Below are positions 1-64,000 of a stretch of 64,000 bases of DNA, one piece after another; the stretch's first letter is position 1, and each line of letters starts with the position of its first letter. A program made the position numbers and the translations under genes. The DNA is from Halorussus salinus (lineage in GTDB: Archaea > Halobacteriota > Halobacteria > Halobacteriales > Haladaptataceae): positions 62,001-126,000 of the forward strand of contig NZ_SBIS02000014.1 of assembly GCF_004765815.2 (NCBI RefSeq), read 5' to 3'. Under the pieces are notes generated by a model that was given only the letters and a program-made list of their open reading frames with translations, made no database searches and had not been told where the DNA came from.

Positions 1-1900
1 GCTTGCCCGACGGCGGAACGTCTCTGGGCATGGCGGGGTCGGGTACCGCGTCCTCCAGACAGATGAGGTTCTCGCGGCCGATTTGGACCTTCGTGAGTTC
101 GTCGTCGTCGGCCATCGCGGAGAGTCGCCTGCTGACCTTCGCCTTCGACCATCCGGTCGCATCCACGATTTCGCTCTGGCGCATCCGGCCGGACTCGGCG
201 CGGAGCATCCGCTGGACGAGTTCCGCGTCCGAGACGAGTTCGACCTCCGCGGCCTCGACCACGTCGGCGGCGGTCCGCTCGTCGGGGTCGATTCGGTCGG
301 CGGCGAGCGTGCCGGAGGCGTCGGCGCTCGCGCTACCGACAGCGTTTCGGGTGCCGTCGCTGTCCCCATACCCGAACTCGGCGGGTCGAGCGGACTCGCC
401 AGTTTCGAGTGACTCGGCGACTTCGACTGCGGACCCGGACGCCCCGGAACCCGTCGGCGATTTCACGCGGTCGTGCAGTTTCGCGCGATTGCACCGCTCC
501 GTGGGACCGCTTCGCTCCGTGGCACCGTCGCGTTTCGCGCGACCGTCGCGCTGGCCCGAACGGTCCGACTGAAAGCGATTCGGCACGGCACGAGCGATGC
601 GGGGACCGAGCGAGGCCCAGTCCCAGCGAGTCAGGAAGACGGTGAGTCCGACACCAGCCCAGAACCCGAGGACGCCCCCGGTAATCCACGCCGGAGAGAG
701 CGAGTCGTGGGGACTGACGCCCAAATCGACCTCGGTCTTGTCACTCAGGAAGTCCCCGTCCGTGTCGGTCGCGAGGGGGTCCGTACCGAGGCGTTCGACC
801 TCGACTTGGTCGTTCAGCCCGTCGCCGTCGGTGTCGGCGACGACCGGATTCGTGCCGACGGTGCGCTCCTCGCCGTCGAGGAGACCGTCGCCGTCGGTGT
901 CGGCGGCGGTCGGGTCGGTGTTACCCTGCAACTCCGCGTCGTCGGCGACGCCGTCGCTGTCGGTGTCGGTCGAAAGCGGGTCGCTGCCCGCTTGGACTTC
1001 GGTGTAGTCCGAGAGGCCGTCGCCGTCGGTGTCCACGGCGGTCGGGTCCGTGCCGCGCTCGCGCTCGTCGTCGTCGGGCAGTCTGTCGCCGTCGGTGTCC
1101 ACCATCGTCGGGTCGGTGCCCGCCTCGACTTCGGTCCGGTCGTCGATGCCGTCGCCGTCGGTGTCCACGGCGGTCGGGTCAGTCGAGTAGGTGGCGACCT
1201 CCTCGCCGTCTCCGAGCCCGTCGCCGTCGGTGTCGGCCGCGGTCGGGTCGGTGTTCGACTCGACTTCGGCGGAGTCCGTGAGTCCGTCGCCGTCGCTGTC
1301 GGTCGCGCCGACATCGGTCCCGAGGTCGAGTTCGCGCCGGTTGGTCAGTCCGTCGCCGTCGATGTCACCGGACTTCACCGCGAGGCCGACCGTGAAGGTG
1401 TCGAGCGTCGCGTTCGTCGTCGCGTTCCGGAGGGCGAGCGTCGCCCGCGTCGCGTCCCCCGAGAAACTCCCGTTGGGCGCGACCGAGACGACGGTGTCGT
1501 TCGTGCCGACGACCGTCACGTTCGAGGAGTCGGTGGCGTTCACCGCGAAGCGTTGGCACGTCGCCGCGGTTCGATTCGCGTCGGAGTCCGTAGAGAGACA
1601 GAGAGAGTAGACGCCGGACTCCTCGAACGCGAGGTCCGCGGCGAACTGCCGGACGCTCGACCGCCAGACGTAGGGCGTCCCGTTCACCGACGCGAACTGC
1701 TCGCCGGATATCGCGACGTTCGTCACGTTGGGTGCCGACGCCGTCGTGGTGATGGGCGTCGTGTCCCGAGAGACGGTGTCTTTCGCCGAGTGGGCGGACA
1801 CTACCGTTCCGCTCGCCGCCGCGACGTGGGGGAGCAGCCCCACCGAGAGGAGAAGTAGCACGGCACCGACAACTCCTCCTTTGGTAATTTTCTTACTCAT
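1..1900 (-). CDS. Membrane-anchored TSP3-repeat protein with cytoplasmic winged helix (C-terminus beyond window)
   Basis: The frame is open from the ATG at 1900 to the left edge, giving at least 633 residues, so the C-terminus is missing. Residues 1-27 form a Sec-type signal peptide. Residues about 30-170 resemble a secreted beta-rich domain. Residues about 178-387 hold ten copies of a DTDGDG-type calcium-binding (thrombospondin type 3-like) repeat spaced about 22 residues. A hydrophobic segment at about 404-423 is followed by Arg-rich residues, placing the rest in the cytoplasm. Residues about 554-612 look like a winged helix-turn-helix (motifs QSEIVDATGWSKAKVSRRL and a wing ending IGRENLICL). 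Inference: a membrane-bound regulator linking an outside ligand, calcium or surface state to transcription. A TATA-like element lies at about 1931-1941. The target is unknown. Confidence 0.85.
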   Translation of the reverse strand, partial: MSKKITKGGVVGAVLLLLSVGLLPHVAAASGTVVSAHSAKDTVSRDTTPITTTASAPNVTNVAISGEQFASVNGTPYVWRSSVRQFAADLAFEESGVYSLCLSTDSDANRTAATCQRFAVNATDSSNVTVVGTNDTVVSVAPNGSFSGDATRATLALRNATTNATLDTFTVGLAVKSGDIDGDGLTNRRELDLGTDVGATDSDGDGLTDSAEVESNTDPTAADTDGDGLGDGEEVATYSTDPTAVDTDGDGIDDRTEVEAGTDPTMVDTDGDRLPDDDERERGTDPTAVDTDGDGLSDYTEVQAGSDPLSTDTDSDGVADDAELQGNTDPTAADTDGDGLLDGEERTVGTNPVVADTDGDGLNDQVEVERLGTDPLATDTDGDFLSDKTEVDLGVSPHDSLSPAWITGGVLGFWAGVGLTVFLTRWDWASLGPRIARAVPNRFQSDRSGQRDGRAKRDGATERSGPTERCNRAKLHDRVKSPTGSGASGSAVEVAESLETGESARPAEFGYGDSDGTRNAVGSASADASGTLAADRIDPDERTAADVVEAAEVELVSDAELVQRMLRAESGRMRQSEIVDATGWSKAKVSRRLSAMADDDELTKVQIGRENLICLEDAVPDPAMPRDVPPSGK

Positions 1901-2413
1901 GGCTAGTTGTCGTGAGTGTCTCCATCCCACGAGTATATAGCTTACGACCGATTAATCAGACATTCGTCTAACTATATCACCTTATTTAATACCTCTCGAA
2001 TTTTATGATAGTGGGAGACGAGATTCGACTTTCATCGTGCAAGAGTCAGACGTAGTTCGTTTTGCTTTCATAATGCTACGTACGGGTTTAGGGGCCTGCT
2101 AAATTCAGTCTCGTAGTCGTGAGCTTCTGAATACCTAATTTTGGACGTGCGTCTAATTTTATCCCGGTCGGGTAACCGAGGCGATTCTTTCTCTCACGAA
2201 CCGGACATTAAACGGTTGCTAAGGCCTCAAGCCATCGTTTTGGACTCGGCATCGACACCCGTTTTCCCGGCGTCGGCAAGAGTGGCCGACCGTTGCGCTG
2301 GTGCTACAGTATCACTTCTCCGACATCAGTCGCCATCTGTCTGAAAACGGACCCCGACACGTCGAGGAGTGGACGTGACAACCGGCAGGGACTGACGCCG
2401 CGCCGACCTCGGC
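1901..2413. other. AT-rich intergenic region
   Basis: This stretch of about 510 bases is clearly more AT-rich than its surroundings between about 1930 and 2230. It should hold the promoter of the leftward gene starting at 1900 (TATATA at about 1933-1938). The motif CGTCTAA occurs at about 1965 and 2149. I see no convincing gene in it. Confidence 0.6.
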
Positions 2414-3745
2414 TCAGGCGTTCACCATCGCGTCGAACAGCGCCGGATACTCGCGGAGTTTCGCGCGGCCGACCAGCGCGTAGCAGTACGCCTTCAACTG
2501 CTCGCGCCAGTGGGGTCGCTGGTCGAGTCCGCCGAACCCGACCACCGCGACTTGGAGGTCCTCGACCGCGCGCGAAACCTGTCTGGTGAGCAAGGGCGGC
2601 GGGTCCGACCCCACGACCGACCGATAGGTGGACCGCGCGCGACGCTTCGCCGCGAGCGTGTGTCCCGAGTCGAAGGTTCGGTCGCCGGGTTCGACGACGA
2701 GGTTGTCTACTACGAAGTCGTGGGCGCGACGCTGTGCGAGTCCCGTCGAGAACTCGACGGCGCGATACACCGGCAGGTCCGACGCTTCGTCCACTCCGAA
2801 CCGGTAGTCGTAGTCGTAGCACCACCGCAGGAGACGCGACCGGGCGAACTCGTAGGGCTGGCTGGGACCGTCGTCCCCGCTCGCCTCGACTTTCGCTTGG
2901 AACTCCGACCGGACCTCCTCGCGGGAGGGGAACGAGTCGATGCCCGCACGGAACTCGTCGGCGACGCTCCGGAGGTGGTCGGCGTACGGAGCGGTGGCAC
3001 CGTCGAGTTTCCCGCCGAGGAGGTCGCGGTATCGCTCGGCGGTCCGGACGTGGAGCCTCGCCTGCAGGAGGTTCGCCGTGATGGCACCGAAGTCGTCGGC
3101 GTCGTACTCTCGGGAGTCGGAAGCGTCCTCGCCCGCACCGTCGCTCTCGTCGGCCAACGCGTCGTACTCGTCGTGGAACCGGGCCATCACGAGGTGGCGC
3201 TCGACGGCGTAGTACCACGCCAAGTCGCGGCCGGGGGCGACGGTCGGGTACGGCTTCAGGTCGTCGGCGACGCGCCCGCTCCGGTCGCGGAGTCGTCGGC
3301 TCCGGTCGGCGAGCGACTGGAGGTCAGTCTTACCAAGCTTGGCGCGCGCGAACCCCAACTCCTCGCCAGCGAACTGGAGGCCGTAGCCCGCGTCGAACAG
3401 CGCCTCGTGGTAGTTTCCGTTTCCGAGGGCCTCGCGTGCGTTCTCCAACCACCCGCCAGCACCGGTGAAATGCTCGTCCGTCTCGATTCGCTTCCGGAGT
3501 CGTTTCCCTTCCGATACCGTTTCCGCCAAGAGTTCGACTGCTTCGCGGGCGTGGGCCTCTGTCACGGTCGGTTGCCACAGCTCGCGGACTTCGGGCGGCG
3601 TCGGATACACCTCGGTCGCCCAGTCGGTCAGCACGTCCGGGAGGGCGGTCGGGGTCGTCGCGCCGACGGCGAGGGTGGTACCGCCAGCGGCTCCGGCGAG
3701 ACCGCCGAGGAGCCGTCGTCTGGTGAGAGAGAGGTCGGGAACCAT
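2414..3745 (-). CDS. Tat-exported protein of unknown function
   Basis: The product is 443 residues from the ATG at 3745; an in-frame start at 3799 would add 18 residues. The shorter start puts the twin-arginine motif (LTRRRLLGG) near the N-terminus, followed by a hydrophobic stretch, so export by the Tat system is likely. The mature part is mainly alpha-helical, acidic and rich in Arg, Tyr and Trp, with few hydrophobic segments. I recognise no catalytic motif. The gene lies 117 bases downstream of, and on the same strand as, the iron-type binding lipoprotein gene, so the two could share a transcript and iron control. That link is inference from position only. Confidence 0.75.
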   Translation of the reverse strand: MVPDLSLTRRRLLGGLAGAAGGTTLAVGATTPTALPDVLTDWATEVYPTPPEVRELWQPTVTEAHAREAVELLAETVSEGKRLRKRIETDEHFTGAGGWLENAREALGNGNYHEALFDAGYGLQFAGEELGFARAKLGKTDLQSLADRSRRLRDRSGRVADDLKPYPTVAPGRDLAWYYAVERHLVMARFHDEYDALADESDGAGEDASDSREYDADDFGAITANLLQARLHVRTAERYRDLLGGKLDGATAPYADHLRSVADEFRAGIDSFPSREEVRSEFQAKVEASGDDGPSQPYEFARSRLLRWCYDYDYRFGVDEASDLPVYRAVEFSTGLAQRRAHDFVVDNLVVEPGDRTFDSGHTLAAKRRARSTYRSVVGSDPPPLLTRQVSRAVEDLQVAVVGFGGLDQRPHWREQLKAYCYALVGRAKLREYPALFDAMVNA

Positions 3746-3862
3746 CTGAACGGCAGACACGTTCCGACCGACCGGGGAAAAGTCGTCCGATAGCGCCACT
3801 GCGACCTCGGGGTCCCGTGACGGCCTGTCGGCGGACGCCCGAGACTGGCCGCAAACCGTCGG

Positions 3863-5164
3863 TCAGTTCGACCCGGTGATGATGTCGGCGAGTTCGTCGC
3901 GGTCGAACAACTGCTCTTCTTCGGGAACGTCGGGGAGTCGGTCGTCGGTCACGTCGCCCGGCCACTCGCCGAACTGGTCGGGGTAGAGTTGCTTGCCGAG
4001 CATCTCCGTCTGGAAGAGGTTGATGATCGGCCCCTGATAGGGCGTGCCACCGATGTAGAGGTTATCTTCCTGAACGGCCGTGAGTTCCTGCCCCAGCGGG
4101 CTGTCTCGCAACCCCTCGACGGTCGCTTGGGTGGCGTCCTTCCCGTTCCAGTCGCGGTAGTTGACGCCGAAGTGGAAGATGAGTATCTCCGGGTCCGCCT
4201 CCAAGAGAGCCTCGTAATCGACTTGTATGCTCGTCTGACCGCCGTACTCCCCGTCGAACGCGTCGAGGATTTCCATGTCGCGGTAGTGTTTCTTGCCGTA
4301 CGTGTTCTCCAGACCCGTGTCGGGGTCGTAGACGGTGAAGCCACCGTCGGTCTCGGGGTTGTTTCTCGCGTTCAGCACGTCGACCGTCGGTTGCTCGGAC
4401 TTCGACGGGACCCGCGAGCGCATCTCCTCCATGGCCGTTCGATAGAACTCGTTGAGCGCCGCGGCCCGCTCGGACACCTGAAACAGGTCGCCGTAGCGGC
4501 TGACGAACTCCGGGATGGAGTAGTACGGGTACGACTGCCCGTCGGGCCAGTTGGGCCACTCGCCGCCGCGCTTCCGGCGACTCACGTTTCCGAAGAACGG
4601 AGCGATGTTGTCGTGAAGCTCCTCGATTTCGGTCTCGTCGCTCCCGTAGTACGAGATGAACCGGTTCGGGTCGGTGGCGAGCAGGTCGGGGTCGAGTTCG
4701 TACAGGAACTCCTTTTTCACCGCCCAGTCCTCGGTCAGCACGCGGTCGAGCGAGTCCGGGTCGGGCGCGGAAACGCCGGGAAGCTTGTCGTAGAACCCGG
4801 TGAACCAAAACTGGGGACCCTCGGCCGCGACGATTTTGTCGCTCTGGCCGAGCGCGGTCATAACGTCGGCCTCGAAGCCCCAGCCGCCGACGAAGCTCTC
4901 CGGGACGGATTCGAGTTCGACCCGTCCGACCGGTTCCATCGTCGCCGTGTCGGTCGACTCCTCGGTCGTGGTCTCGGTCTCAGTCTCGGCTCTCTCCTCG
5001 GTCTCGGTCGTCGTTTCGGCGCTCGTCTCCGCCGTAGTCGTCGCCGACTCGGAGTCGCCGCCCGCCGAACAACCGGCCAGCAAACTCCCACCGATAACTG
5101 CCCCGCCGTACTTCACGTAGTCCCGCCGCGTCGGTGCCTCACGTTTCTCGTCGTCGCCTGCCAT
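3863..5164 (-). CDS. Iron/siderophore-type ABC transporter substrate-binding lipoprotein
   Basis: The product is 433 residues. The N-terminus has a Tat motif (TRRDYVKYGG) and a lipobox ending in LLAGC with the lipidated Cys at 32, followed by a Ser/Thr/Glu-rich tether (about 33-75). The rest fits the BtuF/FecB-like two-lobe binding protein family (PF01497 type), which delivers ferric chelates or cobalamin to a permease. No permease or ATPase is adjacent. The start at 5164 is supported by a TATA-like stretch near 5190-5200, consistent with a leaderless mRNA, and by a palindromic operator at 5169-5184. Iron is the likely substrate from the operator type; cobalamin cannot be excluded. Confidence 0.85.
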   Translation of the reverse strand: MAGDDEKREAPTRRDYVKYGGAVIGGSLLAGCSAGGDSESATTTAETSAETTTETEERAETETETTTEESTDTATMEPVGRVELESVPESFVGGWGFEADVMTALGQSDKIVAAEGPQFWFTGFYDKLPGVSAPDPDSLDRVLTEDWAVKKEFLYELDPDLLATDPNRFISYYGSDETEIEELHDNIAPFFGNVSRRKRGGEWPNWPDGQSYPYYSIPEFVSRYGDLFQVSERAAALNEFYRTAMEEMRSRVPSKSEQPTVDVLNARNNPETDGGFTVYDPDTGLENTYGKKHYRDMEILDAFDGEYGGQTSIQVDYEALLEADPEILIFHFGVNYRDWNGKDATQATVEGLRDSPLGQELTAVQEDNLYIGGTPYQGPIINLFQTEMLGKQLYPDQFGEWPGDVTDDRLPDVPEEEQLFDRDELADIITGSN

Positions 5165-5168
5165 ATGT

Positions 5169-5184
5169 TTTAGGCTAGCCTAAA
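5169..5184. promoter_or_regulatory. Palindromic DtxR/IdeR-like metal-regulator operator
   Basis: TTTAGGCTAGCCTAAA is a perfect 16-bp palindrome five bases upstream of the ATG of the binding-lipoprotein gene, over the expected transcription start. It resembles the iron-box of DtxR/IdeR/SirR regulators (TTAGG...CCTAA halves), which haloarchaea use as Idr-type iron repressors. Bound repressor would block initiation. Confidence 0.75.
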
Positions 5185-5678
5185 CATTGATAATACTTTT
5201 GTTTCTAGACCAGTCAGCCTACAACCCAATTATCAATTCGGGGTGTAGAACGAGAAATTAAACGGGAACTCCACTATCATCGGTCGGTCACGCGATGGTC
5301 GGGACAGCAGAATACCGACCACCGACCGACGCGCTCCGCGTTACCCCGAGTGGGTCGATATCGTCACGAATCGGGAAACCGACGCTTCTTCGAGACTGCA
5401 TCGGTCGATAAATTTGCTATAGCGATTTACAATTTACCATGTAATTGTCCTTTCGGAGGGCGATTCGTTGGTATTTACACAGACTCTCACAGTCAGTACA
5501 AACACCGGAAATGTACGTGAGGAGTAAGAAGTTCTCTCCTGTACGGAAATGGCCGATTCAGAACTACCCTTCCCCGAGGTATCCGACTCACGGCCGCGCT
5601 ACCACCCGTTCGGCAGTGTGCGGTACACCACGTGGCGTATCCCAAACGGTTATACCCTCTCGTCTCGTAGGTCGCCAC
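5185..5678. other. Intergenic region
   Basis: About 490 bases hold the leftward promoter near 5190-5200 and the rightward promoter of the winged-helix/PIN operon (GGTTATACC at 5648-5656, 26 bases before the ATG at 5679). In-frame codons continue upstream of 5679, but their composition (many Phe, Tyr, Lys) does not look coding. Nothing else is recognised. Confidence 0.55.
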
Positions 5679-6029
5679 ATGTCGAGTGACCGCGACGAAG
5701 GACGATTCACCGAGCGAATCTCGCTAGAAGACGTACTCGGCGTGTTCGACCGCGTGAAGGGCCCCGTCGTCACTTCCAGCGACGTGGCCGACCGACTCGA
5801 CTGCTCCGGCGAGACCGCGCGCCGGAAACTCCGGGAGTTGGCGGAGACGGGTCGCGTCGAGAGTCGCAAGACCGCGGGGCGCGTCGTCTGGTGGCGCACC
5901 GACGCCGAGACGGCCACGACCGAAATCGACCCGGACGACTCGTTCTGGGACGCGGACCCGGTCTCTGGTGACGACGTAGTCGAGGAGTCCGACGTGGACG
6001 ACCTCCTCTACGGCGAGGTCGATTCCTGA
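5679..6029 (+). CDS. Small winged-helix DNA-binding protein, probable antitoxin of a PIN module
   Basis: The product is 116 residues. Residues about 10-65 form a winged helix (VTSSDVADRLDCSGETARRK followed by a short wing, RKTAGRVVWWR). The C-terminal tail is very acidic (about 75-116), as in antitoxins that wrap or mimic nucleic acid. The start is supported by a TATA element at about 5649-5656, giving a leaderless mRNA. Its TGA overlaps the next ATG by one base (TGATG), so the PIN protein is translationally coupled. Inference: a VapB-like antitoxin and autoregulator, though the fold is a winged helix rather than the common AbrB or ribbon-helix-helix type. Confidence 0.8.
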   Translation: MSSDRDEGRFTERISLEDVLGVFDRVKGPVVTSSDVADRLDCSGETARRKLRELAETGRVESRKTAGRVVWWRTDAETATTEIDPDDSFWDADPVSGDDVVEESDVDDLLYGEVDS

Positions 6030-6475
6030 TGGTGCAGGGGCCGACGCCGCTGTTCGTGGACACGGGAGCGTTCTTCGCGTGGCGGTACGACCGCGCGACC
6101 CGCCACGAGCGCGCCCGCGAGGTGTTCGACGCGATTCGGACCGGCGACCTTCTCTACCGACCGCTGTACACGAGTCGGTCGGTCCTCTCGGAACTGACGA
6201 CGCTCCTGCTCCGGAAAGCGGGTCACGCCGCGGCACTCGACACGCTGACCACGATTCGAGAGTCGGAGAGTTTCATCGTGCTTCCGGTAGACGAACCCGC
6301 GTTCGCCGCCGCGTGCGACGAGTTCGCGCGGTACGACGACCAGCAGATATCGTTCGTGGACCACACGAGTAGCGTCCTCGCCGACGGCCGAGATGTCGAA
6401 CACGTCTTCGCGTTCGACGACGACTTCCGGACGCTCGGATTCACGCTCGTCCCCCAAGACGTGGACGGACCGTGA
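6029..6475 (+). CDS. PIN-domain ribonuclease, VapC-like toxin
   Basis: The product is 148 residues, normal for VapC. The acidic residues expected in a PIN nuclease are present in order: Asp in FVDTGAFFA (about 10), Glu in SRSVLSELTTLLL (about 55), Asp in FVDHTSSVLA (about 111) and Asp in FAFDDDF (about 128). PIN proteins cleave RNA, often tRNA or rRNA. The gene overlaps the winged-helix gene by one base and the recombinase start by four, so the three are one operon. The putative RNA target cannot be read from sequence. Confidence 0.87.
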   Translation: MVQGPTPLFVDTGAFFAWRYDRATRHERAREVFDAIRTGDLLYRPLYTSRSVLSELTTLLLRKAGHAAALDTLTTIRESESFIVLPVDEPAFAAACDEFARYDDQQISFVDHTSSVLADGRDVEHVFAFDDDFRTLGFTLVPQDVDGP

Positions 6476-7767
6476 CTCGCAACATGACGACCGAAACCCC
6501 CGACACTACCGACTGGCAGACCGACGACGACGTGTCGTGGACGCTCCTCGCGTCCGACGAACTCGCCGACGCCTACCGCGCGGTCGTCGCACCGGCGCTT
6601 CGCGCGGACGGGTTCGACCCCGAAACCGACAAGCCGTCCCACCAGTGGCTCCGCGAGAACGGCTTTCGGTCGCTCGTCTACGCGCTTCGGGAACACCACG
6701 ACCTGACGTTCGGCGAGTTCTGGCGCGACGAGATAGCCGCGTCCGACCGCGACCGCGACGAGCGCGACTGGGCTACCGACGACGAGCGGACCGTGGAGGC
6801 GCTGAACTCCTTCCTCGAATCCCGGACGAACCGCGCCGGACTCGCCGACTCGTCGATTCGGACGCTCCGGTACCGACTGGACCGCTACCTGCGGGCCTAC
6901 CGCGCGGCAAACGAGACCGACGACCTCGTGACGCCGGTCGCCCGCGATAGCGACGTACCCGCCCGCGAAGCGACCGACGAGTGTTGGGCCGCCTTCGACC
7001 GACTCCACGCGCGACTCGACTCGCCGACGACGAAGCGTCGGGTCCTCCTCGCGGTGTCGAACTGGTACGACCACCTCGTCAGACGCCAGTGGGCCGCAGT
7101 CAACCCGGCCGACGGTCTCGCCGACGAGTACCGCTGGCGCGACGACGCGAACGACGGCGACGCCGACGAGACGCCCTGTCTCGACGCGAGCCACGTCCGC
7201 GCGCTCTTCGAGACCGCCGAGGAGGTTCGCGAGCGCCTCGTCGTGGTCGCGCTCGCCGGGTGGGGTCTCCGACCGAACGAGGTCGCCGCGCTCCACCGCT
7301 CGCAGGTCGAGGAGGGCGACGTTCCCTACCTCTCGTTCGCGGAGCGAAAGAACGGCCCCGGCGAGGTGTCGGTGCTGTACGGCAGGGAGGCGCTGGCCGA
7401 CCGTATCGCCCAACTGCGCGCCCGCGAGTCGTGGTCGGGGTATCTCTTCCCGAGTCCGCACTCGTCGGCCGACCACGTCACGCGCGGGACGGTGTACAAC
7501 TGGTTCTGCGACCTCGCGGACCGCGCCGGTCTCCCCGACGAGATCGAGGGCGTCTCCGTCTCGCCGAAGCTCTGTCGGCGGTTCTGGTACGACGCCTACA
7601 CGTCTGTTCTGGAGGCGGTCATGGCTGGCGTCGAGGAGATCGCCAACGAACAGGGGAGTAGCGACCCGCAGGTCGTGATGCAGAACTACCTCTCCGACGA
7701 GCGTTCGCGTACCGTCCGCCGGGAGTTCATGCGCGAGCGACTGGCCGACGCGTTCGGTGGCGGATAG
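6472..7767 (+). CDS. Divergent tyrosine recombinase/integrase
   Basis: The product is 431 residues from a GTG overlapping the PIN stop (GTGA); an ATG at 6484 is the alternative. Residues about 110-210 form a helical core-binding domain. The catalytic domain (about 235-425) shows the first Arg in WGLRPNEVAAL, the beta-hairpin Lys in FAERKNGPGEV, the second Arg in SPKLCRRFWYDAY where the usual HxxR reads KxxR, and a likely nucleophile Tyr in VVMQNYLSDE. It would cut and rejoin DNA through a 3'-phosphotyrosine. No attachment site or tRNA lies nearby, and coupling to a toxin module is unusual. A short inverted repeat (AAATC...GATTT, about 7770-7792) follows the stop. Confidence 0.85.
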   Translation: MTRNMTTETPDTTDWQTDDDVSWTLLASDELADAYRAVVAPALRADGFDPETDKPSHQWLRENGFRSLVYALREHHDLTFGEFWRDEIAASDRDRDERDWATDDERTVEALNSFLESRTNRAGLADSSIRTLRYRLDRYLRAYRAANETDDLVTPVARDSDVPAREATDECWAAFDRLHARLDSPTTKRRVLLAVSNWYDHLVRRQWAAVNPADGLADEYRWRDDANDGDADETPCLDASHVRALFETAEEVRERLVVVALAGWGLRPNEVAALHRSQVEEGDVPYLSFAERKNGPGEVSVLYGREALADRIAQLRARESWSGYLFPSPHSSADHVTRGTVYNWFCDLADRAGLPDEIEGVSVSPKLCRRFWYDAYTSVLEAVMAGVEEIANEQGSSDPQVVMQNYLSDERSRTVRREFMRERLADAFGGG

Positions 7768-7873
7768 TAAATCGTATCTCGATATATAGATTTCCGACTC
7801 CCGGACTCGCGAGACCGTCCGTCGCTTGCGCGGTTCGGCACCGTTAATATCATTCGGCGGCCACTGCGAACCG

Positions 7874-8689
7874 ATGGTAGCTGTCGAAGGCGTCGTGGTC
7901 GTCGGGCCGGTCACGCTGTTGTGTGTCTACTACGCGTATCGGTTGGCGAACACCGGGCGACTGTACTATCTACTGTCCGGTCTCACCCCCGACCGCTCTC
8001 CCGCCCTCGCGGACAGTGAGTCGGTGACTGTCGAGGGTCCCGTCACGGTAGACGACGAGGCACCCGTGAGCGACCGTGCGACCGACGAGGAGACCGGGGA
8101 GATAGCGATGTACGTCTGGCGGACGGCGTTCGCGCGGAGCGGCCAGCGGGTAGTCGATTTCAGAAACTGGGAGACGAGACGGTCGAGAGCGACGTTCGCC
8201 TCCGGGGTGGAGTCCGGGACCTTCTCGGTCGCCACCGGGAACGGCGACGTGCGAGTGGACCCGAGTTGGCTCCGGGACGTTCACGACGCCACGCAACTGT
8301 CGGACGTACGGCCGGTGGGTCTCCTCCCGAGTCGGACGTGGCACGTCTACCTCTGGCGGTCGCCGTACGTCCACTTGACCAGCCATCTCGTCGAGTCGTC
8401 TCTCGAACGACTGCGAAGCGTCATCGACGACGACCCGGACGTAGATTTGAGCGACGACTACTTCGCGTCGAAGGTCGTTCCGGAAGGAACCGAACTAACG
8501 GTTCACGGCAAACTCTCGACCGAAGACGGGACGCCGACGATGGCGGGGACCGACGACACGCCGTTGTTCGTCTCCGACCGCGGCCTCGACGCGATTCGGG
8601 GCGACCTTCGGCGTCGGGCGCGCAACTACGGAGTCTACTTGATACTGGCATCCGGAGCCAACGCGCTGGCCGTACTCGCGTTCCTGTAG
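7874..8689 (+). CDS. GIDE-like membrane protein
   Basis: The product is 271 residues. The ATG at 7874 is chosen because TTAATAT lies at about 7844-7850, 27 bases upstream. It begins with a transmembrane helix (about 2-22) and ends with another (about 252-271). Between them lies a soluble domain with alternating strands (VEGPVTVDDEAPVSD, then MYVWRTAF...FRNWETRRS), the pattern of the GIDE/BAM domain of MUL1-like proteins, which in archaea occurs without a RING finger. The function in archaea is not known. It has its own promoter. Confidence 0.65.
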   Translation: MVAVEGVVVVGPVTLLCVYYAYRLANTGRLYYLLSGLTPDRSPALADSESVTVEGPVTVDDEAPVSDRATDEETGEIAMYVWRTAFARSGQRVVDFRNWETRRSRATFASGVESGTFSVATGNGDVRVDPSWLRDVHDATQLSDVRPVGLLPSRTWHVYLWRSPYVHLTSHLVESSLERLRSVIDDDPDVDLSDDYFASKVVPEGTELTVHGKLSTEDGTPTMAGTDDTPLFVSDRGLDAIRGDLRRRARNYGVYLILASGANALAVLAFL

Positions 8690-8744
8690 ACCGAGATTCT
8701 CCGTTCCGGTCGGCGCATCGAGAGACGGGTACCGCAACGAAAAG

Positions 8745-8768
8745 TGTTACAACCGTAGAGCTGTTACA
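8745..8768 (+). promoter_or_regulatory. Direct repeat upstream of rdfA
   Basis: TGTTACA occurs at 8745-8751 and 8762-8768, 17 bases apart, with the second copy 10 bases before the rdfA ATG. This could be a regulator site over the promoter. Whether it is functional is a guess. Confidence 0.3.
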
Positions 8769-8778
8769 GTCGCCTCGA

Positions 8779-9381
8779 ATGACTAGCGAGCAAGTCGATT
8801 GTAGTTGTAAGGTCGGGCGGGTCGCCGAGGAGTACGGCGTGACCGAGATAACCGCCCGACTCGTAGACGACTGGCAGGCGGGAACGAGCGTCCGCGAACT
8901 GGCCGACGAGTTGAACGAGAGCGTCGTCCGGTCCGCGCTGACGGCGGCGAACGTCGGACAGGTCGAGTGGAGTCGCACGCCGGTCTACGAGGCGCTTCAC
9001 ACCGACGAACTCAGCGACGCCCAAGAAGTCCAGATTCGCCGCGAGTTGGACCGCGCGGGCGTGGACGTGGACGAGTTGTCGTCGGCGCTGGTGTCCCACC
9101 AGACCGTCTATCGCCACTTGAAGAACTGTCTCGACGCCTCGAAAGGCGATACTCGCTCGCCCAAAGAGCGACGAAAAAAGGCGAAAGACACCGTGTACGC
9201 ACTCCAGCGACGGACCGAGGTCGTAACCGAATCGACCCTCGAAACGCTCGATTCCGCAGACGTGACTGACCTTGGAGATATCGACGTACTGGTGGACCTG
9301 CGGGTCGTCTGTAACGACTGCGGTCGCTCGATGAACTTCGAAGACGCGATGAACGAGGGATGTGACTGCGCTGTCGCCTGA
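8779..9381 (+). CDS. rdfA: Rod-determining factor RdfA
   Basis: The product is 200 residues. It starts with CSCKVGRVAEEYG, followed by a helix-turn-helix-like segment (LADELNESVVRSALTAANV) characteristic of the haloarchaeal RdfA family. It ends with a zinc-binding-type cluster (CNDCGRS... then EGCDC). In Haloferax volcanii RdfA is needed for the rod cell shape. It lies 62 bases upstream of an SMC-related gene; the same pairing occurs in other haloarchaea, so the two probably act together. The mechanism is not known. The ATG at 8779 is the first in-frame Met after a run of non-coding-looking sequence. Confidence 0.85.
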   Translation: MTSEQVDCSCKVGRVAEEYGVTEITARLVDDWQAGTSVRELADELNESVVRSALTAANVGQVEWSRTPVYEALHTDELSDAQEVQIRRELDRAGVDVDELSSALVSHQTVYRHLKNCLDASKGDTRSPKERRKKAKDTVYALQRRTEVVTESTLETLDSADVTDLGDIDVLVDLRVVCNDCGRSMNFEDAMNEGCDCAVA

Positions 9382-9443
9382 GAATGCCGATACCGCCGTC
9401 GAAACGAAAAGAGCTATTTATATAGCCCTGAAACAGCGGGTAC

Positions 9444-11399
9444 ATGGATACCACAGAGGCTCTTCGCGATACCCTCGATATCGAAGTGAGCAATATCGGC
9501 GGTATCGACCGAGCGAACGTCGAACTCTCGGACGGGGTCACTGTCCTCGAAGGCGAGAACGCCACGAACCGAACGTCGTTTCTACAGGCGACGATGGCCG
9601 CGATGGGGAGCGACCAGTTCCACCTCAAGGGCGACGCCGACCACGGTCACGTGAAACTCTCGCTCGGCGAGACCGTCGTCGAGCGGGAGTTCAATCGCCG
9701 TAACGGCATCGTGGAATCGAGCGGCGACGGACTCCTCGACGACCCGGAACTCGCGAACCTCTTCGCGTTCCTGCTGGAGGACAACGAGGCGCGACGCGCG
9801 GTCGCCAACGGCGACGACCTCCGCGAGATAATCACGCGGCCGATAGACACCGACCAAATCGAGGCCGAAATCGAGCGGTTGCAGGCCGAGAAACGCGAGA
9901 TAGACGAGCAGATAGAGCGCGTCGAGAGCCGCGAACGCGAGTTGGTGGACCTCGAACAGCGAACGACCCGACTGGAGACCGAAATCGAGGAGAAGCGCGA
10001 CCGACTCGGCACGCTCGAAGCCGAAATCGAGGCGGCCGACGCGGACCTCGAAGAGGAGCGCGCCGAGAAGCAGGAAGTCGAGGAGCGACTGGACGAGTTG
10101 AAAGACCGCCGGTCTCGACTCGAAGATGTGCGGTTCGAAATCGAGACCGCCGAGGAGGCCGTCGAATCGCTCCGCGCAGAGCGCGACGCGAAGCGGGACG
10201 AGCGCGAGGGCCTCGCGGGCGACCCCGGCGAAGACGTGGACGCGCTCCGTGACCGTCTCGGCGAACTGCGCGACCGGAAGCGACGGGTCGATGCGCAGGT
10301 GAGCGAAATCCAGAGCATCGTCCAGTTCAACGAGGACATGCTCGACGGGACCGACAGCGAAGTCGCCGACGTGCTTCGCGACGGCGACGGCCACGACGAC
10401 GGGGCGCTCACCGACCAACTCCTCGACGGCGAGGAGTCGGTCGTCTGCTGGACCTGCGGGTCCGGCGTGTCGCGCGACGACGTGAAGGACACCCTCGACC
10501 GACTGCGGTCGTTTCGGAAGGAGAAACTGAGCGCGCGCCAGTCGATACAGGACGAGATAGACGAAACCGACGAGCGCGTCTCGGAACTCGAACGCGCCGA
10601 GCGCGAGCGCGAGCGAGTGAATCGCCGCCTCGCGGAGATAGACGACGAGATAGAGCGCAAGCAAAGCCGAATCGAGGACCTCGAAGCGCGCCGCGACGAG
10701 ATTCACGGCGAAATCGAGGCGTTGGAGGCGGAAGTCGAAGACGAGGAGGCCTCCGACTACGGCGAGTTGCTCGACCTCCACAAACGGGCCAACGCGGTCG
10801 AACTCGAAATCGAGCAGAAAGAGGACGAACTGGCCTCCGTCGAAGACGAGGTCGCGGAGATAGAGTCGCTCCTCGGCGAGCGCGACGAGTACGAGGCCCG
10901 CCGCGACGAGATCGCCGACCGACTCGACGAGTTGCGCAACCGCATCGACTCGCTGGAGCGGGGCGCGGTCGAGGAGTTCAACGCCCACGTCGAGGAGGTC
11001 CTCGACGTACTCGAATACGAGAACGTCGCTCGCATCTGGATAGAGCGCGTCGAGCGCGAGACGCGACAGGGGCGGCGCAAAGTCGCGGAGAACCACTTCG
11101 AACTGCACGTCGTCCGCGAGTCCGAGTCGGGCCGAACCTACGAGGGGACGGTCGATACCTTGAGCGAGAGCGAGCGCGAGGTGGTGGGTCTCGTGTTCGC
11201 CCTCGCCGGGTATCTGGTCCACGACCTCCACGAGACGGTGCCGGTGATGCTGTTGGACTCGCTGGAGGCCATCGACTCGGCCCGAATCGCCCGACTGGTC
11301 GAGTACTTCGCGGAGTACCCGGCGTTCCTCGTCGTGGCGTTGCTCCCGGCGGACGCCGAAGCCATCGAAGTCGCCCACGACACGGTGACGAAAATCTGA
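9444..11399 (+). CDS. Archaea-specific SMC-related protein (Sph-like) with degenerate Walker A
   Basis: The product is 651 residues with an ATPase half-domain at each end and two long coiled coils (about 135-285 and 345-540). The coils are separated by a CxxC zinc hook (Cys 335 and 338, CWTCGSG), as in Rad50. The N-terminal nucleotide motif reads GENATNRTS (37-45), with Arg where Walker A has Lys. The C-terminal part holds the signature-like LSESERE and a Walker B (VPVMLLDSLEAID) lacking the usual catalytic Glu after Asp. ATP binding may therefore be altered. TATA-like TATTTATATAG lies at about 9415-9425. The neighbour RdfA suggests a role in cell shape or chromosome organisation. Confidence 0.87.
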   Translation: MDTTEALRDTLDIEVSNIGGIDRANVELSDGVTVLEGENATNRTSFLQATMAAMGSDQFHLKGDADHGHVKLSLGETVVEREFNRRNGIVESSGDGLLDDPELANLFAFLLEDNEARRAVANGDDLREIITRPIDTDQIEAEIERLQAEKREIDEQIERVESRERELVDLEQRTTRLETEIEEKRDRLGTLEAEIEAADADLEEERAEKQEVEERLDELKDRRSRLEDVRFEIETAEEAVESLRAERDAKRDEREGLAGDPGEDVDALRDRLGELRDRKRRVDAQVSEIQSIVQFNEDMLDGTDSEVADVLRDGDGHDDGALTDQLLDGEESVVCWTCGSGVSRDDVKDTLDRLRSFRKEKLSARQSIQDEIDETDERVSELERAERERERVNRRLAEIDDEIERKQSRIEDLEARRDEIHGEIEALEAEVEDEEASDYGELLDLHKRANAVELEIEQKEDELASVEDEVAEIESLLGERDEYEARRDEIADRLDELRNRIDSLERGAVEEFNAHVEEVLDVLEYENVARIWIERVERETRQGRRKVAENHFELHVVRESESGRTYEGTVDTLSESEREVVGLVFALAGYLVHDLHETVPVMLLDSLEAIDSARIARLVEYFAEYPAFLVVALLPADAEAIEVAHDTVTKI

Positions 11400-11433
11400 C
11401 CTCGGCCGTCCGGAATCCCCCGTCGTTCGGGCG

Positions 11434-12723
11434 TCACTCGGGGGTTCGTCCGCGTCGCTCGTCGGGAATCGCGCCCGACTCCCGGAGCGATTCGATACGC
11501 GCATCGTCGTAGCCCAGTTCGCGCAGAATCGGCTCGGTGTCCTCGCCCAGCAGGGGCGGTGCCGCGTCGAATCCCGACTCGGCGTGGTCGAAGTTCAGGG
11601 GGTGTTCCACGACCGGAATCTCGCCGACGGCGGGGTGGTCCGCGCTCGTCACGACGTTCCGGGCCTCGACCTGCTCGTTGTGGAGTGCTTCGTCCACGTT
11701 GTACACCGGGCCGACCGGGAGACCGTGGTCGTCCGCGAGGAGTTCGATCCACTCGTCGGTCGGGCGCTGGCTGATACTCTCGGAGAGTTCGGCCTCCAGT
11801 TCGTCCATGTTCTCCACGCGGTCGGCGTTGGTCTCGAACCGCGGGTCGGCCGCGAGGTCCGGGCGGTCGACGGCCTCGCAGAACTGCCGCCAGAGCTTCT
11901 GGTTGAGGCACGCGACGTTGATGTGACCGTCGGCGGTCTCGAAGGTCTGGTACGGCGCGAGGACCGGGTCTTTCGTCCCCATGCGCGTCGACTCCTCGCC
12001 GACGAACGCCTTCCCGGCGTGCTTGGTCAACCACGGAAGCACGGCGTCGAGCATCCCGAGTTCGACGCGCTCGCCCTCGCCGGTCCGCTCGCGCCGGTAG
12101 AGCGCGCCCAAGATGCCGAACGCCGCCCACATCCCCGTCACGAGGTCGGTCTGCGGGACCCCGACTTTCACCGGGTCGCCGTCCTCCGGCCCGGTCACGC
12201 TCATCATGCCCGACATCCCCTGCACCAGCAGGTCGTAGCCGGGCCGGTCGCGCCACGGTCCCGAGTCGCCGAACGCCGAGATGGAGCAGTAGACCAGTTG
12301 GTCGTTCTCCTCGCGCAGGTCGTCGTAGCCCACTCCGAGTCGGTCGGCGGTCCCCGGCCGGTAGTTCTCCACGAACACGTCGGCCTCCTCGGCCAGTTCG
12401 TAGAGGACCGCGAGTCCCTCGTCGCTCTTGAGGTTCAACTCGACGCTCTTCTTGTCGTAGTTGACCGTCCAGAAGTAGGGCGACTCCCCCCGGTCGGCGG
12501 CGGTCCTGCCCGGCCCGTCGTACTCCTCGCTGGCGACGAACGGCGGTCCCGAGTGGCGGTTGTCGTCGCCGACCTCGGGGCGCTCGACCTTGATGACCTC
12601 CGCGCCCTGATTGGCGAGCATCAGCGAGCAGAACCCGCCCGTGACGAACGTCGAGAGGTCGAGGACGCGAATCCCGTCGAGGAGGCCGCCGTCGCCGCCC
12701 GCGTCATCGGTTGACTGTGTCAT
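11434..12723 (-). CDS. Class III CoA-transferase (CaiB/BaiF family)
   Basis: The product is 429 residues, the family's usual size. The N-terminal signature (GIRVLDLSTFVTGGFCSLML...GAEVIKVE), the YDLLVQGMSGMMS stretch and the probable catalytic Asp in ELGMLDAVLPW support the family. These enzymes move CoA between carboxylic acids through an aspartyl-CoA thioester. The acids are not readable from sequence; known haloarchaeal members act on dicarboxylic acids such as mesaconate. The ATG at 12723 has a TATA-like GTTATCGG about 27 bases upstream. It is divergent from the IclR regulator, which may control it. Confidence 0.88.
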   Translation of the reverse strand: MTQSTDDAGGDGGLLDGIRVLDLSTFVTGGFCSLMLANQGAEVIKVERPEVGDDNRHSGPPFVASEEYDGPGRTAADRGESPYFWTVNYDKKSVELNLKSDEGLAVLYELAEEADVFVENYRPGTADRLGVGYDDLREENDQLVYCSISAFGDSGPWRDRPGYDLLVQGMSGMMSVTGPEDGDPVKVGVPQTDLVTGMWAAFGILGALYRRERTGEGERVELGMLDAVLPWLTKHAGKAFVGEESTRMGTKDPVLAPYQTFETADGHINVACLNQKLWRQFCEAVDRPDLAADPRFETNADRVENMDELEAELSESISQRPTDEWIELLADDHGLPVGPVYNVDEALHNEQVEARNVVTSADHPAVGEIPVVEHPLNFDHAESGFDAAPPLLGEDTEPILRELGYDDARIESLRESGAIPDERRGRTPE

Positions 12724-13186
12724 GGAAGAGCAATGACGGACGACCCCGATAACGTTTTGCATCGAACCGGTACGACGGAAGGACACGCGTCACAGGAAAT
12801 ATTACAGTAGTACGAGTGTAACAGAATTCGTTTTCGGAGGAGCCGACGCGAACGTCGGAACGGCGCGTATCGGCGGCACGGTCGGGTCGTCGCTTCAGTT
12901 GTCACGAAGTCGAATCGACTCGGTGTCACGGTGTCGATACTGTTTCGACGTAGCCACAACCTGAAGAGTTAACGGAAGTAACACGGGTACGGACTCGAAT
13001 TTTCGACGCTTCGAGGCGATACGGCGGCGTAGACACGAACTGGCCCGAACAATCGTCACCGCCGAGAACGTTTCAGCATAGCCGAAACGACCGCGCTATC
13101 GGGACCGTCGAGACGAGGACGCCCCGAGAGAGGCCGTGGGAAAGCTATTTAGGAAGACGACCAGAGGTACCAGACAGTGACACAGA
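12724..13186. other. Divergent intergenic region upstream of the CoA-transferase and iclR genes
   Basis: It holds the two divergent promoters, a partial inverted repeat TTACA...TGTAA at 12802-12821, and a 19-bp motif at 13070-13088 repeated near two other genes of the island. No gene is visible in it. Confidence 0.6.
13070..13088. promoter_or_regulatory. Candidate IclR operator 1
   Basis: GTTTCAGCATAGCCGAAAC is a near-palindrome of 19 bases, 99 bases before the iclR ATG and between the divergent CoA-transferase and iclR promoters. It matches sites at 13958 and 14891 in the pattern GTTTCAGnnATnnTGAAAC. That it binds the adjacent IclR protein is inferred from position. Confidence 0.5.
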
Positions 13187-13951
13187 ATGGGACGCGAGGC
13201 CAAAAACCCCGTCAAAACGACCCAACGGTCCTTAGACGTTATCGAAGCCCTCCAAGAGACGGACGGGGCCAGACTCACCGAACTCGCGGACCGGCTCGAC
13301 CTCCCCAACAGCACGGTCCACAACCACCTCAGCACGCTGATGGAGCGCGATTACGTCTTCAAGGACGGTGACATCTACCGGGTCAGCCTCCGGTTTCTGG
13401 ACCTCGGGGAACACGCCCGCAAGCGCCGGAAGATATACGACCTCGCCAAGCCCGAGATTCGGGAACTGGCCGACGAGACCGGCGAAGTCGCCAACCTCCT
13501 CGTGGAGGAGAACGGCTGGGGCGTCTTCCTGTGGTCGTCGGAGGGGGAGAACGCCGTCCCGCTGGACATCCACCCCGGCAAGCACGTCCACCTCCACGCC
13601 ACCGCGGTCGGCAAGTGCATCTTGGCCCACCTCTCGGAGAAGCGCGTGGACGAAATCGTCGCGCGGCGCGGCCTCCCGGCCGAGACCGACCGGACCATCA
13701 CGGACCGCGGGGCGCTGGCCGACGAGTTGGAGACGGTCCGCAACCGGGGCTACGCCATCGACGACGAGGAGCGCCTGCCCGGCATGCGGTGCATCGGCAC
13801 GACCGTCAAGAGCGAGTCGGGCAACATCATCGGGGCGATAAGCGTCTCCGGGCCGACGAGCGCGATGGGGATGGACCGACTCACCGACTCGCTGGCCGAC
13901 CAGTTGCGCGGTGCCGCGAACGTCATCGAACTGAAAGTGGCCTACTCGTGA
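13187..13951 (+). CDS. IclR-family transcriptional regulator
   Basis: The product is 254 residues. Residues about 8-65 are the winged helix (RLTELADRLDLPNSTVHNH). Residues about 75-250 are the IclR effector domain (HVHLHATAVGKCILAHLS, GYAIDDEERLPGMRCIGTTV). IclR proteins usually sense small metabolites such as organic acids or sugars and regulate catabolic operons. TATA-like CTATTTAGG lies at about 13145-13153. It sits between the CoA-transferase and the creatininase-family gene, at the edge of the amino-sugar island, and 19-bp inverted repeats flank it. It is a likely local regulator of the island. Confidence 0.93.
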   Translation: MGREAKNPVKTTQRSLDVIEALQETDGARLTELADRLDLPNSTVHNHLSTLMERDYVFKDGDIYRVSLRFLDLGEHARKRRKIYDLAKPEIRELADETGEVANLLVEENGWGVFLWSSEGENAVPLDIHPGKHVHLHATAVGKCILAHLSEKRVDEIVARRGLPAETDRTITDRGALADELETVRNRGYAIDDEERLPGMRCIGTTVKSESGNIIGAISVSGPTSAMGMDRLTDSLADQLRGAANVIELKVAYS

Positions 13952-13957
13952 GATAGC

Positions 13958-13976
13958 GTTTCAGTCATGTTGAAAC
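13958..13976. promoter_or_regulatory. Candidate IclR operator 2
   Basis: GTTTCAGTCATGTTGAAAC is a 19-base inverted repeat with six-base arms. It lies just after the iclR stop and about 40 bases upstream of the TATA element of the creatininase-family gene. It shares its pattern with the sites at 13070 and 14891. Confidence 0.5.
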
Positions 13977-14045
13977 GCCCCCAGCCGGAATTTCTCGGCG
14001 GGGTCCCACCGAACCTTTATGCGGATTCGGCCACCTCGCCACACC

Positions 14046-14846
14046 ATGTTACGCCTCGACGCCGGACCGGCCAGTCTCGCCACGAAGACGCGGACCGAAA
14101 TCGCCGACGTTGCGCGCCAGTCCGGGTCCGTACTGGTCGTTCCGGTCGGTAGCATCGAACAGCACGGCCACCACCTCCCGGTGGCGACCGACACCCTGCT
14201 GGCCGACGCCGTCGCCGAACGCGGCGCGGAGCGCGTTGCCGACGACCAACCGACGCTGGTCGCGCCGCCGGTCTGGACCGGCTACTCGCCCCACCACCTC
14301 TCGCTCGGGGGCACGCTGACGACCGACGCCGACAGACTCGTCGGCCTCCTCGAAGACGTGGCCGACTCGGCCGCGGAACTGGGCTTCGATGCGGTGCTGT
14401 TGGTGAACGGCCACGGCGGGAACGGGCCGGTCGTGGACCTCGCGGTGAGTACCATCGGCGAGGAGCATCCCGACCTCGAAGTGACCGGCGTCACCTACTT
14501 CGAACTCGCCGCCCCCTTCGCCGACGAGATTCGGGACAGCGACACCGGCGGGATGGCCCACGGCGGCGAGTTCGAGACCTCGCTCGTTCTGCACCTCTAC
14601 CCCGACCTCGTACGCGAGGACGAGACCGAGGGCACGTATCTGGACGAGCCGTACGATAGAGGAGGTAAGGACCTCCTCGAAGGCGGTCCCGTGAACTCCT
14701 ACACCGAGTTCGAGGAGTACTCCGAGTCGGGAGCCATCGGCGACCCCGACCTCGCCAGCGCCGAGAAAGGGGAAGAACTGTTCGACCGATTGGGCGACGA
14801 ACTCGCCGACGTGTTGCGGACCGTCCACGAGCAGGCGACCGAGTAG
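14046..14846 (+). CDS. Creatininase-family metal-dependent amidohydrolase
   Basis: The product is 266 residues, the normal family size. Metal-binding motifs are clear: PVGSIEQHGHHLPVATDT, LLVNGHGGNG and the Glu in AHGGEFETS. The family hydrolyses cyclic or linear amide bonds (creatinine, formamides, mycofactocin or flavin precursors). The substrate here is not known; an acylamide of the amino-sugar island is possible. The ATG at 14046 is supported by CTTTATG at about 14013-14019 (leaderless). A candidate IclR operator lies about 70 bases upstream. Confidence 0.85.
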   Translation: MLRLDAGPASLATKTRTEIADVARQSGSVLVVPVGSIEQHGHHLPVATDTLLADAVAERGAERVADDQPTLVAPPVWTGYSPHHLSLGGTLTTDADRLVGLLEDVADSAAELGFDAVLLVNGHGGNGPVVDLAVSTIGEEHPDLEVTGVTYFELAAPFADEIRDSDTGGMAHGGEFETSLVLHLYPDLVREDETEGTYLDEPYDRGGKDLLEGGPVNSYTEFEEYSESGAIGDPDLASAEKGEELFDRLGDELADVLRTVHEQATE

Positions 14847-14893
14847 GCGTCGGCGCGCCAACACGCCAATGCGCCAGCGAGCCGACTCCAGTT

Positions 14894-16507
<1,614 letters not shown>

Positions 16508-16508
16508 G

Positions 16509-17675
16509 TCAGTACCGCAGGTGGCGCTCGCGCGCGTCGAGGAACGCGGCTCGGTCGTCGTCCCACCGGTCGATGATGCCGTCGGCGATGTCGCGCGCGC
16601 CGTTGGCTGAGTCGGCCTCGTCGATGGTCTTGCGGAGGTAGGTGCCGCCCGCGAGTTTGTCGATGAAGAACTCGTCGTCGTAGGACACCCAGTCGCAGTC
16701 GTCGTAGGTCGTGAACGCCGAGATGAGCATCGTGAGTCCCACTCGGACCGGCTCGAAGTCGTCGCGGTCGAGGACGTGGACCTGCACGCCCTCGATGTCG
16801 TCGCGCTCGTGTTTCGAGAACATCGGCGTGAAGTAGGCGGGGCGGAAGGCGACGCCCGACAGTCCCGCGGCGTTGAGCGAGTCGGCCCACGACTCGGCGT
16901 CTATCCACGGCGCGCCGACCAACTCGAACGGTTTCGTGGTTCCCCGGCCCTCCGAGAGGTTCGTCCCCTCGAAGAAGCAGGTGCCGGGGTAGACGGTGGC
17001 GGTCCCGAGCGTCGGCATGTTCGGCGAGGGGTAGACCCACGGGAGGTCGGTCGCGTCGTACCAGACGTTCCGGTCCCAGTCGTCCAGTTCCACGACGAGG
17101 AGGTCCGCGCCGATGTCGAACTCGTCGTTGAAGTACGTCGCCAGTTCGCCGACGGTCATCCCGTGGACGATGGGCAGGCCGTAGTTGCCGACGAACGACG
17201 AGTGGGCGTCGGGGACGCGGTTTCCGGCGGGCGCGACCGGCGCGATGGGGTTCGGGCGGTCCAAGACGACCATCCGCTTTCCGGCCTCGGCGACGCCTTC
17301 CAGCGCGTAGGCCAGCGTGTAGATGAGGGTGTAGAACCGACAGCCGATGTCCTGCATGTCGTAGACGACGGTGTCGAGGTCGGCTATCATCTCGGGTCGG
17401 AGGTGTTTCTCCTCGCCGTAGAGGCTCTTGACCGGGAGTCCGGTCTTCTCGTCGATGCTGTCTTCGACCTCCACGCCCGCTTGCTCGCTCCCGCGGATGC
17501 CGTGTTCGGGACCGAACAACTTCCGGAGGTCGAACTCGTCGCGGTCGGCCAGCAGGTCGATAGTCGTCCGAAGCTCCGAATCGACGCCCGAGGGGTTCGT
17601 GATGAGCCCGAGGCGGTCGTCGGCGAGTACGGAGTTCTGCGATTCGAGAACCGATTCGATTCCGAGGCGAACCAT
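16509..17675 (-). CDS. namZ: Exo-beta-N-acetylmuramidase-like protein, DUF1343/GH171 (NamZ)
   Basis: The product is 388 residues and matches the DUF1343 family along its length (LGLITNPSGVD, KLFGPEHGIRG, YDMQDIGCRFYTLIYTL, VLDRPNPI, SPNMPTLGTATVYPGTCFFEGTN, SEGRGTTKPFE). The characterised member, B. subtilis NamZ, removes non-reducing terminal MurNAc from peptidoglycan chains. No signal peptide is seen; the bacterial enzyme is exported, so here the substrate would have to be imported. TATA-like ATTTATA lies at about 17699-17705, 26 bases before the ATG. It is operonic with nagZ. Haloarchaea lack murein, so the substrate must be foreign or a MurNAc-like sugar. Confidence 0.92.
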   Translation of the reverse strand: MVRLGIESVLESQNSVLADDRLGLITNPSGVDSELRTTIDLLADRDEFDLRKLFGPEHGIRGSEQAGVEVEDSIDEKTGLPVKSLYGEEKHLRPEMIADLDTVVYDMQDIGCRFYTLIYTLAYALEGVAEAGKRMVVLDRPNPIAPVAPAGNRVPDAHSSFVGNYGLPIVHGMTVGELATYFNDEFDIGADLLVVELDDWDRNVWYDATDLPWVYPSPNMPTLGTATVYPGTCFFEGTNLSEGRGTTKPFELVGAPWIDAESWADSLNAAGLSGVAFRPAYFTPMFSKHERDDIEGVQVHVLDRDDFEPVRVGLTMLISAFTTYDDCDWVSYDDEFFIDKLAGGTYLRKTIDEADSANGARDIADGIIDRWDDDRAAFLDARERHLRY

Positions 17676-17814
17676 ACGATAGCAGATATCGGGTCGGGAA
17701 TATAAATGTGGGTGTCGGTGACAATCGTGCCACCGCGTCGGCGGAGGGCAGACGGTGGACGGGAGTGCCGGGTCGCGCTGGACGACTCGGAACTCGGAGT
17801 TCGAGACCCGGAAC

Positions 17815-18804
17815 TCAGAACTCGGGGATGACGTGGTCGGCGAAGGCGTCGATGGTGTCGCGGGGGTCGCCGACCTTGCTGACGACCTGTACGCGGTCCA
17901 CTCCGGCCGCCTCCAGTTCGGCGAGGTAGTTCACGAAGTCCTGTGGGTCGTCGGTGACGTTGTTCGCGTCGATTAGCTCGTCGTCGGACAACTCGGCGAG
18001 TTCGGCGTCGGCGACCTCCTGAATTGCTCTCGGGTCGGGGTTGTCGAGTTCCGTGTCGTCGGGCGTGTGTTCGCCCTGCTCGCGGAGTTGCGCGGCGACC
18101 TCCTCGGGGTCGCCGAAGTGGGCGGCCATCTGGGTCGTGACCTGAGCCTCCGCGGGCGACCGTCCGCCGTCTTCGAGGCCCTGCTCGAAGTTCGGCACGA
18201 GGAGGTCCGCGATGTGGTCGGGCGAGGCGGCGGTGGTCAGGTTGCCCGCGTACTTGCCCGCGCACTTGGCCGACTGGGGACCCCACGCCGCCCAGTGGAC
18301 CGGAATTTCGGATTTGGTCTGGGTGTAGAGTTTGATGTCGTCGTACTGGTAGTAGTCGCCGTCGTAGCCGACGTACTCGTCGCTGTTCCAGAGCCGTTCC
18401 ATCACGTCCAGCGTCTCGATGAGCATCCCGGCCAGCGTCCCCCAGTCGGGCCACTCGCCGTCGTAGAAGTGCGCCTCGTTGAGCGCCTCGCCCGTGCCGA
18501 CGCCCAACTCGAAGCGACCGGGGAACATGTTGTCGAGCGTGGCGATGGCTTGGGCGAGTACCGGCGGGTGGTACCGAACGGTCGGGCAGGTCACGGCGGT
18601 TCCGACCGGCACGTCCGGGACCTCGCTCATCAGCGTGCCGAACCACGGCAGGATGTGGTGGGTGTACGGGCGGTTGTCGAGCCACGGCAGGAAGTGGTCG
18701 CCGATCCAGATGCCCTCGAAACCCGACTCTACGGCGTACTTGGCGAGGTCGATGTCCTCGCGCGGGGAGCGAAAGCACCCCGCGACGTTGTAGTGAATCT
18801 CCAT
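17815..18804 (-). CDS. LLM-class F420/flavin-dependent oxidoreductase (FGD-like)
   Basis: The product is 329 residues, a luciferase-like TIM barrel. Motifs of the F420-dependent glucose-6-phosphate dehydrogenase-like branch are seen (GFEGIWIGDHFLPW, FPGRFELGVGTGEALNEAHF, WAAWGPQSAKCAGKYAGNL). Haloarchaea make coenzyme F420. Relatives oxidise sugar phosphates or alcohols with F420. Because it lies beside namZ-nagZ, oxidation of an amino sugar or its phosphate is a reasonable guess, but the substrate is not known. A TATA-like GTTTATG about 30 bases upstream supports the ATG at 18804. Confidence 0.87.
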   Translation of the reverse strand: MEIHYNVAGCFRSPREDIDLAKYAVESGFEGIWIGDHFLPWLDNRPYTHHILPWFGTLMSEVPDVPVGTAVTCPTVRYHPPVLAQAIATLDNMFPGRFELGVGTGEALNEAHFYDGEWPDWGTLAGMLIETLDVMERLWNSDEYVGYDGDYYQYDDIKLYTQTKSEIPVHWAAWGPQSAKCAGKYAGNLTTAASPDHIADLLVPNFEQGLEDGGRSPAEAQVTTQMAAHFGDPEEVAAQLREQGEHTPDDTELDNPDPRAIQEVADAELAELSDDELIDANNVTDDPQDFVNYLAELEAAGVDRVQVVSKVGDPRDTIDAFADHVIPEF

Positions 18805-18845
18805 GCCTACGGGCTACCGATTCGCACCACGCCCATAAACCTTCG

Positions 18846-20006
18846 CTACGCGAGGGTCGCCGCGAGCCAATCCAGTTGCTCGTCGCCTAACAGCGAGTAG
18901 TTGTAGACGTGCAGTTTCTCACAGCGGTCGCGGACCGCACCGACGACCGTCTCGAACTCGCGTTCGGACCCCACGAGGTCGGGGTCGAGACTGACGCCAG
19001 CGTCCACCGGGAGCGAGACGGCCTCGCGCACGCCCTCGACGCGGGACCGGGCCTCCTCGGAGTCGCCGACGTAGCAGAGCGCGGTCACGCGGTCGAGGTA
19101 CGGTTCGAGTCGTTCGAGGTCGATACCGGCGGGCCACCCGTCGCCGGGACCGCGCCCGAGTCCGTCGGCCACGTAGTAGTTGAGCGGCGTGTCGCCGCTC
19201 GCGGCCGCGAGGCGGCGCGCCAGTCGCTCGACGACAGTCGCTCGGAAGTCGAAGAGGTCGTCGAGGACGGGGTACTCGTCGCGGAGGGCGGCGAGGTCCA
19301 CCGTCTCGGCCGGGTCGGCGAGGAGGGCGTCGGCCTCGTCGCGGACGACCCTCCTCGCGCGGTCGAGGTTCACGCGGTGGTCGGACGCCGCGGTGTAACA
19401 CCCCTCGCAGAAGCACTGGGAGAGCAACACCTCTTGCTCGGCGTCGGTCACGACTTGATTCTTGCTGTGGCCGAAGTCGTCGCCGTGGCCGTGGAACGCG
19501 TTGGGAAAGCCGAGCGATTCGAGTTGAATCTCGCCGAGGTCGTAGGCCGCCAGCGAGCGCGCGACGCCAGCGAGGTACTCCCGGACCGCCGCGTAGGACG
19601 GACAGAGCGCGTGGTCGTGTGGCGTGCCGAACGCGCTCTCGACGCGGTACTCGGGGTTCCGTGCCCCGAGCCGCGAGTTGTGGTTGCAGACGAACCAGCC
19701 GTTGACCGCGACGCCCGCGTCGCTCGCCCGGCCGACGAGTTCGCCGAGCGGGTCAGTTGACCCGGCGGTGTCGTTGACGGGCGGCGAAATCGGCGTGTCG
19801 GCGAAGTGGTCCGGATTCGGGTCGAAGTGACAGCCGCCGGGGTGAGACTCGAAGAGACTCCCGGAGCGTCGGGGGTCGAGCGTCCGAATCGAGTGGTAGT
19901 GACTCGCAACGTTGACCGCGTCGAATCCTCGGGCGGGGAGGGCGGAGACCGACGCCGTCGCCCGGTCGCCGAGAAAACTCCACGGATACGCCCACGTAAC
20001 AGCCAT
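18846..20006 (-). CDS. Predicted TIM-barrel glycoside hydrolase-like protein with Cys motif
   Basis: The product is 386 residues and cytosolic. The pattern (VTWAYPWSFLG at the N-terminus, ARGFDAVNVASHYHS, LCPSYAAVREYL, EIQLESLGFPNAFHGHG, SQCFCEGC, VTALCYVGDSEEARSRVEGV) fits a (beta/alpha)8 barrel related to uncharacterised glycosidases, in which a CxCxxC-type cluster follows strand 5. No characterised relative is recognised. It is divergent from the GH18 chitinase and next to the LLM oxidoreductase. TATA-like ACTTATTAG lies about 27 bases upstream. A second protein with the same style of Cys motif is at 40237-41232. Confidence 0.65.
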   Translation of the reverse strand: MAVTWAYPWSFLGDRATASVSALPARGFDAVNVASHYHSIRTLDPRRSGSLFESHPGGCHFDPNPDHFADTPISPPVNDTAGSTDPLGELVGRASDAGVAVNGWFVCNHNSRLGARNPEYRVESAFGTPHDHALCPSYAAVREYLAGVARSLAAYDLGEIQLESLGFPNAFHGHGDDFGHSKNQVVTDAEQEVLLSQCFCEGCYTAASDHRVNLDRARRVVRDEADALLADPAETVDLAALRDEYPVLDDLFDFRATVVERLARRLAAASGDTPLNYYVADGLGRGPGDGWPAGIDLERLEPYLDRVTALCYVGDSEEARSRVEGVREAVSLPVDAGVSLDPDLVGSEREFETVVGAVRDRCEKLHVYNYSLLGDEQLDWLAATLA

Positions 20007-20188
20007 ACACTGCCTTCCGGAGGGCCGACTAATAAGTTTTGCACCGACGGGGTCGGCGTCGGCCCCGCGTCGCTCCGAGGTTCGAGGAGGTCGCGTGCGT
20101 TCGTACTACCTGCAAAAATCACTAACAAATGTTATAAATATATTTAACTTGCTCGAATAGATGTATCGAAGTGGAGAGTTCGGATTCC

Positions 20189-21826
20189 ATGACAGAGCAT
20201 CCGCGGTCCGATTCGAGTGGCACCGACGAGCGACCGACGACGAGCGCATCGAGGAGAACCTTCCTGAAGGGGACCGGCGCGGTCGCGGCAACGGCGGCGG
20301 TCGGCTCCGGGGTGGTCGGAGCCGACACCTCCTCGACGGGGAACCGAATCGTCGGCTACTACCCCGGTTGGGCGAGCGACACGCTCCCGCCCTCGGAGGT
20401 ACCCTACGACAAACTCACGCACCTCAACTTCGCGTTCCTCGCGCCGCAGTCCGACGGGACGGTCGTCCTGCAACGCTCGTCGGACGACCAGACGCTGACC
20501 GAACTCTCGAACTACGACGACGAGAGTACCGTCATGTCGCTGTCAATCAGCGGCGGCTGGTACCCACAGGAGTACTCCGACGTGGCGTCCACGGCCGAGC
20601 GCCGCCAGCGGTTCGCCGAGACCGCGGTGGACCACGTCCAGAACTACAACTTCGACGGCATCGACCTCGACTGGGAGTACCCCGACGGGACGACCCGGAG
20701 TAGCGACCCGCAGAACTTCGAGTTGCTGGTCGAGGCGGTCCGGAACGAACTCGACGCCCGGATGGGGTCGTGGACCAGTCTGACCATCGCGGGGTCAGCC
20801 AGTCCGAGTACGGCCGACGACGCCTACCGCGACGGCGTCTTCGACCACCTCGACTTCGTGAACGTGATGTCCTACGACTTCCACGGCGACTGGAGCAACG
20901 ACACCAACTTCAACGCGCCGCTCAATTCCCCGCCGGAGGACCCCGACGGCCAACAGGACTGGAACGTCGCCTCGTCGATGGAGTACTGGGCGACTCGCCC
21001 GCCCGCGAAGTCCGACCTCGTGATGGGCGTGCCCTTCTACGGGCGGCGCTACACCGGCGTCGCCGGAGGGAACGCGGGCCTGTTCGAGAGCTTCGACTCC
21101 TCGTCGGCGGTGGCGTACGACGAAATCGCGGCCACCTACGAACCGGACGCGAACTACGAGTACCACTTCCACCACGACGCCGAGAACCCGTGGCTCTACT
21201 CGGCCGCGGACGACGAGTTCCTCGCCTACGACGACCTCGCGTCGATTTCCCGGAAGATGCGCTACGTCACGGCCAACGACTTCGGCGGCGCGATGTGTTG
21301 GGAACTCAGCCAAGACACGACGGGGACGCTCGTCACCGAGATGCACGAGGAGATGCACGGCGACCAGTCCCTCGCCGCGCTCGCCCATCGGGACCACGTG
21401 GTCACGACGGCGGAGGTCTGGGTGCGAGACGGACCGGGAACGTCGAACGCCCACGTCGGCACCGCGCCGAGCGGAACCACCGGAACCGTCGTGGACGGGC
21501 CGGTCGAGAGCGACGGCTACGCGTGGTACGAAGTCGAGTACGACGACGGCGTCGCGGACGGGTGGACCGCGCTCGGCGACGGCTGGCTAGCGAAATGCCG
21601 GTTCGACGCGGGCCACCGAGCGGTCACGGGCGTCGATTTGTCGGTCCGGGACGGCGCGGGCACGAGCGCGACCCAACTCGACACCGCACCCGCGGGGACC
21701 GGCGGGACGCTCCTCGACGGTCCCGTAGACGCCGACGGCTACACGTGGTGGAAAGTGGACTACGACGGCGGCGTCCAGACCGGGTGGTCGGCACAGGGCA
21801 CCGACTGGCTCGTGCGGGACTACTGA
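20189..21826 (+). CDS. Secreted GH18 chitinase with two SH3b repeats
   Basis: The product is 545 residues from the ATG at 20189; an in-frame GTG at 20171 is also possible because the TATA stretch (TATAAATATATTTA, about 20134-20147) predicts initiation near 20167. A Tat motif (SRRTFLKG, RR at 22-23) directs export. Residues about 52-400 form a GH18 barrel with SxGG (SISGGW) and the catalytic DGIDLDWE (acid Glu 163). Two bacterial-type SH3 repeats follow (about 412-475 and 480-545; VRDGPGTS and VRDGAGTS). SH3b domains often bind cell-wall material. It would cut chitin or murein-like GlcNAc polymers outside the cell, feeding the island's other enzymes. Confidence 0.92.
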   Translation: MTEHPRSDSSGTDERPTTSASRRTFLKGTGAVAATAAVGSGVVGADTSSTGNRIVGYYPGWASDTLPPSEVPYDKLTHLNFAFLAPQSDGTVVLQRSSDDQTLTELSNYDDESTVMSLSISGGWYPQEYSDVASTAERRQRFAETAVDHVQNYNFDGIDLDWEYPDGTTRSSDPQNFELLVEAVRNELDARMGSWTSLTIAGSASPSTADDAYRDGVFDHLDFVNVMSYDFHGDWSNDTNFNAPLNSPPEDPDGQQDWNVASSMEYWATRPPAKSDLVMGVPFYGRRYTGVAGGNAGLFESFDSSSAVAYDEIAATYEPDANYEYHFHHDAENPWLYSAADDEFLAYDDLASISRKMRYVTANDFGGAMCWELSQDTTGTLVTEMHEEMHGDQSLAALAHRDHVVTTAEVWVRDGPGTSNAHVGTAPSGTTGTVVDGPVESDGYAWYEVEYDDGVADGWTALGDGWLAKCRFDAGHRAVTGVDLSVRDGAGTSATQLDTAPAGTGGTLLDGPVDADGYTWWKVDYDGGVQTGWSAQGTDWLVRDY

Positions 21827-21930
21827 GGACGCCCCCGTCCAACGACCCGATTCGCGCCCGGCGACCCGCCTGACGACCCGACCCCCGTCGGACGCGAGAA
21901 TTTATTAGCCCGGCTTCGGTCGGTGTGGGT

Positions 21931-23046
21931 ATGGCAGTCACGGGCGTCGAAGCCATCCCCGTCGAAGTAGACGTACAGCCCAAAGACGAGGGTCTCGGAC
22001 TCGCACCCTACGTCAGCAACCACGACGAAGTGACCTCGGTCGAGCGGATGCTCGTCCGCGTCGAGACCGACGACGGCGTGACCGGGTGGGGCGAGATGCT
22101 GGTCGGCATGAAGTCCGCTCGCGTGACCAAAGCGGTGGTCGAGGACGTTATCGCGCCGGAACTGGTCGGCCGCGAGGTCTCGGAGATTCGGCCCTTCGTC
22201 GAGGAGTTCTACTACCCCTACGCGAAGGTGCGGCCGTTCGTCGGCGCGGTCGAGACCGCGCTGTGGGACGCCCTCGGGAAGAAGTTGGGCGCGCCGGTCC
22301 ACGAGCTGTTGGGTGGGAAGACCCGCGAGGAGATACCTATCGCCCACTGCCTCGGCATCCTGAGTCCCGACGAGTCCCGAGAGTTCGTCCGGCGGGCCTA
22401 CGACGCCGGGTTCCGGACGCTCAAGACCAAGGCGGGCCACGACTGGCGGACCGACGTGGACCGACTCGTCGCCATGCACGACGAGGTGGACGGCGACATG
22501 GAGTTTCGCATCGACCCGAATCAGGGCTGGACGACCGAGGACGCGGTTCGGGTCGCCGCGCGCCTCGAAGACGAGGGGGTCTATCTGCAGTACCTCGAAC
22601 AGCCGGTTCGAATCGACTCGCCGGGGACCTACAAGCGACTCCGCCAGCGCCTGCGGACCCCCATCGGCGTCAACGAGGACGCCTACTTCCCCTACAACCT
22701 CTACCATCTGATAAAGCAGGACGCCATCGACGTGGGCGTCCTCGACCTCGTGCCCGCGGGCGGCATCTTGCGGGTCCGCGAGCAGGCGGCCGCGGCGTCG
22801 GCGGCGGGGGTCTCGCTGTCCCACCACTGCGGGTTCGACCTCGGAGTCAAGACCGCGGCGGTGCTTCACACCGTCGCGGCCACGCCCGCCATCAATCTCG
22901 CGCCCGACAGCGTGTACTACGCGTGGGACGACTACCTCGTGGAGTCGCCCCTCGACGCGACCACCGGGTCGATTCGAGTCCCCGACGAACCGGGTCTCGG
23001 CGTCACGGTGGACGAGACGAAAGTCGAGGAGTACCGGACCGACTGA
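21931..23046 (+). CDS. Enolase-superfamily enzyme (mandelate racemase/muconate lactonizing type)
   Basis: The product is 371 residues. The ATG at 21931 follows a TATA-like TTTATTAG by 26 bases. The superfamily frame is clear: KTK (165-167), metal ligands Asp 195 (RIDPNQGW), Glu 223 (YLEQPV) and Glu 249/Asp 250 (GVNED), and a His-rich segment (LSHHCGFDLG, about 296-305). The Lys that Ala-Glu epimerases and muconate cycloisomerases carry before AGGI is replaced (LDLVPAGGI), so it looks more like an acid-sugar dehydratase or racemase of the mandelate-racemase side. The substrate is unknown. It lies between the chitinase and the AmiE-like gene. Confidence 0.87.
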   Translation: MAVTGVEAIPVEVDVQPKDEGLGLAPYVSNHDEVTSVERMLVRVETDDGVTGWGEMLVGMKSARVTKAVVEDVIAPELVGREVSEIRPFVEEFYYPYAKVRPFVGAVETALWDALGKKLGAPVHELLGGKTREEIPIAHCLGILSPDESREFVRRAYDAGFRTLKTKAGHDWRTDVDRLVAMHDEVDGDMEFRIDPNQGWTTEDAVRVAARLEDEGVYLQYLEQPVRIDSPGTYKRLRQRLRTPIGVNEDAYFPYNLYHLIKQDAIDVGVLDLVPAGGILRVREQAAAASAAGVSLSHHCGFDLGVKTAAVLHTVAATPAINLAPDSVYYAWDDYLVESPLDATTGSIRVPDEPGLGVTVDETKVEEYRTD

Positions 23047-23096
23047 GGCAGTTCACCCGACCAACGCCGGGGAGAATTCGAGAGAACCGAAGAGAG

Positions 23097-24182
23097 TCAG
23101 TAGTCGCCCGCGCCGACGAGTCCGTGAAATCGCTCGCGGAAGCGAATCAGGCCGGTCTCCTTGCCGTCGTAGACCTGATTCGTCAGCAGGACGGCGAAGC
23201 GGTCGTTCGTCGGGTCTATCCACAGCGAGGTGCCCGTGTAGCCGGTGTGGCCGAACGACTCGCCGGACCACGGCAGGCCGGGGTACTGCCCGCGGGCGAG
23301 TCGCCACCCGAGGCTGTGGGGTTCGTCCACGTCCGGCGCGTGGTCCTCCGAGAGGCGCGCGACGGTCGCGGGCGAAAGGAGTCGCCGACCGTCGAGTCGG
23401 CCGTCGTTCAGGAGCGCGCGGGCGAACCGGGCCACGTCCTCGGCGGTGGCGAACAGTCCGGCGTTGCCGCTCTCGCCGTCCATCGCATTCCCGAGCGGGT
23501 CGTGGACCTCGCCGCGGAGCGTCCGGTCGCGGTACTCGTGGTCGTAGGTCGCCGCGACGGGTTCGGTGTCGGTCGGTCCCATGCGCGCGTCGTCCATCCC
23601 GACCGGGTCGAAGACGTACTCCCGTGCGAGGTCCGCCAGCGACTCGCCGGTCGCCTGCCGGAGTGCTTCGGCGAGGTGGACGAAGTTCAGGCAACTGTAC
23701 TCGTATCGCTCGCCCGGTTCCACGTCGCAGAGCGACCGGTCGTAGAGCCCCGAGAGGGTCTCGTCGGGCGTCTCCCACTCGGGATCGAAGGCGTAAGGCT
23801 GGAACCCGGAGGTGTGAGTCAGCAGTTCGACCAGTTCTACCGCGGCGCGCTCGGTGCCCGCGAGCGCGCCGATGTGGCGCTCCAGCGAGTCCGAGAGCGC
23901 GATTTCCCCGGCCTCGGTCAGCGCGAGCGCGACCGTCGCGGTCACGACGGGCTTGGTCAGCGACGCGCAGTCGAAGACGGTCTCGGTCGTGGCGGGAAGG
24001 GCCTCCTCGGGGTCGCGCTCGCCGACGGCGACGGTGCGCTCGGTCCCGGCCGAGTCTCCGACCGCGGCGACCGCACCCGGAAACGCGCCCTCCGCGAGAC
24101 CGGTCTCCAGCAGTTCGGTCAGCGGGTCGTCGGTCGCCGAGTCGTCGCCCACCGACGGCGGCGAATCGTCCGTTCGTGTCAC
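23097..24182 (-). CDS. Serine hydrolase, class C beta-lactamase fold (AmiE/YbbE-like)
   Basis: The product is 361 residues from a GTG supported by a TATA-like AGTTAAGGG about 27 bases upstream. The beta-lactamase-fold catalytic set is present: SLTK (Ser 74, Lys 77), the Tyr motif YSCLNF (Tyr 162) and HTG in FGHTGYTGTSLWIDP (about 312). No signal peptide is seen. The family includes esterases, D-aminopeptidases and B. subtilis AmiE (YbbE), an N-acetylmuramoyl-L-alanine amidase encoded beside nagZ and namZ. The same partners in this window make an amidase acting on imported muropeptides attractive, but sequence alone does not separate amidase from esterase. Confidence 0.85.
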   Translation of the reverse strand: MTRTDDSPPSVGDDSATDDPLTELLETGLAEGAFPGAVAAVGDSAGTERTVAVGERDPEEALPATTETVFDCASLTKPVVTATVALALTEAGEIALSDSLERHIGALAGTERAAVELVELLTHTSGFQPYAFDPEWETPDETLSGLYDRSLCDVEPGERYEYSCLNFVHLAEALRQATGESLADLAREYVFDPVGMDDARMGPTDTEPVAATYDHEYRDRTLRGEVHDPLGNAMDGESGNAGLFATAEDVARFARALLNDGRLDGRRLLSPATVARLSEDHAPDVDEPHSLGWRLARGQYPGLPWSGESFGHTGYTGTSLWIDPTNDRFAVLLTNQVYDGKETGLIRFRERFHGLVGAGDY

Positions 24183-24327
24183 GATTCGATTGGTTTCGCC
24201 GGGAGACCCTTAACTGTTCGCGGGGGCAGCGGGGAAGGGTGGAGGGAAGTGAAGCGGAGCGGTCGCGGGGACGCACCTCCGCCCCGAGGAGAACAGTAAT
24301 GAGGGACGCGAGAGAGAGTCCGACCGC

Positions 24328-24702
24328 ATGGAAGAAATTAGCACCGACGACGCACCGCCGAGCATCGGTCCGTTCTCGCAGGCGATTCGGGACGGCGACC
24401 GCATCTACGTCTCCGGGCAGGGTCCCATCGACCCCGAGACTGAGGAGATAATCGAGGGCGACGTACGCGACCAGACTGCCCGGACGCTCGAAAACGTCGA
24501 GGCGGTCCTCGACGCCGCGGGGAAGTCCCTCGACGACGTGGTGAAGGCCACCGTCTTCGTGATGGACATGGACGACTACGACGACATCAACGACGTGTAC
24601 GGCGAGTACATGTCCGCCCCGTACCCCGCCCGGAGCGCCGTGCAGGTCGAGGATTTGCCCGTGGACATCGACGTGGAGATAGAAGTCGTCGCCTCGGCCT
24701 GA
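24328..24702 (+). CDS. RidA family enamine/imine deaminase
   Basis: The product is 124 residues, the normal size. Motifs YVSGQGPIDP, TLENVEAVL, the conserved Arg in YPARSAVQV and the C-terminal IEVVA mark the YjgF/YER057c/UK114 family. RidA hydrolyses reactive 2-aminoacrylate-type enamines/imines released by PLP-dependent ammonia-lyases. Its presence fits the PLP enzyme at 38952-40154. It is convergent with anmK, the two stop codons being directly adjacent. Confidence 0.93.
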   Translation: MEEISTDDAPPSIGPFSQAIRDGDRIYVSGQGPIDPETEEIIEGDVRDQTARTLENVEAVLDAAGKSLDDVVKATVFVMDMDDYDDINDVYGEYMSAPYPARSAVQVEDLPVDIDVEIEVVASA

Positions 24703-25917
24703 CTACGGCCGACTGAGTTTGCCGAGCGTCACCGCGCGGTCGGCTCCCGTCGCCCGCGGAACGTTGTTCGCCACGCCGTCGAGCGCGGTGACTCCCAAAA
24801 GTGCGAACAGCGCGGCCTCCTTCGCGTCGCTATCGACGCCGAGCGATTCGAGCCGTTCGACCGGACAGTCGGTGCGGTCGTCCAGCATGTCGAGCAGGGT
24901 CGGGTTGTTCGCGCCGCCGCCCGAGACGACGATTCGGTCCGGGTAGGGGTCGGCGAACCGGTCGTAGGCGTCGGCGATGGACCGGGCGGTGAGCGCGGTC
25001 GCGGACGCGACGATATCGGCGTCGTCGCAGTCGCGGTCGCGCGCGGTCGCCGCGAACTCGCGGGCGTAGTCGTGGCCGAACCGCTCGCGGCCGGTGGTCT
25101 TGGGCGGCGCGGCGTCGAAGTACGGGGCGTCCAGAAACTCGCTCACGAGGCCGTCGTCCACCCCGCCGCGGGCCGCCATCCGGCCGTCCTCGTCGTAGGT
25201 CGCCGCGCCGTCGGTCAGCAGTTCCACCACCGCGTCGATGACCATGTTCCCCGGCCCGGTGTCGAACGCGACCGCGTCGTCGCGGCCGGGCGCGGGCGGG
25301 AGGAGCGTGCAGTTGCCGATGCCCCCGACGTTCTGGAGCGCGCGCGCCTCGTCGTCGCTCGACAGGCACGCGAGGTCGAAGAACGGCGTCAGCGGTGCCC
25401 CGTGCCCGCCCGCCGCGATGTCGGCCGTCCGGAAGTCCGAGACCGTCAGAATCCCGGTCCGCCGCGCGAGAACGTCCCCGTCGCCGATTTGGAGCGTCGA
25501 GCGCGCGGGGCGGTCGGTCCCCGGAAACTGCTCGGGGTCGGGCGCGTGCCAGACCGTCTGGCCGTGGCTCCCGACGACCGCGACCTCCTCGGGGGCGACG
25601 CCCGCCGACGCGCAGGCGTCGAGCGCCGCGTCGGCGAACAGCTCCGCGAGCGCGACGTTCGCGCGACAGACCGCATCGACGGTGCCGGTCTCGTCGTCGC
25701 AGAGCGCGACGAGTTCGTCCCGGAGCGCGGACGGGTACGGTTCGGTGCGGAACGACTCGACGGTCACGTCGTAGTTCGTCGGCGGGTCGCCGGTCGGGTC
25801 GCGGGCGACGCGACAGCACGCCGCGTCCACGCCGTCGAGCGACGTGCCGGACATGAGGCCGACCGCGTACCGCGGTTCGCGGTCGGCGCGAGCGTCCGCG
25901 GAGTCAGTCGCAGTCAC
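24703..25917 (-). CDS. anmK: 1,6-anhydro-N-acetylmuramic acid kinase-like protein (AnmK)
   Basis: The product is 404 residues from the GTG at 25917, which puts the GLMSGTSLDGVD motif at 20-31, near the N-terminus as in bacterial AnmK; the frame stays open upstream to 26046. Further family motifs are VGSHGQTVWH, SDFRTADIAAGGHGAPL, LQNVGGIGNCT, FDTGPGNMVID, PKTTGRERFG and VVSGGGANNPTL. AnmK hydrolyses the anhydro bond of 1,6-anhydroMurNAc and phosphorylates it to MurNAc-6-phosphate. In bacteria MurQ then makes GlcNAc-6-phosphate and D-lactate, but no murQ is seen here. The gene is divergent from the peptide-binding lipoprotein gene. Confidence 0.9.
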   Translation of the reverse strand: MTATDSADARADREPRYAVGLMSGTSLDGVDAACCRVARDPTGDPPTNYDVTVESFRTEPYPSALRDELVALCDDETGTVDAVCRANVALAELFADAALDACASAGVAPEEVAVVGSHGQTVWHAPDPEQFPGTDRPARSTLQIGDGDVLARRTGILTVSDFRTADIAAGGHGAPLTPFFDLACLSSDDEARALQNVGGIGNCTLLPPAPGRDDAVAFDTGPGNMVIDAVVELLTDGAATYDEDGRMAARGGVDDGLVSEFLDAPYFDAAPPKTTGRERFGHDYAREFAATARDRDCDDADIVASATALTARSIADAYDRFADPYPDRIVVSGGGANNPTLLDMLDDRTDCPVERLESLGVDSDAKEAALFALLGVTALDGVANNVPRATGADRAVTLGKLSRP

Positions 25918-26158
25918 GGCGCACTCCTCCCGGAAATCGGTTCGCAGGTGAACTGTCTTCGCATGGCCGTAGGTGTTCGTTCGGCCGTCTTGGGTGTTTC
26001 CCCGAGCGGTCGCCTCCGGGCGACCGCTCCCGAACGACCACCACACAGTGACTACCTGTCTCTCGGAGGGACGGTTGCTTTACCTAAGGACAACACCTAT
26101 AGGAACATATATAGGTACCAGTAGTTTTATGTCAAAAAGCCCTGAGTACGAATTGTGC

Positions 26159-28168
26159 ATGGTTAACAGCAGCCATAACAGCAGTGAGAGCAGTAGTCCT
26201 CACAGGTTCTCTCGCCGACAGTTACTGGCGTACGCCTCCGGCGCGGCCTCGGTCGGACTCGCCGGGTGTAGCGGCAGTGACCCGGACGACAGCAGCGTGC
26301 TGACGACCACGGAAGGCGACACCCAAACCACGTCCGGAACGGACGGCGGCGACTCCACGAGCGAGGAGTCCTCCGGCGGAACCCCCGTCACGACCGAGAT
26401 AACGGTGCGCAAGCCCGTGAGTTGGACGCCGAGCGACGCCAACGTCAACCCCTTCTCGACCCAGAGCGACTTCGAGTACTGGGCGGAGTACATGTGGTGG
26501 GAGTCGCTGGTCTACCCGAACGCGACGGGCGAGCCGATGTGGTGGCTGGCCGACGACATCCGCCTCGAAGGCGGCGGTTGTAACGTGGTCATCGACCTCA
26601 AGGAGGACTACACGTGGTGGGACGGGACGCCGGTCACGGCCGACGACGTGTACACGGCCCAGATGATAAGCACCTACCAAGAGTACGGCGGTCCCGACCA
26701 GACCGACAACGAGTGGGTGGTCGAAGACGACTACACGATTCGCAACGAACTCGCCGGTCCCGCGAACCCCGACATCGAGAAGTCCGAGTACTTCGGCCTC
26801 GTCGCCAAGCAGGACTACTTCCAGTCGTGGCTCGACAAGTTCGAGGACGCGAGCGGCGAGGACGCGGTCAACAGCGTGGCTCAGAACCTCAACGAACACA
26901 AGATAACGCTGGAAGATCTCCGGAAGGAAGGACTCGGTTGCGGGATGTGGCAACCCACGCAGTTCGACCCGACCGAGGTCACCCACAAGAAGTACGAAGA
27001 CCACCCGCGGGCCGACTGGACGAACCTCGACACGTTCCACTGGGCGCTGGTCGCGGACAACCAGAAGTCGATTCAGGCGCTCCAGTCCGGGCGCTTCGAC
27101 CTCGGCGACAAGATGATAACGCAGGTCGAGCAGAACGACGACCTCGACGTGTTCAGCCAGTTCTCCATCGGCGGCGTCCCGAAACTCGCCATCAACTTCG
27201 AGAACAAGCACCTCGCGCGCCGCCCGGTCCGACGCGCGATGGCGTACCTCGTGGACCACGAGGAGATAGTCCAAGTCATCAAGGGGTCGCACGGACAGGA
27301 CTACAACGTCCACCGCGGCAACATGGGGATGTCCTCGACGCTCGCCGACCAGTGGCTCTCGGACGGATTCCGGGACAAACTCATCGACTACGGCTTGAAG
27401 TCGAAACCGGAGAAGGCCGCGCAGGTCATGCGGGACGCCGGGTACAGCAAGAACGGCAATCGGTGGGTCGGTCCCGACGGCGACAAAGTGGAGGGACTCC
27501 AGTACCTCACGCCGCCGTGGCCCATCTACGAGACGGTGGGCAAGTACCTCAGCCCGAAACTCAAGGAGTTCGGCTTCGGGAACAAACTCATCGTCCCGTC
27601 GGGCAGTAGCTTCTGGAAGACGTGGACCGAGACGCACAAGTTCGACATGTGCAACTGGTACACCTACGCCTCCCACCCGGCCTACGCGTTCGGGACCTCG
27701 GGCGTCGCCGCGCTCGGGAAGTACAGTCCCCACAAGAAAAGTAGCGGGGAACCACCCGAAGGCTGTACCGTGGACCGGGCGACGCCGGAACTCAAGCAGG
27801 ACCACAGCGCGAAGCTCAACCACCCGCTTCGGCCGAAGTTCCCGAAGAAAGTCGGCAAGAAGAAGCTCGGTGGCGCGAGCGGCCAGACGCTCTACCCGTT
27901 CAAGTGGAGTAGCATCATGACCCAGACCCAAGAGGAGCAGGAGGTCCGGGACCTCACCGAGAAGTTCGTCTGGTTCCACAACTATCAGGTGCCCCACATC
28001 GGCTTCTACGAGGAGACCAAGACCTACTGGGGCAAGACGGACAAATACGACTTCCCGAAGCCCGACGAGGTGGACGGCCATCCGCAGGCGGAGGCGACCA
28101 TGAACGAACACACGACCACGGCGATGGAGTTCTTCGTCAAGGGGCACATCAACGCGAAGACGGAGTAA
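26159..28168 (+). CDS. Dipeptide/oligopeptide-type ABC transporter substrate-binding lipoprotein
   Basis: The product is 669 residues from the ATG at 26159; an in-frame ATG at 26129 is possible. TATA-like CATATATAGG lies at about 26106-26115. A Tat motif (FSRRQLLAY) and a lipobox with Cys 37 (GLAGC) anchor it to the outside of the membrane. A Ser/Thr/Asp tether (about 38-80) precedes a family 5 (DppA/OppA) binding domain (VDLKEDYTWWDGTPVTADDV-like signature, RRPVRRAMAYLVDHEEI). It is longer than DppA (about 530). It would deliver peptides or glycopeptides, possibly muropeptides, to the permease encoded at 30723-35524. A T-rich terminator follows. Confidence 0.9.
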   Translation: MVNSSHNSSESSSPHRFSRRQLLAYASGAASVGLAGCSGSDPDDSSVLTTTEGDTQTTSGTDGGDSTSEESSGGTPVTTEITVRKPVSWTPSDANVNPFSTQSDFEYWAEYMWWESLVYPNATGEPMWWLADDIRLEGGGCNVVIDLKEDYTWWDGTPVTADDVYTAQMISTYQEYGGPDQTDNEWVVEDDYTIRNELAGPANPDIEKSEYFGLVAKQDYFQSWLDKFEDASGEDAVNSVAQNLNEHKITLEDLRKEGLGCGMWQPTQFDPTEVTHKKYEDHPRADWTNLDTFHWALVADNQKSIQALQSGRFDLGDKMITQVEQNDDLDVFSQFSIGGVPKLAINFENKHLARRPVRRAMAYLVDHEEIVQVIKGSHGQDYNVHRGNMGMSSTLADQWLSDGFRDKLIDYGLKSKPEKAAQVMRDAGYSKNGNRWVGPDGDKVEGLQYLTPPWPIYETVGKYLSPKLKEFGFGNKLIVPSGSSFWKTWTETHKFDMCNWYTYASHPAYAFGTSGVAALGKYSPHKKSSGEPPEGCTVDRATPELKQDHSAKLNHPLRPKFPKKVGKKKLGGASGQTLYPFKWSSIMTQTQEEQEVRDLTEKFVWFHNYQVPHIGFYEETKTYWGKTDKYDFPKPDEVDGHPQAEATMNEHTTTAMEFFVKGHINAKTE

Positions 28169-28200
28169 TCGCGCCTCGACGCCCCGCGGTTGCGCCGGTG

Positions 28201-28216
28201 GCTTTTCTTTTTTCGC
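28201..28216 (+). terminator. T-rich archaeal terminator
   Basis: CTTTTCTTTTTTCG lies about 35 bases after the stop of the binding-protein gene. Archaeal polymerase stops at such T-runs without needing a hairpin. It would separate this gene from the permease operon. Confidence 0.55.
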
Positions 28217-28262
28217 TGTCGTTCGCGGACCGACCGTCGTCACGTCGAGCGACGAGCGGCGG

Positions 28263-28484
28263 TCATCGACGGTGACACTGCCAGAGGAGCGCCGCGGTGA
28301 ACCCGCCGATGACGAGGACGCCGAGGACGTTGAGGGCCGAGACGACGCGGGTCGCCGTGCCGGGCGGCGAGAAGACGAAGAAGACGACCGACAGCAGTCC
28401 GGCCAGCGTCTCCAGCGCGAGCATGAGCGCGAGTTTGTCGGCGTTCGCGCAGATGTAGTCGAAGATTCCGGGAGCCTGACTCAT
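28263..28484 (-). CDS. Small two-helix membrane protein
   Basis: The product is 73 residues with two hydrophobic segments (about 19-39 and 49-69) and a basic end (CHRR), so the ends probably face the cytoplasm. No family is recognised. It lies 31 bases downstream of the zinc-ribbon gene on the same strand and may be cotranscribed with it. Real coding is supported by clean composition and the absence of a better frame on the other strand. Confidence 0.65.
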   Translation of the reverse strand: MSQAPGIFDYICANADKLALMLALETLAGLLSVVFFVFSPPGTATRVVSALNVLGVLVIGGFTAALLWQCHRR

Positions 28485-28515
28485 GTGCTGTGCTGTGTCA
28501 CCTCACGCCCGAAGA

Positions 28516-28683
28516 TTAAGTGTTGTGACTGTCGCCCTCGACGGGCGCGACGAACTGGCCGCCGCAGTCGGGACACTCCCGGAAGGGGCGCTCGAACTCC
28601 TCGCCGCAGTTGATACAGCGATAGAGGTCGCGCTCCTCGTCGGCCGAGTTCCCCAACAGGTCGCGGATGCGGTCGAGTACCAT
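28516..28683 (-). CDS. Small zinc-ribbon protein
   Basis: The product is 55 residues with CINCGEEF and CPDCGGQF, two CxxC knuckles spaced 12 residues apart, typical of haloarchaeal zinc micro-proteins. A short acidic helix precedes them (LLGNSADEERD). The function is unknown; relatives bind nucleic acid or proteins. It is followed by the two-helix membrane protein gene. Confidence 0.75.
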   Translation of the reverse strand: MVLDRIRDLLGNSADEERDLYRCINCGEEFERPFRECPDCGGQFVAPVEGDSHNT

Positions 28684-28775
28684 ACGCTCACGGTCGGACG
28701 GCGGGCAAGTGAACCTTTCCCAAAAAGTGCGTCGAGGGAGTCTGTGCGTCGGGGAAGTCTGTGCGCCGGACGAGT

Positions 28776-30386
28776 CTACTCGTCGTCCCCGCTCTCCCCC
28801 GGCGGAACTTCGCCGTTCACCTCGAAGTCGGCGGTCGCCAACTCGCCTTCGCCGACTCGGACCTTCCGGACCCGCGGTCCCGCGACCTCGCCGGGCGCGA
28901 GTTGGACGTGGTACCGGCCGGGGTCGGCGGCCACGACGCCGAACCAGCCGTTGCCGGTGGTGGTCGTCTCGCGGACGATTTCGCCCTTCGCGCGGAGTTG
29001 CACCGTGACGCCCTCGATTGGCTCGCCGTCGCGGTCCGTGACCACGCCAGCGACGTGGGCCTCGCGTCGCTTCCACGGCATGTCGGGCACCTCGGCGGCG
29101 TCGGCGAACGCCGGGGACTCGTCGCTCTCGGGCGGCGACTCGGTGAGCGCGTCCGCCAACTCGTCGCGGCCCTCCTCGGGCGTCGCGTCGCCCGACAGCA
29201 CCGCGTCGGAGGGGTTCGCGTAGGAGTAGCCGACCCACCCGGCGGTGTCGTTGCCCTCGTCACCGGCCGAGAGGGCGGCCCGAATCAGGTCGAGGTTGTC
29301 GCCGAGGTCGTTGAGGTAGAGCGCCGACCCGACCGCCACGTCGCGGTCGTACTGGTGGTTCGCCGCGAAGTCGGCCCAGTCGCGGAACATCTGCGAGTCG
29401 CCGCCCCGCTTGTAGTTCATCGGCTGATTCACGTCGAGGATACCCTCCTCCATCCACGAGGGCCAGTCCTGTAGCACTTGGAAGTACGCGCCGGTCGCCT
29501 CGAACCCGCCGTCGCGGGCCTGCGGTCCCTTCCACCACGTGATGGTGTCGGCGCTGACCCGCACCGACGGGTCGGCGTCGAAACACTCCAGATAGATGCG
29601 CCGGACGAGGTTCGTCACCTGCTGTCGTCGCCACGCTTCCCACTCGTCGTCGGTGTGGTCGGGCGTGTCGTCGCGGCCGGTCTCCTCGCGGAAGCGTTCG
29701 AGCGCGACCTCGTTGTAGCCCCAGACCTGATACAGCGCCTCGGCGGGCGTTGGGTACCGAATGTAATCGAGGTTGATGCCGTCCACGTCGTAGTTCTCCA
29801 CGATGCTCCGAGCGGTCCGCGCGAGGTAGTCGGCCGCGCCGGGGTGGCCGGGGTCGAAGTAGTATTTGTCGTCCTGCTGGACCGCGCCGTCCTCGCGGAC
29901 GCTGACCCACGGGTCGTCGCTGTCCGGGCCGTGGCGGTTGAAGACGTGTTCCTCGGACTCGGGCGGCTCGGCGTCGTTCCACATCTGGTTGACGACCATC
30001 CACGCGTCCACCTCGATGCCCGCGGCGTGGGCTTCTTCCACGAGTGTCTCCAGCGGGTCGAACCCGTCGGCGATGTCGGCCTCGGTTCGGGGCGGGAGCG
30101 CCTCGTCGCCGAAGAAGTCCGCGCGCCGGACGACCTCCGCGACGATGACGTTGAGGTTGGCGGCCTTCGCTTCGGCGACGAGATTCGACACCTGCTCGGG
30201 CGTGTAGAGGCCGTCGTTGAAGGCATCGACCCAGTAACCGCGGAACTCCTCTGTCGATTCGTTGGCGTCGGCGTTCGCGTCGGCATCGTCGTTCGCCTCG
30301 GCCGTGGCGATTGCATTCGGTGCGACCGCGAGCGCCGCGGTACCCGCGCCGACACCCTTCACGAAGTCGCGTCGGTTCGCCGTCAC
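28776..30386 (-). CDS. Exported family-10-like glycosyl hydrolase (GHL10/FenI type) with C-terminal beta-sandwich
   Basis: The product is 536 residues from the GTG at 30386, which places the Tat motif (NRRDFVKGVG) at the N-terminus; an upstream ATG at 30557 with a TATA-like element 26 bases before it would add a basic 57-residue extension. The barrel (about 45-430) has EFRGYWVDAFNDG, NLNVIVAEVVRRADFF, GIEVDAWMVVNQMWN, YDVDGINLDYIRYPTP and ILDVNQPMNYKRGGDS, as in the UPF0748/GHL10 family (YngK). Residues about 450-525 are a carboxypeptidase-regulatory-like beta-sandwich (GVVTDRDGEPIEGVTVQL). It likely cuts an extracellular glycan; in bacteria the family is tied to cell-wall glycans. Confidence 0.85.
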   Translation of the reverse strand: MTANRRDFVKGVGAGTAALAVAPNAIATAEANDDADANADANESTEEFRGYWVDAFNDGLYTPEQVSNLVAEAKAANLNVIVAEVVRRADFFGDEALPPRTEADIADGFDPLETLVEEAHAAGIEVDAWMVVNQMWNDAEPPESEEHVFNRHGPDSDDPWVSVREDGAVQQDDKYYFDPGHPGAADYLARTARSIVENYDVDGINLDYIRYPTPAEALYQVWGYNEVALERFREETGRDDTPDHTDDEWEAWRRQQVTNLVRRIYLECFDADPSVRVSADTITWWKGPQARDGGFEATGAYFQVLQDWPSWMEEGILDVNQPMNYKRGGDSQMFRDWADFAANHQYDRDVAVGSALYLNDLGDNLDLIRAALSAGDEGNDTAGWVGYSYANPSDAVLSGDATPEEGRDELADALTESPPESDESPAFADAAEVPDMPWKRREAHVAGVVTDRDGEPIEGVTVQLRAKGEIVRETTTTGNGWFGVVAADPGRYHVQLAPGEVAGPRVRKVRVGEGELATADFEVNGEVPPGESGDDE

Positions 30387-30722
30387 GCCGACCACCGACC
30401 CGCGGTCCGCCCGGTGATGGGTCCGGTTGGCCGAGATTCGGTGTGACGGGGTTCGGCGTGGCGGGGTTCGGTGTGGCAGAGTTCGGCGTGACGGATTCCG
30501 GAATCGGAGCGTCGGCGAGTCGATACTGGCGGCTTCTCGTTGCTTGCTAACATCCAAAGCGATATTTTCGCTCTTTCTTGATAAAGATTCCCAAGGTTTA
30601 AATCCGGAATCGAACGTCGGTCCCCGACGACCGACTTCCGCCGACGAGAGCGCGCCGCTCGACCACCCACGGTAACATAGGCCATAGTTTTATAACCGGC
30701 GACCAATCATTGACACGATAGC
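30387..30722. other. Intergenic region with divergent promoters
   Basis: It contains a 15-bp tandem repeat (30425-30499), an AT-rich stretch at about 30555-30605 and the rightward permease promoter (TTTTATAAC at about 30687-30695). The part to 30557 is open in frame with the leftward hydrolase. Confidence 0.5.
30425..30499. repeat. 15-bp tandem repeat, five units
   Basis: Units start at 30425, 30440, 30455, 30470 and 30485, with consensus GGYGTGRCGGGGTTC; the last three differ by few bases. On the minus strand they read as repeats of the type HTEPRHAEP in the possible N-terminal extension of the hydrolase. This looks like slippage rather than a binding site. Confidence 0.75.
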
Positions 30723-31748
30723 ATGTCGTATTACCTCAAGCGGATAGGGCAATCAGTGGTGGTCTTCTTCGTCACGGTCACCGCGACGTTCGCCCTCTAC
30801 CGCATGCTACCCTTCGGCCCGGTCGAGATGATGCGGGTCAACCTGATGAACCAACTCGTCCAGCAGGGGAGTCCGACCCCACAGCAGGTCGAGAAGATAA
30901 ACCGGATGGTCGAAGCGTACACGGGCATCAACCCCGACAAGCCGTGGTACGTCGCGTACTACGAATATCTCCACGATATCGTCCTCTATCAGGACTTCGG
31001 GGTCTCCATCGTCAAGCGCGAACCCGTCTTCGACATCCTCTTCGAGGCGATGCCGTGGTCGCTGTTCATCAGCATCTACGGTCTCGCGCTCGGGACGACG
31101 GTCAGCCTACTCCTCGGGGCGGCGATGGCCTACACCGAGGGGAGCCGCTTCGACACCGGCATGACCATCTTCTCCATCCTCAACACGACGATTCCCTACT
31201 ATATCGTCGCCATCGTCGCACTCATCGTCTTCTCGTTCAATTTGGGGTGGTTCCCCAGCGGGGGCCGCATGACCCAAGGCACCACGCCGGGGTTCAACTA
31301 CCCCTTCATCGCGGGCATCGTGGAACACGCCGCGCTCCCGATTCTCTCGTCGTTCGTCGCTGGCTTCGGGGGCGCGCTGGCGTTCCGAGGTAACTGCATC
31401 CGTGAGATGGGGAAAGGCTACATCCGCCTCGCGCGACTCCGGGGCATCAGTCAGGGCCGCATCGCGATTCGCTACGTGGGCCGCAACGCGCTCCTACCGG
31501 TCTACACCAGCATCATGATGGGCATCGCCAGCCTGTTCGGGAGCAGTATCATCCTCGAAACCATCTTCAACTACCCCGCGATGGGGTTCGTCACCTTCGA
31601 GGCGCTGATGGACCGCGACTACCCGCTCATCATGGGGTCGTTCGTCTTCTTCACGAGTCTGACCCTGCTGGGCATCCTCGTCGCCGACCTGACCTACGGT
31701 ATCATCGACCCGCGCGTCAAGGGAGGTGCCGAACGTGAGAGCTACTGA
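30723..31748 (+). CDS. Dipeptide/oligopeptide ABC transporter permease, DppB type
   Basis: The product is 341 residues. The N-terminal YLKRIGQSVVVFFVTVTATF helix and the large outside loop before TM2 (about 30-105) are typical of DppB. About six membrane helices follow. The EAA loop that contacts the ATPase is seen as GKGYIRLARLRGISQGRI (about 225-242). TATA-like TTTTATAAC lies about 30 bases upstream. The stop overlaps the start of the second permease. It pairs with DppC-, DppD- and DppF-type proteins encoded downstream. Confidence 0.92.
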   Translation: MSYYLKRIGQSVVVFFVTVTATFALYRMLPFGPVEMMRVNLMNQLVQQGSPTPQQVEKINRMVEAYTGINPDKPWYVAYYEYLHDIVLYQDFGVSIVKREPVFDILFEAMPWSLFISIYGLALGTTVSLLLGAAMAYTEGSRFDTGMTIFSILNTTIPYYIVAIVALIVFSFNLGWFPSGGRMTQGTTPGFNYPFIAGIVEHAALPILSSFVAGFGGALAFRGNCIREMGKGYIRLARLRGISQGRIAIRYVGRNALLPVYTSIMMGIASLFGSSIILETIFNYPAMGFVTFEALMDRDYPLIMGSFVFFTSLTLLGILVADLTYGIIDPRVKGGAERESY

Positions 31749-32859
31749 CGACGACACCCCGAGCGACGACACGCCGACGCGAGACGACGATTCTGGACGC
31801 GATGTGCGGACCGACGGCGGTCTGGACGACGGGGGCGATGCACGAACCGACGGCGGCACGGGCGACGAGACCGTCTTCACCCGAACCTCGGACGTGCCGA
31901 CGCTCACGAGACGCGAGAAGGCCCGCCGAACCTTCGACCGGCGAATCTACGCGCCGCTGGCGGTCCTCGTCCGCGACTGGCGCGCGGTCGTCGGCGGGAC
32001 CATACTCGTGACCTTCCTTCTGACCGGCCTCGTCGCGTGGGTCTCGGCCTCGAACTGGTGGCTCCTCGAAAGCGTCGTGTTGGTCGAACAGCCCTCCGTC
32101 ATGGAAGGCCCCATCTTCACGCCGCCGTTCCAGTCGATGGCGTACCCCCTCGGGACCGGCGTGATGGGCAAATCCATCTTCGAACAGCTCGTCCACGCCG
32201 CACCCGCGATGATACAGATGATTCTGGCGGGGGCGCTCCTCTCGGTGACTATCGGCACGCTCATCGGGACCGTCGCGGGCTACCGCGGCGGTGCCATCGA
32301 CAAGGTGCTAATGTCGCTAACCGACGTGGTGCTGACGATTCCCGGTATCGCGCTCATCATCGTCCTCGCGGCCATCTGGGAGCCGCGCAGTCCGCTCATC
32401 GTCGGCCTCCTGCTCGGCATCGACAACTGGCCGCGGCTCGCGCGGACCATCCGGTCGGAAGTGCTGTCGGTCCGCGAGGAGTCCTTCACCGAGGCCTCCC
32501 GCATCATGGGTCTCTCGCAGTTCACCATCCTCCGACGGGACATCATCTCGAACCTGATGCCGTACATCTCCATCAACTTCGCCAACGGCGCGCGGACCAT
32601 CATCTTCGAGTCGGTCGCGCTGTACTTCCTCGGCATCCTGCCGTTCACCACGCTCAACTGGGGCGTGATGATGAACGAGGCGTACAACGGGGCGGACCTG
32701 ACGAACCCCTCACAGCTCCACTGGCTGTTCGCACCGATGCTGACCATCGCGGTCGTTTCGCTCGGATTCATCCTGTTCGCGCAGGGGCTGGACCGCATCT
32801 TTAACGTCCGTCTCCGGGCGCGACACGAGAGTACGACCGCGGACGCCGAATCACAATGA
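31735..32859 (+). CDS. Dipeptide/oligopeptide ABC transporter permease, DppC type
   Basis: The product is 374 residues from the GTG at 31735, chosen because GGAGGTG at about 31720-31726 gives proper Shine-Dalgarno spacing; a GTG at 31726 is the alternative. An acidic, Thr-rich cytoplasmic tail of about 60 residues precedes TM1, longer than in bacterial DppC. The EAA loop (ESFTEASRIMGLSQFTILRR, about 245-264) and the C-terminal helices fit the family. It overlaps the DppB gene by 14 bases. Ribosome-site use here contrasts with the leaderless first genes. Confidence 0.9.
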   Translation: MRATDDDTPSDDTPTRDDDSGRDVRTDGGLDDGGDARTDGGTGDETVFTRTSDVPTLTRREKARRTFDRRIYAPLAVLVRDWRAVVGGTILVTFLLTGLVAWVSASNWWLLESVVLVEQPSVMEGPIFTPPFQSMAYPLGTGVMGKSIFEQLVHAAPAMIQMILAGALLSVTIGTLIGTVAGYRGGAIDKVLMSLTDVVLTIPGIALIIVLAAIWEPRSPLIVGLLLGIDNWPRLARTIRSEVLSVREESFTEASRIMGLSQFTILRRDIISNLMPYISINFANGARTIIFESVALYFLGILPFTTLNWGVMMNEAYNGADLTNPSQLHWLFAPMLTIAVVSLGFILFAQGLDRIFNVRLRARHESTTADAESQ

Positions 32860-33037
32860 CGATGCCACGACAGCTTCCACGACCGACAACCGAGTCGAAC
32901 CGCACCCGACCCGGCCGAGACGACCGGGGCAACCGGCGCGACCGAACCGGCCGACAGAACCGAATCGGCCGCCGCGACCGGCCGACCGGCCGAGCCGACT
33001 GCCATAGATATAAGTTCCCCACGGGAAAGGGTGACAC

Positions 33038-33307
33038 ATGGCGATGAACGACGACGCCAAGCAGGGCTACCGAGTCGAGGACGACCACGGGCCGCTGGTC
33101 CGACTGTCGCTGGCGGTCCGGAGTTCGTTCCTCGCGTTCGTGGCGACGCTCGGGGTGGTGTTCCTCCTGTTGGCGTTGCTCCTCTCCGAACACGTCCCCG
33201 TACTCACGCACGGCGTCCTCTCGGGGATGCTCGCGGTGTTGAGCGCGAGTGCGTTCCTCTACGCCGCGTTCGGCCACCTCGCGCTCCGGCTCATCGGGTA
33301 CCGCTGA
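33038..33307 (+). CDS. Small two-helix membrane protein inside the ABC operon
   Basis: The product is 89 residues. Two hydrophobic segments (about 29-50 and 58-80) follow a charged N-terminus. No family is recognised. It has its own TATA-like element (AGATATAAG, about 33006-33014), giving a leaderless start at 33038. It sits between the permease and ATPase genes, 26 bases before the first ATPase, so it could be an accessory subunit of this transporter. That role is inferred from position only. Confidence 0.75.
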   Translation: MAMNDDAKQGYRVEDDHGPLVRLSLAVRSSFLAFVATLGVVFLLLALLLSEHVPVLTHGVLSGMLAVLSASAFLYAAFGHLALRLIGYR

Positions 33308-33333
33308 CGCAGACGACAACGACGACTACAATC

Positions 33334-34392
33334 ATGGCTTCACGAATCCAGACGAACGCGGCCGAGGAGGACCCCGACGAGGAGGTCGTCCTCGAAGTCC
33401 GCGACGCGAACGTATCGTTCGACATGAGTCGAGGCGAGTCCCGCGTCCTGCGGGACGTGGACCTACAGGTCCGGCGGGGCGAGACGATCGGTATCGTCGG
33501 CGAGTCGGGGTCGGGCAAGTCGATGCTCGCGTCGGCGATGCTCGACGCCGTCGTGGACCCCGGCCAGTTGAGCGGGGAGGTCATCTTCCACCCCGACGAG
33601 GGCGACCCGGTGGACGTGCTGTCGCTGTCCGAGCGCGAACAGACCGAACTGCGCTGGAACGAGATTTCGTTCGTCATTCAGGCGGCCCAGAGCGCGTTCA
33701 ACCCGACGATGACCGTCGGCGCGCACTTCGAGGAGACACTGCGCGCCCACGACCGGGACGTGACCGAAGGGATGGAGAGCGCGACCGAGTTGCTGGAAGA
33801 CCTCTATCTGCCCGCCGACCAAGTGCTTCGCTCCCATCCCCACGAACTCTCGGGCGGGCAGAAACAGCGCGCGCTCATCGCGCTGAGTCTCATCCTCGAA
33901 CCGAGCGTGCTGGTGATGGACGAGCCGACCGCCGCGCTCGACCTGCTGATGCAGCGGTCCATCATCAGCCTCCTCGCCGACTTGAAGGAGAAGTACGACC
34001 TGACGCTGGTATTCGTCACCCACGACCTGCCGCTGGTCGCGGACATCGCCGACCGCCTCGCGGTGATGTACGCCTTCGAACTCGCGGAGGTCGGCCCGAC
34101 CGACGCCGTGGTCGAGGACCCCGCCCACCCCTACACGCGGGCGCTCCTGAAGGCCGTGCCGAACGTCTCCGACGAGGAGATAGAGGTCGCGGGCATCTCG
34201 GGAGCGAGTCCCGACCCGGTGAACGTCCCGGAGGGGTGTTCGTACCACCCGCGGTGTCCGCTGGCCGACGACGAGTGTCGGCGCAACGACCCCGACTTCG
34301 AGTCGGCGGGCGAGGACCACGAAGTGACCTGTTTCCACTGGGAGGACGCCGCCGACGAGATTCCCCTCGACACGGGAGGGAACGATGAGTGA
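33334..34392 (+). CDS. Dipeptide/oligopeptide ABC transporter ATP-binding protein, DppD type
   Basis: The product is 352 residues. The ABC motifs are complete: Walker A GESGSGKSM, signature LSGGQKQRALIALSL, Walker B VLVMDEPTAALD and the His switch in FVTHDLPLVADI. The C-terminal oligopeptide extension carries the Cys pattern CSYHPRCPLADDEC...C. The last bases overlap the next ATPase ATG by 8. It powers uptake through the DppB/DppC-type channel. The ATG at 33334 gives the usual distance to Walker A. Confidence 0.93.
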   Translation: MASRIQTNAAEEDPDEEVVLEVRDANVSFDMSRGESRVLRDVDLQVRRGETIGIVGESGSGKSMLASAMLDAVVDPGQLSGEVIFHPDEGDPVDVLSLSEREQTELRWNEISFVIQAAQSAFNPTMTVGAHFEETLRAHDRDVTEGMESATELLEDLYLPADQVLRSHPHELSGGQKQRALIALSLILEPSVLVMDEPTAALDLLMQRSIISLLADLKEKYDLTLVFVTHDLPLVADIADRLAVMYAFELAEVGPTDAVVEDPAHPYTRALLKAVPNVSDEEIEVAGISGASPDPVNVPEGCSYHPRCPLADDECRRNDPDFESAGEDHEVTCFHWEDAADEIPLDTGGNDE

Positions 34393-35524
34393 AGACGACC
34401 GAGCGACCGCGGGCGACCGCGCAACGGCGACCGAGAACCGAGACCCCGTGGTCAGCCTCGACGACGTGGAGGTCCACTTCACGAAGGAGCGACTCCTCGG
34501 ACTCGCGGGGTCCGAGACGGTCCGGGCAGTAGACAGCGTCTCCTTCGACGTGTACGAGAACGACGTGGTGGCGCTGGTCGGCGAGTCGGGATGCGGCAAG
34601 ACCACGCTCGGCAAGACCGCCATCGGCGTCCAGCGACCGACCGGCGGCACCCTGCGCTACCGCGGACAGGACGTGTGGGCGACGAAGGACGACGGCCCGC
34701 CGGAGGGCGGCTACACCCACGACGAGATTCGCCGCGCGCTCCAGATAATCCACCAAGACCCCGGTAGCTCGCTGAACCCTAACTACACCGTCAGGTCGGC
34801 GCTGGCCGCGCCGCTGAAGCAGTGGCGCTCGGACATGAGCGAGGCCGACCGGCAGGCCCGCATCTACGGCCTGCTGGAGTACGTCGGGATGACGCCGCCG
34901 AGCGACTACGCCGAGCGGTACCCCCACCAGCTCTCGGGCGGCGAGCAACAGCGGGTGGCGCTCCTCCGGGCGCTGTTGATGAACCCGGACGTGATTCTGG
35001 CCGACGAAGCTGTGTCGGCGCTGGACGTGTCCCTGCGCGTCGAGATGATGGACCTCTTTCTCGAACTCCAAGACGAGTTCGACACCTCCTACGTCTTCAT
35101 CTCCCACAACCTCGCCAACGCGAAGTACCTCACCCAGAAGGCGGGCGGACGCATCGGCATCATGTATCTGGGTGAACTCGTGGAGATAGGCACGCCCGAG
35201 CAGATAATTCACAACCCTCAGCACCCCTACACGAAGGTTCTGCTCTGGGCGACCGCCGACGTACACAGCCACGGCGAGGTCGAGGAGCCCCCGGTTCGGT
35301 CGCTCGACATCCCGGACCCGGCGGACCCGCCCTCGGGCTGTCGGTTCCACACGCGCTGTCCGGAGGCCCGCGAGGCCTGCAAGCGCACCAGTCCGGAACT
35401 GGCCGACGACGGCGACGGGCGGCGCACCGCCTGTTTCCGCACCGACGAGGACCACGAGTACTGGGACAGCGACCCGCTCGAAGACGAGGAAGACGACGTG
35501 CAGATGAACGCGCTCTCGGACTGA
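34385..35524 (+). CDS. Dipeptide/oligopeptide ABC transporter ATP-binding protein, DppF type
   Basis: The product is 379 residues. Motifs: Walker A GESGCGKTT, signature LSGGEQQRVALLRAL, Walker B VILADEAVSALD with Ala-Val where Pro-Thr is usual, and the His switch FISHNLANA. The C-terminal oligopeptide domain has Cys at CRFHTRCPEAREAC. It forms a heterodimer with the preceding ATPase. The set (binding protein, two permeases, two ATPases) is complete within the window. Confidence 0.93.
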   Translation: MSEDDRATAGDRATATENRDPVVSLDDVEVHFTKERLLGLAGSETVRAVDSVSFDVYENDVVALVGESGCGKTTLGKTAIGVQRPTGGTLRYRGQDVWATKDDGPPEGGYTHDEIRRALQIIHQDPGSSLNPNYTVRSALAAPLKQWRSDMSEADRQARIYGLLEYVGMTPPSDYAERYPHQLSGGEQQRVALLRALLMNPDVILADEAVSALDVSLRVEMMDLFLELQDEFDTSYVFISHNLANAKYLTQKAGGRIGIMYLGELVEIGTPEQIIHNPQHPYTKVLLWATADVHSHGEVEEPPVRSLDIPDPADPPSGCRFHTRCPEAREACKRTSPELADDGDGRRTACFRTDEDHEYWDSDPLEDEEDDVQMNALSD

Positions 35525-35548
35525 GAGCGGTCGATTCACTTCCGATTG

Positions 35549-36220
35549 CTACTGTTCTCCCGCGACGAGACTCCGTAGTTCGGTCAGCCGGTCGATTTCG
35601 TACGTCGGCTCCTCGGGGAGGCTGTATCCGTCGCGGTGCGGGCGGCGGACGAACGCCGAGTCGAGACCCGCCTCGCTGGCCGCGAGTACGTCCGCGGCGC
35701 TGTCGCCGACGTAGAGCGCCGAGCGCGTGCCGAGGTCGTCCAGCGCGCGTTCGAGGTAGTGGGTCTCGGGCTTCATCCGCCGGAACCCCTCGACGGTGGG
35801 GTCGCGGCCGTAGACCGCCCCGAAGTGGTCGCCGAGGTCGAACTCTTCGACCATGAACGCGATGGTCTCGTGCTGGTTGTTCGAGACGATGCCGAGGTCG
35901 TGGCCTTTCGCGAGCGCCGGAAGGACCGAACAGTCGTCGTAGAGGTCGCGCTCGCCCCGCTCCATCATCCCCTGTTGGAGCTTCGAGACGCGACGCTCGC
36001 GCTCGGGCCAGAACTCCTCGAAGGCGACGCCGTGGCGCTCGCAAACCGCCCGCATCTCCGGGACCGCGGCGGTGCCGAAGAAGGCGTCTCGCTCCTCGGG
36101 AGTCGGGTCGGCGTCGAACGCGCGGAACGTCTCGGCGACGGCTTCGCCGTACACGTCGGGGTGGTCGGCGTGCCGACGCAGGAGGACGCCGTCCACGTCG
36201 AACACGACGGAATCGTACAT
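35549..36220 (-). CDS. HAD-superfamily phosphatase
   Basis: The product is 223 residues. HAD motifs: VVFDVDGVLL with the nucleophile Asp near residue 9, GIVSNNQ (motif II), MKPETHYLERAL with Lys (motif III) and YVGDSAADVLAA (motif IV). The helical cap between about 18 and 85 is of the phosphoglycolate-phosphatase/beta-phosphoglucomutase type. It probably dephosphorylates a small sugar phosphate. It is convergent with the ABC operon and divergent from the Zn-dehydrogenase. Confidence 0.88.
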   Translation of the reverse strand: MYDSVVFDVDGVLLRRHADHPDVYGEAVAETFRAFDADPTPEERDAFFGTAAVPEMRAVCERHGVAFEEFWPERERRVSKLQQGMMERGERDLYDDCSVLPALAKGHDLGIVSNNQHETIAFMVEEFDLGDHFGAVYGRDPTVEGFRRMKPETHYLERALDDLGTRSALYVGDSAADVLAASEAGLDSAFVRRPHRDGYSLPEEPTYEIDRLTELRSLVAGEQ

Positions 36221-36360
36221 AGAGGAGGGCAGTCCGCCGGGCGACAAGAATGTACTGGTCGGGGCGGTGGAGACACTGGTCGAGCGGGTCGAGACGGTGG
36301 GCGGGGCGTTGCGGGGGTAGTTTTAAGCGGGCCGCCTCCGGACTTGCATCCGATTCGAGC

Positions 36361-37380
36361 ATGCGAGCAATCGTTACCGACGGCGACGGCGAGGTCTGGG
36401 AGGAGCGACGCGAGCGACCCGAACCGGCCCCCGGCGAGGCGCTGGTCAGGATTCGAGCGGTCGGCATCTGTGGGAGCGACCTCGGTCTCGTGGAAGGGGA
36501 GGGACCGCCGTGGACCGACTACCCGCTGGTTCCGGGTCACGAGGTCTGCGCCGAGGTCGTGGAGTTGGGCGAGGAGGTCTCGGACCTCTCGGTGGGCGAC
36601 CGCGTGGCGCTCCACGGGTTCGTCTACTGCGGGACCTGCACGCCCTGCCGGGAGGGCCGCTACTACCAGTGCGACGACCTGAAGGAGGTCGGGTTCACCA
36701 TCGACGGCGGCTACCGGGAGTACGCCGCGCTCCCCGCCTACACGCTGACGCCGATTCCCGACGCCATCTCCGACGAGGAGGCGTGCCAGATAGACTCGGC
36801 GGCCTGCACGCTCCACGCGATGAAGCGCGTCGAGACCGACGTGACCGACACCGCCGCGGTCCTCGGGCCGGGGTCGCTCGGCCTCTACGGCGTCCAGTTG
36901 CTCCGCGCGCGCGGCGTCGAGGACGTGATTCTGACAGGCACTCGGGACGAACGACTCGAAGTCGGGGCGGACCTCGGCGCGAACCGCACGGTCAACGTCC
37001 GCGAGGAGGACCCCGTGGCCGCCGTCGAGGAGTACACCGACGGCGAGGGCGTCGATATCTGTGTCGAGGCGGCGGGCGCTGGCGACGTGGTGGACACCTG
37101 CCTCCAGATAGCGAAAAAGCGCGGGAGCGTCGTCCTGACGGGCGTGTTCGGCGAGCGCAAGGAGATAGACCCCAACCACATCGTCTCGAAGGAGTTGGAA
37201 GTCGTCGGGGGCGTCACCGCCTCCCACGCGGTCGAAGACGTGATAGAACTGTTCCGGCGGGGCGACCTCACCACCGAGGGCGTCGTGACCCACGAGTTCC
37301 CGCTGGCCGACTACGATGACGCGCTCGACGCCGTGCGGGAACGCCGCGACGGCGTCATCAAGGCGGTTCTGCGGCCCTGA
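36361..37380 (+). CDS. Zinc-containing medium-chain alcohol/polyol/sugar dehydrogenase
   Basis: The product is 339 residues. Catalytic zinc ligands are Cys 37 (GICGSD) and His 60/Glu 61 (PGHEV). The structural zinc set is Cys 90, 93, 96 and 104. The cofactor fold is at about 165-200, with GPGSLGLYGVQLLRARG in place of the standard GxGxxG spacing. Relatives include threonine, sorbitol and glucose dehydrogenases. TATA-like TTTTAAG lies at about 36321-36327. In this setting it could oxidise an amino sugar or the D-lactate side product, but the substrate is unproven. Confidence 0.9.
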   Translation: MRAIVTDGDGEVWEERRERPEPAPGEALVRIRAVGICGSDLGLVEGEGPPWTDYPLVPGHEVCAEVVELGEEVSDLSVGDRVALHGFVYCGTCTPCREGRYYQCDDLKEVGFTIDGGYREYAALPAYTLTPIPDAISDEEACQIDSAACTLHAMKRVETDVTDTAAVLGPGSLGLYGVQLLRARGVEDVILTGTRDERLEVGADLGANRTVNVREEDPVAAVEEYTDGEGVDICVEAAGAGDVVDTCLQIAKKRGSVVLTGVFGERKEIDPNHIVSKELEVVGGVTASHAVEDVIELFRRGDLTTEGVVTHEFPLADYDDALDAVRERRDGVIKAVLRP

Positions 37381-37455
37381 TTCGGACGCGTAGTTCGCCA
37401 CCGGGAGTCGGATTTCGCGGCAATCCTTTTCTATCGTGCGTCTGAAGTTACCCTC

Positions 37456-38850
37456 ATGACAGGTGCTTCGGGGTCGCCGAGACGGACGTTCGAGTGGATA
37501 GACGACGCGATTCCCCGCTACGAGTCGTTCTTCACGGTCGAGGAACACCGCGAACGCGGCCGGGCGCTCGCGGCCGACCGCGACCATGTCGAGTACGAGG
37601 AGTGCGGCGAGAGCGCGGGCGGCGAGACGCTGTGGGCGGTCACCGTCGGCGAGGGGAGTCGAAGCGCGCTCCTGTTCGGTGCGCCCCATCCGAACGAACC
37701 CATCGGGTCGATGACCATCGACTTTCTCCTTCACGAACTCGCAACGAACGACGAGTTGCGAGCGTCGCTCGACTACGAGTTCGTCTGCGTGCCGGTCGCC
37801 GACCCGGACGGCGTGCGACTGAACGAAGGCTGGTTCGACGGCCCGTTCACGCTCTCGAACTACGCGCTGAACTTCTACCGGACGCCACCGGACGAGCAGG
37901 TCGAGGCGACCTTCCCAGTCGAACGCGAGGACTACTCCTACGACGACCCGACGCCGAAGACGCGGATGCTCGCCGACTTCATCGAGACGCATCGCCCCGA
38001 GTTCATCTACAGCTTCCACAACGCGGCGTTCGGCGGCTGTTACTACTACCTCACCGAACCTCTCGAACCGCTCCACGACGCGCTCGCGTCGCTCCCCGAG
38101 GAGTACGGCGTGCCGCTCCATCGGGGCGAAGCGGAGAAGTTCGACGCGGAGCAGTACGACAACGCTATCTACCAGCTCTGGACCTTCGCGGACATGTACG
38201 AGGACACACGGGACGGCGACGAGGACTCCGAAGACGCGCTCATCGGCGGCAACGCCTACGATTACGCCAGCCGGTTCGAAGACGACGTATTGGAGTTCGT
38301 CGTGGAATTGCCGTACTTTCACGACCCGCGGATCGGGGACCGGACGGAACTCGACCGCACCCGCGAGGAGGTCATCCGCGAGGGAGTCCGGCACCGACAG
38401 ACGCTCGCCGAGGAGATGCGGCGAGGTGTCGAGGCCGTCGCCGAGTACCTCCCGGACACGCCGATGGCGCGGGAAGCGGAGGGTGCCGTCTACCACTTCG
38501 AAGACGAGTACGAGGCGAAGTTGGAGTGGGCCGAGTCGGCCGCCGAGACCGACGAGTCGGCGACCGTCGCACAGCAGATAGACGAGCGGTTCCTCAAGCA
38601 GTACCACCTGCTGACCTATCTCGGCATGCTGTTGCGGTCCATCGACCACGCCGCGATGAGCGCCGACGAGGAGGCCCGCGAGACGCTGGTCGAGACGAAG
38701 GCCGCGCTCGAAGACGCCTTCCACGAGCGAATCGGCGAGATGCGCGACCACCTCGATTACGAGACGATTCCGATATGGAAACTCGTCGCGATTCAAGCCC
38801 GTGCGGGACTCCTCTGTCTGGACTACAGACAGAATCGAACCGACACGTAA
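37456..38850 (+). CDS. M14-family zinc carboxypeptidase
   Basis: The product is 464 residues. The zinc site is HPNE (His 78, Glu 81) plus His 188 in YSFHNAAFGG, and the catalytic Glu is Glu 284 in FVVELPYF. A helical C-terminal region (about 300-464) is an extra. No signal peptide is seen, so it works in the cytoplasm on imported peptides. M14 enzymes include MpaA-type peptidases that cut the gamma-D-Glu-diaminopimelate bond of murein tripeptide; position supports that idea but the motifs do not prove it. Confidence 0.87.
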   Translation: MTGASGSPRRTFEWIDDAIPRYESFFTVEEHRERGRALAADRDHVEYEECGESAGGETLWAVTVGEGSRSALLFGAPHPNEPIGSMTIDFLLHELATNDELRASLDYEFVCVPVADPDGVRLNEGWFDGPFTLSNYALNFYRTPPDEQVEATFPVEREDYSYDDPTPKTRMLADFIETHRPEFIYSFHNAAFGGCYYYLTEPLEPLHDALASLPEEYGVPLHRGEAEKFDAEQYDNAIYQLWTFADMYEDTRDGDEDSEDALIGGNAYDYASRFEDDVLEFVVELPYFHDPRIGDRTELDRTREEVIREGVRHRQTLAEEMRRGVEAVAEYLPDTPMAREAEGAVYHFEDEYEAKLEWAESAAETDESATVAQQIDERFLKQYHLLTYLGMLLRSIDHAAMSADEEARETLVETKAALEDAFHERIGEMRDHLDYETIPIWKLVAIQARAGLLCLDYRQNRTDT

Positions 38851-38864
38851 TCCGAGAGCCAAAC

Positions 38865-38910
38865 TATAGATTGTTTAAAGATAGAATAATACGTCTATAA
38901 GTAATCTATA
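38865..38910. terminator. AT-rich inverted repeat between convergent genes
   Basis: TATAGATT (38865-38872) and AATCTATA (38903-38910) are perfect eight-base arms in a strongly AT-rich gap between two convergent genes. This may act as a two-way terminator; T-runs are short. Confidence 0.35.
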
Positions 38911-38951
38911 AGAGTCTTTCGTGCGGACGCGAAGTCGAACCGCGACGGCCG

Positions 38952-40154
38952 CTACAGGTTCGCCCGGATGCGCTCAACCGCGTAGTCGGCTTCCTCGTCG
39001 GTGAGACACATCGGGTTCACGGTGAACGTCGATTCGTGGAGGCCGTCGGCACCGACGTAGACGCGAGGCTCCTCGCGCCGGAGCGCGGCCACGAGGTCGG
39101 CCGCGGCGGCGTCCGCGTCGCTCAGGTCCGCCACCACCTCGGGCGCGACGGCGGTCTTCTCAGCGCCGGTAATCGAGCAGGCGACGCCCTCCGACTCCGC
39201 GAGTCGGTCGGCGACGCGCTCGGCGCGCTCGCGCCACTCCGCGACCAGCGCGTCGTGGTCCTCTTCGAGGAACAGTTCGAGGGCTTTGATGAGGCCCGCT
39301 AACTCCTCTTTGCCGACCTTCATCGGGCGGCCGATGCCCTGCCGGGGCACGCCGTCGAGGTCGCTCACGTCCACCAGCGACTCGGGCGGTTCGTACGCCT
39401 CGCTGGCCGCGTGCATGTCGAGGTGCTGGAGCGCCGCCGACTTCACGAGGTCCGACCGGCCAGCGAGAATCCCCGTCGATTGGGGGCCGCGAATCGCCTT
39501 CCCGCCGCTGAACACCACGAGGTCCGCGCCCAAATCCACGAAGCGTTCGAGGTTCGAGGCGGGCGGCAGTTCAGCGGCGGCGTCCACGATGACGGGCACG
39601 TCGTGGTCGTGAGCGATGTCGACTACCGTTTCGAGGGGCGGTTGCGTGTAGGGCTTCTGGACGTAGGCGACGGCGGCGGTCTCCTCGGAGATGGCGTCGG
39701 CGTACTCCCACGGTTCGACGTTCGTCGCGCCGGTCCCGAGGTGGTAGTCGTTCGTGCCCACGTCCACGATGTCGGCCCCGGCGGCCCGGAGCGCGTGGTC
39801 GTAGCCGGTGCGGTGGGTGCGGGCCATCACGATTTCGTCCGCCACGCCCTCGGTGTCGGGCAGTCGCGCCATCGTTCCGGGGTCGTCGCCCGCGATGGCC
39901 GCCGCCGCGCCGAGGGTCATCGCCGCCGCCGCCCCGCTGGCGACGTAGCCCGCGTCGGCCCCGGTCGCGTCGGCCACGAGGTCGCTCGCCCGCGCTTGCA
40001 GGTCCGAGATGCGCGCGAAGCCGGTCGCGGCGTCGGCCATCGCCTCGACGGCCTCCTCGCGGATGAGACTGCCGCCGATACGGGTCTTCGTCCCGGCGGC
40101 ATTGATAACCGCTGGCACGCCTAGCTCGTCGTAGATGTCGGGTGTCTCCGGCAT
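38952..40154 (-). CDS. PLP-dependent SelA/DgaE-like enzyme, possible glucosaminate ammonia-lyase
   Basis: The product is 400 residues. The fold type I pattern of the SelA-like branch is clear: INAAGTKTRIGGSL, YVASGAAAAMTL, VIVDAAAELPP and the PLP Lys 219 in VVFSGGKAIRGPQSTGIL. Members include D-glucosaminate-6-phosphate ammonia-lyase (DgaE), which yields a keto-deoxy sugar acid and ammonia through an enamine. The presence of RidA, a PIG-L deacetylase and sugar dehydrogenases in the island fits this, but the sequence only fixes the superfamily. Selenocysteine synthase is unlikely because the rest of that system is not seen here. Confidence 0.85.
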   Translation of the reverse strand: MPETPDIYDELGVPAVINAAGTKTRIGGSLIREEAVEAMADAATGFARISDLQARASDLVADATGADAGYVASGAAAAMTLGAAAAIAGDDPGTMARLPDTEGVADEIVMARTHRTGYDHALRAAGADIVDVGTNDYHLGTGATNVEPWEYADAISEETAAVAYVQKPYTQPPLETVVDIAHDHDVPVIVDAAAELPPASNLERFVDLGADLVVFSGGKAIRGPQSTGILAGRSDLVKSAALQHLDMHAASEAYEPPESLVDVSDLDGVPRQGIGRPMKVGKEELAGLIKALELFLEEDHDALVAEWRERAERVADRLAESEGVACSITGAEKTAVAPEVVADLSDADAAAADLVAALRREEPRVYVGADGLHESTFTVNPMCLTDEEADYAVERIRANL

Positions 40155-40236
40155 AGTTCGATGCGCTCCCGGCGGCTACTAATCGGTTGCGGTGGGACCC
40201 CGGGGGAAGAGAGAGGAGAAAGAGGAGACCGAGGCG

Positions 40237-41232
40237 CTACTCGTCGGGGAGCGCGTCGAGGTAGGCGTTCCACACTGCGTCGTGGTCGTCGGTCCCGATG
40301 GACGAGATGACCCGACAGGCGTCCCAACCCCACATGAAGACGCTGTCTGCGCCGCCCTCGACCGCGATTCGGGTCGCGCGCCGGACCTGCTCGGGTGCGC
40401 CCTCGTCGGGGAGCGCGAACCCCTGAATCCAAATCTGGCTTTCGAGGTCGTACTCGTCGGCCAGCGAGACCACGCGCTCGGTGTACTCGCGGACGAACGG
40501 TTCTAACTCCTCGTCGAAGGCCGCCCAGTAGGGGTCGGTAGCTAGCACGTCGAGGTGGTCGCTCTCGGCCAGCGTCGTCCAGTCGGTCAGTCCGTGTTCG
40601 GCGCTGTCGCCGGGCAGGAGACAGACCGCGTTCTCGGCCCCCTTCTCGCGGACGAGCGCCATCATCTCTTCGAGGAACGAGCGGAGCGACGCCTCTCGGA
40701 ACTCGGCGACGCGCTCGGTCTCGGTCTCGGGCATCGACTCACCGTACTCGTCCTCGAAGCGCTCCCGGCAGGCCCCACACCGACAGGTCCACGCCGAGTC
40801 GGGGACCTCCTCGTCGTGCCACTCGGGCGCGAACCAGTGGGGTTCGTCCCAGAACACCACGTCCGCGCCGAGGTCCACCGCGTCGCGGGTCCACTCGCGC
40901 ACGAACTCCCGAAACGTCGGGTCGTTGAAACAGGCCGCCGGGACGCGCTCGCCGGTCGAGAGCCGCTGGCGGGAATCGGGATTGTGACCGATAAACTCAG
41001 AGAGGGCTTCGCCGCCGAAGACCCGGCCGACGCCCCACGGGTTGACGTAGACGCGCTGGTCGCGCTCGTGGCTCGCCGCCACGAGATCGGCCATCGTCTC
41101 GGCGTAGTACCGCTGGTCGCGCTCGCTGAAGGTGTGCAACACCGCGTCGAGACCGCGGTCGGCGAACCGGTCCAAGTCCCGTTCGGCGTGTCGCGGGTCG
41201 CGGACGCCGAAGTAGCTGGTTCCTTTTTCCAT
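40237..41232 (-). CDS. Predicted TIM-barrel glycoside hydrolase-like protein with Cys cluster
   Basis: The product is 331 residues. A (beta/alpha)8 pattern is visible (TSYFGVRDPRHAERDL, GLDAVLHTFSERDQRYY, RVYVNPWGVGRVFGG, DVVFWDEPHWF, LDVLATDPYWAAFD, IWIQGFALP, SVFMWGWDA). Asp/Glu pairs sit at strand ends (DEPHW and TDPYW are candidate catalytic positions). A WTCRCGACRERF cluster follows the DEPHW strand, like the one in the 18846-20006 protein. The ATG overlaps the stop of the PIG-L gene by one base (TAATG), so they are cotranslated. No characterised relative is recognised. Confidence 0.7.
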   Translation of the reverse strand: MEKGTSYFGVRDPRHAERDLDRFADRGLDAVLHTFSERDQRYYAETMADLVAASHERDQRVYVNPWGVGRVFGGEALSEFIGHNPDSRQRLSTGERVPAACFNDPTFREFVREWTRDAVDLGADVVFWDEPHWFAPEWHDEEVPDSAWTCRCGACRERFEDEYGESMPETETERVAEFREASLRSFLEEMMALVREKGAENAVCLLPGDSAEHGLTDWTTLAESDHLDVLATDPYWAAFDEELEPFVREYTERVVSLADEYDLESQIWIQGFALPDEGAPEQVRRATRIAVEGGADSVFMWGWDACRVISSIGTDDHDAVWNAYLDALPDE

Positions 41233-41927
41233 TACAGATACTCCCGCGCGGACTCGTGGAGTGGGTCGAAGCCCTCCGCGAATCGCGCGCCGGTGCGCTT
41301 GCCGAGGACGCGGGCCTCCGCGCGGACGCCCTCCATCAGATGCTCGAACTCCGCGTCGATGCCGCCGTGTTCCTGCAGGAACTCGACCTGCGACTCGTGG
41401 CAGTCGATGGCCTCCTCTTTCTGGTCCTGATACCCGGTCACGTCCACGAAGACCGACGGCTCGAACTCGGCGGTCGGCTTGCCGAAGAAGTAGACGTTGT
41501 CGGGGTCGTGGGGCGGATGCTCCGTCTCCACGAGCGGGAGCGAGGCCATGTAGTAGGCGTCGGTGACGAGCCGCGAGGAGGCCCGGTGGTCCGGGTGCAT
41601 GTCCTCGCGGTAGTGGGTCAGGATTACGTCGGGTTCGTACTCCCGAATCACGTCCACGAGCGCGAGGCGGTGGTCGAGCGAGTAGGTGACCCGGCCGTCC
41701 CGGAAGTCGAGGAAGGCCGCCTCGGCCCCGAGCGTCCGGGCGGAGGCGCGGGCCTCCTCTTCCCGGACGGCCGCGACTTCCGCTTCGGTCGCGTCGAGAC
41801 CGCCGTACTCCCCGCGCGTCAGGTGGACGATTGCTACGTCGTCTCCTCGGTCGGCGTGCTTGGCCAGCGTCCCGCCGCAGAAGATGTCCGCGTCGTCGGG
41901 ATGTGCGACTATGGCTAACACTCTCAT
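41232..41927 (-). CDS. PIG-L/LmbE-family N-acetylglucosamine deacetylase
   Basis: The product is 231 residues. Zinc motifs are AHPDDADIFCGGT (about 8-20) and HYREDMHPDHRA (about 98-109). The family removes acetyl groups from GlcNAc-containing molecules; in Thermococcales a member deacetylates diacetylchitobiose during chitin use. TATA-like TTTTATAC at about 41953-41960 predicts a leaderless start at 41927. It forms an operon with the TIM-barrel gene. With the GH18 chitinase and NagZ it could channel GlcNAc to glucosamine. Confidence 0.9.
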   Translation of the reverse strand: MRVLAIVAHPDDADIFCGGTLAKHADRGDDVAIVHLTRGEYGGLDATEAEVAAVREEEARASARTLGAEAAFLDFRDGRVTYSLDHRLALVDVIREYEPDVILTHYREDMHPDHRASSRLVTDAYYMASLPLVETEHPPHDPDNVYFFGKPTAEFEPSVFVDVTGYQDQKEEAIDCHESQVEFLQEHGGIDAEFEHLMEGVRAEARVLGKRTGARFAEGFDPLHESAREYL

Positions 41928-42667
41928 GCAGTATCGACGTTCTGACCCGGCCCGTATAAAATTGCGGTGCGGTCGCGTACAGAACGGTCGTATCCGAACA
42001 TCGCCGACAGCCGAAATCCGGTTCGATCGAGTCGAGGCAGTTCGAGGAGCGAACAGGTCGTGGAGCATTCCGTCAGGGGGCCGTCGTTCGTCTCCGCCGA
42101 GGGTATTCACCTCGGGGAGCGGTAGCGATTTGTAGCCTTCGAACGGCGAGTAGCCTTGTAGCGATAATACAATATAAATAGAGGTGAATCTGTTACTTGA
42201 CGCCGTGTTGTTCGGGCGACAGGGTACTGACAGCGTAGCAATTATCTTATATACCCACACACAAACGTGGTTTCTCGAACGTAACGTTTCCCGTTTTCAA
42301 ACACATATTCCACCACTTGTATCGGATAAAAGTAGAATTCAGTTCAAATCGGCCAACTATCGACTCGTCAGATAGTAGATTCAAATCCCCAATATACGTG
42401 CCAGATATTCCTACAATTAAGAGTTGGCAGTCGGAGAGTTGGTCGCAATTATATTGAACTTATCTTACAATACTATTACCGGCGGCGACCCTACTGAGTT
42501 CTCGATAATCCACCGGTCAAGGAGATGCCGAACCAAACAGTGCCTCTCTCCTCGAATAGTTCCGGTTCAGTTTGTTTTCGGAGCGTAGCTTCGTGTCTTC
42601 ACGATTGCTTCGATACCGCTAGAGGTCGTTCACGTTTCGCAAGAATCCGGTCGATAAATCACTGCTA
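41928..42667. other. AT-rich intergenic region
   Basis: About 740 bases. Apart from the PIG-L promoter at about 41950 I see no gene; short frames here have non-halophilic composition and no start signals. The stretch 42165-42480 is strongly AT-rich. It marks the right edge of the catabolic island. Confidence 0.55.
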
Positions 42668-43492
42668 CTATCCCGGCCCGAAAGCCGCGATATCGGCTCC
42701 GACGGTCGCGAGTGCGTCGGCGGGGTTCGGGTCGCTGTCGGCCAGATGCGTGTAACGGTGTTCCGGGATGCGCGAAAGTGCCGTCGTGACGGCGTCGCTG
42801 TACGTCTCGACGCCCGGTTCCGTCGGGTCATCGCCGCCCCAGACATCCCGGATTACCGTCATCGAATCGATGCGCACTTCCAGCCTGCGCGGCTCGTAGC
42901 GAGCCAACAGTTCGGAGAGTCCGAGTTGGAGGGCGACGTACTCGGCGGTGTTGTTCCCCGTCCGGGAGCCGACGGGTCGGCCGAGACGGGCGAGTTCCTC
43001 CTCCGAACCGTCCATAATGACAGCGCCCGCTCCTGCGGGACCGGGGTTGCCGCGTGAACTGCCGTCGACGTAGAGGACGAACGTGTCGCTCGTCGGCTCG
43101 GTGACGGGTGGCCGAGCGAGTCCCGACGCCAGCAGGTCTTCGAGCGCGCGACGCAACTCGTCCGAGGAGGTCGCGGGGTCGAACAGGCCGCCGTAGCCGG
43201 AGACGGCGTCGTCGATAGCGTCGGTGGCGGCCGCCATCTCGTATCCGACGCCCGCGAGGACCTCGTCGACGAGCGTGGCGAGCGGCGTGAGACGTTCGGC
43301 CGGGAGGCGGCCGTCGGTCACACCACGTCCCCCTTCGGGCCTCGATTCCGGTTTCGCGTTCCCTCCTCTCCGGACGATTTCACGGGCGTGTCGTACCACT
43401 GCATATCGGTCCTTGGAGGTCGAGCGGGATAATCGCTTCAGGTAGGACCAGCGTTCGGTCATCGAGGGCTTGGTGGGGTCGCCGGAAATCAT
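42668..43492 (-). CDS. RNase H family protein
   Basis: The product is 274 residues from the ATG at 43492; an ATG at 43462 is the alternative. A basic, helical N-terminal part (1-130) precedes the RNase H domain (about 135-265), which has the catalytic acids Asp 143 (YVDGSSRGNPG), Glu 184 (NNTAEYVAL) and Asp 209 (VRIDSMTV), with a final Asp in HLADSDPNPADAL. RNase H cuts RNA in RNA-DNA hybrids, for example primers or R-loops. It is divergent from the arsenic-type regulator, the two ATGs being 53 bases apart. Confidence 0.88.
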   Translation of the reverse strand: MISGDPTKPSMTERWSYLKRLSRSTSKDRYAVVRHAREIVRRGGNAKPESRPEGGRGVTDGRLPAERLTPLATLVDEVLAGVGYEMAAATDAIDDAVSGYGGLFDPATSSDELRRALEDLLASGLARPPVTEPTSDTFVLYVDGSSRGNPGPAGAGAVIMDGSEEELARLGRPVGSRTGNNTAEYVALQLGLSELLARYEPRRLEVRIDSMTVIRDVWGGDDPTEPGVETYSDAVTTALSRIPEHRYTHLADSDPNPADALATVGADIAAFGPG

Positions 43493-43522
43493 AGTAACGA
43501 ACGGGAGTAACGTATTAGTATC

Positions 43523-43536
43523 TGCTTGTATAAGCA
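43523..43536. promoter_or_regulatory. Candidate ArsR operator
   Basis: TGCTTGTATAAGCA is an inverted repeat with five-base arms and a four-base centre, ending ten bases before the arsR ATG. It overlaps a TATA-like element, so bound ArsR would block transcription until metalloid binds. Confidence 0.55.
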
Positions 43537-43545
43537 CTAGCTGAA

Positions 43546-43914
43546 ATGGCACAGGAAACCACAGACGTTCCAGGCGACAGCACGGAGTCCGACGCGGACC
43601 CGTGTTGTGCGGGACCACCCGAGGTGGACTCGGACGCGCTGGTGGCGGACCTCCAGTTGCTCTCGGCGATGGGGAACGACACGCGGTACGAACTCCTCCG
43701 GCGGATAGCGAACGCCGAGGGCGGCGTCTGCGTCTGCGACCTCCAAGGGGCGGTCGGCGTGAGCCAGAGCGCGGTGAGCCAAGCCCTCTCTCGGCTCTAC
43801 TCGGCCGGACTCGTCTCGCGGCGCAAGGAGGGGTCGTGGCGGTACTACGACACCACCGACGCGTCCGACGCACTACTCTCGACGCTCGACGACTTGCGGG
43901 GTGACGATGAGTGA
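43546..43914 (+). CDS. arsR: ArsR-family metalloregulator
   Basis: The product is 122 residues. A winged helix (VSQSAVSQALSRLYSAGLV) follows the metal-binding CVCDL (Cys 62, Cys 64) of the arsenite-sensing helix. An extra CC pair at 20-21 may be a further ligand. ArsR/SmtB proteins leave DNA when arsenite or antimonite binds. Its stop overlaps the arsM start, so it controls its own operon. Confidence 0.92.
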   Translation: MAQETTDVPGDSTESDADPCCAGPPEVDSDALVADLQLLSAMGNDTRYELLRRIANAEGGVCVCDLQGAVGVSQSAVSQALSRLYSAGLVSRRKEGSWRYYDTTDASDALLSTLDDLRGDDE

Positions 43915-44785
43915 GAACGCGGAGTCGGGAACTCCCGTCTCCGAACGGGACCCCGACGAGACCCGCCGACTCGTCCGCGAGCGGTACGCGGACATCGCGT
44001 CCAGTAGCGGCGACGAGTCGTGCTGTAGCGACGTGGGCGGCGATGGAAGTGGCGAGGGCGGCGATAGAGGCGGCGACGAGTCGTGCTGTAGCGATTCGTC
44101 CGCCGGGACCGGAAGCGAGCAGTTGGGTTACGCCGAGGAGGACCTCGAAGCGGTCGCCGAGGGCGCGGACCTCGGACTCGGCTGTGGCAACCCGAAGGCG
44201 TTCGCGGACATGAGTCCGGGCGAGACCGTGCTGGACTTGGGGTCGGGGGCCGGGTTCGACTGCTTCCTCGCCGCGCGGGAGGTCGGCGACGACGGCCGCG
44301 TCGTCGGCGTGGACATGACTCCCGAGATGGTCTCGAAGGCCCGCGAGAACGTCTCGAAGAACGACGCCTCGAACGTCGAGTTCCGACTCGGCGAGATTTC
44401 CCACCTCCCGGTCGCGGACGAGACGGTCGATGTCGTCATTTCGAACTGCGTCGTCAACCTCGCACCCGAGAAGCGGCAGGTGTTCGCCGAGGCGTACCGT
44501 GCGCTCCGGCCCGGCGGCCGACTCGCCATCTCCGATGTCGTCCAGACCGCGCCGTTTCCCGAGGAGGTGCGGATGGACCCCGACTCGCTGACGGCGTGCG
44601 TCGCCGGTGCCTCGACGGTGGACGCGCTCGAAGCGACGCTCGACGACGTGGGCTTCGAGGCGGTCGAAATCGAGCCGAAGTCCGAAAGCACCGAGTTCAT
44701 CCGCGAGTGGGACGCCGAGCGCGACCTGAGCGAGTATCTGGTCTCGGCCACTATCGAGGCGCGCAAGCCCGCGGTCCGCGAGTAA
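43907..44785 (+). CDS. arsM: Arsenite S-adenosylmethionine methyltransferase
   Basis: The product is 292 residues from the ATG at 43907, which overlaps the arsR end. The SAM site is VLDLGSGAGFDCF, followed by VVGVDMTPEMVSKAR. Arsenite-binding Cys are present: two CC motifs (ESCCSD at 37-42 and 58-63), ISNCVVNL and LTACVAGA, as in ArsM. It methylates As(III) to less retained or volatile forms. The duplicated ESCCSD segment between the two halves is unusual and Gly-rich. Confidence 0.93.
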   Translation: MSENAESGTPVSERDPDETRRLVRERYADIASSSGDESCCSDVGGDGSGEGGDRGGDESCCSDSSAGTGSEQLGYAEEDLEAVAEGADLGLGCGNPKAFADMSPGETVLDLGSGAGFDCFLAAREVGDDGRVVGVDMTPEMVSKARENVSKNDASNVEFRLGEISHLPVADETVDVVISNCVVNLAPEKRQVFAEAYRALRPGGRLAISDVVQTAPFPEEVRMDPDSLTACVAGASTVDALEATLDDVGFEAVEIEPKSESTEFIREWDAERDLSEYLVSATIEARKPAVRE

Positions 44786-45004
44786 CTCTGAACGACAAGT
44801 CAGGGACAATCCGAGTGACGCTCGGCCGTGGCCGAGGCTCCGAGGTTGGGAAAAGTGGGGGGTGGGGAGAGTTCGCCGGACGAAAACGAATGGTTGAGCG
44901 ACCGGCGAACGTGCGTCGAAAGGCATCGCCGCCTTATAGGTCTTCTGTACGCTCCGACCGACCGCTCCGATTTCCGGGACGACCGACGGTCGCTGTCGGT
45001 CTCC

Positions 45005-46342
45005 TCAGCGTTCGTGGACTCGCATCGGCATCCCGTCGCGGGGGTGCATCGTCAGCGTCGGCCACAGTTCGGGTTCGGCATCGCGGGCGTATTCGAGGCG
45101 GTACTGCTGGGCGGTGCGCGCGAGAATCAGCTTCGCCTCCAGTTTGGCGAGGTGCTTGCCGATGCAGTGGCGCGGGCCGCCGCCGAACGGGAAGTAGGCG
45201 AACCGCGGTCGGTCCGCGTCGCGGCTCCAGCGGTCGGGGTCGAACGCGTCGGGGTCGTCCCAGTAGCGTTCCGAACGATGCATCGCCCACTGGGAGAGCA
45301 TGATGGCGCTCTCCTCGGGGACGCGATAGCCGCCCAGTTCGACCGGTTCCTTCGCCTCGCGGAACATCGTGTAGACCGGCGGGTAGAGCCGCATCGCCTC
45401 GTCGACCACCTGCTCGACGTAGTCCAAGTTTCCCACGTCCTCCATCGTCGGCGCGTCGCCGCCGAGAACGTCGTCTATCTCGTCGTGGACGCGCCGCTCG
45501 GCCTCGGGATGCTGGGAGAGGAGATACCACGTGTAGGTCAACGTCAGCGCGGTCGTGTCGTGGCCCGCCAACAGCATCGTCATCACCTCGTCGCGTATCT
45601 CGCGGTCGGTCTGCTCGCCGCGGTCCTGCGCGCGGAGCAGAATCGACAGCAGGTCGTCGGGTCCCTCGTCGGTCTCGGGGTCGCCGTGGGTGCCGCGGCG
45701 CTCGGTCACGATGTCGTCGATGACGCTCTCCATCGTCCCCACGGCGTTCCGGTACTCGCTGTCGCCCGGCATCGGGAGCCACTGGGGCGCGGCGAACCGA
45801 ACCGGGTCGGGTTCGAAACGCGCGCCGAGCGGAAGCAGCGCCTCACGGATGGTTTGGACGCGCTCGTCGTTCAGGTCGGTGCCCAACATCAGGTCCACGA
45901 TGACCGCGAGGGTCACCTGCGTCATGTCCTGTTCTACGTCTACCTCCTCGCCGTCGGCCCAGTCGGCCAGCAGGTCGTCGTTGTGTTCGACTATCTGGTC
46001 GGCGAACCCCATCAGTCGCCGCATGTCGAACGCGGGATTAGCGAGTTGGCGCTGTTTGCGCCACTGCTGGCCCTCGCTGAGGAGCAGGCCCTTCCCGAGC
46101 AAATCGCCGAGCGCGTCGTTCTGGAAGTCCGGCTTGCGGTACTTCTCGGCCTCCGAGACCAACACGCGCTCTACGTCCATCGGGTCGGTCAACAGGTAGG
46201 TGTCCAGCGGCCCGAGGTCGAACTGAACCACGTCGCCGTACGCCTGTTCGAGCGCCGAGAGAAACCGGAACGGGTCGCGGGCGTACCGCCGACTACTGCC
46301 GAACAACGGTTCTCCTCGCGGGCCGGGCGGTGACGAACTCAT
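45005..46342 (-). CDS. Cytochrome P450
   Basis: The product is 445 residues. The heme-binding loop FPFGGGPRHCIGK has Cys 393. The oxygen-activation helix AGHDTTA and the ExxR pair in EAMRLYP are present. No membrane anchor is seen, so it is soluble and bacterial-like. Haloarchaeal P450s of this type may act on fatty acids, carotenoids or xenobiotics; the substrate cannot be told. Its redox partner is not adjacent. Confidence 0.95.
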   Translation of the reverse strand: MSSSPPGPRGEPLFGSSRRYARDPFRFLSALEQAYGDVVQFDLGPLDTYLLTDPMDVERVLVSEAEKYRKPDFQNDALGDLLGKGLLLSEGQQWRKQRQLANPAFDMRRLMGFADQIVEHNDDLLADWADGEEVDVEQDMTQVTLAVIVDLMLGTDLNDERVQTIREALLPLGARFEPDPVRFAAPQWLPMPGDSEYRNAVGTMESVIDDIVTERRGTHGDPETDEGPDDLLSILLRAQDRGEQTDREIRDEVMTMLLAGHDTTALTLTYTWYLLSQHPEAERRVHDEIDDVLGGDAPTMEDVGNLDYVEQVVDEAMRLYPPVYTMFREAKEPVELGGYRVPEESAIMLSQWAMHRSERYWDDPDAFDPDRWSRDADRPRFAYFPFGGGPRHCIGKHLAKLEAKLILARTAQQYRLEYARDAEPELWPTLTMHPRDGMPMRVHER

Positions 46343-46545
46343 CAGTACTGTGTTGGGCTCTAACAGGATGAATGCAACGGTGAGTGTCGGCCTGTTCCGC
46401 GAGTGTTCAAATTGACGAAGCCTTAGCCATATAGGTTTGTGAGTCTATACGTGTTATCTAAGTCTATATCTCGTTCACTAATCGTATCAAAAATTTCTAT
46501 TTCCAATATTTTATGTGTTTGTTCGATAGTATATTGACCCATAGA

Positions 46546-49071
46546 ATGAGCGAACTCACCCGGCGGGAGTGGTTGCGGTTGTCGGGAGTCACGGCGACTT
46601 CCGCGTTCGGCACCTCAACAGTCGCGGGCAGAATGTCGAACGAGGCTACCGCGACCACGTCAACGGCCGACTGGCAGTCGTTCCACAACGGTCCGACTAA
46701 TACCGGACACGCGAGAAACACCACCGGCCCCGGAAGCGGTGCCAGCCCGACGAAGGAGTACCACACCGCGGGAGGATACGAAGCGCCACCGATTATCGCC
46801 GACGGAATCATCTACGCTGCGAACAGGTACGGCGATCTCCTCGCGGTCGATACCACCGACGGAACACGAAACTGGAAGTTCGCGACCGGCGAGCAAATTC
46901 TGGCGTCACCGACGCTTCGCGATGGCACAATCTACGTGGGGGGTACGAACGAGAAACTGTACGCGATCGACGCGACGGACGGTAGCGAGGAGTGGACGTA
47001 CAGAACTGATGGGCAGGATGTCTCGGCTCCCACGGTCGCGGGCGGGTCCGTGTTCTTCGGAAGCTACGACCGGAACGTCTACTCCGTGGATGCCGTAGAT
47101 GGAACCGAGAACTGGCGGTTCGAGACGAGCGGGGTCCTCACGACCAGATCGCGGATATCCAACGCGCCAGCAGTTGCCGACGGTACAGTCTATGTCGGCA
47201 ACTTAGACAGGAGATTGTACGCGCTGGACGCAGCCGACGGCTCCAAGCGCTGGGAAGTAGCAAAAAGTGGGTACGTGTGGGCACCGGCTGTCGTCGACGA
47301 CACGGTGTATGCAGGTACGTCCGGTGGGAAAATCTATGCGTTCGACGCTAGCAGTGGTAAGCAACGCTGGTCGTTCGGCGGTCCACAACGGATGACGGCA
47401 CCAGCGGTTGCCGACGGTACCGTGTACGTCGGTCGGTACGAGGGGGCTCATCAAGGCGAATACGACGTTCGTCTGTACGCGCTCGATGCTGCCGACGGGA
47501 GCGAGCTGTGGCAGTTCACGACGGACGGGAAGATCGTACACTCACCGGTCGTCGCGGATGGTCGCGTGTACGTTTCCATCGACGACCCACCGAAGCTTCA
47601 AGTTGTAGATGCGGCCAGCGGGACCGAACTGGACGAGTATCCGGCCGGAGAGAGTACCGAATTCGGGTCGCTCGAACAGTTCACGGCCCCAATCGTTTCC
47701 GAGGGTACGCTCTACGTGGGTAGCGAAGACGGGAATCTTTGGGCAGTCGGTGACAGAGCGTCGTCGGGGAGTCCGCCGACTCCGGCGTTCGACCGTTCAC
47801 CAAAATCGCCGGAAGTCGATCAGTCGGTTACGTTCGACGCGTCTGCGTCGAGCGACCCCGACGGTACGATTGCGACCTACGAATGGGACTTCGACGGCGA
47901 CGGCTCCTTCGAGGTCCGAGGAGAGACGACCAGCCATACGTTCGAGAGTACGGGCGAATACGCCGTCACCCTACGCGTCACCGACGGTACCGGGAGGTCA
48001 GCAACGACAGAAACGATGGTCACCGTCTCGAAGTCCCCGTTCCAGCAGGTCAAGGAGTCCCACCTCTCGAAGGCCGAGGAGTTAGACGCGGCGGCGCTCA
48101 CCGACATGGACGCCGTCGAGCAAGCCCGGACCGCCAACGACGAGTACACGACCGCGGTCGAGAACGGCGACATCTCCGAAGAGACCGCGATAGACGCGCT
48201 ACAGCGGATTATCAGCGGTCTCGACACGACGCTCACGACGATCAGGAACATCGGCGGGAGACCGGAGTTCACCGGCGACGACCAGTACGACCTAACCCAG
48301 CAGATGGCCGTCCCCACCATCAACACGGGTATCGACCTCGCGCTGGGCGCGTTCACTATACTGAAGAAGTTGTCAGACGGTGCGAGCTTCTTCACGACGA
48401 GCGTCCTGAAGACGGCGAAGTCGCAGGTAGACGACGCCATCAAGTCGCTAACCAGCGGGATGTTCGGAAACGCAGTTGACGCCATCGGCATGATACGAGG
48501 GAGTGCCCCGACCATCGTCCAAGAGATACTGAAGGGCGTCGCACAGGCCGAGGTCGTGAGCATGGTCGAGGAGAAGGTGTCGGCGATTGCGGACACGGTC
48601 GCGGACGGCCTCCAAACGTACGCCGAGCAGGACATGTTGTCGCTCCTGCCGGGGGTCACGCAACCGTTCGTCGACGAACCCGCCGCGCTCGACGCTGGCG
48701 TCGGGTTCCTCTACGACTTCCTGTCGGCCGAGCGCCTCCGAGAGGACGGGCTGGCCGGGTCAACCAACGTCGCGTTACAGGAGGCCCGGAACGCCCAGTC
48801 GTCCATCGAGACCGAGGTGAAAGACACCGACAGCGTGATACAGGACGCCAAAGAGTGGAGTCAGGACCACAGTCTCGTCGGCTCGATAATCGAGTTCGTC
48901 CGAGCGCCGAGTCTGGAAGACGTACTCGACTCCGTAATCGGAGCTATCCTGACACTGACCGGAGGTGTGGCGAACGCCTTCGCGACGGGTGCCGGATTCG
49001 GTGCCCTCATCAAAATCAACGTGACACATCACATCGGCCTCGTCGAAAATATACGAGGTGAACCCTTATGA
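46546..49071 (+). CDS. Exported PQQ-like beta-propeller protein with PKD domain and helical C-terminus
   Basis: The product is 841 residues. A Tat motif (LTRREWLRLSG) is at the N-terminus. About seven to eight PQQ-type propeller repeats span about 45-405 (AxDAADGSxxW pattern). A PKD domain (about 415-500; ASASSDPDGTIATYEWDFDGDG) follows. The rest (about 500-841) is a long helical region with no recognised family. Base composition in the propeller part is visibly lower in GC than in neighbours, suggesting transfer. Its stop overlaps the next ATG (ATGA), and three genes form one operon. It is a probable surface protein of unknown role. Confidence 0.85.
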   Translation: MSELTRREWLRLSGVTATSAFGTSTVAGRMSNEATATTSTADWQSFHNGPTNTGHARNTTGPGSGASPTKEYHTAGGYEAPPIIADGIIYAANRYGDLLAVDTTDGTRNWKFATGEQILASPTLRDGTIYVGGTNEKLYAIDATDGSEEWTYRTDGQDVSAPTVAGGSVFFGSYDRNVYSVDAVDGTENWRFETSGVLTTRSRISNAPAVADGTVYVGNLDRRLYALDAADGSKRWEVAKSGYVWAPAVVDDTVYAGTSGGKIYAFDASSGKQRWSFGGPQRMTAPAVADGTVYVGRYEGAHQGEYDVRLYALDAADGSELWQFTTDGKIVHSPVVADGRVYVSIDDPPKLQVVDAASGTELDEYPAGESTEFGSLEQFTAPIVSEGTLYVGSEDGNLWAVGDRASSGSPPTPAFDRSPKSPEVDQSVTFDASASSDPDGTIATYEWDFDGDGSFEVRGETTSHTFESTGEYAVTLRVTDGTGRSATTETMVTVSKSPFQQVKESHLSKAEELDAAALTDMDAVEQARTANDEYTTAVENGDISEETAIDALQRIISGLDTTLTTIRNIGGRPEFTGDDQYDLTQQMAVPTINTGIDLALGAFTILKKLSDGASFFTTSVLKTAKSQVDDAIKSLTSGMFGNAVDAIGMIRGSAPTIVQEILKGVAQAEVVSMVEEKVSAIADTVADGLQTYAEQDMLSLLPGVTQPFVDEPAALDAGVGFLYDFLSAERLREDGLAGSTNVALQEARNAQSSIETEVKDTDSVIQDAKEWSQDHSLVGSIIEFVRAPSLEDVLDSVIGAILTLTGGVANAFATGAGFGALIKINVTHHIGLVENIRGEPL

Positions 49072-50072
49072 GCGGTCGGCGGACGGACGTACCCTCGTTG
49101 TTTCGGTCCTACCGGGAAGCACTGGAGTCCGAGGACCTGCCGCGGGCGGTCGAAGCGGCGGTCAGCATGGAAGAGACGGAGGCGGAGCCGACGGCGCTGG
49201 TCGAGGATTTCGTCGCGGCAGTCCGGAACGACGAGTTGGGACTCGCGCGTACCCTGCTCCAACAGATCGGTAGCGCCTACGAGCGGTTGGAGACGGCCGA
49301 ACAGGCACAGATACAGCGTGCGATTACCGCGGTCGAGGAGGGGTCGCTGTCGGCGTCGAAAGAGCAGCAACTGTTGAAGTTGACGCGGACTGCGACGCAG
49401 GCGAGCCTCACTCGGTCGGCGTTCCTCAACCAGTCCATCGCGCGAATCGAGTCCGAGAAGCTGGACGAAACGACCGTCGTGGACACGGCGAAACAGGCCA
49501 AAAACGTCGAGCAGGAACTCTCGACGGCGAAAGATACGACGGGCGGTATCGCGGACGGAATCAGCGTCTCCCCGACGCCGACGGTCCTGACCAACGGCGG
49601 TCCCGAGACCGTCGCGCGGGGCGAGTCGGCGGCACTGACCGTGACCGTCGGGAACGTGGGAAACGACGAGACCGACGCGCTCTCGTTGGAAGCCGACGCG
49701 GAGAGCGGGCTCTCGGTCCGTGACGAGAGCGTCTCGATACGCCCACTCTCCTCGGACGCCCGCGAGGAGGTCGCGGTCTCGGTGGTCGGAGACACGGCCG
49801 GAGAGCGAACCGTCACGCTCGACCTCAAGCGCGGCGACTCGACCGTCGAATCGGTCACGCAGACGATAACGGTGCTGAACGAGGCGAAGTCCGTTCGGGA
49901 GGCGGTCGTCGGCGGCGACAGGACGGTCCCGAACGAGACGGAGATACAGCAGTCCATCGCCTACTGGACCGAGGACGAAGTGATTCCCGGCACCGGCGGG
50001 AAGTCGATAACCACCGAGAAGCTACAGGAGTTCATCACGGAATGGGTCGAATCGAAGGGAGGGAGCAGTTGA
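49068..50072 (+). CDS. Operon partner with helical N-terminus and adhesion-like beta domain
   Basis: The product is 334 residues. No signal peptide is seen. Residues 1-165 are helical (SLFRSYREALES..., VEQELSTAKDTTGG). Residues about 168-270 form a beta-sandwich of CARDB/NEW3-like type (TVLTNGGPETVARGESAALT). The C-terminal part (about 290-334) is helical. It overlaps both neighbours by 4 and 1 bases, so it is produced with them. Its function is unknown; it may act inside the cell with the helical tail of the propeller protein. Confidence 0.75.
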   Translation: MSGRRTDVPSLFRSYREALESEDLPRAVEAAVSMEETEAEPTALVEDFVAAVRNDELGLARTLLQQIGSAYERLETAEQAQIQRAITAVEEGSLSASKEQQLLKLTRTATQASLTRSAFLNQSIARIESEKLDETTVVDTAKQAKNVEQELSTAKDTTGGIADGISVSPTPTVLTNGGPETVARGESAALTVTVGNVGNDETDALSLEADAESGLSVRDESVSIRPLSSDAREEVAVSVVGDTAGERTVTLDLKRGDSTVESVTQTITVLNEAKSVREAVVGGDRTVPNETEIQQSIAYWTEDEVIPGTGGKSITTEKLQEFITEWVESKGGSS

Positions 50073-50887
50073 TGTCGCGTTCGGCCCCCGGACGCGAGGT
50101 GGCCGCACTCGGGATAGCGCTTGTGGTATCGTCGGTTCTCCTCGGAGGGTCGGCGGTGGCCGCGACCAGTGGGACAGTCGAGGGGAGCGCCGTGGCCAAC
50201 GAGAACGTCGCGAACACCGAAGCCGAACTCGCGTTGAATATGAGTGGCCACGCCGAGGAAGTCGAGGAGGGATACGAGGTCCGACTCGAAGTCACGGTGC
50301 GGAACGAAGGCAACGGGACCAGTCCGGCACCCGTCTTCGACCTCGGACGCCTTCCCGACGGGTGGGCGGTCGCGTCTTGGTCGGGCTCTGGAGCTACGTA
50401 TCGGGAATCGACGAACGAGTGGCTCTGGACGGAAGTCGAATCCGAAGCCTCACGAGACCTGAGTATCACGATGACGGCGGATTCACGCACCGACTCGGCC
50501 ACGATATCCGGGGAAGTGACCGACGGATACGACCACCGGGCGACCGACGACATCCGAATCGAGACGGGGCGGGCCTCCTCGGGGGCCGGTGGTGGCGCTG
50601 GCGGCCAGAGTATCAGCGAAACTACGTCCACGAGCGAGCCGACCGAGACGGTCGAAGCAACCACGACCGTGGAAACGACCGCGACGACCGATGTGACGGG
50701 TTCTCGAACACCGACTTCGACGGTAGTCCCGACCACGTCTCGAACGCCGACGACGGCGACTCGGACGAATTGGACAGCCACGTCTCGAACGCCCTCGGAC
50801 ACGGCGATACCCGGATTCGGCCTCATAGGTGCCGTCGTTGCCATCGTTGGGCTATCGGTCGCTTCAGCGAGCAAGGCTGAAGAGTAG
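50072..50887 (+). CDS. Secreted protein with PGF-CTERM-like anchor
   Basis: The product is 271 residues. It starts at the ATG overlapping the upstream stop, with a GGAGGG ribosome site about 10 bases before. A Sec signal (about 1-34), a beta domain (about 45-165), a Thr/Ser-rich spacer (about 185-245) typical of glycosylated stalks, and a final PGFGLIGAVVAIVGLSVA segment resemble the PGF-CTERM signal processed by archaeosortase. The usual basic tail is weak. It could anchor the operon's proteins to the S-layer. Confidence 0.8.
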   Translation: MSRSAPGREVAALGIALVVSSVLLGGSAVAATSGTVEGSAVANENVANTEAELALNMSGHAEEVEEGYEVRLEVTVRNEGNGTSPAPVFDLGRLPDGWAVASWSGSGATYRESTNEWLWTEVESEASRDLSITMTADSRTDSATISGEVTDGYDHRATDDIRIETGRASSGAGGGAGGQSISETTSTSEPTETVEATTTVETTATTDVTGSRTPTSTVVPTTSRTPTTATRTNWTATSRTPSDTAIPGFGLIGAVVAIVGLSVASASKAEE

Positions 50888-51080
50888 TCGGTCGGAGAAG
50901 GAATTTCTTTGCTCCGGGGATGAACAAGTCGCTGTGAAGTTCGAACTGGGTGCGGACGCCGCCGGAGCGGCGTTCGCGGTGGTGCGAGCCAGCGACAGGC
51001 GAGCATGGCTCGAAAGTGTTCCAGAGGCACTGTGGTCTCCGCGGCAGTCTAACTTGTCCGGAGACTCGGTGGTCGATACG
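50888..51080. other. Spacer before the iteron array
   Basis: This GC-rich stretch has no convincing gene. It separates the secreted-protein operon from the partition module. Confidence 0.5.
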
Positions 51081-51095
51081 TATCTATAGAATAAA

Positions 51096-51168
51096 TATTT
51101 CAGCCAGTAATCTGAGATAGATACCTTAGAGATAAATCTTAGATAGACATCGTAGACAGCTTAGTTAG
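51096..51168. repeat. Iteron block A (13-bp period, degenerate)
   Basis: Eight-base boxes begin at 51096, 51109, 51122, 51135, 51148 and 51161, exactly 13 bases apart. The best are TACCTTAG (51122) and AATCTTAG (51135). They are degenerate forms of the TATCTTAG core of blocks B and C. Confidence 0.6.
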
Positions 51169-51297
51169 AAGTATTATTTACCGTCTATAGCGAGGCGGGA
51201 AGCGACAATCCGCGGGCCGAATCGGTTCCTACGAGTAAGGTACGCGGTCGTCCGAATCCATCTCGGTTCGGGAGCTTCCAAAAGCATCCCAGACAAT

Positions 51298-51344
51298 TAT
51301 CTTAGATATTTATCTTAGGCTCTTATCTTAGACGTTTATCTTAT
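51298..51344. repeat. Iteron block B (four TATCTTAG boxes, 13-bp period)
   Basis: TATCTTAG begins at 51298, 51311 and 51324, and TATCTTAT at 51337; all steps are exactly 13 bases. An inverted copy (TTAAGATA) is at 51356-51363. Strict spacing indicates cooperative binding by one protein, as in plasmid centromeres or iterons. Confidence 0.85.
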
Positions 51345-51451
51345 GTGAGTAGATGTTAAGATATGGTCGCAGAGCGGAGTTATCAGTCAAACGCACGAGT
51401 CAACCGGAGATGTAAGTCAAACACTGGCCCCAGATAGAAATCAAAGAACAG

Positions 51452-51524
51452 CGTCTTAGACTTGTATCTTAGATTTATGTCTTAGACAAGTATCTTAGCC
51501 ACCTAACTTACGTCTCTAACTTAG
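51452..51524. repeat. Iteron block C (six boxes, 13-bp period)
   Basis: Boxes begin at 51452, 51465, 51478, 51491, 51504 and 51517 (YRTCTTAG or TAACTTAG forms), every step being 13 bases, and a weak seventh lies at 51530. The block ends about 90 bases before the ParA start. AGTCAAAC/AGTCAACC boxes at 51385 and 51398 are also 13 apart. Confidence 0.85.
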
Positions 51525-51612
51525 AAAAGTAACACAGATAACAGTCATACGTGTCTTTCTTAGCAACCTTGTCTGACGAACTTTCATATCGGAGAAGGAC
51601 ACAGGCGTAGGT

Positions 51613-52488
51613 ATGCTGTCGTACACCGTCTACAGCGAGGCTGGCGGCGTCGGAAAGTCCACACTCGCCGCGAACCTCGCCGTCGCACACGCTCGCGCCG
51701 GTTTAGACGTTCTCGTGGTTCCGCTCGACCCGCAGGACGGCGACCTCAGCCGACTCCTCGGCGTGGACGACGAGCGCGCCGACGCTGACGTGGACAGCCT
51801 CGTTCGCCACATCATCGAGAGTCCGAAAGGTCCCTTCGAGGAACTCGTTCGAACCACGGAGGGCGTCGATGTCGTTCCGGAACACAACAACCTCTCGGAC
51901 CTGCCGGGCCACCTCGACCGCGAGCAGTCGAAGGCCGAACAGCTCGGGGACGCGTACAACATCTACGCGCAACTCCATCGCGTGCTAGACGAGGGCGAGG
52001 TCGGGAGCGAGTACGACGTTCTCATCTGTGACCCACCCGCTACCGAATCCGACCACCTCTACAACGCCATCTACGCGACGCGGAACCTCGTCATCCCCGT
52101 CGAGCCGTCGGCGAAGGGTCGGGCGTCGGTCGAAGGACTCCAGAACCTCGCGACGAACTTCGCCGAGCAGTTGGGCATTGACGTGGGCGTCTTGGCCGCC
52201 GTACCGAACGGCGTGAAGAACACGAGCGACCAGCGAGAGATGTTACGGGACATCGAGTTCACGACGCCCGAGACCATCGGCGACCGAACGTCGCTGATGG
52301 AAGGCTGCTGGAAACAGCAGTGTTCGGCATTCGAGTACGTCCGCGAGCATCGTGACCGGCGGCGCGACTACGAGGTCGAGACGCTGGCGCAACTGGACCG
52401 AATCGCGCGCCACTTGGAGTCGCAGGTCGGCGTGGACGCACCGCACCCGCCCGAGCCGGGCGCACTGAAACGCGAGGAGCCAGCATGA
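51613..52488 (+). CDS. ParA/SegA-type partition ATPase
   Basis: The product is 291 residues. The deviant Walker A is SEAGGVGKSTLAAN (8-21) with the ParA-type signature Gly and Lys. Asp residues in VVPLDPQDGDLSRLLG and LICDPPATESDHLYNA form the A' and B motifs. No N-terminal DNA-binding domain is present, as in small plasmid ParA/SegA. Such ATPases move replicons using a partner bound to centromere repeats. TATA-like CATATC lies about 27 bases upstream. The iteron array upstream and the overlapping partner gene (ATGA) support a complete partition locus. Confidence 0.9.
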   Translation: MLSYTVYSEAGGVGKSTLAANLAVAHARAGLDVLVVPLDPQDGDLSRLLGVDDERADADVDSLVRHIIESPKGPFEELVRTTEGVDVVPEHNNLSDLPGHLDREQSKAEQLGDAYNIYAQLHRVLDEGEVGSEYDVLICDPPATESDHLYNAIYATRNLVIPVEPSAKGRASVEGLQNLATNFAEQLGIDVGVLAAVPNGVKNTSDQREMLRDIEFTTPETIGDRTSLMEGCWKQQCSAFEYVREHRDRRRDYEVETLAQLDRIARHLESQVGVDAPHPPEPGALKREEPA

Positions 52489-53264
52489 ACGGGTTCAAAG
52501 ACGGCGCGTCGGCGGACAGTCCGTTCGGCGATACGACGGCGGAAGACGAAGCCGGGGACGACGGTGGGGAAGTGTCGTCGGAGGCTGAGGAACCGGACGG
52601 TGAGACGCGGACCGAAGAGAACGAGCCGGACGCCGAAGAGAACGAGCCGGATGCCAAGGAGAACGAGCCGGATGCCGAGGAGAACGGCCGTCTTACCGAG
52701 GAGAGCGACCCGAACGCCGAGAGAAGTGAGACGGATGACGGAGCGGATTCAACGGAGATAGCGGCGACAGCGAGGGAGTCAGCGACGGCGGTTGAAGAAT
52801 CGGCGGCGGGCGAAGAACCAGTCACGACCGAAGAGTCAGCCACGACCGAGCCGAGGGAGACGACGACCTCGGTGGAGGCGAGTAGCACAGGAGAAACAGT
52901 AACTTCGGAGGAGCCAGTGGATTCGGAGGAGCCAGTGGATTCGGAGAAGCCAACAGATTCGGAGGGGCCAGCAGGTGCGGAAGAGCCGACAGATTCCGAA
53001 GAAGCTGCTGGAGCTTCGATAGGTGGGAGCCTGCCGTGGATTTACCAGCGCGCGAGCATCACGGACGGCCGGGAGAAGACGGTCCAACTGCATCTGCGGT
53101 CGGCGACGCTGGACGAGCAGCGACGGGGCCTCGGCGAGATAGAGCGCCTCCTCGGCGAGTCGGTGAAGAAAGCGGACTTGCGGGAAGCTGCGTTCCTCGT
53201 CGGTCTCAGCCATCTCGGCGAAGTCGCCGGGACGCTCCGGGAGTGGGGCTACGATTTCGAGTAA
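52485..53264 (+). CDS. Acidic-tailed probable partition partner (centromere-binding candidate)
   Basis: The product is 259 residues, overlapping ParA by four bases. Residues 1-175 are disordered and extremely acidic, built from repeats of EENEPDA and SEEPVD/SEEP type. Residues about 178-259 form a compact helical domain (SLPWIYQRASITDGREKTVQ..., LREAAFLVGLSHLGEVAGTL). Repeats in the DNA (about 52616-52690 and 52900-52960) suggest slippage growth. No ParB/SegB homology is recognised; the role is inferred from its place downstream of ParA. The acidic arm may stimulate or block the ATPase or mimic DNA. Confidence 0.75.
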   Translation: MNGFKDGASADSPFGDTTAEDEAGDDGGEVSSEAEEPDGETRTEENEPDAEENEPDAKENEPDAEENGRLTEESDPNAERSETDDGADSTEIAATARESATAVEESAAGEEPVTTEESATTEPRETTTSVEASSTGETVTSEEPVDSEEPVDSEKPTDSEGPAGAEEPTDSEEAAGASIGGSLPWIYQRASITDGREKTVQLHLRSATLDEQRRGLGEIERLLGESVKKADLREAAFLVGLSHLGEVAGTLREWGYDFE

Positions 53265-53306
53265 CGGGGCTATCTCCGTATTCGGGGAGTAGGAGTAGTC
53301 GGGGAG

Positions 53307-53386
53307 TAGTCGGTGATTTTGAGGGGTAGTTGGTGGATTCGAGGGGTAGTCGGTGAATTCGAGGAGTGGTTGGTGATTCCCTCGGA
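53307..53386. repeat. 20-bp tandem repeat, four units
   Basis: Units begin at 53307, 53327, 53347 and 53367 with consensus TAGTYGGTGRATTCGAGGGG. The repeat is G/T-rich on the plus strand, just outside the outermost ORB. Confidence 0.8.
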
Positions 53387-53402
53387 CGGTGAGAGTCGGG
53401 AA

Positions 53403-53441
53403 AACCCCACCGAGTGACAGGTAGAACCCCACCGAGTGACA
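53403..53441. repeat. 17-bp direct repeat beside origin 1
   Basis: AACCCCACCGAGTGACA occurs at 53403-53419 and 53425-53441, 22 bases apart and 12 bases before ORB 1. Confidence 0.75.
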
Positions 53442-53452
53442 ATGGAACCCCC

Positions 53453-53475
53453 ACACCCCGTGTGCGAGATGAAAT
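53453..53475 (-). promoter_or_regulatory. Origin recognition box 1 (inverted)
   Basis: On the minus strand it reads ATTTCATCTCGCACACGGGG then TGT, identical to the consensus box. It faces ORB 2 across the AT-rich element. Confidence 0.85.
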
Positions 53476-53594
53476 CGGTAGAGGAGTGGGGAGGGGTCGG
53501 TCGTCATCGACGGCCGGGATAGACGCGGAAATGGCGTTTTTACGGAGAAAAGCGTCGGTGACCATAATTAGAACCGGTGAGAGGGGTGATTTGA

Positions 53595-53645
53595 AGGACT
53601 GTATTAATATAGAAATCTTTATATATGTGTCTCTTAAACTGAATC
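53595..53645. other. AT-rich duplex-unwinding element of origin 1
   Basis: This stretch (TATTAATATAGAAATC... TTTATATATG) is the most AT-rich part between the facing ORBs 1 and 2, the expected place for strand opening by Orc1/Cdc6 and MCM loading. Confidence 0.7.
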
Positions 53646-53659
53646 CGTACTGTACTTAC

Positions 53660-53694
53660 AGTATCACGAAACGTAAACAACGTGTCGTGATACT
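53660..53694. repeat. Inverted repeat beside the unwinding element
   Basis: AGTATCACGA (53660-53669) and TCGTGATACT (53685-53694) are perfect ten-base arms with a 15-base loop. Confidence 0.7.
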
Positions 53695-53830
53695 AACTCA
53701 TTCCGGCTCTCGATAATTCTACGTGTATTTTGCGGTCGTAACTCGTCTCTATCGGAAAATCGCTGGTTTTAGCCGCTCTACCGTCTTCACGACACCCCGT
53801 CTCCTCTCTCGAACCTCCACCCTATCGAGG

Positions 53831-53853
53831 ATTTCATCTCGCACACGGGGTGT
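53831..53853 (+). promoter_or_regulatory. Origin recognition box 2
   Basis: TTTCATCTCGCACACGGGG plus TGT, exact consensus. It continues into TGGGGG, giving the G-rich end typical of ORBs. Confidence 0.85.
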
Positions 53854-54102
53854 GGGGGTCGAACGAAACTATCCTGTACGACTTTCTTCGACTAACTTTC
53901 CTCGTGACTTGCTTCCACATTTCGATCTAACTTCTTTCCACTCGACTTCTGCTCGACTTCCGCTCAAATTCTACACCGTCACTCCTTCCACCTGACCGCT
54001 ACTGAACTCTATTCGATCGCTGACCGGCCTTCAACTGGGCGCTGACTAAACTCGACAGACCTGTCTTATCCGAATCGTCTAACCCCTCTCGTTCCTTCAC
54101 GA

Positions 54103-54125
54103 ATTTCATCTTGCACACGGAGGGT
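54103..54125 (+). promoter_or_regulatory. Origin recognition box 3 (variant)
   Basis: TTTCATCTTGCACACGG then AGGGT; two changes from consensus. Confidence 0.75.
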
Positions 54126-54133
54126 CACTCTCT

Positions 54134-54156
54134 ATTTCATCTCGCACACGGGGTGT
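54134..54156 (+). promoter_or_regulatory. Origin recognition box 4
   Basis: Exact consensus (TTTCATCTCGCACACGGGG then TGT), 31 bases after box 3, about three helical turns. Confidence 0.85.
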
Positions 54157-54240
54157 GTCTCCTCTATTTGACTTCGCCCGCGGTCCGACGACTCCCTTCG
54201 AAACCAACCACAAAGCGCCTTTACTGCCTGAATGCGGCGA

Positions 54241-54263
54241 ATTTAATCTCGCACACGGTACCC
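54241..54263 (+). promoter_or_regulatory. Origin recognition box 5 at the orc1/cdc6 promoter
   Basis: TTTAATCTCGCACACGG then TACCC. It lies directly before the TATA-like ACTATTTACC (54267-54276) of the orc gene, so Orc1/Cdc6 binding could autoregulate. Confidence 0.75.
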
Positions 54264-54298
54264 ACAACTATTTACCGAATGGACTACACCCCGATAAC

Positions 54299-55645
54299 AT
54301 GGCCGACGGCGACGACGACCAGTCTCTTTCCCAGTCGATCAAAGGGCGTCTGCAACAAGGCGTTCAGAACTCCGTGTTCCGAGAGAAGGGGCTCCTCGAC
54401 CCCGACGCCGTCATCGACGAGGACCGAATCGTCGGTCGTGACGAGCAGTTGGACGACATCATCACCTACCTCCGGCCAGCGGTTCAGGGCAACCGTCCGC
54501 CGAACATGCTCCTGTACGGCCCGTCGGGGACCGGGAAGTCGCTCATCATCAACGCGGTCTGCCAGCAGGTGCTGGAACTGGCCAACGCTCAAGGCGACCA
54601 GTTCGGCGTCATCAAGATCAACTGCCAGACCATCAAATCCCACGACCGCGCGGTGTACCGCCTCGTGGAGAACGCCGCGACCGAGGCCGGAGTCGGCGTC
54701 GGCATCCCCGAGAGCGGTATCTCGACCGACCAGAAGCTCAACCGATTCTACGAGGTCCTGAGCCACCACTTCGACTCGGTCATCATCATCTTAGACGAGG
54801 TGGACCTGCTGGTCGGCCGACAGCGCGACCCGAACGACGAACCGGCCTACTCGAAACTGCTGTATCAACTCTCGCGAGCCTCCCAGCTCGGCCGCATCGA
54901 CGGTCACGTCTCGGTCGCCGCGCTCACGAACGACCCGCGATTCATGGAGGACTTGGACGGGCGCGCGGAGAGTTCGTTCAATCCCCAAGACGTGGTCTTC
55001 CCGGACTACGACGCCAACCAGTTGCAGGCGATTCTGGAGCGCCGACGCGACGCCTATCAGGAGGGCGTCCTCGAAGACGGTATCATCCCACTGAGTGCGG
55101 CGTTCGCGGCCCAAGACCACGGCGACGCCCGGAAAGCTATCGACCTCTTCCGGAAGGCCGGGGAGATAGCCGACCGCCGAGGAGAGGAGACCGTCTGTGA
55201 AGAACACGTCCGGGACGCCCAAGAGGAGGCCGAGCGCGACCGCACCCTGACCCAGATGCAGGGACTCTCGACCCAGAAGAAGCTCTCGCTGTACGCGACC
55301 GCCAGCGTCGCCGTCCACTCCCAGCGAAACCTGAACGCGGTGCCCAGCACCGTCGCGTACCGGGTCTACCAGTACATCACGGACCTGCTGGACGCCGACG
55401 AGAAATCGCGTGACTCGTATCTCCGGTACATGAGCGAGGCCGAGACCTACAACTTCGTCACGTCGGAGAAGCGCGGTCGCGGGTACGGAAGCGGCGTCCA
55501 CAAGGAGTACACGTTCATCGACGACCCGGAAGTCGTCGCCGAGACCCTACAGGCTGACATCCGACTCGAAGAAGTCGAACGCGACGAGAACCTCATCGAA
55601 TCGGTCGTCAACTCCCAGATTGCGGACTTCTTCGACGGGGAGTAA
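54299..55645 (+). CDS. Orc1/Cdc6 replication initiator 1
   Basis: The product is 448 residues. AAA+ motifs are Walker A YGPSGTGKSLI (about 73-83) and Walker B VIIILDEVDLL (161-171), with sensor regions after. The C-terminal part (about 310-448) is the winged-helix DNA-binding domain that contacts ORBs. The ATG at 54299 has TATA-like TATTTACC 26 bases upstream. It binds the flanking boxes, opens the origin and recruits MCM. Nine boxes of one type surround this gene alone, so this is its cognate origin. Confidence 0.95.
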   Translation: MADGDDDQSLSQSIKGRLQQGVQNSVFREKGLLDPDAVIDEDRIVGRDEQLDDIITYLRPAVQGNRPPNMLLYGPSGTGKSLIINAVCQQVLELANAQGDQFGVIKINCQTIKSHDRAVYRLVENAATEAGVGVGIPESGISTDQKLNRFYEVLSHHFDSVIIILDEVDLLVGRQRDPNDEPAYSKLLYQLSRASQLGRIDGHVSVAALTNDPRFMEDLDGRAESSFNPQDVVFPDYDANQLQAILERRRDAYQEGVLEDGIIPLSAAFAAQDHGDARKAIDLFRKAGEIADRRGEETVCEEHVRDAQEEAERDRTLTQMQGLSTQKKLSLYATASVAVHSQRNLNAVPSTVAYRVYQYITDLLDADEKSRDSYLRYMSEAETYNFVTSEKRGRGYGSGVHKEYTFIDDPEVVAETLQADIRLEEVERDENLIESVVNSQIADFFDGE

Positions 55646-55682
55646 GAGACTTCCGTCCGGGCTGACTCGACCTTCGTGTCCC

Positions 55683-55705
55683 GTTTCATCTCGCACACGG
55701 GGTGA
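55683..55705 (+). promoter_or_regulatory. Origin recognition box 6
   Basis: GTTTCATCTCGCACACGGGG then TGA, 38 bases after the orc1/cdc6 stop. Confidence 0.8.
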
Positions 55706-55776
55706 GCGGCCGTCGCGACGACGATTCGATTCCACTGTACCAGATTCGATACGCATGTCTGACATTGGCCGCGCAG

Positions 55777-55799
55777 ATTTCACTTCGCACACGGGGTGT
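55777..55799 (+). promoter_or_regulatory. Origin recognition box 7
   Basis: ATTTCACTTCGCACACGGGG then TGT; the left arm has two changes. Confidence 0.78.
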
Positions 55800-55848
55800 C
55801 CCCGCCCGACGACACCTCACACGCCGCGAACTCTTTTCCGCTGGCCGT

Positions 55849-55871
55849 AATTCATCTCGCACACGGGGTCT
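55849..55871 (+). promoter_or_regulatory. Origin recognition box 8
   Basis: AATTCATCTCGCACACGGGG then TCT. Confidence 0.8.
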
Positions 55872-55907
55872 TCCCCACGAACTTCGTCCCGCCGAACACG
55901 CCGGGAG

Positions 55908-55930
55908 AATTCATCTCGCACACGGGGACA
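55908..55930 (+). promoter_or_regulatory. Origin recognition box 9
   Basis: AATTCATCTCGCACACGGGG then ACA, 59 bases after box 8. The region 55646-56059 holds boxes 6-9 and no gene. Confidence 0.8.
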
Positions 55931-56059
55931 CTCCCGACTCGCCGCCCCTCACCAGTCCGACCCGCCGCTCCACACCACTCTGATTTGCTGTTCCACAATA
56001 GTTCGACCCGCCGCTCCACATCACTCCCAACCGAGGAGAACGAGGGTCGCGTCCGCCGG

Positions 56060-56608
56060 TCACGACTCCGGAACGGCGCTCGACGCCAGAGCGTCCACCT
56101 CGTCGGCGAGGAGTCCGGCGGTGTCCGCGCGTCGCGTCGCGTTCCGGGCGAGCAGTAGCCGGGCCGTTCGCGTCGTCGCGTACTCGTTGGTCCGCGCGTC
56201 CTTGATACGCTTGGTCACCAACCCCGCGTCTGCGAGGGTCGTGAGGTTCTGGTAGAGCCGCGAGCGGTTCACCTCGTCGCCGTATCGGCGTTCGAGCGCC
56301 TCCTTGACCGCGACTCCCTTCGGTCCCTCGTCGTCGCGCTCCAGTTCTCGGACGGCGTAGAGAACGTCGCGCTCGAAGGCCCGGAGGTCGGTGAACCGAC
56401 GGTCTTCCATCGTCTCGACGGCGGCCTCTCGGTCGCACATCGTCTCGACGGAGCGTTCTCGGTCGTCCGCTACCTCGACGACGCGCGCTCGGTCCCCATC
56501 CGAGTCCGCCTCGATTGCGGACTCCGAAGCGTCGGCCGAGTCCGACCGATCTCCCGACGAGACAGACTCCGGACCGGCGAACTGCGAGACGAACCTCACG
56601 TCCGTCAT
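56060..56608 (-). CDS. PadR-like winged-helix regulator
   Basis: The product is 182 residues. An acidic N-terminal half (about 1-75) is followed by a winged helix (about 78-150; FTDLRAFERDVLYAVRELE, GVAVKEALERRYGDEVNRSRLYQNLTTL split across helices, AGLVTKR). This is the PadR/haloarchaeal transcription factor pattern. The ATG at 56608 overlaps the stop of the zinc-protein gene by four bases. It lies just outside ORBs 6-9 and may regulate plasmid functions, but no target is visible. Confidence 0.85.
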   Translation of the reverse strand: MTDVRFVSQFAGPESVSSGDRSDSADASESAIEADSDGDRARVVEVADDRERSVETMCDREAAVETMEDRRFTDLRAFERDVLYAVRELERDDEGPKGVAVKEALERRYGDEVNRSRLYQNLTTLADAGLVTKRIKDARTNEYATTRTARLLLARNATRRADTAGLLADEVDALASSAVPES

Positions 56609-56835
56609 CTCGTTCCCTCCTCGGCCCCGTGGTTTCTCTCGTCCCGGTCGCGATAATCGAGGAGGTCCTCCTCGCCGAACCGGAGTCCGCACGTCTTGCA
56701 GGTGTACTCGTCGCTGGTGGCGAGACTGCGCCACGACGAGTGGCCGTTCGGACAGCGGTACTGCCACGGGTCCGGGTCGGTAGCGGTTCTGTCGCTCGAT
56801 TCGACACGCTTAGTACTGTTCGATTCGTGTGACAT
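56605..56835 (-). CDS. Small zinc-binding protein
   Basis: The product is 76 residues. A CPNGHSSWRS half-site and CKTCGLRFG form a probable zinc ribbon (C-x3-H and CxxC). An acidic tail ends it. It overlaps the PadR-like gene, so the two are made together. The function is unknown, with a role as co-regulator being the simplest guess. Confidence 0.75.
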   Translation of the reverse strand: MSHESNSTKRVESSDRTATDPDPWQYRCPNGHSSWRSLATSDEYTCKTCGLRFGEEDLLDYRDRDERNHGAEEGTR

Positions 56836-57046
56836 ACTATCTGCTCGCTCGTGGGTGCGTGTCACAGGGCAGACGGGACTCCGGCGATTCCAGCGCCGGT
56901 TTTTTCCAAACACGACTACCCTGCAACGCAGACGTACCTGAGAACGGTCGGTGACTAATAACTCTGCCACGCCCGCAGTGAAAGTAAAAGTGGAACGGCG
57001 AGCGACCCGCGAGTCGCCACGCCGAGTCGCGCTGTCGCGGGACGAC

Positions 57047-57118
57047 CGCGTTGTGACGCTACGCCGCGTTGTGACGCTACGCCGCGTTGTGACGCTACGC
57101 CGCGTTGTGACGCTACGC
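57047..57118. repeat. 18-bp tandem repeat, four perfect units
   Basis: The unit CGCGTTGTGACGCTACGC begins at 57047, 57065, 57083 and 57101, all identical, with a six-base remnant to 57124. It lies just after the stop of the LolA-like lipoprotein gene (minus strand), in a gap of about 300 bases that has no gene. The perfect copies suggest recent expansion. Confidence 0.9.
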
Positions 57119-57143
57119 CGCGTCGAGTCCGCTACACTGTCGA

Positions 57144-58232
57144 TTACTCGCAGGCGAGCGAGTCCGCGACCGCGAGGAGGTCCGACTTCGGAAGCGACCC
57201 GGAGACGGTGTAGGTCGTCCCGTCGCAACTCCACTGCACGATGCCAGTGGAACCGAACTCGTCGTAGGTGCCCTCGACGGAACCGACGGTGACGGTCTCG
57301 CCCTCACTCGTTCCGACCGAGGAGGTGCGGTTCGACTGGGAGACCGAGAGGGTCCCGCTCTCGTTCTGGTAGGTCAGCGACGCCGTGGCGTTGCCGTCCA
57401 TGAACGTCGTCCGGACAGTTTCGAGTTCGTAGTCGCCCGGAATCTGGCCGGGTTCGCTCACGTCGAACGAGACGTTCGCGTCGGCTTGCTCGACGGTGTC
57501 GTGTTCGTAGGTGTCGGGCATCTCGGTCTCGACGACCTCGGCGTCAGCCGGTGGCTCGAACTCGAACGTGTCGGCCGGAACGTCGGCGTCGAACGTCAGA
57601 TTGCTGTAGGTCATCGTCGTCTCGATACTCTCGTTGTCGAACGAGGCGACGGAGTGGCGCTTGACCGGGAACCACGTCTCCTTGTCGAACCAGATGGTCA
57701 TCTTCCCGATAACGCCCGCTAGCGAACTGTTCTCCTTGGGCGTCAGCGCGAGGACGTGCGTACTCCGGTCGCCGATTTTCTCGGAGCCTTCGTACGATAC
57801 GTCGTAGTTTTCGAGGATGTTATCCACGACCTTCCCGTAGTCGGGCGTCGCTCCTTGCACGCCGAGTTGCGGGATGTCGGTCTTGCGTACCTCGTTTTCC
57901 GTGGCGTTGTACATCCACATGGTCGAGCCGTTCGAGACGAGTACCGTCCCGTTCATCGGCTCCGGCGAGCGGTACTCGTGGCGCAACTCGTTGCCCGACT
58001 GGTTCGCCCACACCTTCGCCGTGGTCGTCCGGGTGTCGTTACCGATAACCATCTCGGTCGTCATCGTTCCGGTGTAGACGCCGATCTCGTCGTACTTCTC
58101 CTGTGCCTTCTCGCCGATCTCCTCGGCGGTCATGTCCTGTTGTCCGAACTGGACAGCGGAGCAACCGCTGAACGCGACAACGAGGACCACCGCGAGGGTG
58201 GCGAACGTTCGTGATGATGGCTGGAGGGCCAT
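57144..58232 (-). CDS. LolA-like outer-surface lipoprotein
   Basis: The product is 362 residues. The lipobox AFSGCSA puts the lipidated Cys at about 24. The domain (about 35-240) fits the LolA/LppX-like half-barrel (KAQEKYDEIGVYTGTMTTEM, GSTMWMYNATENEVRKTD, MTIWFDKETWFPVKRH). A second domain (about 255-362) resembles DUF4367. It probably binds a lipid or other hydrophobic ligand outside the membrane. TATA-like ATATATAT at about 58252-58259 supports a leaderless ATG at 58232. Confidence 0.83.
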   Translation of the reverse strand: MALQPSSRTFATLAVVLVVAFSGCSAVQFGQQDMTAEEIGEKAQEKYDEIGVYTGTMTTEMVIGNDTRTTTAKVWANQSGNELRHEYRSPEPMNGTVLVSNGSTMWMYNATENEVRKTDIPQLGVQGATPDYGKVVDNILENYDVSYEGSEKIGDRSTHVLALTPKENSSLAGVIGKMTIWFDKETWFPVKRHSVASFDNESIETTMTYSNLTFDADVPADTFEFEPPADAEVVETEMPDTYEHDTVEQADANVSFDVSEPGQIPGDYELETVRTTFMDGNATASLTYQNESGTLSVSQSNRTSSVGTSEGETVTVGSVEGTYDEFGSTGIVQWSCDGTTYTVSGSLPKSDLLAVADSLACE

Positions 58233-58428
58233 ATTTCCATTTCGTACCGACGCAATATATATGTACGCTCTGACTGCGCAAGAAAGCGTGCGACCGACGG
58301 AAGATTCCACTGTGGCTGGAGAAATCTACTCTTGCCGGAAAACGCTGTCCCACTCGCCGATAGAACAGTTCGGACTACGGACCGAGATGTAAAAAGTGGT
58401 AAGACCACGCCATCGAGTTTGTAGATAT

Positions 58429-59376
58429 ATGAACTTTGACGACCCGGACTCGGACCCCGAGACGAGGCAGGCAGTCGAGGAGCCAATCGTCGAGTACGTC
58501 ACCACGTCCGGAGCGCGGACGGCCGTCCTCCGAACAGTCGCGGACGGGCCGGTCTCCACGCAGTCGGTCCTCGACACCGTCTCGGCGAGCGAGTCGGCGG
58601 TCTACGGCGCGCTCGGGGAACTCCGCGAGCGCGACCTGATTCGCAAGCCCGACTCGGACGCGTGGGAACCGACCGGTCTCGGACTGGCGGTTGGCGAGGC
58701 CATCGCGGAACGCCGCCGGACCGAGGAGGTACTCCGGGCCGACCCCGAGTACTGGAAGACCCACGACGTGACTGCACTGCCCGCGCAGTTCCGGGCGACG
58801 CTCTCCCGACTCGCGGACGCGGAGGTCGTCCGCGCGACCGACACCGACCCCCACCGCGCGGTCCGGGAGGTCAAACGCCGCATCGAGGCGGCCGACTCGG
58901 TGGCCATCGTCTCGCCCATCTACCACGACGAGTTCGTGGACGCGCTCGGCGGGCGGTCCGGTGGGAGCGAGTCGGCGTCGGACGCGGGGGAGTCGGCGTC
59001 GAACGCGGGGGAGTCGGCGTCGAACGCGGAGAAGTCGGCGTCGGGCGCAGGGGGGCCGTCGCCAGACGCCAGCGAATCGGACCTGCCCACCGACGCGTCG
59101 GTCCGGTTGGTCCTCGGGTCCGCGGTCGTCGAGGAGACCGTGGACACTGCGGGACCGACCGACGAGCAACTCGAACCGCTCGACATCCGGGTCCGGCCGG
59201 TCTCGTTCGCGATGACGCTGACCGACGACTGTCTGCTCCTCTCGCTCCCGAACCTCGACGGGTCGTACGACTCCGGGACCGAACTCGTCGCCGAGTCGGA
59301 GTCGGCCAGAGAGTGGGGTCGTCTCCTCTTCGAACACTGCTGGCGGACCGCCGCCGCCCCCGACGCGTCGCCGTAG
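58429..59376 (+). CDS. Winged-helix regulator with FilR1-like (DUF1724) C-terminus
   Basis: The product is 315 residues. Residues about 18-85 are a winged helix (VSTQSVLDTVSASESAVYGAL). Residues about 110-310 resemble the FilR1/DUF1724 domain (AVREVKRRIEAADSVAIVSP, VRLVLGSAVVEETV, LDIRVRPVSFAMTLTDDCLLLSL), broken by a low-complexity insert (about 181-210) encoded by a 21-bp repeat. FilR1-type proteins repress archaellum or other operons. The ATG at 58429 is the first in the conserved part. The ligand and target are unknown. Confidence 0.87.
   Translation: MNFDDPDSDPETRQAVEEPIVEYVTTSGARTAVLRTVADGPVSTQSVLDTVSASESAVYGALGELRERDLIRKPDSDAWEPTGLGLAVGEAIAERRRTEEVLRADPEYWKTHDVTALPAQFRATLSRLADAEVVRATDTDPHRAVREVKRRIEAADSVAIVSPIYHDEFVDALGGRSGGSESASDAGESASNAGESASNAEKSASGAGGPSPDASESDLPTDASVRLVLGSAVVEETVDTAGPTDEQLEPLDIRVRPVSFAMTLTDDCLLLSLPNLDGSYDSGTELVAESESAREWGRLLFEHCWRTAAAPDASP
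58969..59052. repeat. 21-bp tandem repeat inside the FilR1-like gene
   Basis: Units begin at 58969, 58990, 59011 and 59032 and encode ESASDAG-type heptapeptides. The repeat stays in frame, forming a flexible acidic loop. Confidence 0.85.
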
Positions 59377-59404
59377 TTATCCCTCCGGCCAGCGTCGTTC
59401 GGGT

Positions 59405-59617
59405 ATGATATCACTCCGGGAAACCGCAGGAAAGCTAGTCCTCGTCGTCCTCGCCTTTCTCGTGACGTTCGTCGCCGTGACCGAACTCCTCGCCCCCTAC
59501 GTCTGGCCGTCGGCACTGGTCGGCCTGCCCGTCGGACTCCTCGCGGCGGCCGTCGTCGCGTACCTGCTCGTCCGCCGCGGTCGGCGCGACCGAACCGGTC
59601 CCGACTCGACCGCGTAG
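59405..59617 (+). CDS. Small two-helix membrane protein
   Basis: The product is 70 residues with two hydrophobic segments (about 10-30 and 36-55) and an Arg-rich end (VRRGRRDR), so both ends are likely cytoplasmic. It starts 28 bases after the FilR1-like gene and could be cotranscribed. No family is recognised. Confidence 0.7.
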   Translation: MISLRETAGKLVLVVLAFLVTFVAVTELLAPYVWPSALVGLPVGLLAAAVVAYLLVRRGRRDRTGPDSTA

Positions 59618-59705
59618 GTCCGGAGGGTCGCTCGACCGCATCGCCCGAGACCCGGCCCCGCAGGAACGACAAAGAACTTATCCCGAGTGGCGCAACCAAT
59701 CGGCC

Positions 59706-61232
59706 ATGCCCTCCCGTCGAACGTTCCTCGCCGCGCTCGCCGCGACCAGTGCATTCAGCGCATCCGGCGCGACCGGCGCGTCGGCCGCTCGCGCCGACTC
59801 TCGCTCGGCGGCTCCCGAAATCGCGTGGTCCCGGACCTACGCCGAGTCGGCCTCCCTCGCCGGACTCTCGGCGGTCGTTCCGCGCGAGGAGGGCCACGTC
59901 CTCCTCGGTACCGAAGGCGCGGCGGAGTACCGCGGCCTCGCGGTTCGGACCGACGCGGCCGGTCGCCCGCGCTGGACGCGACGCCTCGGCCCGCCGTCGA
60001 GCAGTTTCGCCGCTGGCGCTCCGCACCCCGACGGCGGCGTCGTCGCCGCGGGCACGACGAACGTCGCCGACCGGTCGCCCGCGAGTGAACCGCCGCTCTC
60101 GGCGGACCCGTGGCTCGTCCGACTGGACGAGCGCGGCGACCTCGTCTGGGCGCGGACGCTCCAACCCGCCGCCGGGACCGGCGGCATCGAGGACCTGACG
60201 CGCGTCGGTGATGGCGGCGGCGACGGCGACAGCGACGACTACCTCGTCTGCGGCGGGTCCCGGCGCGACGAGGAGGCCGTCCGTCGGCCGTGGGTCGCTC
60301 GCGTCACGGCCGCGGGCCACCAGCGATGGGCGAAGACCGTCGAGGGCCGATACCGCCGCGGGAACCTGAACGCGGTCGCTACCGCCGAGAATGCCACGGT
60401 CGCTACCGACGGGGATGCCGCGTCCGGTACCACCGGGAGTGATGCCGTCGCTGCCGACGAGGCCGCGGTGTACGTCGGCGGTTCGACCCGGCCGCCCGAG
60501 AGCGACGACTACGGCCGGAGCGAGGACGCGCTCGTCGCCTGCCTCGCGCCCGACGGGACGACGCGCTGGCAGTACTCGGCCGACTCCTCCGACACTGACT
60601 CGAAGGGAAGTCGCATCGAGGAGTTACACGCCGACCGCGACGACGCCGGCGTCGTCGCGGTCGGCAACCGACGATTCGCGTACGACGACGACGGACAGGG
60701 GTGGCACCTCCGCCTCGACGGGACCGGCGCGGTCGAGTGGGACCGACGCCACTCGACGGGACCGTGGAACTGGCTCTCCGATGTGGCTCCGACGCCCGAG
60801 GGGTATCTCCTCGTCGGGACGCGCGAGAAGACGACCGGTGGAGGGGAAGGCGAAACGAACGACGGAGAAGACGCGAACGAAAACGGCCCGCGTGGCGCGT
60901 GGGTCCTCCACACGGACCCGACGGGCAACGTCGTCTGGGAACGGACCTACTACGACGGCGACTACAGCACAGGTAACGCAATCGTCCACGTCGAGGGTCG
61001 CGAGTTCCTGATAGCTGGCCGGACCTCCGGAGGCGACGCGTCCGACGGCGACGCCGGATGGCTGGCGAACGTCGGCGGCGCGCCACCGCCGAACGGCCGA
61101 GGCGCGACCGAGTTCGTCGCCGACCTCGCCGACCGGATTCCACCGGACGCCGACGCCATCGGACTCGGCGCGTTGCTCGGCGCTGGCGCGGTCACGGCGG
61201 GGCGTCGATTGCTCGCGAAAAACAGAGAGTAG
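59706..61232 (+). CDS. Tat-exported beta-propeller-like surface protein
   Basis: The product is 508 residues. A Tat motif (SRRTFLAAL) starts it. Repeats of the type GxxWVRLDERGDLVWARTL (about every 50-60 residues, 40-450) suggest a propeller with aromatic Trp corners. A hydrophobic C-terminus (about 480-500; IGLGALLGAGAVTAGR) followed by basic residues may anchor it. No catalytic motif is seen. Low-complexity inserts (DGGGDGDSDD, GGGEGETNDGEDANEN) interrupt blades. The role is unknown. Confidence 0.8.
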   Translation: MPSRRTFLAALAATSAFSASGATGASAARADSRSAAPEIAWSRTYAESASLAGLSAVVPREEGHVLLGTEGAAEYRGLAVRTDAAGRPRWTRRLGPPSSSFAAGAPHPDGGVVAAGTTNVADRSPASEPPLSADPWLVRLDERGDLVWARTLQPAAGTGGIEDLTRVGDGGGDGDSDDYLVCGGSRRDEEAVRRPWVARVTAAGHQRWAKTVEGRYRRGNLNAVATAENATVATDGDAASGTTGSDAVAADEAAVYVGGSTRPPESDDYGRSEDALVACLAPDGTTRWQYSADSSDTDSKGSRIEELHADRDDAGVVAVGNRRFAYDDDGQGWHLRLDGTGAVEWDRRHSTGPWNWLSDVAPTPEGYLLVGTREKTTGGGEGETNDGEDANENGPRGAWVLHTDPTGNVVWERTYYDGDYSTGNAIVHVEGREFLIAGRTSGGDASDGDAGWLANVGGAPPPNGRGATEFVADLADRIPPDADAIGLGALLGAGAVTAGRRLLAKNRE

Positions 61233-61250
61233 AGCGCGAGGAAATCCGAT

Positions 61251-62261
61251 TCAGAGTCCGGCGTACGGACCGCCCTTCGCCTCGGTGAGTCGCCCGACCT
61301 GCTCGTCCGAGAGGTCGATTTCGGCGGCCGCGAGGTTCTCCTCCAACTGCTCGACGGTCCGGGCACCGACGATGGGCGCGGTCACGCCCTCGCGGTGTTC
61401 CAGCCACGCGAGCGCGGTCTGGGCCGGGGTCGCGTCCACCTCGTCGGCCACCGCGTCGAGTTCGTCGTGGAGGTCGAAGTTCTCCTCGGTGAGGTAGGCC
61501 TCCTCGAAGCGACTCGACTCGGCGGCGCGCGACTCGCCGGTCAGGCCGTCCTCGCGGGAGTACTTCCCGGTGAGGAAGCCTTGCCCGAGCGGACTCCACG
61601 GACAGACCGCGAGGTCTTCCTGCCGGGCCATTTCGAGGTAATCCCCCTCGATTTCGCGGTCCACGAGGTTGTAGCGCGGCTGGAGGACGGTGAACGGCTC
61701 CCAGCCCTCGGCGCGGGCGATTTCGTTCGCCTTCGCGACCTTCCACGCGTTCGGCCGGAGCGTCGAGGCACCGAGGTAGTTGACCATGCCGTCCTCCACG
61801 AGACCGTTCAGCGTCTTCATCATCTCGCGCGCGGAGGTCTGGTCGTCCCAGCGGTGGATGTACAGCACGTCCACGTAGTCGGTGTCGAGGCGGTCGAGAA
61901 TCTTCTCGGCGCGGTGTCGGAGGTTCTTCCGGTTCGTGCCGCGACTGTTCGGGTCGCCGTCTCGAATCTGCCAGTAAATTTTGGAGGCGATGGTGTACCG
62001 CTCCCGGTCGCGGTCCTCCAGCCAGTCGCCGATCCACTCCTCGGACTCGCCGCCGCCGTACACGTCGGCGGTGTCGATGTATCGCCCGCCAGCGTCGGCG
62101 TAGGCGTCGAGGAGTTCGTGGGCGCGCTCCTCGCCGATTTCGACGTTGCCCTCCTCGGTCTCCTTGCCGAAGCGCCACGTGCCGAACTGGAGTTCGCTCG
62201 TCTGAAGACCGGTCCCGCCCATCTGGACGAAATCGAGGTCCAACGACTCTGTGTCTGTCAT
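61251..62261 (-). CDS. Aldo/keto reductase
   Basis: The product is 336 residues. AKR catalytic residues are present: Asp and Tyr in RYIDTADVYGGGESEEWIG, Lys in IASKIYWQ and His in VLYIHRWD. The cofactor region (SPLGQG, ALAWLEHREGVTAPIVGARTVEQLEEN) fits NADP-using AKRs of the YhdN/AKR11 type. It reduces aldehydes or sugars; the substrate is unknown. It is convergent with the propeller gene. About 650 bases of origin 2 lie upstream. Confidence 0.92.
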   Translation of the reverse strand: MTDTESLDLDFVQMGGTGLQTSELQFGTWRFGKETEEGNVEIGEERAHELLDAYADAGGRYIDTADVYGGGESEEWIGDWLEDRDRERYTIASKIYWQIRDGDPNSRGTNRKNLRHRAEKILDRLDTDYVDVLYIHRWDDQTSAREMMKTLNGLVEDGMVNYLGASTLRPNAWKVAKANEIARAEGWEPFTVLQPRYNLVDREIEGDYLEMARQEDLAVCPWSPLGQGFLTGKYSREDGLTGESRAAESSRFEEAYLTEENFDLHDELDAVADEVDATPAQTALAWLEHREGVTAPIVGARTVEQLEENLAAAEIDLSDEQVGRLTEAKGGPYAGL

Positions 62262-62432
62262 GCCGATTCGTGCTATGCGTGTCGGTCTGAAAAGGATTCA
62301 GCAACCGGCAGACGAGGGCGTAACCGGGAGAGAGTGACCGACAGACGAGGAAGTGACCGGCAGAGGGGATGCAACCGGTAGACGGGACGCGACCGACAGC
62401 CGAAGCGGACCGGTTCGGGGGCGGCAGTGGTC

Positions 62433-62462
62433 GGTAGACACACACCGGGTTTCCGGTGAAAC
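62433..62462 (-). promoter_or_regulatory. Type 2 origin box a (inverted)
   Basis: On the minus strand it reads GTTTCACCGGAAACCCGGTG then TGTGTCTACC. It faces boxes b and c across an AT-rich stretch. Confidence 0.78.
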
Positions 62463-62504
62463 CCGGCTCAAGAGTGGGGTGGGTCGTTGACGAGAGTCCG
62501 AGAA

Positions 62505-62545
62505 GTAGTCTAAATTAGCTACTTTTAATAAGGCGGGTTGAGTAT
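62505..62545. other. AT-rich element of origin 2
   Basis: The sequence CTAAATTAGCTACTTTTAAT and its surroundings are AT-rich and lie between the facing boxes a and b. Likely the unwinding element of the second origin. Confidence 0.6.
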
Positions 62546-62576
62546 AGCCCATTGAAGTAATCACCACGAAAAAATG

Positions 62577-62597
62577 GTCCGTGACGTAGTCACGGAC
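62577..62597. repeat. Perfect hairpin in origin 2
   Basis: GTCCGTGAC, GTA, GTCACGGAC: nine-base perfect arms with a three-base loop, next to the AT-rich element. It could be a protein site or a cruciform. Confidence 0.75.
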
Positions 62598-62632
62598 AGT
62601 TCCACCCGACACGGGGGTACCCTTCTCGGTGC

Positions 62633-62666
62633 GTTTCCACCGGAAACGTGGTGTGTGTCTCGACGG
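62633..62666 (+). promoter_or_regulatory. Type 2 origin box b
   Basis: GTTTCCACCGGAAACGTGG then TGTGTGTCTCGACGG. It has one more base in the left arm than boxes a and c. This is the classical haloarchaeal ORB form, distinct from boxes 1-9. Confidence 0.78.
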
Positions 62667-62851
62667 TGCGAGAGTGGCGTCCGTCACCACTCGCCCGACC
62701 GCTGACTCGTCTACTTGCGGGCTTATACGAGTCAGACTGTCGGTTAATACACGAACGCTTGCACCATTGAATGACCTCTTGACCCGTGGAGGCTCGACCT
62801 CGACTCCCGGTGTACCCCGAATTCGACTCCCCCGACCCTTCTCTATCGCTC

Positions 62852-62883
62852 GTTCACCGGAAACGCGGTGTGTGTCTCGACGG
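62852..62883 (+). promoter_or_regulatory. Type 2 origin box c at the second orc promoter
   Basis: GTTCACCGGAAACGCGGTGT then GTGTCTCGACGG. It directly precedes TTATAAG (62887-62893), the TATA element of the second orc1/cdc6 gene, so it may serve autoregulation as well as initiation. Confidence 0.75.
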
Positions 62884-62919
62884 CAGTTATAAGTAGCCTC
62901 GATAGTCAATCATGACTCG

Positions 62920-64000
62920 ATGGTGCAATCCGACGATCTCTTTTCCCGCGAGGACCGCATCTTCGCCGACAAGGAACTCCTCGAAATCAATCACCTTCCC
63001 GACGACGGTCGCATCGTCGGCCGTGACGACGAGATTCGGTCTCTCGCGAACGCCCTTAACCCGGCTCTGTTCGGTCAATCACCGAGCAACGTCCTCCTGT
63101 ACGGGAAGACGGGAACGGGAAAATCGCTCTGTGCGAAGCACGTCACGAGACAACTCGTCGCCGAGGCCGCACAAGATAGCGTCACCGTAGGCGAAGCGTA
63201 CGTCGATTGTGCGCAAGATACCACCGAGACACAGGCCGTTCAGACAATCGCTTCTACACTCGACACCGACACTACCGGCATCTCGGTCCCTGATAAAGGC
63301 ATCTCCACTTCTACGTACTACAAGCGACTCTGGCGGATTCTCGACCGGGAGTACGACGTAGTAATCGTTCTCCTCGACGAGATCGACAAACTCGAAGACG
63401 ACGCCATCCTCATGCAACTCTCACGGGCAGGTGAAGCCGGAAAGCTCGACCGTTGCAAACTCGGTACTATCGGTATCAGCAACAAAATAAAGTACAAAGA
63501 CCGGATGGACGAACGCGTCAAGTCGAGCCTCTGTGAACGCGAGTTCGTCTTCCCGCCGTACGACGCGACACAACTTCGGTCAATCATGGAGGCCCGTGGC
63601 GACGCCTTTGAGGAGGGCGTCTTGGGCGACGGGACGATTCCACTCGCGGCCGCGTACGCGGCGCAGGAACACGGCGACGCTCGGAAGGCAATCGACATCC
63701 TCCGGTACGCCGGGGAACTCGCCCAGACGGAAAACGACGCAACGGTCCGCGAGGAGTACGTCGAACGCGCGCGGAACCGCGCGGAGAACGACCGATTCCG
63801 CGAACTCGTACGCGGGGCGACGCCGCACTCGAAACGCGTCCTCCGTGCGCTCGCGGAACTTAGTATCGACCACGCTTCCGACCGAGCGTTTCGCACGTCT
63901 CGGGTCTACACGGTGTACGAACGGATTTGTACGCAGGAAGATAGCGACCTGCTCTCCGTCCGCCGTGTACGCGACCTTCTCCGTGAACACGCCTTTCTCG
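62920..64000 (+). CDS. Orc1/Cdc6 replication initiator 2 (C-terminus beyond window)
   Basis: 360 residues lie in the window and the frame runs off the right edge. AAA+ motifs are Walker A YGKTGTGKSLC (61-71) and Walker B VIVLLDEIDKL (148-158). The start of the winged-helix domain (HSKRVLRALAELS) is at about 310. The ATG at 62920 has TTATAAG about 27 bases upstream (leaderless). It lies beside boxes of a different type from those of Orc 1 and differs from it in sequence, so it likely serves its own origin. Confidence 0.93.
   Translation, partial: MVQSDDLFSREDRIFADKELLEINHLPDDGRIVGRDDEIRSLANALNPALFGQSPSNVLLYGKTGTGKSLCAKHVTRQLVAEAAQDSVTVGEAYVDCAQDTTETQAVQTIASTLDTDTTGISVPDKGISTSTYYKRLWRILDREYDVVIVLLDEIDKLEDDAILMQLSRAGEAGKLDRCKLGTIGISNKIKYKDRMDERVKSSLCEREFVFPPYDATQLRSIMEARGDAFEEGVLGDGTIPLAAAYAAQEHGDARKAIDILRYAGELAQTENDATVREEYVERARNRAENDRFRELVRGATPHSKRVLRALAELSIDHASDRAFRTSRVYTVYERICTQEDSDLLSVRRVRDLLREHAFL

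Follow-up and report, generated by a model that had tools for sequence, protein, structure and literature searches.

The salvage of peptidoglycan by bacteria is familiar from the NagZ-AmiE-NamZ system of Bacillus and the AnmK-MurQ-NagA-NagB system of E. coli. MurQ has been called the sole known enzyme that cleaves the lactyl ether of MurNAc, and in mycobacteria a MurNAc metabolism without MurQ has been inferred, the lactyl-cleaving enzyme being unknown (PMC6572805, PMC13041923). For the other amino sugar of the wall, the Pseudoalteromonas Ong pathway (OngB/OngC/OngD) leads from unphosphorylated glucosaminate to 2-keto-3-deoxygluconate (KDG); it has been proven biochemically and RidA is essential for it in vivo (PMC9537276). 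Among the archaea, a Natrarchaeobius cluster is predicted to take GlcNAc through glucosaminate into the Entner-Doudoroff pathway (PMC12343721). Archaea are also known to secrete peptidoglycan hydrolases that are lethal to bacteria, which led the authors to ask whether bacteria are their rivals or their food (PMC12352652). Our literature search, whose coverage did not extend to subscription journals, found nothing on point concerning haloarchaeal MurNAc catabolism.

The window analysed here, a stretch of 64,000 nucleotides from Halorussus salinus, carries an island of ~29 kb (13187-41927; Table 1) that we read as a peptidoglycan-scavenging locus, with the stretch 36361-41927 as its amino-sugar end. 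The island shares NagZ, NamZ, AnmK, an S12-family protein and a dipeptide-type importer with the Bacillus and E. coli systems, but MurQ, NagA and NagB are missing from the Halorussus genome and oxidative amino-sugar enzymes stand in their place. A first-pass annotation had failed to see these three genes locally; their absence holds genome-wide, a profile search giving none above cut-off. In our sample of 194 haloarchaeal genomes neither MurQ nor NagB was found (0/194 for each), and NagA occurs in just two, H. salinus not among them. The genes which that annotation had named are all present, each either over a curated family cut-off or with close relatives, although RidA (24328-24702) lies beyond the amino-sugar end. 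NamZ has both the NamZ_N and NamZ_C domains of GH171; NagZ combines a score above its model cut-off with the KH(F)PG(H)G...D-x-H motif; and the PIG-L protein is a CE14 member, with AHPDD at residue 8 and HPDH at 111. AnmK exceeds its NCBIfam equivalog cut-off, yet a PDB comparison places levoglucosan kinase closer.

Table 1. Genes of the Halorussus salinus island, with window coordinates
Feature	Coordinates	Strand	Basis or remark
IclR-family regulator	13187..13951	+	
Creatininase-family amidohydrolase	14046..14846	+	PF02633 222 bits
GH3 NagZ-type beta-N-acetylhexosaminidase	14894..16507	-	NF003740 213.8 bits (cut-off 207); KHFPGHGD...DSH motif
NamZ, GH171 exo-beta-N-acetylmuramidase	16509..17675	-	PF07075 262 bits, PF20732 162 bits
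F420-type LLM oxidoreductase	17815..18804	-	PF00296 147 bits
TIM1, TIM barrel without Pfam match	18846..20006	-	fold like PgaB C-terminal hydrolase
Tat-secreted GH18 with SH3 domain	20171..21826	+	
Enolase-superfamily (mandelate racemase type) enzyme	21931..23046	+	candidate eliminase/dehydratase of 2-amino aldonate
Serine beta-lactamase (S12) family protein	23097..24152	-	PF00144 192 bits
RidA enamine/imine deaminase	24328..24702	+	TIGR00004 157 bits, above cut-off
AnmK, anhydro-MurNAc kinase family	24703..25980	-	NF007148 437.7 bits (cut-off 387)
Solute-binding protein family 5, dipeptide/oligopeptide-type ABC importer	26297..28168	+	
Tat-secreted GHL10-family protein	28776..30395	-	
Two Opp-type permeases and two ATPases	30723..35524	+	importer shared with solute-binding protein 26297..28168
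HAD hydrolase	35549..36220	-	
Zn-dependent MDR dehydrogenase (ZnDH)	36361..37380	+	ADH_N 104 bits, ADH_zinc_N 90 bits
M14 peptidase family protein	37456..38850	+	PF00246 34 bits
SelA/DgaE-superfamily PLP enzyme	38952..40154	-	SelA 32.7 bits, above cut-off
TIM2, TIM barrel without Pfam match	40237..41232	-	fold like GH5/GH164; paired with PIG-L
PIG-L / CE14-type de-N-acetylase	41232..41927	-	PF02585 119 bits (cut-off 28.2)

Several of the accompanying proteins may also serve in wall breakdown. The S12-family protein is possibly a muropeptide amidase or peptidase, the HAD hydrolase a possible MupP-like phosphatase working downstream of AnmK, and the M14 peptidase, which has no counterpart in the remaining nine NamZ loci, is possibly related to the stem peptide. 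TIM1 is common to all 10 NamZ loci; it and TIM2 match glycoside hydrolases at the level of fold only (TM about 0.6), which gives neither a firm function. The TIM2 and M14 genes did not figure in the first-pass annotation.

On balance, we favor the view that this end of the peptidoglycan-scavenging island oxidises GlcNAc to KDG by way of unphosphorylated glucosaminate, a scheme whose substrates and reactions we infer throughout from the genes. Muropeptides would be taken up with the help of the secreted hydrolases and the Opp-type importer, and cytoplasmic NagZ and NamZ would free GlcNAc and MurNAc. PIG-L would remove the N-acetyl group of GlcNAc, ZnDH would oxidise C1 to yield D-glucosaminate, and the SelA/DgaE-like PLP enzyme would convert this to ammonia and KDG, with RidA clearing the enamine; KDG would then join the semi-phosphorylative Entner-Doudoroff path. 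The scheme would call for no phosphorylated sugar. This route had been proposed in the first-pass annotation, and it stands as the best reading and as a recurring haloarchaeal module, but the scheme as proposed had no step for the lactyl ether of MurNAc. Nor is the route itself new, having been predicted in 2025 for the chitinolytic Natrarchaeobius (PMC12343721) and its equivalent proven in marine bacteria (PMC9537276); what is new here is the loss of residues from the PLP enzyme, the loss of phosphate ligands from the LLM enzyme and the placement at the end of a ~29-kb peptidoglycan-scavenging island. Compared by function, the Ong pathway is alike in its deacetylation, its PLP-dependent deamination of unphosphorylated glucosaminate to KDG and its RidA. 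It differs in that the sugar enters as pre-oxidised GlcNAc1A, in a cluster without a C1 dehydrogenase; the Ong deacetylase, moreover, resembles D-aminoacylase, and the Ong PLP enzyme carries the annotation of a D-amino-acid deaminase (PMC9537276).

In the haloarchaeal sample, PIG-L is found within 10 kb of the DgaE-like gene at 29 of 43 loci and RidA at 27 of 43; the same neighborhood count for Chloroflexota DgaE loci gave either gene in 0/37. A ZnDH ortholog adjoins the DgaE-like gene in a second locus of the same genome (G000:C8) as well as in G147, G166, G167 and G047, and a haloarchaeal-type GDH stands in for it in G123, G082 and G073. These counts support a recurring haloarchaeal module made up of PIG-L, a DgaE-like enzyme, RidA and a sugar-type dehydrogenase. 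It is rather unlikely, but worth weighing, that this module acts on an amino acid or amino-sugar acid other than D-glucosaminate, for instance a different 2-amino-2-deoxy aldonate or some D-amino acid. Against both DgaE-type models the PLP enzyme stays far under the cut-off (201 bits against 385 for TIGR01437 and 189 against 600 for the second), so its family does not fix its substrate; some DgaE-like loci have no PIG-L or RidA, and the second module copy, at G000:C8, is without NamZ. Against such a substrate are the recurrent neighbors themselves (PIG-L, RidA and sugar dehydrogenases), the chitin-type clusters of Natrarchaeobius (PMC12343721) and the presence of NagZ and NamZ in this island.

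A distinctly unlikely reading is that the island serves chitin, with GH18, GH3 and PIG-L as a chitin set and NamZ and AnmK as incidental passengers. The GH18 gene would fit, and the module is also found in chitinase clusters (PMC12343721), but NamZ and AnmK occur in the identical 10 of the 194 genomes, always 3-17 kb apart, and the importer is of the Opp peptide type rather than a sugar ABC system. Moreover, the sister NamZ regions include a DAP decarboxylase above the equivalog cut-off (in two), an NlpC/P60 peptidase with SH3 (in two) and, in a single region, that of G082, a protein resembling L-Ala-D/L-Glu epimerase. The Natrarchaeobius cluster does resemble the Halorussus island in bringing together a CE14 deacetylase, glucose dehydrogenase, DgaE-like enzyme, RutC/RidA, IclR and GH3, but it is centered on chitinase and a 6-phosphate was proposed for it (PMC12343721), whereas the island has NamZ, NagZ, AnmK and an Opp importer and has lost the phosphate ligands. 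One NamZ genome, G026, has neither a DgaE-like enzyme nor a close PIG-L, so the peptidoglycan module has no strict need of the amino-sugar module.

The PLP enzyme is one of the two that lack phosphate ligands. It has the fold superfamily and PLP lysine of DgaE/DGL (PDB 7lc0), from which a beta-elimination type of reaction would be expected, and the lysine (Lys219 here) is invariant in an alignment of 49 haloarchaeal proteins. With the active-site residues of DGL as reference (PMC9529869), however, the catalytic His162/His163 become Pro168/Tyr169, with His in 0/49, and the phosphate-binding Arg301/Arg332/Arg346 become Glu/Gly/Met by MAFFT or Ala/Gly/Met by HMMER, with Arg in 0/49, 0/49 and 2/49 of the haloarchaeal relatives. 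Since these arginines and histidines are missing from the enzyme and its kin, an unphosphorylated substrate is probable; on these residues we reject a true DgaE acting on a 6-phosphate, and we propose a phosphate-independent D-glucosaminate ammonia-lyase. A phosphorylated route, in which a kinase yields glucosaminate-6-phosphate and a true DgaE converts it to KDPG, is the published prediction for Natrarchaeobius (PMC12343721). For Halorussus it seems very unlikely, given these residues, the low DgaE scores and the lack of any glucosaminate kinase candidate except AnmK, a member of a family that takes anhydro sugars as substrates. That PIG-L belongs instead to a bacillithiol-like thiol pathway is extremely improbable: its TIGR04001 BshB1 score (167.9 bits) comes near the equivalog cut-off of 182.5 but stays under it, the scanned window genes include nothing like BshA or BshC, and the gene overlaps that of TIM2 by one base and recurs with DgaE and RidA.

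As to the oxidation steps on the unphosphorylated route, we propose ZnDH as the glucosamine (aldose) 1-dehydrogenase; its nearest models are scyllo-inosose and threonine dehydrogenase, all far under cut-off. The LLM oxidoreductase falls under the cut-offs of both TIGR03557 (179 bits, cut-off 210) and the FGD model TIGR03554 (139.5 bits, cut-off 420). It retains H40/W44/E109 of FGD but has S/E/A at K198/K259/R283, the phosphate ligands of FGD, in an alignment that is weak in the C-terminal half. Earlier described as FGD-like, it is in fact nearer to the archaeal F420 alcohol dehydrogenase (1rhc, the nearest PDB entry), and an FGD-type oxidation of sugar phosphates is unsupported. For this enzyme we propose that it oxidises an unphosphorylated sugar at C1. 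In the sister NamZ loci a glucose-1-dehydrogenase-type SDR can take its place, and the exchange between the two is perfect (5:5).

Since the context of the island points to peptidoglycan rather than chitin, the lactyl ether of MurNAc must be handled as well. The likeliest way is by the same oxidation logic, with D-lactate lost from C3 through beta-elimination. More specifically, and quite tentatively, MurNAc may be degraded without MurQ by C1 oxidation of the free sugar (LLM enzyme or SDR) and then elimination of the C3 D-lactate from the aldonate by the enolase-superfamily enzyme or the PLP lyase, the amidohydrolase or PIG-L together with RidA completing the path to KDG. The mandelate racemase subgroup of the enolase superfamily is marked by a KxK motif, three acidic metal ligands and an Asp-His dyad; the island enzyme has KTK at 165-167, D195, E223 and E249 (motif positions), and D272 with H298. 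Orthologs are present in all 10 NamZ genomes, and the ten best genomes are exactly these ten; strict NamZ specificity is weakened by next relatives that are still 56-61% identical and by more distant ones in NamZ-free loci, beside TIM1, SDR, RidA and a creatininase-family enzyme. A role as L-Ala-D/L-Glu epimerase is unsupported, with Asp in place of the Lys of the aligned muconate-lactonizing enzyme 3i4k and a separate epimerase-like gene in G082. A NamZ-specific role in lactate elimination is likewise made less likely for the PLP enzyme: G026 has NamZ and AnmK without it, and the NamZ-linked copies form no clade but are dispersed across the tree.

In the mycobacteria, which reportedly do cleave the lactyl ether of MurNAc, the gene for the lactyl-cleaving enzyme is unidentified (PMC6572805, PMC13041923), whereas the haloarchaeal island gathers named candidates for this step in one place. 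It also argues that haloarchaea without NagA and NagB oxidise amino sugars without phosphate, making the published phosphorylated version less likely. Since the island occurs in several haloarchaeal families, and apparently imports and degrades muropeptides, the question of rivals or food would become directly testable. If true, a MurQ-free MurNAc route would add a second chemistry for dealing with the lactyl ether, and would give archaea a means of feeding on bacterial walls.

All of the enzymes on which the first-pass annotation built an oxidative amino-sugar route (PIG-L deacetylase, Zn-dehydrogenase, SelA/DgaE-like PLP enzyme, RidA and LLM oxidoreductase) are indeed found, with RidA lying outside the 36361-41927 segment. 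The upstream genes (13187-36220) change the reading of this segment, since three of the enzymes they encode, NagZ, NamZ and AnmK, belong to peptidoglycan salvage. Among named organisms, the closest at this locus is Halorussus amylolyticus, whose PLP enzyme is 87% identical.

Features of the H. salinus window
Feature	Position	Remarks
AAA_23 ATPase	9486-11399	unusually acidic; adjoins small unknown genes; outside island
Upstream part of island, other genes	13187-36220	IclR, creatininase-family amidohydrolase, NagZ-type GH3, NamZ (GH171), LLM enzyme, TIM1 (a second TIM barrel lacking a Pfam match), enolase-superfamily enzyme, S12 beta-lactamase-family protein, RidA, AnmK, HAD hydrolase
Upstream part of island, secreted/transport	13187-36220	Tat-secreted GH18 with SH3 domain, Tat-secreted GHL10 protein, complete Opp-type importer
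LLM oxidoreductase	17815-18804	
RidA	24328-24702	
Zn-dehydrogenase (ZnDH)	36361-37380	
M14 peptidase	37456-38850	
SelA/DgaE-like PLP enzyme	38952-40154	
TIM-barrel protein (TIM2)	40237-41232	no Pfam match; structure models of TIM1 and TIM2 (pLDDT 79 and 76) match at fold level only
PIG-L deacetylase	41232-41927	
Small protein, then methyltransferase	43546-44785	cysteine-rich start (ArsR-type regulator look); CCS-rich N-terminus reminiscent of arsenite methyltransferase
Cytochrome P450; PQQ/PKD beta-propeller protein	45005-46306; 46633-49071	adjoining

Among 194 haloarchaeal genomes (at best half of the known species), NamZ occurs in 10, from nine genera, and AnmK in the identical 10, the pair lying 3-17 kb apart; the chance of identical sets is 6e-17, ignoring kinship. 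Neither MurQ nor NagB exceeds the cut-off in any of the 194, and NagA does so in two, both of one genus, although these searches give matches in bacterial controls. The weak MurQ matches are short SIS-domain stretches, nearly all in ORFs of at least 600 aa, as expected of GlmS. The absence of MurQ, NagA and NagB that the oxidative route was meant to explain extends beyond the window to the entire H. salinus genome.

All ten NamZ regions have TIM1 and IclR; they also share an Opp-type importer that differs in how similar it is from region to region, and most have NagZ, the creatininase-family enzyme and RidA. An ortholog of the enolase-superfamily enzyme is present in all ten genomes, in G073 on a different contig from NamZ. 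Five loci carry the LLM enzyme and the other five an SDR (a chance of 1 in 252 if kinship is left aside), and the SDRs tested lie above the cut-off of the NCBI glucose 1-dehydrogenase subfamily. The simplest reading is that the LLM enzyme and the SDR are interchangeable, each oxidizing a sugar at C1. Next to DgaE, the LLM-type genomes have ZnDH and the SDR-type genomes a haloarchaeal-type GDH.

Two modules recur. The first (PIG-L, DgaE-like enzyme, RidA, ZnDH or GDH, often TIM2) is also found without NamZ. Within 10 kb of haloarchaeal DgaE genes, PIG-L is present at 29 of 43 loci and RidA at 27, as against none of 37 for either in Chloroflexota, counts that again leave kinship aside. H. salinus itself has a second copy on another contig (C8:23933-38027; extracted loci L114:8933-10662 and L115:306-3027), with PIG-L, TIM2, RidA, ZnDH and DgaE-like genes and neither NamZ nor AnmK; Gfo/Idh and FAD oxidoreductases lie nearby. 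The second module (TIM1, enolase enzyme, SDR, RidA, creatininase-family enzyme, HAD, IclR) occurs in other haloarchaea without NamZ/AnmK. Loci L107:5591-13909 and L116:7992-16313 have an operon-like creatininase, TIM1-like, enolase, SDR, RidA and HAD-IB phosphatase cluster lacking NamZ, accompanied in L107 by an SBP_bac_1 family binding protein. A sulfatase (L105:12803-14293) adjoins genes for the creatininase, TIM1, the enolase enzyme and the SDR, a hint that this relative of the second module may act on a sulfated amino sugar.

We propose that GlcNAc would be de-N-acetylated by PIG-L, oxidized at C1 and then, with RidA, converted by PLP-dependent beta-elimination into 2-keto-3-deoxygluconate (KDG) and ammonia. 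Conversion of glucosaminate to KDG, with RidA required in vivo, is proven in Pseudoalteromonas (PMC9537276); it is the second half of the route proposed here, although the protein families differ. In essence, the oxidative route via glucosaminate had already been predicted in 2025 for Natrarchaeobius chitin clusters, assuming a phosphate (PMC12343721); the residues here favour none. The true ammonia-lyase DGL binds phosphate through Arg301, Arg332 and Arg346; its His162 and His163 are strictly conserved among DGLs, His163 being needed for stereospecific protonation (PMC9529869). In 49 haloarchaeal PLP-enzyme proteins the PLP lysine is invariant, but none has His at the 162/163 sites or Arg at 301 and 332, and two have Arg at 346; at the 301 site, where the local alignment is uncertain, HMMER places Ala and MAFFT Glu, neither Arg. 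Of the FGD1 residues, the LLM enzyme, annotated as FGD-like, retains H40, W44 and E109 of the F420 site and lacks the phosphate ligands K198, K259 and R283; the alignment is weak in the C-terminal half. The loss of phosphate residues from both enzymes favours unphosphorylated substrates.

For MurNAc, the lactyl ether would have to be cleaved without MurQ, which acts by elimination across C2-C3. A MurQ-type elimination may be possible on a MurNAc-derived aldonate. The candidate catalysts are the PLP enzyme and the enolase-superfamily enzyme, and the latter carries the catalytic residues of mandelate racemase (KTK, acidic metal ligands, Asp-His dyad). We favour the latter as the candidate eliminase because genome G026 keeps NamZ, AnmK, SDR, RidA and the enolase enzyme while missing the PLP enzyme, and because RidA joins the enolase enzyme in operons where no PLP enzyme is seen. 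In G026, G160 and G073, AnmK overlaps a HAD phosphatase gene by four bases, which would fit a step that turns MurNAc-6-phosphate back into free MurNAc, like that of AnmK-MupP in Pseudomonas. Mycobacteria are reported to use MurNAc without MurQ, via an unknown lactyl etherase (PMC6572805, PMC13041923).

The Natrarchaeobius study lists GH171 among its CAZymes and never uses the word peptidoglycan (PMC12343721). Some archaeal peptidoglycan hydrolases are known to kill bacteria, with bacteria as food posed as an open question (PMC12352652); our literature search turned up no study of peptidoglycan breakdown inside haloarchaeal cells.

Two NamZ regions encode a diaminopimelate decarboxylase above the lysA equivalog cut-off (L089:10214-11503 and L119:10434-11699), and that of G073 shares a contig with its NagZ and enolase genes. 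The L089 and L119 enzymes are possibly catabolic copies. Two regions have an NlpC/P60-SH3 peptidase, adjoined in one by an L-Ala-D/L-Glu epimerase-like protein. Although diaminopimelate decarboxylase also serves lysine synthesis, these genes for handling diaminopimelate and D-glutamate in the sister loci point to peptidoglycan, rather than chitin, as the substrate of the island.

Follow-up and report, generated by a model that had tools for sequence, protein, structure and literature searches.

A box array with a fixed 13-bp step upstream of a haloarchaeal parA and its partner gene: a probable plasmid centromere

The window examined here (the whole stretch of Halorussus salinus DNA that was analysed, 64,000 nucleotides in length) carries, in this order, an array of short boxes, a parA gene, the gene of its partner, a replication origin marked by an inverted pair of ORBs, and orc1/cdc6. 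The parA product (51613..52488, forward strand; 291 aa) is a Walker-type ATPase that begins directly with its P-loop, so that an N-terminal HTH cannot be accommodated; an additional domain for reading DNA is also absent. Its domain matches are AAA_31/CbiA, and its nearest PDB matches are Soj-type ParAs. The P-loop (SEAGGVGKST, residues 8-17) is atypical in that the signature lysine is absent, and the same is found throughout the family: the lysine of the deviant Walker A signature (KGGxxK[S/T]) is replaced by A or S in all 131 members (SEAGG in 126, SESGG in 5), whereas the control ParAs, L004 and L005, carry KGG. K15 and K168 are invariant in 130 aligned ParAs; that K168 stands in for the signature lysine is offered as a lead only.

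The partner gene (52485..53264, forward strand), whose start overlaps the parA stop (ATGA), encodes a protein of 259 aa that we propose to be the centromere-binding protein. It has an N-terminal MNGFKDGA, a long acidic linker and a C-terminal domain (53037..53261, forward strand) in which the extended segment TVQLHLR is followed by three helices; DNA binding and dimerisation are predicted for this domain, and its function is inferred. Family members share a conserved N-terminal MTG[FML]KxG and, at the C-terminus, a conserved domain of ~75 residues that includes near-invariant positions; the acidic linker between the two is variable. The linker in the window (52485-53000) exceeds that of most relatives by ~120 aa and includes the acidic repeats ENEPDAE and DSEEPV. 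Sequence searches found no relatives of the partner in Pfam, NCBIfam or the PDB, and SegB was not among the matches of a profile search of the PDB (E <= 10), which does not exclude a structural match. AlphaFold models of two partner classes consist of an extended segment and three helices (domain model pLDDT 78), as might be expected of a ribbon-helix-helix monomer with an additional helix; this fold is inferred from the models and was not confirmed by structure searches, for Foldseek returned no significant match of the domain models to the PDB or a viral library. Weak Foldseek matches to TCP domains were set aside. The partner domain occurs in 29 of 295 sampled genomes of the phylum, every one of which belongs to the same order as the window, and in Halobacterium salinarum R1 (pHS2) and Haloferax mediterranei (pHM132) the array is present and the partner is annotated as a 'hypothetical protein'.

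Upstream of parA (51061-51612) lie TATCTTAG-like boxes in three blocks, all on the forward strand, within each of which the boxes follow one another in exact 13-bp steps. Block 1 (51096..51158) is degraded and holds five boxes, at 51096, 51109, 51122, 51135 and 51148; block 2 (51298..51347) holds four, at 51298 (a perfect site, TATCTTAGATA), 51311, 51324 and 51337, with an additional poor box at 51285. Block 3 (51452..51563), which adjoins the parA promoter, has seven boxes in unbroken 13-bp steps (51452-51537; starts 51452 to 51530) and one further in-register box at 51556, with poor matches at 51439 and 51543. The initial annotation had counted six, four and six boxes: the four of block 2 stand, block 1 has five plus a poor sixth at 51161, and block 3 is longer than six. 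It had also described exact 13-bp steps throughout, which holds inside the blocks but not between them, as the three registers differ; its distance of about 90 bases from the array to ParA was roughly right (50 bp from the end of the last box to the ATG, ~76 bp from the end of the unbroken run). The likely parA promoter, TGTCTGACGAACTTTCATAT (51570..51589, forward strand), is a BRE/TATA-like element centred ~27 bp before the ATG, a position that fits a leaderless mRNA; its function is inferred, and it is conserved in box classes A and B (defined below). Directly behind block 1 stands a relic of a second parA 5' end (51171..51204, forward strand), which reads VLFTVYSEAGS (compare MLSYTVYSEAGG of ParA) and has 84% DNA identity over 25 nt to 51625-51649. 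That block 1 precedes such a relic suggests that the par locus was duplicated or underwent recombination at some time in the past.

The existence of the array is beyond doubt statistically. In 5,000 rounds of dinucleotide-preserving shuffling the mean number of box pairs at 13-bp spacing was 0.04 and the maximum 2, against 12 observed; boxes number 19 against a shuffle mean of 4.8, and identity at lag 13 is 0.43 against 0.255 +/- 0.019. It is also unique in the 4.75-Mb genome, where a scan for two-box patterns with <=1 mismatch (single sites were not included) placed 9 of 9 hits at the array locus and none elsewhere. The full site, derived from 42 relatives of the same box class, is the 11-bp near-palindrome TATCTnAGATA (r = 0.92 against its own reverse complement). 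Each 13-bp step corresponds to 446 degrees (13 bp x 34.3 degrees), an advance of 86 degrees per box; intrinsic curvature was rejected as the purpose of the array because boxes spaced in this way do not keep phase with the helix. The winding of a binding protein around the DNA, as first envisaged, is geometry only and has not been shown.

The same rhythm recurs at nearly every locus of the gene pair examined in related haloarchaea. Of 146 genomes sampled from the order, 81 contain relatives of the ParA; relatives are also found on 184 PLSDB plasmids (the genera listed are haloarchaeal) and at 80 further named loci. Of 112 loci, 82 have 13 as the best period ahead of parA and 27 have 26; the three exceptions are L004 and L005, unrelated ParAs that belong to other families and come from the same genome, and L058, where 9 and 13 are tied. 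Once the two unrelated loci are set aside, 13 or 26 bp is the best period for 109 of the 110 close haloarchaeal relatives; among 604 control segments, 13 comes out best in 3.8%. Among distant ParAs (43-57% identity) 13 or 26 is again best in 19 of 20 loci, the remaining one, L119, having no clear period. A search for the array in other haloarchaea, which the initial annotation had called for, thus finds a 13- or 26-bp period as the best one in nearly all of ~130 related loci. In 110 loci the partner domain is encoded 3' of parA, mostly with the 4-nt ATGA overlap, and in 20 of the 20 distant loci; no partner was detectable at L020. The array is, then, general to the parA-partner pair across related haloarchaeal loci and not peculiar to the window. 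All-pair box distances peak at 13, 26, 39, 52 and 65. A weaker second series, at 13k-4 and 13k+4 (L037-L116), is unexplained; classes A and B show it, class C less distinctly.

An array that belongs to a parA-partner pair could be a centromere, as initially proposed, or could be an operator only, at which the partner or another regulator acts in autoregulation of the two genes, the centromere being elsewhere or absent. Block 3 abuts the promoter, the phase of the array to the ATG is identical in 39 of 49 class B loci, and the partner proteins of type Ib systems double as repressors (PMC5016525), all of which an operator would accommodate; yet the number of boxes, up to 31 in several blocks reaching ~480 bp upstream, far exceeds the needs of an operator, the genome has no other array of such boxes, and known type Ib arrays have both roles. 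We consider a purely regulatory array improbable, if not to be dismissed, and prefer an array that is centromere and operator at once.

In contrast to the step, the letters of the boxes vary by subgroup (TATCTnAGATA, TGTTCATTA, GTTWCAAAC, TTGAACC and others). Motif finding per partner class gave the box taTCTtAGata for class A (partner strand QLHL), tgTTCAtta for class B (PLFL) and GtTaCAAac for class C (TFFVH). Over all loci, box distance correlates with partner distance (0.54) and with ParA distance (0.55) alike, and the partial correlations (0.25 and 0.28) fail to separate the two, so loci at which the partner appears to have been swapped were used instead. At L113, L114 and L116 (Haloarcula) and L102 (Haloglomus) the ParA is closest to class B (71-72%), the strand segment of the partner differs from that of class B, and the boxes are TTGAACC-like and GTTTAAnCAGCCA-like. 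Likewise, at ParA distances of 0.20-0.30 the mean box distance is 0.35-0.38 where partners are alike and 0.65 where partner distance exceeds 0.55. Because a parA of the TTCATT group has different boxes when it stands beside a different partner, the box letters appear to follow the partner, a conclusion drawn from sequence comparison and few independent swaps: with the correlations equal, the case rests on about two such events and on a ParA that has no domain with which to read DNA letters, which favours the partner as reader. Recognition of the array by ParA itself, the partner only modulating ParA, would fit the finding that box distance tracks ParA distance as well as partner distance across all loci, but it sits poorly with a ParA that starts at its P-loop and with similar ParAs having different boxes beside different partners; we give it very little credence compared with reading by the partner.

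Several individual loci deserve mention. The genome of the window has two parA-partner loci, on contigs C9 and C7, whose boxes are not alike. The second, with boxes AGTGTTACTGG, occurs as two copies with identical scores on one contig, 199,725 bp apart (G000:C7:6702-7547 and 206427-207272; L002 and L003), either because a circular plasmid was assembled past its own end, which is probably the case, or through a real duplication. In Haloarcula sebkhae, L039 and L114 belong to different box classes and lie ~16 kb apart on one contig (NZ_BMPD01000006.1), as might result from the fusion of two plasmids. A MAG titled 'Mollicutes bacterium', which is mislabelled or contaminated, contains a par locus of typical haloarchaeal form (L064, PULR01000035.1).

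Replication in the window is served by an origin that is not part of the array: an inverted ORB pair (53447-53476 and 53830-53859) encloses an AT-rich stretch (53447..53859), followed by the Orc1/Cdc6 initiator gene (54155..55645, forward strand) with further ORB copies at 54103, 54134, 54241, 55683, 55777, 55849 and 55908. These ORB repeats differ from the array boxes in sequence and in place, and a cdc6-like gene lies within the ~4-kb flanks examined at 13 of 80 family loci and is missing from those of the other 67; the array is therefore tied to the par genes and independent of the replication origin. That the boxes are replication iterons, binding an initiator or controlling copy number, might be suggested by the ~2 kb that separate the array locus from the orc1/cdc6 origin and by the similar look of the iterons of bacterial plasmids, but the origin has repeats of its own, most loci have no cdc6 nearby, and the boxes vary with the partner of ParA. 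We accordingly hold this explanation to be highly implausible, and the term 'iteron', under which the array was originally described, is the wrong word if a replication repeat is meant.

The centromere reading is thereby supported: the array belongs to the parA-partner pair, its letters appear to follow the partner, and the origin is independent of it. We hypothesize, with good though incomplete confidence, that the array serves as both centromere and operator in a two-gene haloarchaeal plasmid partition system that works like type Ib ParABS. A dimer of the partner would bind one near-palindromic box via the strand of its C-terminal domain, and neighbouring dimers, 13 bp and a turn of ~86 degrees apart, would assemble along the array into a helical partition complex. 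This complex may contact ParA by way of the partner's conserved MTGxKxG peptide, at the N-terminus, and its flexible acidic linker, and by stimulating the ParA ATPase may cause sister plasmids to be moved apart over the nucleoid; it would also repress the promoter adjoining block 3. Binding and dimerisation of the partner, its fold, ATPase stimulation, repression and plasmid segregation are all inferred, in the absence of binding, ATPase or stability data. The observations on which the hypothesis builds are the array, the 13-bp rule across haloarchaea, the link to the partner, the independence of the origin and the ParA without its signature lysine, the last of which also counts against it, as this residue is considered essential in other ParAs.

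The 13-bp rhythm precedes the same gene pair, with differing letters, at nearly all of ~130 loci, which suggests a type of plasmid centromere not described before. In the literature on haloarchaeal and archaeal plasmid partition we found no description of such a system, nor any described partition system for large haloarchaeal plasmids, in keeping with the original view that it is undescribed; subscription papers were outside our scope and absence is unproven. What constitutes a centromere on archaeal chromosomes and plasmids has been named as an unanswered question (PMC5120986). Whether these loci form a haloarchaea-wide class of their own, with a lysine-less ParA (K168 perhaps substituting), a partner family that has no known relatives, and a step that alone is fixed while the letters drift freely, we regard as evenly balanced. 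If so, the free letters of the boxes would be the plasmid's 'address', and many plasmids could coexist in one cell. In the model strains that carry pHS2 and pHM132, a site, a protein likely to bind it and a motor can now be named. A step that is fixed while the letters are free allows partition-complex geometry and plasmid incompatibility to be probed directly, and with a partition ParA that lacks the signature lysine one can ask whether this residue is indispensable.

Among known systems, haloarchaeal orc1/cdc6 origins resemble the array in having repeats near replicon maintenance genes, and both are found in the window (PMC3528665); ORBs, however, have a G-string and flank orc1/cdc6, and the array consists of other repeats 2-4 kb away. 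SegAB of the Sulfolobales likewise pairs an archaeal ParA with a downstream DNA-binding partner (binding being inferred here) and has an odd-centre palindromic site, TCTAGA-S-TCTAGA (PMC12284271), but SegB sites occur singly and are dispersed over the chromosome rather than arrayed at the locus, and a PDB search with the partner profile retrieved no SegB. The AspA-ParB-ParA system of pNOB8 is also an archaeal plasmid partition system with a dedicated centromere-binding protein, as is proposed here; it has three proteins, in contrast to two here, with no ParB domain. McdA of the beta-cyanobacterial type 1 carboxysome system is another ParA-family ATPase without the signature lysine (SGGQGKT; PMC9178275; PMC8262871), but it positions carboxysomes and not DNA, has no array, and acts with a different kind of protein, McdB.

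The closest likeness is to type Ib, whose centromeres are upstream repeat arrays, coated by small dimeric proteins and acting as operators too, and whose binding proteins are also repressors (PMC5016525). As in pSM19035 (delta-omega-parS), where at least four contiguous repeats are needed (PMC9499535), and TP228 (ParF-ParG-parH), a short ParA without HTH has a small dedicated partner gene directly downstream, and an array of short repeats with a fixed step lies upstream in multi-repeat blocks, overlapping or adjoining the promoter (PMC9499535, PMC5016525). The system described here differs in its step of 13 bp instead of 7 and its near-palindromic, odd-centre boxes, in a partner with an acidic linker and no detectable sequence relative, in a ParA without the signature lysine, and in its restriction, in our sample, to haloarchaea. 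With the signature lysine, a defining feature of ParA-type systems, missing and the fold of the partner open, we view it as a variant that works like type Ib and not as a member of that type.
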